A stretch of DNA of 36,169 bases, from assembly GCA_018304145.1 (NCBI GenBank), contig JAGVWU010000004.1:1-36169 (forward strand), in the 5' to 3' direction. Below, piece after piece: positions 1 to 36,169 of the stretch (positions are counted from its first letter, which is position 1; the number at the start of each line of letters is the position of its first letter). The notes beneath the pieces are model-generated. The model worked only from the letters and a program-made list of their open reading frames with translations, had not been told where the DNA came from and searched no databases. This DNA comes from Candidatus Pacearchaeota archaeon (GTDB lineage Archaea; Nanobdellota; Nanobdellia; Pacearchaeales; GW2011-AR1). The position numbers and the translations under genes are program-made.

Positions 1-1362
1 TTTTTTAAAATCGCCTTTTTTAAGCATATCCCATGCAATTTTTATATTGTCTGAAAATTTGTAATATCCCTTTTTCTTCATCCAGTTATAAAGTATGTCT
101 GCTGATGCTGCACTTATCTCTGAATAGCTTAGATTAGGCCCTGCGTATATTGGAGCATTGCTATGATACCTATCTCCAACCAAGTTCTTTAACCAGATAT
201 CATCATCCCATAAACCTTTTCTTTTTCCAATCTCAAAAACTTCTGTCTTTGGATAGGCTAGTAAAATTGAAGCAGTGGTTATATCAGGATCAAGTTCGTT
301 TATGTACTTCTTTTTTGCTTCTATATTTTCTTTTGTTTCATGATCCCCTCCAATTATAAAATAACTTTTTGTTTTGATATTGTATTTTTTGCATAAATCA
401 AAGGCTTTCTTCACTTGAGAAATAGTGTGACTTTTTTTGAACCATCTTATTCCTTGTTCTGTACAATCTTCAATTCCAAACTCAATCATATTGCAATTAG
501 CCTTTTTCATCCAGCTAAGCAATTCTTCATCAACAATGTTAACTTCGGCTCTGCATTGCCACCCTATTTTTTCAGGAAAACCTTCTTTAATCATAAGATT
601 ACAAATCTCAATGGCCCTTTTCTTATTGGAAGTAAAATTATCGTCATTAAAATAAATAAATCTTATTCCTAAATTATAAAGCATCTTCATTTCTTCAATA
701 ACATTTTTTGCAGACCTGAATCTTATCTTGTAACCCCAAAAATTATTGGATGAGCAAAAAGTGCATTTGAATGGGCAGCCTCTTGAACTTATTATGCTTC
801 CATGAGGGTATTCTTTATAAGTAAATTCGGGCATTTTTGCATATTTTTTTAGATCAAAAAATTTCCATTCTGGAAACGGAAGTTTATCCAAATTTCCTAT
901 TGGTAATGAAGGAGGATTATGAAAAATTTCATTATCTTTTTTATAGGATATGCCTAAAATCTTGGAAAAATCCTTCCCTTTTTCCAAAGCATTGATTAAA
1001 TTCAAGGTAGAGTATTCTCCTTCATTTCTTACTATGAAATCTATAAAAATGTAATTCTTAAGAATCTGGCCAGGGACAAGGGTTGGATGAGGGCCTCCTA
1101 AAATAATTGGTATTTTAAATTTTTCCTTAATTATTTTAGCAAGCTCTAATGCTTCAAATCTATTTGTGGTATTCATGGTTATACCAACTACCTGAGGGGC
1201 AATTTTACCTACATATCTAATCATTTCTTTTATTGAAGAATCTGCTCCATCATGAATATATGCATCATGCCCATTTTTATTCAGCATAGAAGCAAGATAA
1301 GCTATGCCTAAGGATGGGAAGGCTTTTTCTTTTTGCGGAGGGCTTAAAAATAATACTTTCAT
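1..1362 (-). CDS. Radical SAM protein with N-terminal B12-binding-like domain (3' end truncated by window edge; not in supplied ORF track)
   Basis: Manual reverse-strand translation from ATG at 1362 is open through position 1. It begins MKVLFLSPPQKEKAFPSLGIAYLASMLNKNGHDA, contains IILGGPHPTLVPGQ and FVRNEGEY-like B12-binding region features, then RGCPFKCTFCSSNNFWGYKIRFRSAKNVIEEM (CxxxCxxC) and IYFNDDNFTSNKKRAIEIC. Confidence 0.92.
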   Translation of the reverse strand, partial: MKVLFLSPPQKEKAFPSLGIAYLASMLNKNGHDAYIHDGADSSIKEMIRYVGKIAPQVVGITMNTTNRFEALELAKIIKEKFKIPIILGGPHPTLVPGQILKNYIFIDFIVRNEGEYSTLNLINALEKGKDFSKILGISYKKDNEIFHNPPSLPIGNLDKLPFPEWKFFDLKKYAKMPEFTYKEYPHGSIISSRGCPFKCTFCSSNNFWGYKIRFRSAKNVIEEMKMLYNLGIRFIYFNDDNFTSNKKRAIEICNLMIKEGFPEKIGWQCRAEVNIVDEELLSWMKKANCNMIEFGIEDCTEQGIRWFKKSHTISQVKKAFDLCKKYNIKTKSYFIIGGDHETKENIEAKKKYINELDPDITTASILLAYPKTEVFEIGKRKGLWDDDIWLKNLVGDRYHSNAPIYAGPNLSYSEISAASADILYNWMKKKGYYKFSDNIKIAWDMLKKGDFKK

Positions 1363-1384
1363 TAGGATAGTTGAAATATTTTAA

Positions 1385-2998
1385 TTAAAAACTTTTCTGG
1401 TATGAATTAGATGAATTTTGTTGATTGAATTCGAACACAATTAAAATAGCTTGTTTTTTTTCAGCATCTATAAACCAGGCATTCATTGGAGTTAATAGTT
1501 TTTGTATATTTTCTGTAGGGGTTAATCCCCAAGCTGCTGGATTTGGTTCTAAAGCAGATTCAATCATAAATTTTGGATGAATTTTATTTACAAGTTCTAA
1601 AAACTGCGTTTCATTCATAAAAGCAAAACCATAGGTTTTTCTCTCTGAATAATAAATAGTTTGGGGAGTTGACCTGCTTAAGATAATATCGTCTTTTTCA
1701 GAATTAGCTTTTATCCATAAAGAAGCTTCCTTAACCTGAATATAAGAATTCAACTTATCTTTGATAATAAAATCTGCGTGTACAAATTGAGTATAAACTC
1801 CTAAAGAAAGAATTACTATTATAAATAAAATAGCCAATTTTTTATAGTTTAAAAGTCCTGAAATGAATTCTGAAAAACATATCATACCTTTGCTTGTAAA
1901 AACAAACATTGATATTATTAATGGAAAAAACCACCTAAACTCATAGGCTTGGCTTCTCAAACCAAATATAAAATATGCGAGAATTGATAGAAGAATAAAA
2001 ATATTAAAAATATCTGATTTTAAATCTAAATTCTCTTTATCCGGAGATAATTTCTTTAATGCCTCTGGATAGATAAAAAATCTTCCTATGATTATTAAAA
2101 AACCTAGTAAAAAGGCATAGTATAAAATATTAGGCATAGAGATATTTATTGCTTGATAAAATCCTTTGAAAACTGTCAAAGAACTCCATGAAATTTTGTT
2201 GTTAACATTAAAATAAGAAAGCAGTCCTTCTTTTGAAAAAATTCCATGTTTTGGAAGAGGCAAATTGTTAAAAAAGAAAGCTCCTAAAATCAATAGTATT
2301 AAAAATGCTATCCATATTGGATAAGTTTTTTTATTAAATAATCTAGACTTATTTACAAAAATCAAAAATATAAAAAGAGGTACTAAAAAAACCAGATTTC
2401 CCGGTCTAAAAAAACCTGCAACCAAACCAAAAAAAACAATCCAAACTAAAGAGTATTTTTGTTTAATAAAAAATAGGTTTTCTTTTTTAAGATATGACCT
2501 AAATAATATAAAGACAGCCAGCAAATCAAAGATTAATCCGAAATTTTCTGTATGGAATCTGTTGCTATAAAAAAGATGCTCCCAAAGAACACCAAAAATA
2601 GTAAGGGAAATTATAGCTATTCTTTTGTCAGAATACATCTCGTTTATGCAAAAATACATTAAAATGATTGCAATTATCGATGGAATAAAACAAACAAGAA
2701 ACCTTAGAAGAGGTTCACTTTTTAGTCCTAGTATATAAAAGATGGAAACAAATAGTGGAAAACCTGGAAGTCTTTGAGCAGGGGCATTATAGGAAACAAT
2801 TCCTGCATAATTTTTAGCTATTGCAAGATATTCTGATTCATCCCACCAGAGTGGCTGATTTTTAGTGAGTAAAAAATAATGTATACGAATAGCAATTATT
2901 GCAATTAAAACTGCTAGAAAACAAAAATTATAAGGGTTCTTTAACCAAATCTTTATTTTCTCTTTTTTTGATTTTGTTGGATTTTCAGGAATATCCAT
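1385..2998 (-). CDS. Multi-pass membrane glycosyltransferase, PMT/ArnT (GT39/GT83)-like
   Basis: 537 aa with many hydrophobic segments. N-terminal loop WWDESEYLAIAKNY...QRLPGFPLF resembles the acidic catalytic loop of PMT_2-type dolichyl-phosphate-sugar transferases. Confidence 0.75.
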   Translation of the reverse strand: MDIPENPTKSKKEKIKIWLKNPYNFCFLAVLIAIIAIRIHYFLLTKNQPLWWDESEYLAIAKNYAGIVSYNAPAQRLPGFPLFVSIFYILGLKSEPLLRFLVCFIPSIIAIILMYFCINEMYSDKRIAIISLTIFGVLWEHLFYSNRFHTENFGLIFDLLAVFILFRSYLKKENLFFIKQKYSLVWIVFFGLVAGFFRPGNLVFLVPLFIFLIFVNKSRLFNKKTYPIWIAFLILLILGAFFFNNLPLPKHGIFSKEGLLSYFNVNNKISWSSLTVFKGFYQAINISMPNILYYAFLLGFLIIIGRFFIYPEALKKLSPDKENLDLKSDIFNIFILLSILAYFIFGLRSQAYEFRWFFPLIISMFVFTSKGMICFSEFISGLLNYKKLAILFIIVILSLGVYTQFVHADFIIKDKLNSYIQVKEASLWIKANSEKDDIILSRSTPQTIYYSERKTYGFAFMNETQFLELVNKIHPKFMIESALEPNPAAWGLTPTENIQKLLTPMNAWFIDAEKKQAILIVFEFNQQNSSNSYQKSF

Positions 2999-3025
2999 AA
3001 AATCTAAGAGATTTCAGGCTTTTTA

Positions 3026-4180
3026 TTAATTGCTGTTATTTACCAAAGCATCATACTCCTTCATGTATCTTTGATAAATTATATCCCATTTATAATCTTT
3101 TGATTTTTTTTTGTTATTAAAAGATATTTTTTTTGCTAATTTCGGATTGTTCAGAATTTCTAGAATTTTATTTTCTAACTGCTCCAAGTTTCCATAATTT
3201 GCAAAAAAACCATTTTCAGGTTCTTTCATTTCATAAGGGACCCCATTTACAGGACTTGCAACTATAGGCAATCCAGAAGCCATTGCTTCAAAAAGAGTAA
3301 GAGGAAGGCCTTCTCTATAACTTGGAAGAACATAAACATCTGCAGCCTGATACATTTCTGCAATTTTATCTTTTCCAAACATAGGCCCTAAGTATTTCAT
3401 GTTTTTGTAGGGTCTTATCAATGCCTTAACTTCCTCAGCCTTTCCTTCATCAGGACCAACCCATACAAATGCAATGTCTTTTCTTTTCTTGGCTATATTT
3501 ATTGCTGCAAGAGCGAGTTTCTCAGGACCTTTTGTTGGATTTAGTCTTCCAAAAAAAAGAACTAATTTTTTTTCTTTAATTTCATATTTTTTCCTAAATT
3601 CATTTGAAATAACTTTTTTAAAAAGAAGAGTATCAGCTCCATTTGGAATAATAATTATTTTTTCTTTTTTAGTTACAAATTTTTTCAAAATATTTATTTC
3701 CCAAGGGCTTAGTGCAACTATTCTGTCTATTAATTTAAAAGTTATTTTGTTTAGGATTATATCATTAAGAAATAAAAAAGGTCTTAAAATAGAAGGTCTA
3801 AAAGACATTCCTGTCCATGGGCAATGGGTTGTATGTATGTGTTTTGCCTGATTTAATCTGGAAAGTATTCCTGCAAACAAGATATAATCATGTCCAGAAA
3901 CATGACTATGAATAATGTCAAAACCTGCTTTGAATCTCCACAATAAAGAAGGCCATACAAAAGTATTAAATGAAAGTCTTAGAATATAGGGCAATCTATG
4001 AACATGAACTCCTTCAAGAATTTCATCTTTAATTTTTATTCTATTTTTTTTATCAGAATCGCAGCAGAAAACATGAACATCATGTCCTTCTTGAACCTGT
4101 CTTTTAGCAAGCTCATACATTACCTGTTCAACACCTCCAATAACAGGCATGTAAAACATATTTATATGTGCAATTTTCAT
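3026..4180 (-). CDS. GT4-family glycosyltransferase
   Basis: MKIAHINMFYMPVIGGVEQVMYELAKRQVQEGHDVHVFC start; FFGRLNPTKGPEKL; YVLPSYREGLPLTLFEAMASGLPIVASPVNGVPYEM (E-x7-E motif). The internal Met at 4180 is preferred over the ORF-track start at 4234 because homology begins there and it avoids overlap with the upstream gene. Confidence 0.9.
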   Translation of the reverse strand: MKIAHINMFYMPVIGGVEQVMYELAKRQVQEGHDVHVFCCDSDKKNRIKIKDEILEGVHVHRLPYILRLSFNTFVWPSLLWRFKAGFDIIHSHVSGHDYILFAGILSRLNQAKHIHTTHCPWTGMSFRPSILRPFLFLNDIILNKITFKLIDRIVALSPWEINILKKFVTKKEKIIIIPNGADTLLFKKVISNEFRKKYEIKEKKLVLFFGRLNPTKGPEKLALAAINIAKKRKDIAFVWVGPDEGKAEEVKALIRPYKNMKYLGPMFGKDKIAEMYQAADVYVLPSYREGLPLTLFEAMASGLPIVASPVNGVPYEMKEPENGFFANYGNLEQLENKILEILNNPKLAKKISFNNKKKSKDYKWDIIYQRYMKEYDALVNNSN

Positions 4181-4211
4181 ATTAGTTAAATATCTTTTTG
4201 GATTTTTAATC

Positions 4212-5270
4212 TTATATAAAGTTATCGTGTCCAAGAGGATTCTTTAGTCTATGAAGATATCTATTTATAGAGTCCAATCTGCAACCTTTTCTGCACTCTG
4301 AAACTCCTTTTTCTTTTAATTTTTTAATAATCATTTTCCTTCTTTCGCTTTCCCAAATTTCTTGAAAGTTTTTTTCATAAAGGTTTCCATAAATAAATTC
4401 GGGAGTACCATAATGAAGATTGCAGGGAATAACGTTTCCTTTGGAATCAATCAATACAAAAAAAGGAAGCCCATAACATTCTGGATAATTTATTCCATCA
4501 TTTATTCTTTCTATGGTTGATTTTCTGAATAATATTTTGAAATTTTCAGAATCAAAATGTTTTAGCTCATCCCTAATCCTGTTCTGTTCCTCAATACCTA
4601 CTGAAAAATCGTTCAAGCTTTTTGGATGATGAGAGTAGGGTTTTATTTGCAGATTATCTGTTCCAATCTCTTTTAATTTTTCTGCAAGAATTTTTGCCTC
4701 ATTAAGGTTATGGGATATCATTAAAAATTGAGCTCCTATTGTAACATCCAATTTATTATTGTTTTTGAATTCAACTGCATTTTGAATATTATTCATTAAT
4801 TTTAGAAAATCCTCTTCATTTGTTCCATGAATTTTTGCATAACTTTCTGGTGTTCCTGCATCTATGCTGAATCTTATCCAAGAAAGATAAGGAAGGCATT
4901 GCTCAATTTTTGATTCATCAAAAAGAATTCCATTGGTTGTTATGGAAATATCAATCCCATATTCTTTTGCTTTTTGAACAAATAATCCTATATCTTTATG
5001 AAGCAAAGGTTCGCCTTCTCCAGCAAACATTATTGATTTAACTCCTTTTTCAGCCATGAGTTTTAAATTTAACAATAATACCTCTTTATTAAAGAAAATT
5101 CCCCCATTTTCAAGATAATCTAAAGCACAGAAAACGCATTTATGATTACAGGCATTTGTCAATCCTATTTCAATATAAATAGGGTAACAATCTTTTTTCG
5201 ATTTATACTCTGCAACTCTTTCTGGATGATACATCAGTTTATGACTGTCAACATTGGTTATCTCTACCAT
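4212..5270 (-). CDS. Radical SAM protein with SPASM-like C-terminus
   Basis: EIGLTNACNHKCVFCALDYLE (CxxxCxxC); GEGEPLLHKDI-type motif (FAGEGEPLLHKD); C-terminal Cys-rich region YPECYG...VIPCNLHYG...ECRKGCRLD. Confidence 0.9.
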   Translation of the reverse strand: MVEITNVDSHKLMYHPERVAEYKSKKDCYPIYIEIGLTNACNHKCVFCALDYLENGGIFFNKEVLLLNLKLMAEKGVKSIMFAGEGEPLLHKDIGLFVQKAKEYGIDISITTNGILFDESKIEQCLPYLSWIRFSIDAGTPESYAKIHGTNEEDFLKLMNNIQNAVEFKNNNKLDVTIGAQFLMISHNLNEAKILAEKLKEIGTDNLQIKPYSHHPKSLNDFSVGIEEQNRIRDELKHFDSENFKILFRKSTIERINDGINYPECYGLPFFVLIDSKGNVIPCNLHYGTPEFIYGNLYEKNFQEIWESERRKMIIKKLKEKGVSECRKGCRLDSINRYLHRLKNPLGHDNFI

Positions 5271-5413
5271 TTTTTATTAAATTATAGTAAATGAATTTAA
5301 TTTTGAACTTTTTAAATTCATTTCCTAAATATCAAGGAAAAAATTTACCACAAAATTTATTTCCATTGATATAATTAAAACCAGAAGTTTAAAAGTATTT
5401 GTGTTTTTCCAAA

Positions 5414-6259
5414 TTAGTGGGACTTATAAGAGGCAACTATTCTTTCGAGTTCTCTTGGAAAATCTTTTCTTAAAAGTTTTTTTGCTTTATCTGGAAAGAG
5501 ATTAAAAAAAGTGTTTGTTAATTCAACTCTAGCTACACCATAGGAAGCAGGAATATGAAATCTACTAGGTCTTGCAAGTTCGTCCTGTTGCATGTATCTG
5601 AGTATTTCTTCAGGAGATTCTAAAAAATCTCTAAGAGGATTTGGAACTTGAAAAGATAAAATTCTAGGAACAAGCTCTCTTAGATTTGCAGGAGTTTTAA
5701 ATTGAGGATATTTGTAAGCTATTGTGCAAGGAATTGTGAATCTCCAGGCAATATCTGCATCTTGCAATACTTTTTCATTATCAGAAATAGGTTCAGAAAA
5801 GCGAGTATCATGGTCTGAAAGTGCTGCTAAGATTTCTGCATTATATTCTGAAGGATAACCTAAGGAAGTTAAAATTTGATATGCCCTTTTAATTACCGTT
5901 ACCTGATGCATCAACCGGACTCTTTGCTCACCTTCTTTAGTTAAAATTGCTTCTCTAAATTGATTTGGGCTTACAAATCCTTCATATCCATTATCATGAA
6001 ATTCTATTGCAGGACCAAAAACTTTTCTATTAGCTTTGATACTTGGGTCTTTTGAAATTGGAATTGACAGAAATAATGAAATTTCCACATGTCCTGCATC
6101 ATTTCTTCTGTCGTGATAAGGCTCAGATTCTTCAAAAAACTCTTCTTCTCTGCCTCTAAAAAAATTTAATCTTCTTAGATTTATTCCTTGCCTAGATTCC
6201 TCTCCCAAAATCCATTTTCTATAATCAATAGGTTGATAGGAATCTAAATTGAATTCCAT
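5414..6259 (-). CDS. HD-domain-like protein (putative phosphohydrolase)
   Basis: 281 aa. H...HD...D arrangement: DAGHVEISLFL, AIEFHDNGYEGF, ALSDHD, LQDADIAWRF. Confidence 0.5.
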   Translation of the reverse strand: MEFNLDSYQPIDYRKWILGEESRQGINLRRLNFFRGREEEFFEESEPYHDRRNDAGHVEISLFLSIPISKDPSIKANRKVFGPAIEFHDNGYEGFVSPNQFREAILTKEGEQRVRLMHQVTVIKRAYQILTSLGYPSEYNAEILAALSDHDTRFSEPISDNEKVLQDADIAWRFTIPCTIAYKYPQFKTPANLRELVPRILSFQVPNPLRDFLESPEEILRYMQQDELARPSRFHIPASYGVARVELTNTFFNLFPDKAKKLLRKDFPRELERIVASYKSH

Positions 6260-6371
6260 TATTTTATTTTAAAAAAATCTTATTTAAATAAAATGTTTAT
6301 TTATAATATGTTTTATATTATCTATTTCAAATTTCATATTTATTTATAAATGATTTTTTAATAAATTTTTT

Positions 6372-7421
6372 ATGACTGAACAATCTCAAGCAGTTTATAG
6401 ACAAGATTTAGGAAGTGAAATGGATTTTGAAGCTTTTTCTTTGGATCCAAAAATGGATAAAGAAGGACTTGCTAAAATCGTTAATGGTTTAGCTGAAAAA
6501 CCAAGGCCTTCTCAAGAACAAGTTGAATCTGTTATTAGAACAGGTTCAGTTCAATGGATGCCAAATTTAGAACTAGAGGCAATTAGAGATTTAGATGGAA
6601 AGGTTGTTAATTATCAGATTCCAAATCCTTTAAGAGAATATAGAAAGGCTCTTGGAAGAAGTTTAGATGAAAAAGCAAAAACCAATCCAATGATATTTAA
6701 TGGGCCGGTTATAGTTGCAGAAGGGGAAATTAAGAATCCTCTTAGAGTAATGCAAGGACAATATTATGATTTTTCAGCAACACAATTAGGAAATAAACCT
6801 GCAGATTTGTTAAAAGATAAAAATGCTCAGTTAACTCCAGGAGTTTATCCAGAAGGAAAAACAGTTGAAAATATTTTAAGAGATGCTGGTTTACCTCTTG
6901 AAGCAAGGGAAAGATATTTTGGATTTGCACATTTAATGTGGCCTTCAGATGGAAAAGAATTCATTTTAGTGAATAGGGCAAGAGGACTAGGAATAGCTGC
7001 AGACTGCCTTTCAACTCCAGGTTCTACTCCTGATTTATTTCTTGATAAACCTGGTTTAAAGAGAGGAATTCCTGGATTTGGAATTAAAGAATATTGGAGT
7101 TATCATATGGGGCAAGAGATGTTAGAAGAATTTGCATTAAAATGGGGTGATTTTTGGGTTGAGGGAATAACCCTTTATGATGATACAAGGACAATTCCCT
7201 TCGGAGCAATAAATATCTACACAGAAATGTCAGCAAAACAAATAGCTCAAGGCATTTATCATGCCAAGCCAAGCGAAAGAGATAGGGTTCTTAAAGAACA
7301 TAATGTTATATTTGGCATGCCTGCTGAAGCAATACCTCATTTCTTGGAAAGATTTCCAGTATTTCCGGGTGTTACGAAAGTTCTTAATGATGCTCTAAAA
7401 GAAAGAGGGATTTCTCAATAA
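6372..7421 (+). CDS. Uncharacterised protein, possibly a degenerate Nudix-fold protein
   Basis: 349 aa ORF. NGPVIVAEGEI...YYDFSATQL...GFAHLMWPSDGKEFILVNRARG...EMLEEFALKWGDFWVEGITLYDDTRTIPFGAINIYTEM has the order of a Nudix-like fold but no intact Nudix box. Confidence 0.45.
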   Translation: MTEQSQAVYRQDLGSEMDFEAFSLDPKMDKEGLAKIVNGLAEKPRPSQEQVESVIRTGSVQWMPNLELEAIRDLDGKVVNYQIPNPLREYRKALGRSLDEKAKTNPMIFNGPVIVAEGEIKNPLRVMQGQYYDFSATQLGNKPADLLKDKNAQLTPGVYPEGKTVENILRDAGLPLEARERYFGFAHLMWPSDGKEFILVNRARGLGIAADCLSTPGSTPDLFLDKPGLKRGIPGFGIKEYWSYHMGQEMLEEFALKWGDFWVEGITLYDDTRTIPFGAINIYTEMSAKQIAQGIYHAKPSERDRVLKEHNVIFGMPAEAIPHFLERFPVFPGVTKVLNDALKERGISQ

Positions 7422-7448
7422 CTCTAAAATTAATCCATAACAGAAGAA

Positions 7449-7458
7449 TTTATATATG
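7449..7458 (+). promoter_or_regulatory. Putative archaeal TATA box for the 7569 operon
   Basis: TTTATATATG. About 26 bp downstream, the expected transcription start coincides with the start of the leader structure at 7479. Confidence 0.4.
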
Positions 7459-7478
7459 TTCTAATTCATAAAAAAAAA

Positions 7479-7560
7479 GATAAAACAAAACCTTTTGAAA
7501 TTAAAAATTTCAAGAACATTCAAATCTTACGATTTGAAGTTTTTTAAAAAAGGTTTTATC
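7479..7560 (+). ncRNA. Putative structured 5' leader (three-way-junction-like)
   Basis: Closing stem GATAAAAC (7479-7486)/GTTTTATC (7553-7560). Hairpin TTTTGAAATT (7493-7502)/AATTTCAAGA (7506-7515), loop AAA, one G-U. Hairpin TTCAAATC (7519-7526)/GATTTGAA (7531-7538), loop TTAC. Confidence 0.45.
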
Positions 7561-7568
7561 CAAAAACA

Positions 7569-8669
7569 ATGAAAGAGAATGTCTATAACATATCTAAATT
7601 GACTTTTCATAAAGATAAAATACTATCTTTAGCAAAAGGAGAGATTAGCGCTCCTATTTATGTCAGGGTAAAACCTACAAATAGATGCAATCATGCTTGT
7701 TATTATTGCTCTTATATTCCTGACAATGACTGCCCTGTTTCAGAAACAATGAATTTTACAGATGAAATTCCAAAAGAAAAAATGTTTGAAATATTGCAAG
7801 ATTTCAAAGACATGGGTGTTAAAGCAATAACTTATTCTGGAGGCGGAGAACCTCTTATTCATCCAGATATAACAGAAATAATGCAGAAAACTCTTGATTT
7901 AGGAATAGATCTTTCTATAATCACAAATGGGCAGGAGCTTAAAGGGAAAAAAGCAGAGGTTTTGAAAAATGCAAAATGGGTAAGAATTTCCTGTGGTGAA
8001 ATGGATGCTGAAACTTTTAAAAAAACAAGAAGAAGACCTGAAAGCTGGTTTTATGAATTAGAAAATAATATAAAAGAATTTGCAAAGAATAAAAGTCCTG
8101 AATGTGAATTTGGAATCAATTTTGTTGTTCAAAATGAGAATGCTAGTAAAGTCTATGAGTCTGTTAAATTTTTCAAGGATTTGGGAGTAAATCACATTAA
8201 AATTACTCCTTGCTGGATGCCTGATTTTTTAAATTATCACAAACCAATAAAGGAATCTGTAATAGAACAGGTTGAAAGAGCAAGGAAAGAATTTCAAGCA
8301 CAGGATTTTACTGTGTATGACACTTATAAAAATGATTTTGAATTAACAGGATTGGATGAAAGAAAATATTCTAAATGTTTCGTGATGCAGACTATACCTG
8401 TTATTGGAGCAGACTCTGTTGTATACTTCTGTCATGATAAAACTTATACAAATAACGGAGTTTTGGGAAGCATAAAAAATAGGTCTTTCAAAGATTTATG
8501 GTTTAGTGAAGAGGCAGCTGAAATTTTCAAAAGATTCAACCCTAGCATCAGCTGCAAACATCATTGCACTTATGACTCTAGGAATATTCTTACGCAGGAA
8601 ATGATAAATCATATTGAGGAAATTGAAAAATATCTTCCTCAAGATGAGAAACATAAAAATTTTATTTAA
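7569..8669 (+). CDS. Radical SAM protein with SPASM-like C-terminus
   Basis: VRVKPTNRCNHACYYCSYIPDNDC (CxxxCxxC); TYSGGGEPLIHPDI; C-terminal Cys cluster YSKCFVM...VVYFCHDKTY...SCKHHCTYD. Confidence 0.92.
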   Translation: MKENVYNISKLTFHKDKILSLAKGEISAPIYVRVKPTNRCNHACYYCSYIPDNDCPVSETMNFTDEIPKEKMFEILQDFKDMGVKAITYSGGGEPLIHPDITEIMQKTLDLGIDLSIITNGQELKGKKAEVLKNAKWVRISCGEMDAETFKKTRRRPESWFYELENNIKEFAKNKSPECEFGINFVVQNENASKVYESVKFFKDLGVNHIKITPCWMPDFLNYHKPIKESVIEQVERARKEFQAQDFTVYDTYKNDFELTGLDERKYSKCFVMQTIPVIGADSVVYFCHDKTYTNNGVLGSIKNRSFKDLWFSEEAAEIFKRFNPSISCKHHCTYDSRNILTQEMINHIEEIEKYLPQDEKHKNFI

Positions 8670-8673
8670 TAAA

Positions 8674-9417
8674 ATGCCTGAATTCAACATATTAGAGGAT
8701 GCAGGACTTCCGCAAGTTAAAAAACGTGAAGGTATAACTCGGGTAATAACTCCAGAAATAAAGGAGAAAGCAGAAAAATTAGGATTTGATTTTTATGATG
8801 GAGATAGAAAATACGGCTATGGAGGTTATTATTATGATGGGAGATGGAAAGCTGTTGCTAAAACAATAAAAGAAAGATACAACTTAGACAAAAATTCAAA
8901 GGTTTTAATTGACAGATGTCATAAGGGGTTTTTGGTTTTTGATTTAAAAGAGTTAATTCCTGGAATAACTGTTTATGGAATACATCCAGGAGAATATGCC
9001 TTGATTCATGCTATAGAGGGTTATGGAAAATGGGCTTTAATTAATAGAACAGAAAAAGGAGAACCTGAATTTATAGAAGAAAAGGCAAAACAGGCCGTAA
9101 TACCTTATTTATTAAAGGCTGAATCAACTGAAATGCCATTTAATGATGGTTTTTTTGATGTTATTATTTCTATTGAAAATGCATGTTCTTATTCATTGGA
9201 AGAATGCAAGAAGGTTGTTAGAGAAATTATAAGAGTCAGTAAAAATAATGGAAAAAATTGTTATATTCAAAATGATTCCTGGAGAAATGAAAATGAAAAG
9301 CAAAAATTATTAGAATGGACTTACTTATGCAAAACTTTTCTGGATATAAACGATTGGGAAAAATTATATCAAGAGGAGGGTTATAATGGAGACTGGGGAT
9401 ACACAATTATTACATAA
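8674..9417 (+). CDS. Class I methyltransferase-like protein with degenerate SAM-binding motif
   Basis: MPEFNILEDAGLPQVKKREGITRVITPEIKEKAEKLGFDFYDGDRKYGYGGYYYDGRW...KVLIDRCHKGFLVFDLKELIPGITVYGIHPGEYA...MPFNDGFFDVIISIENACSYSLEECKKVVREIIRVSK. Overall methyltransferase-like. The start at 8674 directly follows the upstream stop. Confidence 0.7.
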   Translation: MPEFNILEDAGLPQVKKREGITRVITPEIKEKAEKLGFDFYDGDRKYGYGGYYYDGRWKAVAKTIKERYNLDKNSKVLIDRCHKGFLVFDLKELIPGITVYGIHPGEYALIHAIEGYGKWALINRTEKGEPEFIEEKAKQAVIPYLLKAESTEMPFNDGFFDVIISIENACSYSLEECKKVVREIIRVSKNNGKNCYIQNDSWRNENEKQKLLEWTYLCKTFLDINDWEKLYQEEGYNGDWGYTIIT

Positions 9418-11215
9418 TTCTGCTAATCAAAAATTGAAAATTTTTTGCAATGAATTAAAACAAAAAGTAAACTTAAATAAAAATATTCTTTTGGTCAATC
9501 TTCCACAATTTTCCTTGGAAAGATTTGAAAGAGAGGTTGCAAAAAACAAAGGATATTATTCTTATCCTCCAACAGGGTTACAATATCTGGTTTCTGCATT
9601 AAAGAACAGGGATTTAGAAATTGACATTTTAGATTTGAATTACGAATTTTTGAAAAAAGTTATTTCTGACGACTCATTTAATTCATTTGACTGGATAGAT
9701 ATTTTAAAAGAAAAAATTAAAAAAAAGAATTATCCAATAATAGGGATTTCAAACTTTTTTTATGTTGATGCTCCTTATCTCTTTGAAATATCCAAGTTTT
9801 TAAGAAATAATCATGAATGCATCATAATACTTGGCGGCCAGAACGCCACTTATAATGCCGAAGATTTTTTAAAAAAAAATTATGGTGATTTTGTCTGCAA
9901 AAGAGAATCTGAAAACAAAATAAATTTTTTATTAGATAATATTTATGATTCAGAACAAAGATACAAGCCGACACCGGGAATCTTATTTAAATACAATGAT
10001 AAAATTGAGGAAACTTGTGGAGAAGAAGATATTGTTGAATTAAAGGGGAATCTTATTGATGCTCATAAAATTATTCCAATAGAATATTATTGCAAAGCAG
10101 GTTCGTTAAGCCCCTATTCAAGAATGGCTGGAGTTGATACTCCTTTTGCAGGAATTCTTTTAAATAGAGGATGCAGAGGCAATTGCGAATTCTGCGATGT
10201 AAGAGATTATACTGGAAGGAAGAACAGAACCCGAGAAATAAAAGATTTTTTGGATGAGTTGGAATATCTGAACAAAGAAAGAGGCATAATATTTTTTGAA
10301 TTTCTTGATGATGATTTTACAAGAAGTAAGGATAAAGCAATTGAAGCAATGAATGGGATAATAAAAAGAGGAATAAAAATTAAATGGGGTTCTAATAATG
10401 GACTGATAGCAAGCACTTTAGACGAGGAACTTATGGAAAAAATAAGGGATTCTGGATGCATTGGTTTTAAGATAGGAGTTGAATCTGGAAATCCGGAGAT
10501 ACTTCTAAAAATACGCAAACCAGGAACAATAGATACCTTTAGAAAATTTTCTAAAATTGCTCAGGGATTTCCTGAAATTTTTATTGTTGATAATTATATT
10601 CTTGGATTTCCTAATGAGGCATTTAAACAGATTTTAAACAGTTTCAATTTTTCCATTGAAATGAATCTAGACTGGTCTTCTTTTGCATTGTACCAACAGA
10701 ATGAAAGCTCTTTAAATCAAATAAAAGAAAAAAATGAGAGAAAAGATTTTATTCCTGCAAAAGATTTTGAAAAGGGACAGATAATTACTGATAAAAATAT
10801 TTTAGAGTGTATAGATATTTTTAAAATTCCTTCTGAGACTATTGTTTCTAAAGACCAGCTTAATCATATCTGGTTTAGCTTTAATCTTATAAGAAATTTT
10901 ATAGAAAATAAAAACCTGAAATATAGCGGGAATCCTGAAAAATTTATTTCATGGACTTCAGCTATTGAAGAAAGATATCCTACACATCCTTATATTAATT
11001 TTTTCCTGGCCTTAGCCAACAATCTTACAGGAAATAAAACTGAGGCTGAAAATCAGTATAAAAAAACAATTAAAAACATGGAAAGTGGGTACTGGATGCA
11101 AAGGCTTAAATCTTTTGGAATAATAGAAATTTTGGAAAATTTTCCCATAACAATTGAAGAAACAAAAAAAAGTCTTGATTTTTTAAGAAAAAAATGGAAA
11201 AATCAAATGGAGTAA
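9386..11215 (+). CDS. B12-binding radical SAM protein with C-terminal TPR-like segment
   Basis: ILLVNLPQFSLE...YPPTGLQYLVSALKNRD N-term; IILGGQNATYNAEDFL; LNRGCRGNCEFCDVRDYTGRKNRTREIKDFLDEL; IEFLDDDFTRSKDKAIEAMN-like motif; C-term ALANNLTGNKTEAENQYKKTIKN. Confidence 0.9.
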   Translation: METGDTQLLHNSANQKLKIFCNELKQKVNLNKNILLVNLPQFSLERFEREVAKNKGYYSYPPTGLQYLVSALKNRDLEIDILDLNYEFLKKVISDDSFNSFDWIDILKEKIKKKNYPIIGISNFFYVDAPYLFEISKFLRNNHECIIILGGQNATYNAEDFLKKNYGDFVCKRESENKINFLLDNIYDSEQRYKPTPGILFKYNDKIEETCGEEDIVELKGNLIDAHKIIPIEYYCKAGSLSPYSRMAGVDTPFAGILLNRGCRGNCEFCDVRDYTGRKNRTREIKDFLDELEYLNKERGIIFFEFLDDDFTRSKDKAIEAMNGIIKRGIKIKWGSNNGLIASTLDEELMEKIRDSGCIGFKIGVESGNPEILLKIRKPGTIDTFRKFSKIAQGFPEIFIVDNYILGFPNEAFKQILNSFNFSIEMNLDWSSFALYQQNESSLNQIKEKNERKDFIPAKDFEKGQIITDKNILECIDIFKIPSETIVSKDQLNHIWFSFNLIRNFIENKNLKYSGNPEKFISWTSAIEERYPTHPYINFFLALANNLTGNKTEAENQYKKTIKNMESGYWMQRLKSFGIIEILENFPITIEETKKSLDFLRKKWKNQME

Positions 11216-12066
11216 TAGTCTTTGGTGCGTCTGGACTTATTGGAAGATATTTGTATACTTATTTAAAAAATAATGGGGAAAAAGTAATTGGAACTTATTT
11301 TGAAAATCCGGAAGAGGGGTTGATTCATTACGACCTTGTTAATTCTTCTATTGACGAACTTGATCTAAGAGACATTAAATATGCTATAATTTCTTCTGCA
11401 GCAACAAAACTGGATAAATGCAAAGATAATCCGGAATACTCCCAAAAAGTAAATGTATTTGGAATTAAAAAATTAATAAAAGAAGTTTCTAAAAAAGGAA
11501 TAATTCCGGTTTTTATGTCTTCTGCTTCGGTTTTTAATGGATTGACCGGCGGATATTCAGAGGAGGATGAAAGAGACCCTATTTCATTATATGGAAAACA
11601 AAAAGTTGAAGTTGAAGATTTTTTAATTTCAAATTTTAAGGACTATTTAATAATAAGACCTGGAAAAATCTTTGGAGTTCAAAAATGTGAGGGTGTTTTA
11701 TTCACAGATTGGTATGAAAAATATAAAAAAAATGAGGAGATATTATGTGCTGATGACGAGCAACTAGCACCAACCTATGCAAAAGATGTTGCAGAGGGGA
11801 TAGCAATTTTAATTCAAAAAAACTGCAAAGGAATCTATCATGTAAATTATCCCGAACATTTTAGCAGATATGAAATGGCTTTGAATTTTTTTTCTTTTTT
11901 AGGAATAAACTATAATAAATTCAGAAGCTGTTCTATAAAAGATTTTAATTTTTCAGAAAAAAGAATGAAAAACAGTTATTTAAACATTTCAAAATTCATA
12001 AAAGAAACTGGGTTCAGATTCACTCCTTTGGAAGAATGCTATAAAGAAATAATAAAGAATATATAA
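11194..12066 (+). CDS. NAD(P)-dependent sugar epimerase/reductase, RmlD-like SDR
   Basis: VIVFGASGLIGRYLYTYLKNNGEKVIGTY (Rossmann), SSASVFNG, YGKQKVEVEDF (YxxxK), LIIRPGKIFG, APTYAKDVAEGI. Confidence 0.85.
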   Translation: MEKSNGVIVFGASGLIGRYLYTYLKNNGEKVIGTYFENPEEGLIHYDLVNSSIDELDLRDIKYAIISSAATKLDKCKDNPEYSQKVNVFGIKKLIKEVSKKGIIPVFMSSASVFNGLTGGYSEEDERDPISLYGKQKVEVEDFLISNFKDYLIIRPGKIFGVQKCEGVLFTDWYEKYKKNEEILCADDEQLAPTYAKDVAEGIAILIQKNCKGIYHVNYPEHFSRYEMALNFFSFLGINYNKFRSCSIKDFNFSEKRMKNSYLNISKFIKETGFRFTPLEECYKEIIKNI

Positions 12067-12099
12067 ACTTAAAAGTTAACTTTTTAATATTATTAAAAT

Positions 12100-14118
12100 A
12101 TGAAAAAGAAAATATACCTAGCACAATTTGGAACAGGCTCTAGTGTAAATCTTCTTCCATTGGCAGCTGGACAGTTAGTTTCCAGATTAAAAAAGGAAAA
12201 AGATTTTTTAGAAGATTATGAATTAGAAGAAATAATTTTTAGAAGAGAAAATCCAGAAATCATTGTTTCAAAGATGAGTAATGTGTTGGTTGCTGGATTT
12301 TCCTGTTTTTTATGGAACACCAACCACAGTCTAGCTGTTGCAAAAAAAGTCAAAGAAAAGTTTCCGGATTCCTTGATTGTTTTTGGGGGGCCTTCAATTC
12401 CAAAAGATAAAAGATTAGTTGAAAATTTTTTAAAAAATAATAATTTTATTGACGTTATTGCATTGGATGAGGGTGAAGAAGTTTTTACAGAGATATGCAA
12501 GAAATTTGCAAATAAAGAAAGTTTTGAAAAAATAGCAGGAATTATTTATAAAGAAGATGGAAGTCTAAAAATAAACCCTTTAGATAAATGTGTTGATATG
12601 AATAATTTACCTTCACCCTATGTAGATGGAACTTTTGAGGAATTTTATAAAAAATATTCCTCAGATTTTTCTGGAATAATACTTGAAACAAATAGAGGAT
12701 GCCCCTATAGCTGCACTTATTGCACTTGGGGGAACCAACTTTTTAAAAACCTAAGAGAAAAACCTATTGAAATTGTTAAAAAAGAAATTGAATGGGTTGG
12801 AAGAAATAACATCAAATATATTGCTTTGTCTGATGCAAATTTTGGAATAAGAAAAAGAGATATTGACTTTGTCAATCTTTTAGCTGAAACAAAGCAAAAA
12901 TATGGTTTTCCAAAGTTTATTTCTGTTAGCTGGGTTAAGGATTCTTCAGATAAAGTTCTAAAAATAGCAGAAATTTTAAAGAAAAATGAAATAGGATTCA
13001 GAATAACCTTGTCTCTACAAAGCTTAAATCCCGAAGTTGTAAAAGCAATCAATAGAGTAAATATAAGACAAAAAGATTTCAATAATATAAAAGATGCCTA
13101 TAGGAAAGATAACCTTTATTCATATACCGAGCTTATATTCGGGCTTCCGTTGGAAAGCTATGAATCTTACATTTCAGGAATTGAAAATTCTTTGAGCCCT
13201 AGTGTTTTTGATCAGCTATATGTTTATCCGTTGTTCCTTTTCCCTAATACTGAAATGGGTTCTCCAGAGAGCAGAGAGAAATATGGAATTGAATCTAATA
13301 AAGTTGAATGCATTTACACAAAAAGCAAAGTCGAAAACGAAATCAAAGAAGAAGTTGAAATTGTTATAGGTCATAAATTCATGCCCAAAGACAAATGGGT
13401 TGAAGCATTTGTAGTAGGATATCATACGCTTGGAATGCATGATGATAGATTGATGTTTTTCGTTTTTAATTATCTAAAAAAAGAATATAATATTAAGATT
13501 ACAGATTTGACAAGTTTTGCAAAAGAATATTCTGAAAAAGAAAATTTAAAGAATGTTGCAAAATCCTTTTCATTGCTAAAAGAAAGGGCTTTGGGTGTTC
13601 AAAAAGAATGCAAAGACCACCTTATAAGGCCCAGAACCTATGGAGAAATACCTTTTGATCCTCCAGAGGGAGTTTTTTTAGAGATTCTTCTTAATAAAGA
13701 TGAGTTTCATAAAGAGTTTTTTGAAATTGTAAAAAAATATCTGGAAAAGAATGAAATGAATTATGATGAAAAAAAATTAGAGGATTTGTTCAAATTTCAA
13801 AACGCTATAATAGCTCATCCAAACGGGTCAAACTCAAAAGTTTTAAAATTAGATTATGATTGGATTAAATATTTCAAATATTCTTTTCATTTGAAAGAAG
13901 AACCTCTTGAACATAAACCTCAGAATTTAATAGTAATAGATATTAAACCTTCTAATGGAGATTCAAAAAAATTTCTTAAGAATCATTTTGATATAAGAGG
14001 TGTTCCTGCATTTTGCCTTCTTTATAATCAAGAAGGCAAACTTGTATTTCCTCCTGTTAAAATGCAGCATCTTGAGGCTCCAGAAAGGATTAATAATAAA
14101 ATAAATACAAGAATTTAA
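12100..14118 (+). CDS. B12-binding radical SAM protein (paralogue of 24125..26140)
   Basis: VAGFSCFLWNTNHSLAVAKKVKEKFPDSLIVFGGPSIP; ETNRGCPYSCTYCTWGNQLFKN (CxxxCxxC); LSDANFGI; LIFGLPLESYESY; long C-terminal extension. Confidence 0.9.
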   Translation: MKKKIYLAQFGTGSSVNLLPLAAGQLVSRLKKEKDFLEDYELEEIIFRRENPEIIVSKMSNVLVAGFSCFLWNTNHSLAVAKKVKEKFPDSLIVFGGPSIPKDKRLVENFLKNNNFIDVIALDEGEEVFTEICKKFANKESFEKIAGIIYKEDGSLKINPLDKCVDMNNLPSPYVDGTFEEFYKKYSSDFSGIILETNRGCPYSCTYCTWGNQLFKNLREKPIEIVKKEIEWVGRNNIKYIALSDANFGIRKRDIDFVNLLAETKQKYGFPKFISVSWVKDSSDKVLKIAEILKKNEIGFRITLSLQSLNPEVVKAINRVNIRQKDFNNIKDAYRKDNLYSYTELIFGLPLESYESYISGIENSLSPSVFDQLYVYPLFLFPNTEMGSPESREKYGIESNKVECIYTKSKVENEIKEEVEIVIGHKFMPKDKWVEAFVVGYHTLGMHDDRLMFFVFNYLKKEYNIKITDLTSFAKEYSEKENLKNVAKSFSLLKERALGVQKECKDHLIRPRTYGEIPFDPPEGVFLEILLNKDEFHKEFFEIVKKYLEKNEMNYDEKKLEDLFKFQNAIIAHPNGSNSKVLKLDYDWIKYFKYSFHLKEEPLEHKPQNLIVIDIKPSNGDSKKFLKNHFDIRGVPAFCLLYNQEGKLVFPPVKMQHLEAPERINNKINTRI

Positions 14119-14142
14119 ATACTATTAAGATAATAAAAAATT

Positions 14143-15546
14143 ATGGGTGAAAAAGTTAAATTTCCTTCAATGGAGCTAATTAAAAAGTATGATAAAAGGG
14201 GCTCTTTTTATACAGATTATCCTGCGTTAGGATTATGGGAACAAGGATTTTCAGATAAGCAATATAGAGAGGCCCTTAATGAGTTAGTTGAATCTGGAGA
14301 AAATTTGCCTATTTTCTTTTATCTGCATTTTCCATACTGTCCAAAACAGTGTTTTTATTGCATGTGTTTTTCAGAGATAACTGCGAGTCATGAAAAAATA
14401 AATGAATTTTTAGATAATCTTGGAAAGGAAATTGATATGCTTAAAGATTTTTTTTATAAAAAAGGATACAAACCTCTTTTTAAAAAAGTCCATCTTGGAG
14501 GTGGTTCACCATCAATGATGAATGAAGAAGAATTTAAAATTATGCAGAACCATCTTAAAAAAATTATTGATTTTGATAAAGTAGAAGAATATGCAATTGA
14601 AGTAGATCCAAGACATACCAGTCCTGAAAAGATGATTTTTTATCATAAAATGGGTATTGATAGAATATCTTTGGGTGTGCAAGAATTTGATTTAGAGGTT
14701 CAGAAAGCAATAAACCGGGTTCAACCAGTTGAAACTATTGAAAAAATAATGACTCCTGAGATTAGAAAATATTTCAAAAGTTTTAATTTTGATATTATTT
14801 ATGGTTTACCAAGACAGACAAGAGAGTCATTCAGAAAAACCATGGAAAATGTGATTCGTCTTTCTCCAGACAGATTAGGAGTATGTATTTTAGGATGGAG
14901 ACCTGATATTTTCAAGCATCAAAAACTAATCTATCAAGAAGAACTTCCTAGTTTAGAAGAATCTAATCTAATGAATTTTGATGCTGTGCAAATGCTTACT
15001 GATGCTGGTTATGAAAGAATAGGGATAGATCATTTTGCAAAACCTACTGAAAATTTAGCTGTTACAAAGAAACAAGGAAAATTACATAGAAGTGCCATGG
15101 GTTACAATCCTGGTGATTATATTGAAATGGTAGGGCTTGGACATTCTGGAATGAACAGAATATTGAATTATTATTTTCAAAGAGAATATAGTCTTGAAAA
15201 GTATTATGCTGCACTAAACGAAGGAAAATTTCCAATATTTAGAGGTTATAAACTGAGCAAAGATCAAGAAATAAGAAGAGATATCATGGAAAAAATAATA
15301 TGCTATGATAAGGTTGATTTCAAAGAAATTGAAGAAAAATATGGTGTTAATTTTAAAGAATATTTCAAAATAGATTTAGGTGCTTTGAAAGAACTTATTG
15401 AAGATGGAATTGTCAAAGTTTATGAAAATCATCTAGAGATTACTCCAATAGGCACATTTTTTCACAGACATGTTTGCGCTGCTTTTGATGAACTTCTAAG
15501 ACGTGGAAGCGGATATAAGCATGCAAGAGATACTGCAGATCTTTGA
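14143..15546 (+). CDS. HemN-like (oxygen-independent coproporphyrinogen dehydrogenase-type) radical SAM protein
   Basis: YLHFPYCPKQCFYCMCFSE (CxxxCxxCxC), HLGGGSPSMMNEEEF, GVQEFDLEVQKAINRVQP, YGLPRQTRESF, IGIDHFAKPTENLAVTKKQGKLHR, C-terminal ITPIGTFFHRHVCAAFDELL; matches HemN architecture end to end. Confidence 0.9.
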   Translation: MGEKVKFPSMELIKKYDKRGSFYTDYPALGLWEQGFSDKQYREALNELVESGENLPIFFYLHFPYCPKQCFYCMCFSEITASHEKINEFLDNLGKEIDMLKDFFYKKGYKPLFKKVHLGGGSPSMMNEEEFKIMQNHLKKIIDFDKVEEYAIEVDPRHTSPEKMIFYHKMGIDRISLGVQEFDLEVQKAINRVQPVETIEKIMTPEIRKYFKSFNFDIIYGLPRQTRESFRKTMENVIRLSPDRLGVCILGWRPDIFKHQKLIYQEELPSLEESNLMNFDAVQMLTDAGYERIGIDHFAKPTENLAVTKKQGKLHRSAMGYNPGDYIEMVGLGHSGMNRILNYYFQREYSLEKYYAALNEGKFPIFRGYKLSKDQEIRRDIMEKIICYDKVDFKEIEEKYGVNFKEYFKIDLGALKELIEDGIVKVYENHLEITPIGTFFHRHVCAAFDELLRRGSGYKHARDTADL

Positions 15547-15587
15547 TAGTATATAAAGATTTAAAAACTTAAATAATTTTTAAAAAC

Positions 15588-16127
15588 ATGCTAAAAAAGG
15601 CTTTAATAATTACTTGGGAGGGTTATCAGGACAGTGAAGTCTTATATCCTTATTACAGATTACAAGAAGATGATTTTTATGTAGATATAGCTGCTGAAAA
15701 TCCTGGAGAGATTCACGGTATTCTAGGAACTAAAATTAAAGCAACTATTTCTGTTACAGAAATAAAAGTTGATAATTATGATTTATTAATTCTTCCAGGA
15801 GGAGTTAAAGCCCTTGAAAAAGTAAGGCAACAGAAAATAGTTTTAGATTTCATTCATGAATGGAATGAACAGGGAAAAATAATAGGAGATATTTGCCATG
15901 GAACTCAGCTTTTAATTTCTGCAAAAGTAACTATTGGAAGAAGAATATCTGCATACTATAGCATTAAAGATGATGTTGAAAATTCAGGAGCAACTTACGT
16001 AGATGCTCCCTATGTAACAGATAGAAATATTGTAAGTTCCCCTCATTATAATTATCTTGGTCCTTGGATGAAAGAAGTTTTAAGAGTTTTTTATTTACAC
16101 AATGATAAAAAGAATGAATATAACTGA
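15588..16127 (+). CDS. DJ-1/PfpI family protein
   Basis: KALIITWEGYQDSEVLYPYYRLQE...LLILPGGVKALEKVR...IIGDICHGTQLLISAKV (Cys-His nucleophile elbow). Confidence 0.9.
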   Translation: MLKKALIITWEGYQDSEVLYPYYRLQEDDFYVDIAAENPGEIHGILGTKIKATISVTEIKVDNYDLLILPGGVKALEKVRQQKIVLDFIHEWNEQGKIIGDICHGTQLLISAKVTIGRRISAYYSIKDDVENSGATYVDAPYVTDRNIVSSPHYNYLGPWMKEVLRVFYLHNDKKNEYN

Positions 16128-18654
16128 AAATGACAAAAAAAGCATTTTAGAACATGAATGCCCTAAAGATTCTAATTTAAACAATACAAATTTTTCAGGA
16201 GTTGTAGTGAATAAGCCCTGGGGTTACGAATACCTTATGTTTCAAACTCCTGAAGTTTCTATATGGATGCTTTATATTAAAAAAGGATTTTCTACTTCCA
16301 TGCACTGCCATCCGAACAAAAAAACTTCTTTACTTGTTATTTCGGGTGAAGCTCTTTGCTCTACTTTAAATGAAAGTTTTGAGATTAGGGAAACTGAAGG
16401 GGTTATTTATAATAAAGGAGTTTTTCATATAACAGAGGCTCTATCTGAAAATGGAATTTTTGTAATGGAAGTTGAGACTCCTTCTGATAAGACTGATTTA
16501 TTCAGGTTAAAAGACAAATATAAAAGAGTTATGAAAGCTTATACTGAAAAGAAGAATATTACAAATAAAATTTATAATTATCATTATTTATTTTTAAATG
16601 AAAATATAAATAATTCTACAAACATATTTGGAAAATACAAAATTGTAATAAGAACCTTCAAGAATTCTGAAACTCTTATAAAGAATGTTGAAAATCTTGG
16701 ATTAAATATAGGTATAGTTTTATCTGGAGAAATCTATAATCCTGAGAAAAAAATTGAAATAGGGGATATTTTTGAAAAGTCCAATCTAAACAAAGCTAAA
16801 ATTATTTCTCCTGTAAAATTATTGCTTTTATGTGAAAGAAAAAATTTAATTAGATTATCAGATTATGTCATATCTTTTTTAGAAAAAAAGGGGATTAAAG
16901 ATGTTTTTTTAGTTTCAGGGGGCAACCTTATGTATTTACTTGAATCTACAAGAATAAACAAAAATATGAATCCTATTTGCAATCATCATGAACAAGCTTC
17001 AGCAATGGCTGCAGAAGGTTATTCAAAAATGACTGGAGAAACAGGATTTGCTATGGTCACTAGCGGACCTGGCGGTACCAATGCAATAACTGGTGTTGCT
17101 GGAGCCTGGATAGATTCTAATCCTATGCTGGTTATATCTGGACAATCCTATTCTACTCAGACAATTGGAAAATCCGGTTTAAGACAACTTGGAGTTCAGG
17201 AGATTAATATAGTAAATATTGTAAAGCCTATAACAAAATATGCTGTTATGGTGAGAGACCCAAAAAAAATAAAATATCATTTAGAAAAAGCCCTTTATCT
17301 TGCAAATTCTGGAAGGCCTGGGCCAGTTTGGATTGACATACCGATTAATATTCAGATGGCAATGATAGAAGAAAAAGAATTGGATTCTTTTATAATAAAA
17401 GAAACAAAAAAAGATAATTCTATGTTAATTGAAAATGTAAAATGTGCAATTGAAATGATTAATAATTCAAAAAGACCGGTAATTGTTTTAGGAAATGGGG
17501 TAAGGTTAGCACATGCGCAAAAAGATTTTTTTGAATTAGCTGAAAAACTTTCAATCCCAATTGTCACAACAAGAAATGCGAATGATTTGATTTGGGAAGA
17601 GCATCCGCTTTATGCTGGAAGACCGGGTTCATTTGGTTTGAGAGCTGCTAATTTTACTGTTCAGAACTCTGATTTAATTTTAAGCATAGGCTCTAGGATG
17701 GCTTTGGCTGTTACTGGATGGGCCTACAATGACTTTGCAAGAGGAGCTAAAAAAATATTAGTAGATATAGATGAAGCTGAATTAAAAAAACCAATAATAA
17801 AACCCGATCTTGCAATAAATGCAGATGCTAAATGTTTCATTGTTGAAATGCTTAAACAACTATCCAACTATGAAAAGAAAGATCTTTCAGAATGGAAAGC
17901 TAAAATAAAAAAATGGAAAGAAAAGTATCCAATCTGTCTTCCAGAATATAAAGAAATTAAAGATTCTGTTAATACTTATTATTTTACAGATGTTCTTTCA
18001 AAAAAATTGGAAGAAAGTGATGTCGTTGTAACTGATATGGGTATGAGCTTTCAGTGTGTGATGCAGGCATTTAAATTAAAAGAAAAAGAAAGGTTGTTAA
18101 CTTCAGCAGGATTAGCTGCAATGGGATTTGGACTTCCTGGAGCAATAGGTGCATGCATCGGCAACAATAAAAAAAGAACAATATGCATAACTGGAGACGG
18201 TGGCTTGATGATGAATATTCAAGAACTGCAGACTGTTGTCCATAATAATCTTCCTATAAAGATATTTGTTTTCAATAACAATGGCTACAGTACAATGAGA
18301 GAGACACAAAAAGCTTATTTTGAAGGGCTTATTGGCGCAGAGAAAGAAAGTGGAGTTAGTTTTCCAGATTTAGTAAAAGTTGCGCAATCCTTTAATATTA
18401 AAACTAAAAAAATAATGACTCAAGAAAATCTTGAAAAAGAAATAGAAGAGATTTTGAATTATCCCGGTCCTTTTTTTTGTGATATAAATGTTTCTGAATC
18501 CCAACAGGTAATGCCAAAACAAGGAGCATTCAGAAGACCAGATGGAAAGCCTGTTCCAAGGCCAATAGAAGATATGCTCCCATATATAGAAAGGGAAGAA
18601 TTTGAAAAAGAGATGATAATAGATCCAATTCCTTTTGATCCATATAAAGAGTAA
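16102..18654 (+). CDS. Fusion: N-terminal cupin (possibly two barrels) + acetolactate-synthase-like ThDP-dependent enzyme
   Basis: Cupin PWGYEYLMFQTP...GFSTSMHCHPNKKTSLLVISGEA...YNKGVFHITEAL. Second barrel-like segment IGIVLSGEIYNPEKKIEIGDIF. ThDP module from LIRLSDYVISFLEKKGIKDVFLVSGG, catalytic HHEQASAMAAEGYSK, SGPGGTNAITGV, GDGGLMMNIQELQTVVHNNLPIKIFVFNNNGY. The start may be the internal Met at 16114. Confidence 0.9.
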   Translation: MIKRMNITENDKKSILEHECPKDSNLNNTNFSGVVVNKPWGYEYLMFQTPEVSIWMLYIKKGFSTSMHCHPNKKTSLLVISGEALCSTLNESFEIRETEGVIYNKGVFHITEALSENGIFVMEVETPSDKTDLFRLKDKYKRVMKAYTEKKNITNKIYNYHYLFLNENINNSTNIFGKYKIVIRTFKNSETLIKNVENLGLNIGIVLSGEIYNPEKKIEIGDIFEKSNLNKAKIISPVKLLLLCERKNLIRLSDYVISFLEKKGIKDVFLVSGGNLMYLLESTRINKNMNPICNHHEQASAMAAEGYSKMTGETGFAMVTSGPGGTNAITGVAGAWIDSNPMLVISGQSYSTQTIGKSGLRQLGVQEINIVNIVKPITKYAVMVRDPKKIKYHLEKALYLANSGRPGPVWIDIPINIQMAMIEEKELDSFIIKETKKDNSMLIENVKCAIEMINNSKRPVIVLGNGVRLAHAQKDFFELAEKLSIPIVTTRNANDLIWEEHPLYAGRPGSFGLRAANFTVQNSDLILSIGSRMALAVTGWAYNDFARGAKKILVDIDEAELKKPIIKPDLAINADAKCFIVEMLKQLSNYEKKDLSEWKAKIKKWKEKYPICLPEYKEIKDSVNTYYFTDVLSKKLEESDVVVTDMGMSFQCVMQAFKLKEKERLLTSAGLAAMGFGLPGAIGACIGNNKKRTICITGDGGLMMNIQELQTVVHNNLPIKIFVFNNNGYSTMRETQKAYFEGLIGAEKESGVSFPDLVKVAQSFNIKTKKIMTQENLEKEIEEILNYPGPFFCDINVSESQQVMPKQGAFRRPDGKPVPRPIEDMLPYIEREEFEKEMIIDPIPFDPYKE

Positions 18655-18657
18655 AAT

Positions 18658-19296
18658 ATGGACATTAACTATAAAGCCATATTGTTTGATTTTGATGGAG
18701 TATTAGCAGAAACTATGGAAGAGCTTTTTCTTGCATGGAAAAACGCTTTTTTTAAATTTAACCTAGATATAAAAAAAGAAGATTATTTTATTTTAGAAGG
18801 TATGAAAGTTTTGGAGATTGCCAAAGCAATATCAAAAAAATACCTTGTTAATCCAAATCCTTCAGAAATTGTAAAATTGAAAGATGAATATTATTTTCAA
18901 AATAATAGATTTAAATTTTATAATGGCATAATTTCTTTGGTTGAAAGTTTAAAGAAAAATGGTAAATCTCTTGCAGTTGTTTCTGCTTCTTCAAAAGAAA
19001 AATTAGAAAAAACCGTTCCGAAAGATTTTCTTGAAAAATTTGATGCAGTTGTATGTTCAGAGGATTATTTTAATGGAAAACCTGATCCAGAACCTTATCT
19101 TACTGCAATGAAAAACTTAAATGTAAGTCCAGAAGAATGTATTGTTGTTGAAAATGCTCCTTTGGGAATAAAATCTGCAAAAAAAGCAGGAGCCTATTGC
19201 ATTGCATTAACAACCACTCTTGACAAGGAATATTTGAAAGAAGCTAATGTAATTTTAAACAATCATGAAGAATTAATATCTTATTTAAAAATATAA
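18658..19296 (+). CDS. HAD-superfamily hydrolase, beta-phosphoglucomutase-like
   Basis: AILFDFDGVLAETMEE (DxDG), VVSASSKEKLEKT, KPDPEPYLTAMKNLNVSPEECIVVENAPLGIKSAKKAGAYCIALTT. Confidence 0.93.
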   Translation: MDINYKAILFDFDGVLAETMEELFLAWKNAFFKFNLDIKKEDYFILEGMKVLEIAKAISKKYLVNPNPSEIVKLKDEYYFQNNRFKFYNGIISLVESLKKNGKSLAVVSASSKEKLEKTVPKDFLEKFDAVVCSEDYFNGKPDPEPYLTAMKNLNVSPEECIVVENAPLGIKSAKKAGAYCIALTTTLDKEYLKEANVILNNHEELISYLKI

Positions 19297-19454
19297 TTAA
19301 TTAAAAAAACATGACTTTAAATACTCAAATATTTTAAAAGAAATATTGAATATTAATAGATTTGATGCTATTTTTATTTGATTTTAGACAAAATGCCAAA
19401 AATAAACATTAAGGTTTTGTATTTCGAAAAAGAGATATCTCCTGCAGAATTTAT

Positions 19455-21065
19455 ATGAAAATATTAATGATTGTTCCAAAATATAGCTTGACAAATTATA
19501 AATTCTATAAATACTTTTTTCCATTAGGATTAACCTATATTTCAGCTGTTATAAAAAAAGCAGGTTATGATATAGATTATTTAAATCTAAACCATCTTGA
19601 AGGAAAAATAGAGGATTTAGTAAAATCAAAATTAGACTCCAAAAACTATGATATAGTCTGTACAGGATACATAGCAATTGGTTATGCAATTATTGAAAAA
19701 ATTATTAATTCTGTAAAAAAACACGAATCTAAACCTAAAATAATACTTGGGGGGGCAATAATAACCACTGAAACGCAGCTGATATTTGATTCATTAAAAC
19801 CTGATTATGGAGTTTTAAGAGAAGGAGAAATAACAATAATAGAATTATTAAAATGTATAGAGAAAAAAGGAGATTTGAAAAAAGTCGATGGAATTTGCTA
19901 TAAGGATGAAAATGGCCAATTGATTATTACCAAACCAAGAGCGCTTATAAAAAACTTAGACTCGATTCCGTTTCCAGATTTAGATGGATTGGGTTTTAAA
20001 GAATATTTAGACAATCAATCTTGTGCCTGGGATAATGGTAGTTTTACTCTTCTAGATTATCCAAGACACTATCAAATCCTTTGTAGCAGGGGGTGCGCAT
20101 ATAATTGTACTTTCTGTTACCATATTCTAGAAAAATACAGGTTAAGAACCTTGGATAATGTCTTTGAAGAAATAGAATTAGTTACTAAAAAGTATAATAT
20201 AAACAGTTTATATATTGAAGATGATTTATTTTCAGCTAACAGGGAAAGGCTATTAGACTTTTGTAAAAGAATTAAGGAGTTAAATAAAAAAATAGGATAT
20301 GAAATAATCTGGGTTTGTAGCTTGTCTGTTAATAATGTAGATGATGAATTGTTAAGAATTTTAAAAGATTCTGGATGTAAAGTTGTTGGATATGGATTTG
20401 AAAGTTACAGTCCTATAGTTTTAAAAAGCATGAAAAAACCAATAACTCCAGAGCAGATTAATGACGGTTTTTATAAAACAATAGGTGCTGGAATAGCTGT
20501 TCAGGCAAATTTTATTTTTGGAGACACTGCTGAAACAAAAGAAACTGCTAGAGAAACAATCGATTGGTGGAAAAAAAATGCAAATGGGCAGGTTTCATTG
20601 GAATTTATTCAGCCATATCCTGGAAGTGAAATGTATAATCGTTGTGTGAGGAAGGGTATAATTAAAGATAGGTTAGATTTTATAAAAAATAAATTACCTT
20701 TTGTAAATTGGTTAAATATGACTGATAATATGACTGATGAAGAAATCATAAAACTTAAAAATGAAATATTGGAATTAAGAAAAGATTATGCCTATTCCAT
20801 ACCTTCTAAGATTAAAAAATTTAAAAGAAATGTATATGATATAAATGTTAAATGCCCTTTTTGCAAGGAAATAATTACTTATAAAAATTGTTATATTGAA
20901 AATAGACTTCGCTACACTTTTTTTGTAGTCTGCAGAAAATGCCCCCATAGATTCTTTATTTTTAGTCCTCTTAAAAAAATCCAAGTTGATAATTATACGA
21001 AAATACAGGTTATAAATAAAAGTTATATCAGATTAAGAGATAAAATTTTAAAGAAATTTTTGTAA
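19455..21065 (+). CDS. B12-binding radical SAM protein with C-terminal zinc-ribbon-like Cys pairs
   Basis: FFPLGLTYISAVIKKAGYDIDYLNLNH; IILGGAIITTETQLI; CSRGCAYNCTFCYHILEKYRLRTLDNVFEEIELV; IEDDLFSANRERLLDFC; C-term VKCPFCKEIITY...VVCRKCPHRFF. Confidence 0.92.
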   Translation: MKILMIVPKYSLTNYKFYKYFFPLGLTYISAVIKKAGYDIDYLNLNHLEGKIEDLVKSKLDSKNYDIVCTGYIAIGYAIIEKIINSVKKHESKPKIILGGAIITTETQLIFDSLKPDYGVLREGEITIIELLKCIEKKGDLKKVDGICYKDENGQLIITKPRALIKNLDSIPFPDLDGLGFKEYLDNQSCAWDNGSFTLLDYPRHYQILCSRGCAYNCTFCYHILEKYRLRTLDNVFEEIELVTKKYNINSLYIEDDLFSANRERLLDFCKRIKELNKKIGYEIIWVCSLSVNNVDDELLRILKDSGCKVVGYGFESYSPIVLKSMKKPITPEQINDGFYKTIGAGIAVQANFIFGDTAETKETARETIDWWKKNANGQVSLEFIQPYPGSEMYNRCVRKGIIKDRLDFIKNKLPFVNWLNMTDNMTDEEIIKLKNEILELRKDYAYSIPSKIKKFKRNVYDINVKCPFCKEIITYKNCYIENRLRYTFFVVCRKCPHRFFIFSPLKKIQVDNYTKIQVINKSYIRLRDKILKKFL

Positions 21066-21089
21066 GGTAAGCTAATTGCTATATCAAAA

Positions 21090-22289
21090 TTAATAATTTT
21101 TTTGTTCTATTACTTTTTCTATAAATTCTCTAATTCTTGGAAAGTTTTTATCAATATTGAAATCCTGCCTTGCTAGAATGATTTTTTTTTCAGCTTCCTT
21201 ATAATCTAATTTTAAAATTTTTTTCCTTATTTCTTTGATATCTTTTTTAAAACCTAGCTGATTTATTTTATATTTTCTCAAAATAGAATCTACATAAAGA
21301 GATTCTTTACTGTAAATTATTGGAAGTCCCGCCTCAAGATAACTGGAAATCTTATTTCCTATATGATATTTAATTTCAGGTATTCTTAATTTAGTTCCGA
21401 ACCAGAAAGAATAGTCATATTTTGATATTTCTTTTATTATTTCTTTAGGTCCAAGTGGTTGATGAATGTGAAAGTATTTGCTTTTCATAAATTTTAAGAA
21501 AAATTCTTTAAAATAACCTTCTGCTTGATTTTGAGGTATGTGCTTTGCCTGAAAATATGCATGAAGATGCAATTTTTGATTTAAAAAGTCATCCAAAAGA
21601 TTCATGGTTCTTTCATAAGCCTCTTTATCATTAAACAAAAACCCCAAATAAGCTATATGTATCTCTTTATCAGACTTAGAAAGCTTATTTTTATTTATTG
21701 GAGAAAAAAATTCATCAGAGCAATAGGCTGAAAAATTCAACTGAAATTTTGGAAGTTTTATATCTGTATAATTAAAAAATTCAAGTTCGTTTGGAGCCCC
21801 TTTATGAATTATTCCATCTGAATTTTCCAAACAATATCTTTCTGCATTCAGCTCAAATTCCTTTACTCCATCTTCCAATGCCTCTTTTCTTGAATTATAA
21901 AACTGGGACAAAATGTCATATGGAAAATAGATAAATGGGTATTTTTTAAAAAAATACTTGTGAACAAGTTTTAACTGCCAATTTGCCCCAGAAATGCCTA
22001 TTACTGCAGAAGGTTTCAGCATTTTTATTTTTATTAAAAATTTAAGGAAGCTAAAACCTCTTTTTGTAAAATAATTAAAAGTTTTTTTATTGGGTTTAAA
22101 AAATCTAAAGTTAGATATAATAATATCGTTAAAGGCATCTTTATAAAAATCCGAATCAAAAGCTTCTTTTTCACACATAGCTATAAGAATAGTTTTATAG
22201 CCATTTTTATTAAAAGCTTTGGCTATTTTATAAGTCAAAATGCTTGGGGGCGATGCAGAATAAAAAATTAGCGGCTCTCTTGCTTTCAT
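21090..22289 (-). CDS. Glycosyltransferase, probable GT-B fold
   Basis: 399 aa. N-term PLIFYSASPPSILTYKIAKAFNKNGYKTILIA; IIKEISKYDYSFWFGTKLR...YHIGNKISSYLEAGLPIIYSKE in the donor-binding position. Confidence 0.65.
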   Translation of the reverse strand: MKAREPLIFYSASPPSILTYKIAKAFNKNGYKTILIAMCEKEAFDSDFYKDAFNDIIISNFRFFKPNKKTFNYFTKRGFSFLKFLIKIKMLKPSAVIGISGANWQLKLVHKYFFKKYPFIYFPYDILSQFYNSRKEALEDGVKEFELNAERYCLENSDGIIHKGAPNELEFFNYTDIKLPKFQLNFSAYCSDEFFSPINKNKLSKSDKEIHIAYLGFLFNDKEAYERTMNLLDDFLNQKLHLHAYFQAKHIPQNQAEGYFKEFFLKFMKSKYFHIHQPLGPKEIIKEISKYDYSFWFGTKLRIPEIKYHIGNKISSYLEAGLPIIYSKESLYVDSILRKYKINQLGFKKDIKEIRKKILKLDYKEAEKKIILARQDFNIDKNFPRIREFIEKVIEQKNY

Positions 22290-22290
22290 T

Positions 22291-23976
22291 TTAATTGGGT
22301 TTGTTTATTGTTTGAAAACTATTCATTTTCTTTCTTTTGTCCTTATCTTTAAGAATGTCAATTATAGCCTTTAATATGAATTTTTTACCTTTGATTATCT
22401 CTAAAAGCAATGCATAGATATATGGTTTAAAAAATATTTTCCCCTGGTTCTTTAAAGAAAATAACTGTGATAAAAAAATGAATCCATAAGCTATTTTCAT
22501 GTCATTATATTTTTTAAGTGATATTTTATTAATTCTTATTAAGGGCAGGGAAATGAAAACAGTATTATGCTCTTGAATAAAATCTATTTGTTCATTATTC
22601 AACATAATATTTTTTAATTTTTTAAAATTTTCAAAAAGATATTCTTTGGTTATCATTAATTGATTTATATTTAAAAGCTGGATGAAATCTTCTTTTGAAA
22701 GCTTCCTAAATGCAAATTCTCCAAGAAAAAGCAGATAATCTCCTAAAAATTTATTATGGATATAATAGCTACAGCAACTTATAGGTTTTTTGGACTTTTC
22801 CAAAGAAAGGGCTTGAAAATACTCCCTATATTTTAAATCGTTTGATTGTCCTTTTGAAAAATAAACATAATCAAAATTCTGTATTTCTTCTTTTAATTTT
22901 TCAGGTTCTTTTTTAAAATCGCCAATTTTTAATTCAATTACCTTTTTTTCAACCTTAGGCAATTCCTGATGATATTTGGGATTTTTTTTCTTTTTAAGTT
23001 CTATAAAAATTTTTCTAAAGTCTTCATCCAGACTGTAATTATTTATGGTTCTTTTTTGAGCTGCTCTTGCAATAGTTTCTCTTTCTTTTTCATGTTTTAA
23101 ATAATATTTTATTTTATTTAGAAGTTCTTCCTTGTCTTTGAACATTACAATTTCCCTGTTTTCTTTGAATAAATCCAGAAAACTTTTTGAGTATTCTGTC
23201 AGTGTAAAGGAACCGCAACTACTGCATTCAAAAAATTTTGCCTTTATATGAGGCGCTCCAAAATTATTTTTAGTAAGACAAAGATTAATTTTACTCTGGT
23301 TTATTACTTTTACAATATTTTCAGAATCCAGAGCTCCAAAATAAATGTCTTTAAATTCAGGGAAACGATTCCATCCCCATCCAAATAGTCTAATGTTAAC
23401 TCCATTATCTTTCAGAAACTTTATTGTTTCGTACCTTCCAGAGCTTTCAGTTCCTGGAGCCCCTATAAAAGTAACATCGTAAATTTTTTCAGTATTTAAC
23501 TTTCTGAAAAAACTAGAATCTATTCCTATGCAAAAGAAAACATTATTTGCCCCCTCTTCTCTATATTTTTTAAGGAATTTCCACTGACCCACCAATCCAT
23601 AGTCCATAATTCTAATCATATATCTTGAAAAATTTTCAAAACCTATGTCATCATCTCCAAAATAAAGAAATGTTTTAGATTTTTTAGATATCTCTTTAAT
23701 TTTAAAAAGGGTTTCCATATAAAATTCGTCAGAATTAAACAAGAAAATTATTAAATCTGGCTGTTCTTTTTCAACCAAATCAAGAAACATCTTATTCATG
23801 GTTTCCTTTCCATAAAAAAGATAATTCCATTTGAAATCAAAATTAAGTAAAGTTTTACATCTTTTTTTAAGAGGCAAAAACCAGTTTTGATAAGGATAAT
23901 AATACTTGTTCAGGCTTTCTACAAAAAGTATTTTTTCAACTTTACCATCTCTAATTTCCATAAATTTGAACAACAA
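22291..23976 (-). CDS. CgeB-like glycosyltransferase with additional C-terminal domain
   Basis: EQPDLIIFLFNSDEFYMETLFKIKEIS, FGDDDIGFENFSRYM, VTFIGAPGTESSGRYETIKFLKDNGVNIRLFGWGW, IKAKFFECSSCGSFTLTEYSKSFLDLF; about 200-aa uncharacterised C-terminus. Confidence 0.75.
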   Translation of the reverse strand: MLFKFMEIRDGKVEKILFVESLNKYYYPYQNWFLPLKKRCKTLLNFDFKWNYLFYGKETMNKMFLDLVEKEQPDLIIFLFNSDEFYMETLFKIKEISKKSKTFLYFGDDDIGFENFSRYMIRIMDYGLVGQWKFLKKYREEGANNVFFCIGIDSSFFRKLNTEKIYDVTFIGAPGTESSGRYETIKFLKDNGVNIRLFGWGWNRFPEFKDIYFGALDSENIVKVINQSKINLCLTKNNFGAPHIKAKFFECSSCGSFTLTEYSKSFLDLFKENREIVMFKDKEELLNKIKYYLKHEKERETIARAAQKRTINNYSLDEDFRKIFIELKKKKNPKYHQELPKVEKKVIELKIGDFKKEPEKLKEEIQNFDYVYFSKGQSNDLKYREYFQALSLEKSKKPISCCSYYIHNKFLGDYLLFLGEFAFRKLSKEDFIQLLNINQLMITKEYLFENFKKLKNIMLNNEQIDFIQEHNTVFISLPLIRINKISLKKYNDMKIAYGFIFLSQLFSLKNQGKIFFKPYIYALLLEIIKGKKFILKAIIDILKDKDKRKKMNSFQTINKPN

Positions 23977-24124
23977 AATTGTTTTTAAAAAGATATAGAT
24001 AGTAGATTATAGACTTATAAACCTAAAGAGGTATGCTGAAAAAAATAATGCAAAGGTAGTGTATAAATCTTTTTAAACTATTAATTCTAAAGATACTTAA
24101 ACTTTAAAGATGTAAAAAAATAAA

Positions 24125-26140
24125 ATGAAAACTGAGATAGTTCTAGCAGACTTAAGTCATAAAGAAAAAGATAAACACCTCTTCATCTCAATGCCCTTGG
24201 GAATCTCTTATGTTGCAAGTTATGCAAAAAAATATCTTGGAGATAAAATAGACCTTAAACTTTTTAGAGACTCAGATAAATTAATAAAATATCTGGAAAT
24301 AAAAACTCCAAAAATTCTTGGTTTTTCCAATTGTTCTTGGAACTTAGACCTGTCCTATCAAATTTCAAGAAAAGTAAAAGAAAAATTTCCAGACACAATT
24401 ATTGTTTTTGGAGGAACTAATTATCCTTTGGAATTGTTTAAGCAGGAAAAATTCTTAAAATCCCATCCTGCTATTGATTTTTATATAATAAGTGAAGGGG
24501 AATTAGCTTTCCTTCAACTGCTTAATGAGCTTGAAAAATTTAATTTTGATTTAGATTCTTTAAAAAATAACCTAGTAAAAATAGGAAATTGCCATTACAT
24601 TATTAATAATCAAATGATAACAGGAGAGAATCTTCCTAGAATAGAAAATCTTGATGAAATACCATCCCCTTATTTATCTGGATTAATGGATGAATTCTTC
24701 AGTGATTTTGCCAAACCTTTGATGCAAACTACAAGGGGCTGTCCTTTTCAGTGCAGCTACTGCCTTGAAGGAAATCAATATTTTAATAGAATCTCTAGAT
24801 TTTCCCATGATCGAATAAAAAAAGAAATAGAATATATTGCAAAAAAAGCAGAAACTCATACATTGATGTTTTCTGACTCTAATTTTGGGATGTATGAATT
24901 TGATATAGAAACATGCAAGATGGTTGACGAAATCAAAAAAAAATTTTCCTGGCCAAGGTATCTTGAGGCAAATTTAGGAAAAAATAAGAAAACAGTTCTA
25001 GAAGCTATAAATATATTAGGAGATAGTGTAACTGTAGGGGTTCCTGTGCAATCTACGGATGAAATAGTCTTAAATAATATCAATAGAAGAAATATTTCAA
25101 TGGAACTTATAAGTGATTTTATAAAATCAAGTGATTCTGCAGGAGCAAATAGCTTCTCGGAAGTAATAATCGGACTTCCTGGAGATAATTTTGAGAAACA
25201 TGCTAAATCAATGTATAAAATGATTGATCTTGGGGTAAATGTAGTAAGAGCTCATCAATTGGTGATGATTCCATGTTCGCAAATTTCAACAGAAGCTTCT
25301 AGAGAAAAATATAAGATAGTTTCAAGATTCAGGCTTCAACCAAGAAGATTTTTGAATATGTATATTTATGGGGAAAAATTTCCAGTTGCAGAGATAGATG
25401 AAATCTGTGTTTCCAATGAAACCATGTCTTTTAATGAGTATCTTGACTGCAGGTATTTTGATTTAACTGTTGAACTATTTTATAATAATGGTATTTTTAA
25501 AGAACTTATAAGTTTCCTGAAACAAAAAAATATTTTACCTTCGAAATTTATAGAACTAATAAATAAAAAAATACCATTTAGCGATATTAAGGATTTATAT
25601 CAGGATTATATAAAAGAGAACAAGGAAAGTTTATGGGAAGATAGGGATGAGCTTGAAAATCTTATTAAAAAACCAAGGATTATAGAGGAATATCAAGAAA
25701 AAGAGTTGCGAAATAATGAACAGTTCAAATACAGAGCAATTGGATTGTTCCATAAAATAAAAGAATTGCATGATATTGCATTTTCTTCTGCTAATGAATT
25801 ATTGGGGGCAAATGGAAATTATAATGAAGATGAAAAAATATATATTCAAGAGCTAAATATTTTTAGTTTGCTTAGAAAAGTCTATCTTATTTCAATTGAT
25901 AGAGCTGAAATAAGGGATTTTACTTTTGATTTTGTAAAATTATTAAAAAAAGATTTTAAAATTAACCCTCTTGACCCTGAATTAAGAGCTAATATTAAAC
26001 TCCAATTCTTTCATACTCCAGAACAAAAAGAGCTTATTTTAAGTTATATAAAACAATTTGGAACAAGTATAAATGCCTTAGGGCAGATATTGAGTTCTAG
26101 TTACTTTAACAGATTTTATAGGGAACCTAAACAGGTTTAA
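24125..26140 (+). CDS. B12-binding radical SAM protein (paralogue of 12100..14118)
   Basis: ILGFSNCSWNLDLSYQISRKVKEKFPDTIIVFGGTNYP; QTTRGCPFQCSYCLEGNQYFNRI; MFSDSNFGMYEFDIETC; EVIIGLPGDNFEKHAKSMY. Confidence 0.9.
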   Translation: MKTEIVLADLSHKEKDKHLFISMPLGISYVASYAKKYLGDKIDLKLFRDSDKLIKYLEIKTPKILGFSNCSWNLDLSYQISRKVKEKFPDTIIVFGGTNYPLELFKQEKFLKSHPAIDFYIISEGELAFLQLLNELEKFNFDLDSLKNNLVKIGNCHYIINNQMITGENLPRIENLDEIPSPYLSGLMDEFFSDFAKPLMQTTRGCPFQCSYCLEGNQYFNRISRFSHDRIKKEIEYIAKKAETHTLMFSDSNFGMYEFDIETCKMVDEIKKKFSWPRYLEANLGKNKKTVLEAINILGDSVTVGVPVQSTDEIVLNNINRRNISMELISDFIKSSDSAGANSFSEVIIGLPGDNFEKHAKSMYKMIDLGVNVVRAHQLVMIPCSQISTEASREKYKIVSRFRLQPRRFLNMYIYGEKFPVAEIDEICVSNETMSFNEYLDCRYFDLTVELFYNNGIFKELISFLKQKNILPSKFIELINKKIPFSDIKDLYQDYIKENKESLWEDRDELENLIKKPRIIEEYQEKELRNNEQFKYRAIGLFHKIKELHDIAFSSANELLGANGNYNEDEKIYIQELNIFSLLRKVYLISIDRAEIRDFTFDFVKLLKKDFKINPLDPELRANIKLQFFHTPEQKELILSYIKQFGTSINALGQILSSSYFNRFYREPKQV

Positions 26141-26148
26141 AAAATAAA

Positions 26149-26769
26149 ATGAATAGCCATGAAACTTTTGTGATAAACAAATTTAAAGAAGTTGCAAAAC
26201 TAATACCTGCAAAATCAAAGATTCTTGATATTGGATGTAATGATGGCAAATTAAGAGATTTTCTTATTGATTGTGAATATTATGGATTAGATTTGAACAA
26301 GGAAATTATCAATAGTATGATTAAAAATAGAATTAAAGCTAAGCAAATAGATTTGAATAAAGACGAACTTCCTTTTAAGCAAGAAAGGTTTGAATACATA
26401 ACAATGCTCGATGTTTTGGAGCATATAGTAAATCCAGAAAAATTACTTATGGATTCCAAAAATCGGTTAAACGAAAATGGTAAAATGATTATAACTCTTC
26501 CGAATGACTATCATATTTTAAATAAAATACGATTCCTGCTAAATAAGCCACTGACAGAGAATCCCTTTGCACCCCATGGGCATTTGCATTATTTTTCAAT
26601 AAGAGATGGTGAAAGATTTTTAAAAAAAAATGGATTTAAAATAATTAAAAAAATCCCTATTCCTCCTGTTAAACCCTTTGTTATTCCTCAGTCAATAAAG
26701 AATTTTCTTGGAAAGAATTTTCCACAGACTTTTGCAAGGGATGTTTTGTATTTAATGGAAAGAAACTAA
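26149..26769 (+). CDS. Class I SAM-dependent methyltransferase
   Basis: KILDIGCNDGKLRDFL, YYGLDLNKEI, FEYITMLDVLEHIVNPEKLLMDSKNRLNENGKMIITLPN. Confidence 0.9.
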   Translation: MNSHETFVINKFKEVAKLIPAKSKILDIGCNDGKLRDFLIDCEYYGLDLNKEIINSMIKNRIKAKQIDLNKDELPFKQERFEYITMLDVLEHIVNPEKLLMDSKNRLNENGKMIITLPNDYHILNKIRFLLNKPLTENPFAPHGHLHYFSIRDGERFLKKNGFKIIKKIPIPPVKPFVIPQSIKNFLGKNFPQTFARDVLYLMERN

Positions 26770-27827
26770 ACCCTATTGCACCCATTACAAGCCAGAGGAG
26801 CCTTTCTTTCCCTAAGCAATTTTCTGTAAGATTGATAATTTTCTCCATTCCAAATCTTCCAAAAATCCTCCTTTAATATATTGCCAAAACAAGGTTTTCT
26901 ATAATTCAGAATTTTACAGCAGGGAGTTACATAGCCATTCCAGGTAATATAAATGCTTCTCCAGGGCCAAATACAACCAAAGGTTTTTTCTTCATCAAAT
27001 ATTATGGTTATACCATGATTTTTTGCAAGTATTTTTGCATTTCTTACAGCTTCTTTTATTTCATGATTTAATTCAGAAACTGATTCTTGTTTTGCATTGG
27101 GATTATATTTTTCAACATAATCTTGTTTCTCCTGCAAGCCCTGAAAAATTAGTTTTTTAACTCCTAGGTTGTTTGCTAAGGAAATAAATTCAGGCAGTTC
27201 CTTTATATTTTTTTTCATAATAACTATTGACAGGCTTAAAATTGTTTCTTTATTTCTTTTTTTTAGTTCAAGGTTAAGTTTCCTTATATTTTCTAAAACC
27301 TTCTCAAATTTAGCCCCTTTTCTTATCTTTTCATAATTTTTTTTATTTACAGAGTCTAAAGAAACAGCTATTTCTCCTATATTTGTATCACATATCTTAT
27401 CTATAATATTATTTGTTAAAAGAGTTCCATTCGAGCTTAGGTTTATTAAAATCCCCCTATTATTCGCGTATTCAATCATTTGAAAAATCTCTTTGTTAAG
27501 AAAAGGCTCTCCTTGTCCGGAAAGATGTATTTTAAAAAGGCAGTCTAATTTGTCCAATATTTTTTTAAAATCTTCAAAAGAAAGGCTTCCTATTGGAACT
27601 CCTATTTTTTCTCTTATGCACATCTCACAATCAAGATTGCATTCAGAAGTTGGTTCTATCTGGGCAACAACCGGCTTATTGTTTATTATTATTTTTCCTC
27701 GGTTATTAAGAAACTTTATTATATTAAACAAGATTTTAGACCTATTCTTAGAAGAGGTTTTAAAAAAAGTTTGATTGCTCCTGATTGCATCATAATATTT
27801 CCTTAATCTCATAACCTTGTAAGCCAT
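26766..27827 (-). CDS. Radical SAM protein with SPASM domain
   Basis: QIEPTSECNLDCEMCIREKIG (CxxxCxxC); HLSGQGEPFLNKEIFQMI; C-term FGCIWPWRSIYITWNGYVTPCCKILNYR...GNILKEDFWKIWNGENYQSYRKLL...CNGCNRV. Confidence 0.93.
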   Translation of the reverse strand: MAYKVMRLRKYYDAIRSNQTFFKTSSKNRSKILFNIIKFLNNRGKIIINNKPVVAQIEPTSECNLDCEMCIREKIGVPIGSLSFEDFKKILDKLDCLFKIHLSGQGEPFLNKEIFQMIEYANNRGILINLSSNGTLLTNNIIDKICDTNIGEIAVSLDSVNKKNYEKIRKGAKFEKVLENIRKLNLELKKRNKETILSLSIVIMKKNIKELPEFISLANNLGVKKLIFQGLQEKQDYVEKYNPNAKQESVSELNHEIKEAVRNAKILAKNHGITIIFDEEKTFGCIWPWRSIYITWNGYVTPCCKILNYRKPCFGNILKEDFWKIWNGENYQSYRKLLRERKAPLACNGCNRV

Positions 27828-27864
27828 AAGTTCTTATTATAAAACAGATATATAAAATTTGTTA

Positions 27865-28818
27865 TTAATCTTTTCCAGAAGTTCTTTTCTTTCCAGGAGT
27901 ATTTTTTTTGATTGGAGAATTTAAGAGATGAACAACCTTTTTTTTAAATCTAGGGGGCATTGGTTTTAATTCTGGATAAGCATAACTTGGATCAAGAATA
28001 TGAACATCAAACTTGTTTTCAATTAAATACTTATTTAAATGAGATTCATCATGCCATTTTGCCACATAATTCTTGCTTAAATCCTGGTCTATTCTTTTTT
28101 CAAGAATTTCCAATAATTTTAATAGGGATTCTCTCTGACCCCCCCAAAAGGCTCCAACACAATAGTCTGATAAATCATCATTATGGGATACTGATGCAGT
28201 TGATATTGGATTGAATTCAAATTCTCCTGGCTTATTTACATACGAATCATGTTTGACCGCAAATAGTGGTTTGTCATGGGAAAAGAATTCTTCCTCTTTT
28301 ACAGAAGAATTAACATACATGTCTGCATCTATGAAAATAATATGGGAATATTTTTTAAGCTTATTTTTTACCTTATTTATTATACGAAATCTAAGCAAAG
28401 TTGAGAAAGGCCATTTCTGATGCTCAGTTTTAATTATGATAACGTCTTTTTTATCTTTTAAAAAAGGAAAATCTATCATATCTGTAAATACGAAAAAGTC
28501 TTTTGGAGTTTTTTCAAGAAAATATTGTTTCAGTGTTTCATAATACCTTGGGAAAAATTCTATATATCTGCTGGTTCCTATAAATAAAATGGCAATTTTT
28601 GAAACCCGCTGTTTTTGTATTGGATTAATCTGAATACCTTTTCTTAGTTCTTTTAGCATAGCTTTTTTATCAATAGGATATTTACAGATATATGCAACCC
28701 TATATCCAAATATTTTAGTTATTATATTCCCAATATTTCTTGAAAGCCTGCTCATTTTTTGAGATAGGATAGTGCTGTTTAAAAATCCTTTGAGAAGTTT
28801 TAACCTATTTAAACTCAC
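27865..28818 (-). CDS. GT6-family (ABO histo-blood-group / alpha-1,3-Gal(NAc) transferase-like) glycosyltransferase
   Basis: KIAILFIGTSRYIEFFPRYYETLKQYFL...FFVFTD; HQKWPFSTLLRFRIINKVKNKLKKYSHIIFIDADMYV; YCVGAFWGGQRESLLKLLEIL...AKWHDESHLNKYLIENKFDVHILDPSYAYPE. AFxGG and WHDESHLNKYL are hallmark GT6 segments. Confidence 0.9.
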   Translation of the reverse strand: MSLNRLKLLKGFLNSTILSQKMSRLSRNIGNIITKIFGYRVAYICKYPIDKKAMLKELRKGIQINPIQKQRVSKIAILFIGTSRYIEFFPRYYETLKQYFLEKTPKDFFVFTDMIDFPFLKDKKDVIIIKTEHQKWPFSTLLRFRIINKVKNKLKKYSHIIFIDADMYVNSSVKEEEFFSHDKPLFAVKHDSYVNKPGEFEFNPISTASVSHNDDLSDYCVGAFWGGQRESLLKLLEILEKRIDQDLSKNYVAKWHDESHLNKYLIENKFDVHILDPSYAYPELKPMPPRFKKKVVHLLNSPIKKNTPGKKRTSGKD

Positions 28819-28907
28819 GGATTTGGAGTTTTTTAATCAATCAAAGTCCTAAAAAGGTTTAAAAACCTGCCTAATCTAGCTAAAAATACAAAAAATATTG
28901 ATATAAA

Positions 28908-29735
28908 ATGGATAAAAACCAGTTCTATAAAAGTTTGATGGGATTTTCAGAGACTAAAGATAACCAGATAAAAAGGAATGTTACCTTAAAAAGATGGGAA
29001 ATAGCTCATATTTCTGAAGAAGAATACTGGGAAGAATATACAACAGAATCTCTTTCAAAAAGATCAAGCGAAAGATACAAAAAAAAAGCTAAAATATTAA
29101 TTGAGGAATGGAAAAAATATATTAAAATAAACAGCAAAACAAAGGTGCTTCAGATTGGTTGTGGCCCTGATGATGTTATAAATCACTTTCCTGTTGTAAA
29201 AAAATATTCCATTGATCCTCTTGCAGACTTTTATAAAAAAAAGTTCAAATTTAATTATAAATCAACTAATCTGCAAAAAGCAGGAGGAGAAAACATTCCG
29301 TTTAAGGATAGTTTCTTTGATGTTATTGTTTTAACTAATGTCTTGGACCACACGCATATGCCTGAAAAGGTTTTATCTGAAATACAAAGGGTACTAAAAA
29401 AAGAAGGATTATTTCATTTTGAGAATTATATCTTTCAGAGAAATTTTTTAAGAATAGCAAAAATATGGGGTATATTAAAAAGAATATTTGGAAATGAAAT
29501 ATACAATGTTCATCATCCATATATGTTTAGCTTACAAGATCTCAAAAGTTTAATTTCTGAAAAATTTTCCATAATAAAAGAAGAAGTTGGAAGAGATATA
29601 GGAAATTATGAAAATTTTCAGGAATTTGAGGAGAACATAAAAAAAGAAAGAAAGATTACCATTAAGATTCCTGCCAGATTTGGGCTTTATGGAAGCATAA
29701 ATTATTCCTGTTTTTGTAAAAAAAATCACATATAA
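28908..29735 (+). CDS. Class I SAM-dependent methyltransferase
   Basis: KVLQIGCGPDDVINHFPVVKKYSIDPLADFY; GGENIPFKDSFFDVIVLTNVLDHTHMPEKVLSEIQRVLKKEGLFHFE. Confidence 0.88.
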   Translation: MDKNQFYKSLMGFSETKDNQIKRNVTLKRWEIAHISEEEYWEEYTTESLSKRSSERYKKKAKILIEEWKKYIKINSKTKVLQIGCGPDDVINHFPVVKKYSIDPLADFYKKKFKFNYKSTNLQKAGGENIPFKDSFFDVIVLTNVLDHTHMPEKVLSEIQRVLKKEGLFHFENYIFQRNFLRIAKIWGILKRIFGNEIYNVHHPYMFSLQDLKSLISEKFSIIKEEVGRDIGNYENFQEFEENIKKERKITIKIPARFGLYGSINYSCFCKKNHI

Positions 29736-29765
29736 ATTTAAAAAGTATTAAGCAGGGAGTTAATA

Positions 29766-31898
29766 ATGCAAAAAACCTCAAAAATATATATTGCAGGCCA
29801 TAGAGGACTTGTTGGTTCTGCTATAAAAAGACAACTAGAAAAAGAAGGATACAGAAATATTGTATTTAGAACTTCAGAAGAATTAGATTTGAGAGATTCT
29901 AATAAAGTTGATGAATTCTTCAAAAATGAAAGCCCGGAATATGTTTTTATTGCAGCTGCAAAAGTGGGTGGAATTAAAGCAAATCTGGAAAGAAAAGGGG
30001 AATTTATTTTTGATAATCTCATGATACAAACCAATATGATTCATTCTGCCAGGAAGCATAAATCAAAAAAATTAGTTTTTATTGCAAGCAATTGTATATA
30101 TCCTAAAGAATCAAAACAGCCAATTAAAGAGGAATATTTGTTTACTGGCTATTTAGAACCAACTAACGATGCTTTTGCTGTTGCAAAACTTGCTGGAGTA
30201 AAAATGTGCCAGGCATATAATGAACAATACAACACAAAATTTATAAGTGTTGTTTCTGCAAATGTGTTTGGCCCCGGAGATAATTTTAATCAAGAGGAAG
30301 GTCATTTAGTCGCGTCGTTAATAGAAAAATTCCATAATGCCAAAGTTAATAATCAAAAAGAAGTGATTCTTTGGGGAACAGGAAAACCTAGAAGGGAAAT
30401 GCTATTTGTTGATGATTTTGCAAGAGCATGTATTTTTTTAATGAACAACTATGATTCTTCAGAAATAATTAATATTGGAACAGGGGTTGATTATGAAGTT
30501 AAAGAAATAGCAAAAATAATTAAAGATATTACTGGTTTTGAAGGAGAAATTATTTTTGATGAAAAAAAACCTGATGGAATGTTTAGAAAATTGCTCGATG
30601 TTGAAAGAATAAATTCAATTGGATGGCAGGCTGAGGAAGATAGTTTAGAAGCGCTAAAAAAAACATATCAGTGGTTTTTGAATTCTTTTGGGAACAATAT
30701 CCAAAAAAATAATCTCAAGGTTCAATTAATGAAAAATACATTTTATAATGAAGATGAAACAAAAAAAAATTTAGCAAATTTTATATTAAACTCAAGTAAG
30801 CTTAGTATGGATAAGTACTGCAAGGAGTTTGAAGATTCTTTTTCAAATTATCAAAATAGAAAATTTTCAGTGCTCTACAATAGTGGAAGTTCGGCAAATC
30901 TTGCATTGATACAATCTTTGCTTAATTTGAAAAAAATAAATGTTGGAGACTCTGTAGGATTTTCCTGTTTGACTTGGGCAACAAATGTAATGCCTTTATT
31001 GCAATTAGGATTGAAACCTGCTCCAATAGATGTATCCTTAGATAACCTCAATGTAGATTCTAATAATCTTCTTCTAATTTTGGAGAATATGCCTATAAAG
31101 GTTCTTTTCATAACAAACCTTTTAGGATTCTGTGCTGATTTAAATAAAATAAAAGAGATTTGTGAAAAAAAAGGAATAATTCTCATAGAGGATAATTGCG
31201 AATCTTTAGGAAGCGAACTTAATGGAATAAAACTTGGAAATTTTGGGCTTGCAAGCAGTTTTTCATTTTATGTTGGACATCATTTATCAACAATTGAAGG
31301 GGGAATGGTTTGCACTGATGATGAAATATTATATGAAATGTTATTAATGGTAAGAGCACATGGATGGTCTAGGAACCTTAAAAAAGAAAAAAAAGAAGAA
31401 TTAAGAAAGAACAATGGAATTGAAGAATTCTATAATGATTATACATTTTATACTCTTGGATTTAATCTTCGTCCAACAGAAATTACTGGATTTTCAGGAT
31501 TAAAACAATTAGAGATTATAGATGAAATTCACAAAAAAAGAAATAATAATTTTAAGAGGTATCAAGAAGCAATTAAAAAAAATTCGGACATAATCCCTAT
31601 AAATGTCAATCATATGAGTTTTGTTTCAAATTTTGCCTATCCACTTGTCTTCAAAGAAAAAAATGTCTTTGAAAAGTATAAATTAAAATTTTTAAAAAAT
31701 GTTGAAATAAGGCCTATTGTTGGGGGGGCTATAATAAATCAGCCTTTTTTTCAACAATTCATGAAAGAGAACGATATGATTTATAGAAATTTAAATGCTA
31801 AAAAAATACATGATTTAGGATTTTATATTCCAAATAACCCTGACTTAAACGAGAAAGAAATTGAACTTATTTTAGACTTATTAAGAAAAGATTTTTAA
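29766..31898 (+). CDS. Fusion: GDP-L-fucose-synthase-like SDR (about 29766-30710) + ColD-like PLP-dependent GDP-4-keto-6-deoxymannose 3-dehydratase (about 30735-31898)
   Basis: N-domain: IYIAGHRGLVGSAIKRQLE, ASNCIYPKESKQPIKEEYLFTGYLEPTNDAFAVAKLAGVKMCQAYN, GPGDNFNQEEGHLVASLIEKFHNA. C-domain: DegT/DnrJ fold, NSGSSANLALIQSL, LIEDNCESLGSELNG, SFSFYVGHHLSTIEGGMVCTDD (His in the PLP-Lys position, as in ColD). Confidence 0.92.
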   Translation: MQKTSKIYIAGHRGLVGSAIKRQLEKEGYRNIVFRTSEELDLRDSNKVDEFFKNESPEYVFIAAAKVGGIKANLERKGEFIFDNLMIQTNMIHSARKHKSKKLVFIASNCIYPKESKQPIKEEYLFTGYLEPTNDAFAVAKLAGVKMCQAYNEQYNTKFISVVSANVFGPGDNFNQEEGHLVASLIEKFHNAKVNNQKEVILWGTGKPRREMLFVDDFARACIFLMNNYDSSEIINIGTGVDYEVKEIAKIIKDITGFEGEIIFDEKKPDGMFRKLLDVERINSIGWQAEEDSLEALKKTYQWFLNSFGNNIQKNNLKVQLMKNTFYNEDETKKNLANFILNSSKLSMDKYCKEFEDSFSNYQNRKFSVLYNSGSSANLALIQSLLNLKKINVGDSVGFSCLTWATNVMPLLQLGLKPAPIDVSLDNLNVDSNNLLLILENMPIKVLFITNLLGFCADLNKIKEICEKKGIILIEDNCESLGSELNGIKLGNFGLASSFSFYVGHHLSTIEGGMVCTDDEILYEMLLMVRAHGWSRNLKKEKKEELRKNNGIEEFYNDYTFYTLGFNLRPTEITGFSGLKQLEIIDEIHKKRNNNFKRYQEAIKKNSDIIPINVNHMSFVSNFAYPLVFKEKNVFEKYKLKFLKNVEIRPIVGGAIINQPFFQQFMKENDMIYRNLNAKKIHDLGFYIPNNPDLNEKEIELILDLLRKDF

Positions 31899-31920
31899 AG
31901 CAGTCTAACATGGAGAAAGC

Positions 31921-33102
31921 ATGAAATTTTCAGATGCTGCTGAAAGATTAAAAGGACAAGAAATGTTCCAGATTTTAGCAAAAACACAGGAGCTTGAAAG
32001 AGCTGGAAAAGAAATATTGCATTTTGAACTTGGAGATCCTGATTTTAATACTCCTGATAATATAACTTATGCAGCAATCAAATCTTTGAGCAATGGAGAA
32101 ACTCATTATTCAAATTCTTATGGACTTTTAGAATTAAGGGAAACTGCTGCAAAAGCAACAGAAACCGGAATAAGAGGATTTAGGCCGGATTTGGATCAAA
32201 TTCTAGTAACTCCTTGTGCAAATATTCAAATCTATTATACTCTGGCCTGTGTTGCAAATGCTGGTGATGAAGTCATTATTCCAGATCCTAGCTTTGTTAC
32301 TTATAACTCTGTTGCAGAATTTTTAGGATTAAAGATTGTTAGAGTTCCTTTACATGAAAAAAATGAGTTCAGGCTAAATCCAAAAGATGTTGAAAAAATG
32401 ATAACTGCAAAAACAAAAGTTATTATAATAAATTCCCCAAGTAATCCTACTGGAGCGGTTATGAATGAAGAAGAAATAAGAGAAATTTTTGAGCTTGCAA
32501 GAAAACATGATATTTTTTTATTGAGTGATGAGGTTTATAGAAGAATAACTTATCTTGATGAAGAAACCAAATTTTTTTCACCAAGTGTCTATGATCTTTG
32601 TAAAGAAAGAACAATTGTTATCAATGGATTCAGCAAATCTTATGCAATGACTGGCTGGAGATTAGGTGTTATAATGGGGCCTAAAGAATTGATTAAAAAA
32701 ATGAATCTGCTTCTTGAAACAACTTCTTCTTGCGTTGCTCCTTTTATTCAAAAAGCTGGAATTGAAGCATTAAAAGGTAGCCAAGAAAGAGTAAATGAAA
32801 TGACTAATGAATACAGGAAGAGAAGAGATATTATAGTTGATGGATTAAACAAATTACCTGGAGTAAAATGCGTTAAACCAAGAGGAGCTTTTTATGTTTT
32901 TCCTAATATAACTGGGACTGGAATGACAAGCAAAGAATTTGGAGATTTTATGCTTTATAATGCGGGAGTTTCAATTGCTCCAGGACCTGTTTTTGGAAAT
33001 TATGGAGAAGGTTATGTAAGATTTTGCTATGCAAATTCAATTGAGAACATAAAAAAGGCTCTTGATAAAATGAAGATAGCTTTGGAAAATAGAAACATTT
33101 AA
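31921..33102 (+). CDS. Class I/II fold-type I aminotransferase (aspartate aminotransferase-like)
   Basis: ILHFELGDPDFNTPDNI, INSPSNPTGAVMNEEEI, LLSDEVYRRITY, INGFSKSYAMTGWRLGVIMGP (PLP Lys), YVRFCYANSIENI. Confidence 0.93.
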   Translation: MKFSDAAERLKGQEMFQILAKTQELERAGKEILHFELGDPDFNTPDNITYAAIKSLSNGETHYSNSYGLLELRETAAKATETGIRGFRPDLDQILVTPCANIQIYYTLACVANAGDEVIIPDPSFVTYNSVAEFLGLKIVRVPLHEKNEFRLNPKDVEKMITAKTKVIIINSPSNPTGAVMNEEEIREIFELARKHDIFLLSDEVYRRITYLDEETKFFSPSVYDLCKERTIVINGFSKSYAMTGWRLGVIMGPKELIKKMNLLLETTSSCVAPFIQKAGIEALKGSQERVNEMTNEYRKRRDIIVDGLNKLPGVKCVKPRGAFYVFPNITGTGMTSKEFGDFMLYNAGVSIAPGPVFGNYGEGYVRFCYANSIENIKKALDKMKIALENRNI

Positions 33103-34895
33103 TATTTTGTAGTTTCCCAGCCTTCCAGCGGAGGAATTATCATCTGACTTTTGAATTCTTCTCTAGGCAAATATGGCTCCATATCTTCAATAGGTGTTTT
33201 CCATCCAGATACTCTTGGCTCATAATTATCCCATCCAGAAACATCCAAGTTACATACTGCAGGGCCATCAAAATCTAAAACTTCTTTTATTTTTTCCTGC
33301 ATCTCAGAATTTGTTTCTATTGAAAAAGTTTTTATTCCATAAGCCTGACAAATCTTCAAAAAATCTGGAGGATTATATCCTTTAGGACCACTTGCTTCGT
33401 ATCTGCATTGCAAATTTGTTCTTTGAAATGCGCGAATAATTCCATAGCAATTATTATTGATTATAAAAGTCTTGAATTTTAAATTATAATTTTTAACTGT
33501 TTGCAGTTCCTGAATATTCATATTGAAACCTCCATCTCCAATTATGCAAACAGTATTATGAATCCTGTCTGAAGCAAGCCAAGCTCCCATTGCTCCTGCA
33601 AAAGAAAAACCCATTGGAGAATTCCCATTGTTAGTTATGAATCTTTGAGAATGTTTTGTTTCAAATGCCTGGCTGGCTAAAACAATATTCCCTCCGCAAT
33701 CACCTACTAGAATATCTTTTTCCTTCATCATTTCAGAAAGAATTCTCATGAAATTATAAGGATTAATTTCTTCAGAATCAGCTGGTTCAAATTTACCTGG
33801 ATCATATTTATTTTTCCAATCAATAACTTTTTCTGTCCAGGATGAAAAATCCGGAATAGAAATATTTTTCAAAGCAGAATTAAATCTTTCAAGAAAAACT
33901 TTTGCATCTGAAAGAATGCATTCGTTAAATGGTAATTGTTGTAATTTTTTTTGCAGAAGAGGTTCATCTATATCAATAACATATTTTTTTGCAGCTCTTG
34001 CAAAAGAGGTCACATTTCCTCCAGTTATTCTTCCAGAGATTCTGCTTCCTATTGCAATTAATAAATCCGAGTTCTGTATGCCTAAATTTCTTCCCGCTCC
34101 ACCATAAGTCCCTACTCTTCCACCATAATACTCAAAATCTGAAGTTACAATATCAAGGGCATTCCAAGTTGGAAAACAAGGAATCTTAAGCTTTCTTGCA
34201 ACTTCTAAAAATAAATCAACTGATTTTGCAAGCCTTACTCCAGAACCTATAAGAAAAACAGGTCTTTTAGAATTGAAAATATCTTTTATAAGTAAATCTA
34301 TTTTTTTATCCAAATAATTAAAATTAGGCAAATTTTCATAAGCAGACAAATCAAAACCAATTAATTTTGTTGGTTCAATTTCTGCTTTTTGAACATCCAT
34401 TGGAACGTCTAGTAAAACAGGGCCTGGCCTTTTGCTTTTAGCTATATAAACTGCTTTTTCTAATTCATACCTTATATCTTTTGGGTTTATGATAAGTTTT
34501 GCATATTTTGTTATTGGAGTAACAATATCAACTATAGGAGTTTCTTGAAATCCTGATTGCCTAAGTGAATTTTCTATACGTAAAACTTGCGAATTAACCT
34601 GTCCTGTTATAAAAACACATGGGACTGAATCATAATAGCAATTAGCAATTGGAGTAACAAGGTTATGCCCTCCTGGACCACTGGTTCCTATTGCAACCCC
34701 TAAATTTTCAGAAATTTTTGCATAAGCTTCTGCTGCAAAACCTTCTGCCTGCTCGTGCATCACTGCAAGGTAGTTTACGTTAGGATTTAAAGCAACAGCA
34801 TCAATTATTGCCGCATCACCCGAACCTGTCAATACAAAAAAATCTTTTACTCCCAAATTTGCAAGATAGCCTATAACATAATCAACGACTCTCAT
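33099..34895 (-). CDS. Acetolactate-synthase-like ThDP-dependent enzyme
   Basis: VIGYLANLGVKDFFVLTGSGDAAIIDA; MHEQAEGFAAEAYAK (catalytic Glu); GTSGPGGHNLVTPIANCYYDSVPCVFITGQ; GDGGFNMNIQELQTVKNYNLKFKTFIINNNCYG (ThDP motif). Confidence 0.92.
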   Translation of the reverse strand: MRVVDYVIGYLANLGVKDFFVLTGSGDAAIIDAVALNPNVNYLAVMHEQAEGFAAEAYAKISENLGVAIGTSGPGGHNLVTPIANCYYDSVPCVFITGQVNSQVLRIENSLRQSGFQETPIVDIVTPITKYAKLIINPKDIRYELEKAVYIAKSKRPGPVLLDVPMDVQKAEIEPTKLIGFDLSAYENLPNFNYLDKKIDLLIKDIFNSKRPVFLIGSGVRLAKSVDLFLEVARKLKIPCFPTWNALDIVTSDFEYYGGRVGTYGGAGRNLGIQNSDLLIAIGSRISGRITGGNVTSFARAAKKYVIDIDEPLLQKKLQQLPFNECILSDAKVFLERFNSALKNISIPDFSSWTEKVIDWKNKYDPGKFEPADSEEINPYNFMRILSEMMKEKDILVGDCGGNIVLASQAFETKHSQRFITNNGNSPMGFSFAGAMGAWLASDRIHNTVCIIGDGGFNMNIQELQTVKNYNLKFKTFIINNNCYGIIRAFQRTNLQCRYEASGPKGYNPPDFLKICQAYGIKTFSIETNSEMQEKIKEVLDFDGPAVCNLDVSGWDNYEPRVSGWKTPIEDMEPYLPREEFKSQMIIPPLEGWETTKY

Positions 34896-34928
34896 TCTTG
34901 AACCTAGGATTTTTTGATTATAAAAATG

Positions 34929-34938
34929 TTTATATAAT
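34929..34938 (+). promoter_or_regulatory. Putative archaeal TATA box for the 34964 gene
   Basis: TTTATATAAT about 30 bp upstream of ATG 34964. It lies inside the ORF-track N-terminal extension (34898 start), arguing for the downstream start and a nearly leaderless transcript. Confidence 0.45.
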
Positions 34939-34963
34939 CAAATATATAGTTAAAAAGAATTGG

Positions 34964-36007
34964 ATGAGTATGATAAACCAAGCTATTAAAGAAGATGTAG
35001 AAAAAATACTTAAAAAAAATAAAGAATTTCTTTTTAGTTTAGCAGGAAAAAAAGTATTAATTACTGGTGGAAATGGATTTATTCCAAGTTATATTGTTGA
35101 TACCCTAACTATTATCAATAAACAGCTGAATAATCCATGCAAACTTATTCTCCTAAATAAAAATCCAATAAATGAAAAATCCAGACTTTCACATCTTATT
35201 AATGATTCTAATATAGAATTTTTATCACAAGATGTTGGAAAACCTTTTAAAATAAATTCTAAAATAGATGTTATAATTCATGCGGCATCAAGAGCGAATC
35301 CAACTTCTTTTTTAGAGAACCCTTTGGATACTATTGATTCAAATGTAAATGGATTAAGAACTTTGCTTGATTTTGCTGTTAAAAATCCTGTTGAAAATTT
35401 TATTTTTTTTAGCAGTGCTGAAATTTATGGGAATCCCCCTAATGAATTTATACCTACTCCAGAGAATTATAATGGAAATGTAGACTGCACTTCAAAGAGG
35501 GCATGTTATTCAGAATCCAAAAGATTCTGTGAAACTTTGTGCATGACTTATTTCAGAAAATATGCAGTCCCAATAAAAATACTAAGAATCTTTCATACCT
35601 ACGGACCTGGTTTGAGGAATGATGGAAAAGCTATAACTGACTTTTTTAAAAATGGAGTCAATTACAAAAAAATTCTTTTAAAGGATAGAGGGGAATCAAG
35701 GATGACTTTTTGTTATGTTTCTGATTTGATTAATGCTATTTTTTTGATTTTATCCAAAGGCAAATCAGGGGAAGTTTATAATGTTGGAAATGATTTAGAA
35801 GATATTTCCATAATTGAGCTTGCAAAAATAATAGGAAGCATTATTGGAGGAGTTCCTGTAATCGCTGGAGAACAAGGAAACTACAGAGATAGATTTAAAA
35901 TAGAATTGAGAAAACCTGATATTTCTAAATTAAGAGAACTTGGATTTGCTCCTGAAATATTTTTAAAAGAGGGTTTATTTAGAATGTATAATTCTCTTGG
36001 GATTTGA
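34964..36007 (+). CDS. NAD-dependent epimerase/dehydratase (extended SDR; UDP-glucuronate decarboxylase-like)
   Basis: KVLITGGNGFIPSYIVDTL, HAASRANPTSFLENPLDTIDSNVNG, FSSAEIYGNP, CYSESKRFCETLC (YxxxK), LRIFHTYGPGLRNDGKAI, MTFCYVSDLINAI, GEVYNVGND. Confidence 0.88.
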   Translation: MSMINQAIKEDVEKILKKNKEFLFSLAGKKVLITGGNGFIPSYIVDTLTIINKQLNNPCKLILLNKNPINEKSRLSHLINDSNIEFLSQDVGKPFKINSKIDVIIHAASRANPTSFLENPLDTIDSNVNGLRTLLDFAVKNPVENFIFFSSAEIYGNPPNEFIPTPENYNGNVDCTSKRACYSESKRFCETLCMTYFRKYAVPIKILRIFHTYGPGLRNDGKAITDFFKNGVNYKKILLKDRGESRMTFCYVSDLINAIFLILSKGKSGEVYNVGNDLEDISIIELAKIIGSIIGGVPVIAGEQGNYRDRFKIELRKPDISKLRELGFAPEIFLKEGLFRMYNSLGI

Positions 36008-36068
36008 AATTTTTTCTAGAAATTATTTAATACTAAAACTCTATTCCATCAGCATAAGTTAAATTCCT

Positions 36069-36096
36069 TCTACCCCCACTTTGACAGTTGGGTAGA
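36069..36096. repeat. Inverted repeat / hairpin in terminal intergenic region
   Basis: TCTACCC (36069-36075) / GGGTAGA (36090-36096), with inner ACT/AGT pairs and TTGAC loop. Unusually GC-rich arms in an AT-rich intergenic region. Confidence 0.5.
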
Positions 36097-36169
36097 CTCT
36101 AAAATATAATAATTCTAAAACCGAAAAATAAAAGTAAGGGTTCTTGTTTTGAATTATATGAACCAAACA

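Follow-up and report, generated by a model that had tools for sequence, protein, structure and literature searches.

The stretch of archaeal DNA analysed here (the window), which is a complete contig (C37) of 36,169 bp from a 1.15-Mb genome that is 86.6% complete, encodes a GDP-fucose-synthase-like SDR and a ColD-like PLP 3-dehydratase in one continuous 710-codon frame (29766–31898, + strand), and the SDR half carries Phe in place of its catalytic Tyr. Enzymes of these two kinds normally catalyse successive steps towards the rare sugar colitose. That this open reading frame truly joins the genes of two successive sugar-nucleotide enzymes is, in our judgement, practically certain. As to its function, we tentatively propose, at a little under an even chance, that it is a fused 3-dehydratase/epimerase whose 4-keto product would be kept for ThDP-dependent C-branching.

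A preliminary description of this DNA had claimed one uninterrupted 710-aa open reading frame, and this was borne out by the open frame itself and by the two Pfam domains that it contains, Epimerase (PF01370, residues 7–238, E = 1.5e-58) and DegT_DnrJ_EryC1 (PF01041, residues 329–705, E = 5.7e-56). The start ATG is preceded by GGGAG, which resembles a ribosome-binding (SD) site. The same description had named a missed stop or frameshift between the domains as the finding that would speak against a fusion; we found none in the sequence, and the single frame together with the continuous GC content across the join (0.31/0.26/0.27) rules this out. The halves are connected by an interdomain linker (30690–30728, + strand), followed by an ATG at residue 322 (30729–30731) that is the likely ancestral ColD start and that coincides with the start position of a separate phage ColD (LMKNTF vs. 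LMKSTF). Because of this match, the fusion looks like the result of a stop codon lost between two neighbouring genes. The internal ATG, which is preceded only by a weak AAGG, may also allow additional initiation.

The C-terminal half (residues about 317–710, or 322–710 counted from the internal ATG; 30729–31895, + strand) was compared with ColD structures, a check that had been suggested beforehand, and ColD proved to be its best match both by sequence (2gms, E = 1.4e-55; 192 bits, compared with 130 for E1 dehydrase and 85 for PseC) and by predicted fold, with ColD structures ranked first (3b8x best) and GDP-perosamine synthase and E1 next. The model used for this fold search was of moderate quality (pLDDT 72, alignment of 12 sequences), and the SDR and ColD halves were folded as separate models. 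Alignment to ColD placed His505 (31278–31280, + strand) at the position of ColD His188, where it replaces the PLP Lys, in agreement with the preliminary description; the altered letter of 3b8x (H188N) falls exactly in this column, and the column is invariant in the 12-sequence alignment of His-type dehydratases. The ColD top match, the fold ranking and the invariant His505 together rule out an ordinary Lys aminotransferase. Since the PLP site has the ColD-type His, C3 deoxygenation rather than transamination is predicted, and the earlier claim to that effect is thus supported at the family level. We therefore consider it very probable that this half is a ColD-type PLP/PMP 3-dehydratase with a predicted family-level dehydration activity.

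The N-terminal half (residues 1–308; 29766–30689, + strand) has the GDP-fucose synthase (GFS) fold, as judged by sequence (1bsv, E = 2.9e-95) and by an AF2 model (pLDDT 93; best PDB fold 1gfs, TM 0.94), and it scored 420.7 bits against NCBIfam GDPFucSynFcl, under the equivalog cut-off of 500. In GDP-fucose synthase, epimerisation at C3 and C5 is carried out by Cys and His, and C4 reduction relies on Tyr as the acid. Alignment to E. coli GFS showed that the NADP motif is retained and that the Cys/His epimerase dyad is complete, with Ser108-Asn109-Cys110 (30087–30095, + strand) corresponding to Ser107-Ser108-Cys109, and His180 (30303–30305, + strand), the epimerase acid, to His179. The Ser-Tyr-Lys reductase triad is incomplete: Ser108 and Lys141 (30186–30188, + strand; GFS Lys140) are retained, and Phe137 (TTT, 30174–30176, + strand) replaces Tyr136 of the SDR YxxxK motif, a substitution that had previously been overlooked. 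In human GFS, the Y143F change removes about 99% of kcat, makes reduction rate-limiting, leaves about 3% activity and affects epimerisation much less than reduction (PMC12362431). However, C. jejuni MlghC, a GFS homologue with a natural Phe136 that has lost the epimerase Cys, does reduce C4 (PMC7949155), so that Phe alone is no proof of a dead reductase. We consider it somewhat more likely than not, with these precedents on either side, that C4 reduction by the SDR half is impaired. In a subgroup of E1-linked Phe-type Fcl (GDP-fucose-synthase-like) proteins (L092, L093, L094, L099, L104), Ser107 is also replaced by Cys and His179 by Leu, and judging by sequence, the reductase and epimerase sites of these proteins are both altered.

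A scan of the genome collection with the Phe motif EPTNxxF[AS]xAK gave 45 matches, of which 29 were true Fcl homologues and 16 were dropped as chance matches without Fcl homology; the viral scan gave just two matches, both chance. We then compared the genes flanking 81 Fcl genes, over as much as 9 kb in either direction, namely 30 of the Phe type (window included) and 51 of the Tyr type. The controls consisted of 40 loci with the Tyr motif, taken from genomes of Patescibacteria, Planctomycetota, Omnitrophota and Pseudomonadota, of second, Tyr-type copies in the genomes that have a Phe type, and of loci from phages and plasmids. A gene for a ThDP enzyme (E1-alpha/beta, split transketolase or YerE-like near the Phe types) was present within 9 kb of 23/30 Phe-type but 6/51 Tyr-type genes (p = 4.7e-9, uncorrected for ancestry, in samples unlike in taxonomy). 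Some partners of the Phe types are transketolases, which could simply supply sedoheptulose-7-phosphate. With transketolase left out as a possible heptose precursor supply, E1 or YerE-like genes were still found near 13/30 Phe-type vs. 4/51 Tyr-type genes (p = 8e-5 without the Tyr copy that shares locus L094). These p-values overstate independence, since just two Phe changes are forced by supported branches, out of nine on the best tree.

Other gene families also differed between the two groups, with HddA-like GHMP kinase genes in 16/30 Phe vs. 1/50 Tyr loci and B12 radical SAM genes in 18/30 vs. 3/50, while matches to GDP-mannose 4,6-dehydratase (GMD) were rarer near the Phe type (8/30 vs. 40/50) and, among Phe loci, reached at least 50% identity in L103 and L111 only. 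A close relative (G1006 C61, 57%) is of the Tyr type and adjoins a transketolase. A recurring set comprising Phe-type Fcl, HddA-like kinase, nucleotidyltransferase, epimerase, B12 radical SAM and split transketolase was seen in L089, L090, L091, L110, L112 and L114, which span Omnitrophota, a Phycisphaerae genome and Betaproteobacteria.

Within the window, two genes encode predicted YerE/JanthE-like ThDP carboligases that retain the ThDP Glu (in 33099–34895, that of the HEQ motif) and the GDG...NN motif. One (33099–34895, − strand) scored 294 bits against JanthE (8rph) vs. 263 against acetolactate synthase (AHAS), and the other (16102–18654, + strand), an 850-aa fusion with a weakly cupin-like N domain, scored 424 vs. 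305, so that JanthE was the best PDB match of both and the margin over acetolactate synthase was clear for 16102–18654 only. No ilvD was found, which makes a branched-chain amino-acid role unlikely; with JanthE as best match, we do not favour valine/isoleucine acetolactate synthases. Known keto-sugar C-branching enzymes are ThDP enzymes of the YerE-like, alphaKADH2 and transketolase types (PMC12247030). Both window genes lie outside the operon of the fusion, 33099–34895 being convergent and 16102–18654 being 11 kb distant.

The more distant gene sits between a DJ-1/PfpI gene (15588–16127, + strand; PF01965) and a HAD hydrolase gene (18658–19296, + strand), and neighbourhood comparison identified these as belonging to a conserved cassette that surrounds Phe-type Fcl. 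In L086, L092, L093, L094, L099 and L104, genes for DJ-1, a cupin-like protein and HAD surround Phe-type Fcl and E1-alpha/beta, and there the homologue of the cupin-like N domain is a separate gene beside E1-alpha/beta; cassette genes occurred in 7/30 Phe vs. 0/50 Tyr loci. Judging from gene content, the window seems to carry this cassette in altered form: a YerE-type domain joined to the cupin would take the place of the separate cupin and E1 pair, and the cassette's Fcl would have moved 11 kb off and been joined to ColD. Elsewhere, the cassette (L086 9001–15450, L092 324–5035, L093 5471–10216, L094 1–8514, L099 4666–10443, L104 1257–5947) is made up of DJ-1, Phe-type Fcl, cupin-like protein, (enolase-superfamily protein), HAD, E1-alpha and E1-beta, and ranges over several phyla and an archaeon.

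For a glycan-type locus, radical SAM genes are unusually dense in the window (9386–15546, 24125–26140, 26766–27827), two of them with B12-binding domains (9386–11215 and 24125–26140). It also contains a glycosyltransferase family 6 domain (27865–28818, − strand; PF03414, E = 8e-21) in what is an archaeal genome, with archaeal Spt5/NusG and RFC genes on other contigs. Family 6 is the family of the ABO and alpha-Gal transferases. A UDP-glucuronate-decarboxylase-like SDR (34898–36007, + strand; 2b69, 159 bits) has homologues that adjoin ThDP genes in L087, L096, L097, L127 and L162, and by analogy with EvdS6, an SDR of this kind that makes a 4-keto acceptor (PMC10338323), it could make another such acceptor in the window.

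In the pathway that we tentatively favour, the C-terminal half would remove the C3-OH from an NDP-4-keto-6-deoxyhexose, probably GDP-linked, as expected from His505 in place of the Schiff-base Lys, and the N-terminal half would be an efficient epimerase at C5, and perhaps at C3, but a poor reductase of the C4 ketone, as expected from the retained Cys/His dyad and the Phe in place of the catalytic Tyr. Most of the product would then be an NDP-4-keto-3,6-dideoxy-L-sugar instead of colitose, and one of the window's two YerE/JanthE-like carboligases would use its 4-ketone as acceptor, yielding a C4-branched sugar. The ColD match and its His, Phe137 together with Cys110 and His180, the human Y143F data, the ThDP association, the link of GMD-free loci with Phe and ThDP genes, the cassette, the JanthE-like enzyme, the lack of a detected ilvD and the ThDP types known to branch keto sugars argue for C-branching. 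Against it stand MlghC, the Tyr-type G1006 C61, the position of the ThDP genes outside the fusion operon, and the kinship, transketolases and taxonomy that bear on the neighbourhood counts. Our confidence is limited, as Phe weakens reduction without necessarily ending it and transketolase may serve heptose supply. More doubtful, though still a serious possibility, is the broader proposal that Tyr-to-Phe Fcl proteins form a widespread, undescribed class of sugar-nucleotide epimerases that gave up C4 reduction in favour of C4-branching by ThDP carboligases of the E1-alpha/beta, transketolase or YerE type, and that is fused here to a ColD-type 3-dehydratase.

The preliminary description instead had the fused SDR complete the GDP-colitose pathway from GDP-4-keto-6-deoxymannose. 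For an ordinary colitose enzyme of this kind, the ColD half would deoxygenate C3 and the SDR half would epimerise C5 and reduce C4 despite Phe, with water or another residue acting as the acid in place of Tyr, and the reduction by MlghC and the residual activity of human Y143F are consistent with this. Colitose enzymes are also the best matches of both halves, relatives encode ColD-GMD fusions, and a 642-kb phage has neighbouring genes in the same domain order, as do, with GMD alongside, a Synechococcus phage and a Chelatococcus plasmid. However, no recognisable GMD was found in the window's own genome at its 87% completeness (best 71.6 bits vs. a cut-off of 415), ThDP genes cluster with the Phe types, and loci with a true GMD, a ColD-type dehydratase and Fcl had a Tyr-type Fcl and no ThDP gene in 8/8 sampled, whereas the window has Phe and two ThDP carboligases. 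When only loci whose His-type dehydratase shares at least 30% identity with the ColD half were compared, the 11 without GMD (window included) had Phe in 8 and a ThDP gene in 8, and the association of GMD presence with each gave p = 0.003. Taken with the lack of GMD in its own genome, this groups the fusion with the non-colitose type. From the earlier interpretation, the fusion, the ColD-type His and C3 deoxygenation thus stand, but an SDR that finishes GDP-colitose is not supported, and we consider this route unlikely. Literature searches on colitose in archaea and on Fcl in connection with branched sugars brought up no relevant papers.

A heptose route, in which the SDR half acts like MlghC on a GDP-heptose-derived 4-keto sugar, the ThDP/transketolase association reflects supply of heptose precursors and the product is a 3-deoxy-heptose, would fit with the natural Phe136 of MlghC and with the HddA-like kinases and HddC/ManC-like nucleotidyltransferases often present in Phe-type loci. 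The window's genome itself encodes what resembles a GDP-heptose pathway on another contig (G000 C28, L191 8271–14647), with an HddA-like kinase, two nucleotidyltransferases and two HAD-IIIA (GmhB-like) phosphatases. We nevertheless regard this route as quite improbable: the kinases scored 172–263, far under the HddA cut-off of 600, heptose precursors are not made by E1-alpha/beta or YerE-like enzymes, the ColD half resembles the hexose enzyme ColD, and the window keeps both Cys and His where MlghC has lost the epimerase Cys. Least probable, and in our view very unlikely, is an SDR half that is catalytically silent or serves the ColD half mainly as scaffold or regulator; the loss of the key Tyr, and of Ser107 and His179 as well in the E1-linked subgroup, would fit with this, but the window retains Ser, Cys, Lys, His and the NADP motif in a well-folded model.

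Fusions of ColD are not confined to the window. The database search for the same architecture that had been suggested beforehand recovered other ColD fusions but no second Fcl-ColD fusion among 371 phylum genomes, and across these and 137 relatives, the Phe-type Fcl-ColD fusion was present in the window only. The same archaeal family encodes SDR-ColD-GMD (G046, 1060 aa; L005 1486–4668), ColD-GMD (G1006, 814 aa) and GMD-ColD (G875, 776 aa), suggesting that ColD has been joined to various pathway neighbours several times. The G046 protein, possibly three consecutive steps in one chain, was ruled out as the same architecture, being a triple fusion with a different SDR. Related genomes have further SDR-DegT fusions at L182 4740–6917 (RmlD-like and DegT, 726 aa) and L183 4952–7018 (epimerase and DegT, 689 aa). 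The 642-kb uncultured phage record LR756502.1 carries ColC-like and ColD-like genes (L029 12001–12927 and 12931–14100) in frame and separated by a stop and one codon, as well as a second ColD-like match (20594–21775). With its stop between two adjacent open reading frames, this pair is ruled out as a second full-length fusion; it likely represents the ancestral arrangement of the fusion.

To our knowledge, carbon-branched sugars are rare, most predicted ThDP branching enzymes are without a known substrate, and the surface glycans of tiny-genome archaea are nearly unknown. If our proposal is correct, the change from YxxxK to FxxxK in GDP-fucose synthase homologues would be a one-residue marker of carbon-branched-sugar loci, and branched-sugar chemistry would extend to tiny-genome archaea. 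The fused proteins (SDR-ColD, SDR-ColD-GMD) would also be ready two- and three-step catalysts.

Compared with known systems, the SDR half shares with GFS and ColC (1gfs, 1bsv) the fold, the NADP motif and the equivalents of Ser107, Cys109, Lys140 and His179, and differs in its Phe for Tyr136, its fused ColD and its score under the equivalog cut-off. With MlghC (PDB 7anc), the GDP-heptose C4 reductase of C. jejuni, it has in common the GFS homology and the natural Phe, but MlghC has Tyr109 where the epimerase Cys was. The C-terminal half has the DegT/AAT fold and Lys-to-His change of ColD, to which it is about 30% identical, and departs from it in being fused to an SDR and in a genome with no GMD found to make ColD's known substrate. 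The window ThDP enzymes most resemble YerE and JanthE, carboligases for branched sugars such as yersiniose A, though one differs little in score from acetolactate synthase and the other has the additional cupin-like domain. The fusions of G046, G1006 and G875 likewise join ColD to neighbouring pathway enzymes, but to GMD and/or a Tyr-bearing SDR that is not an Fcl, where the window has a Phe-type Fcl.
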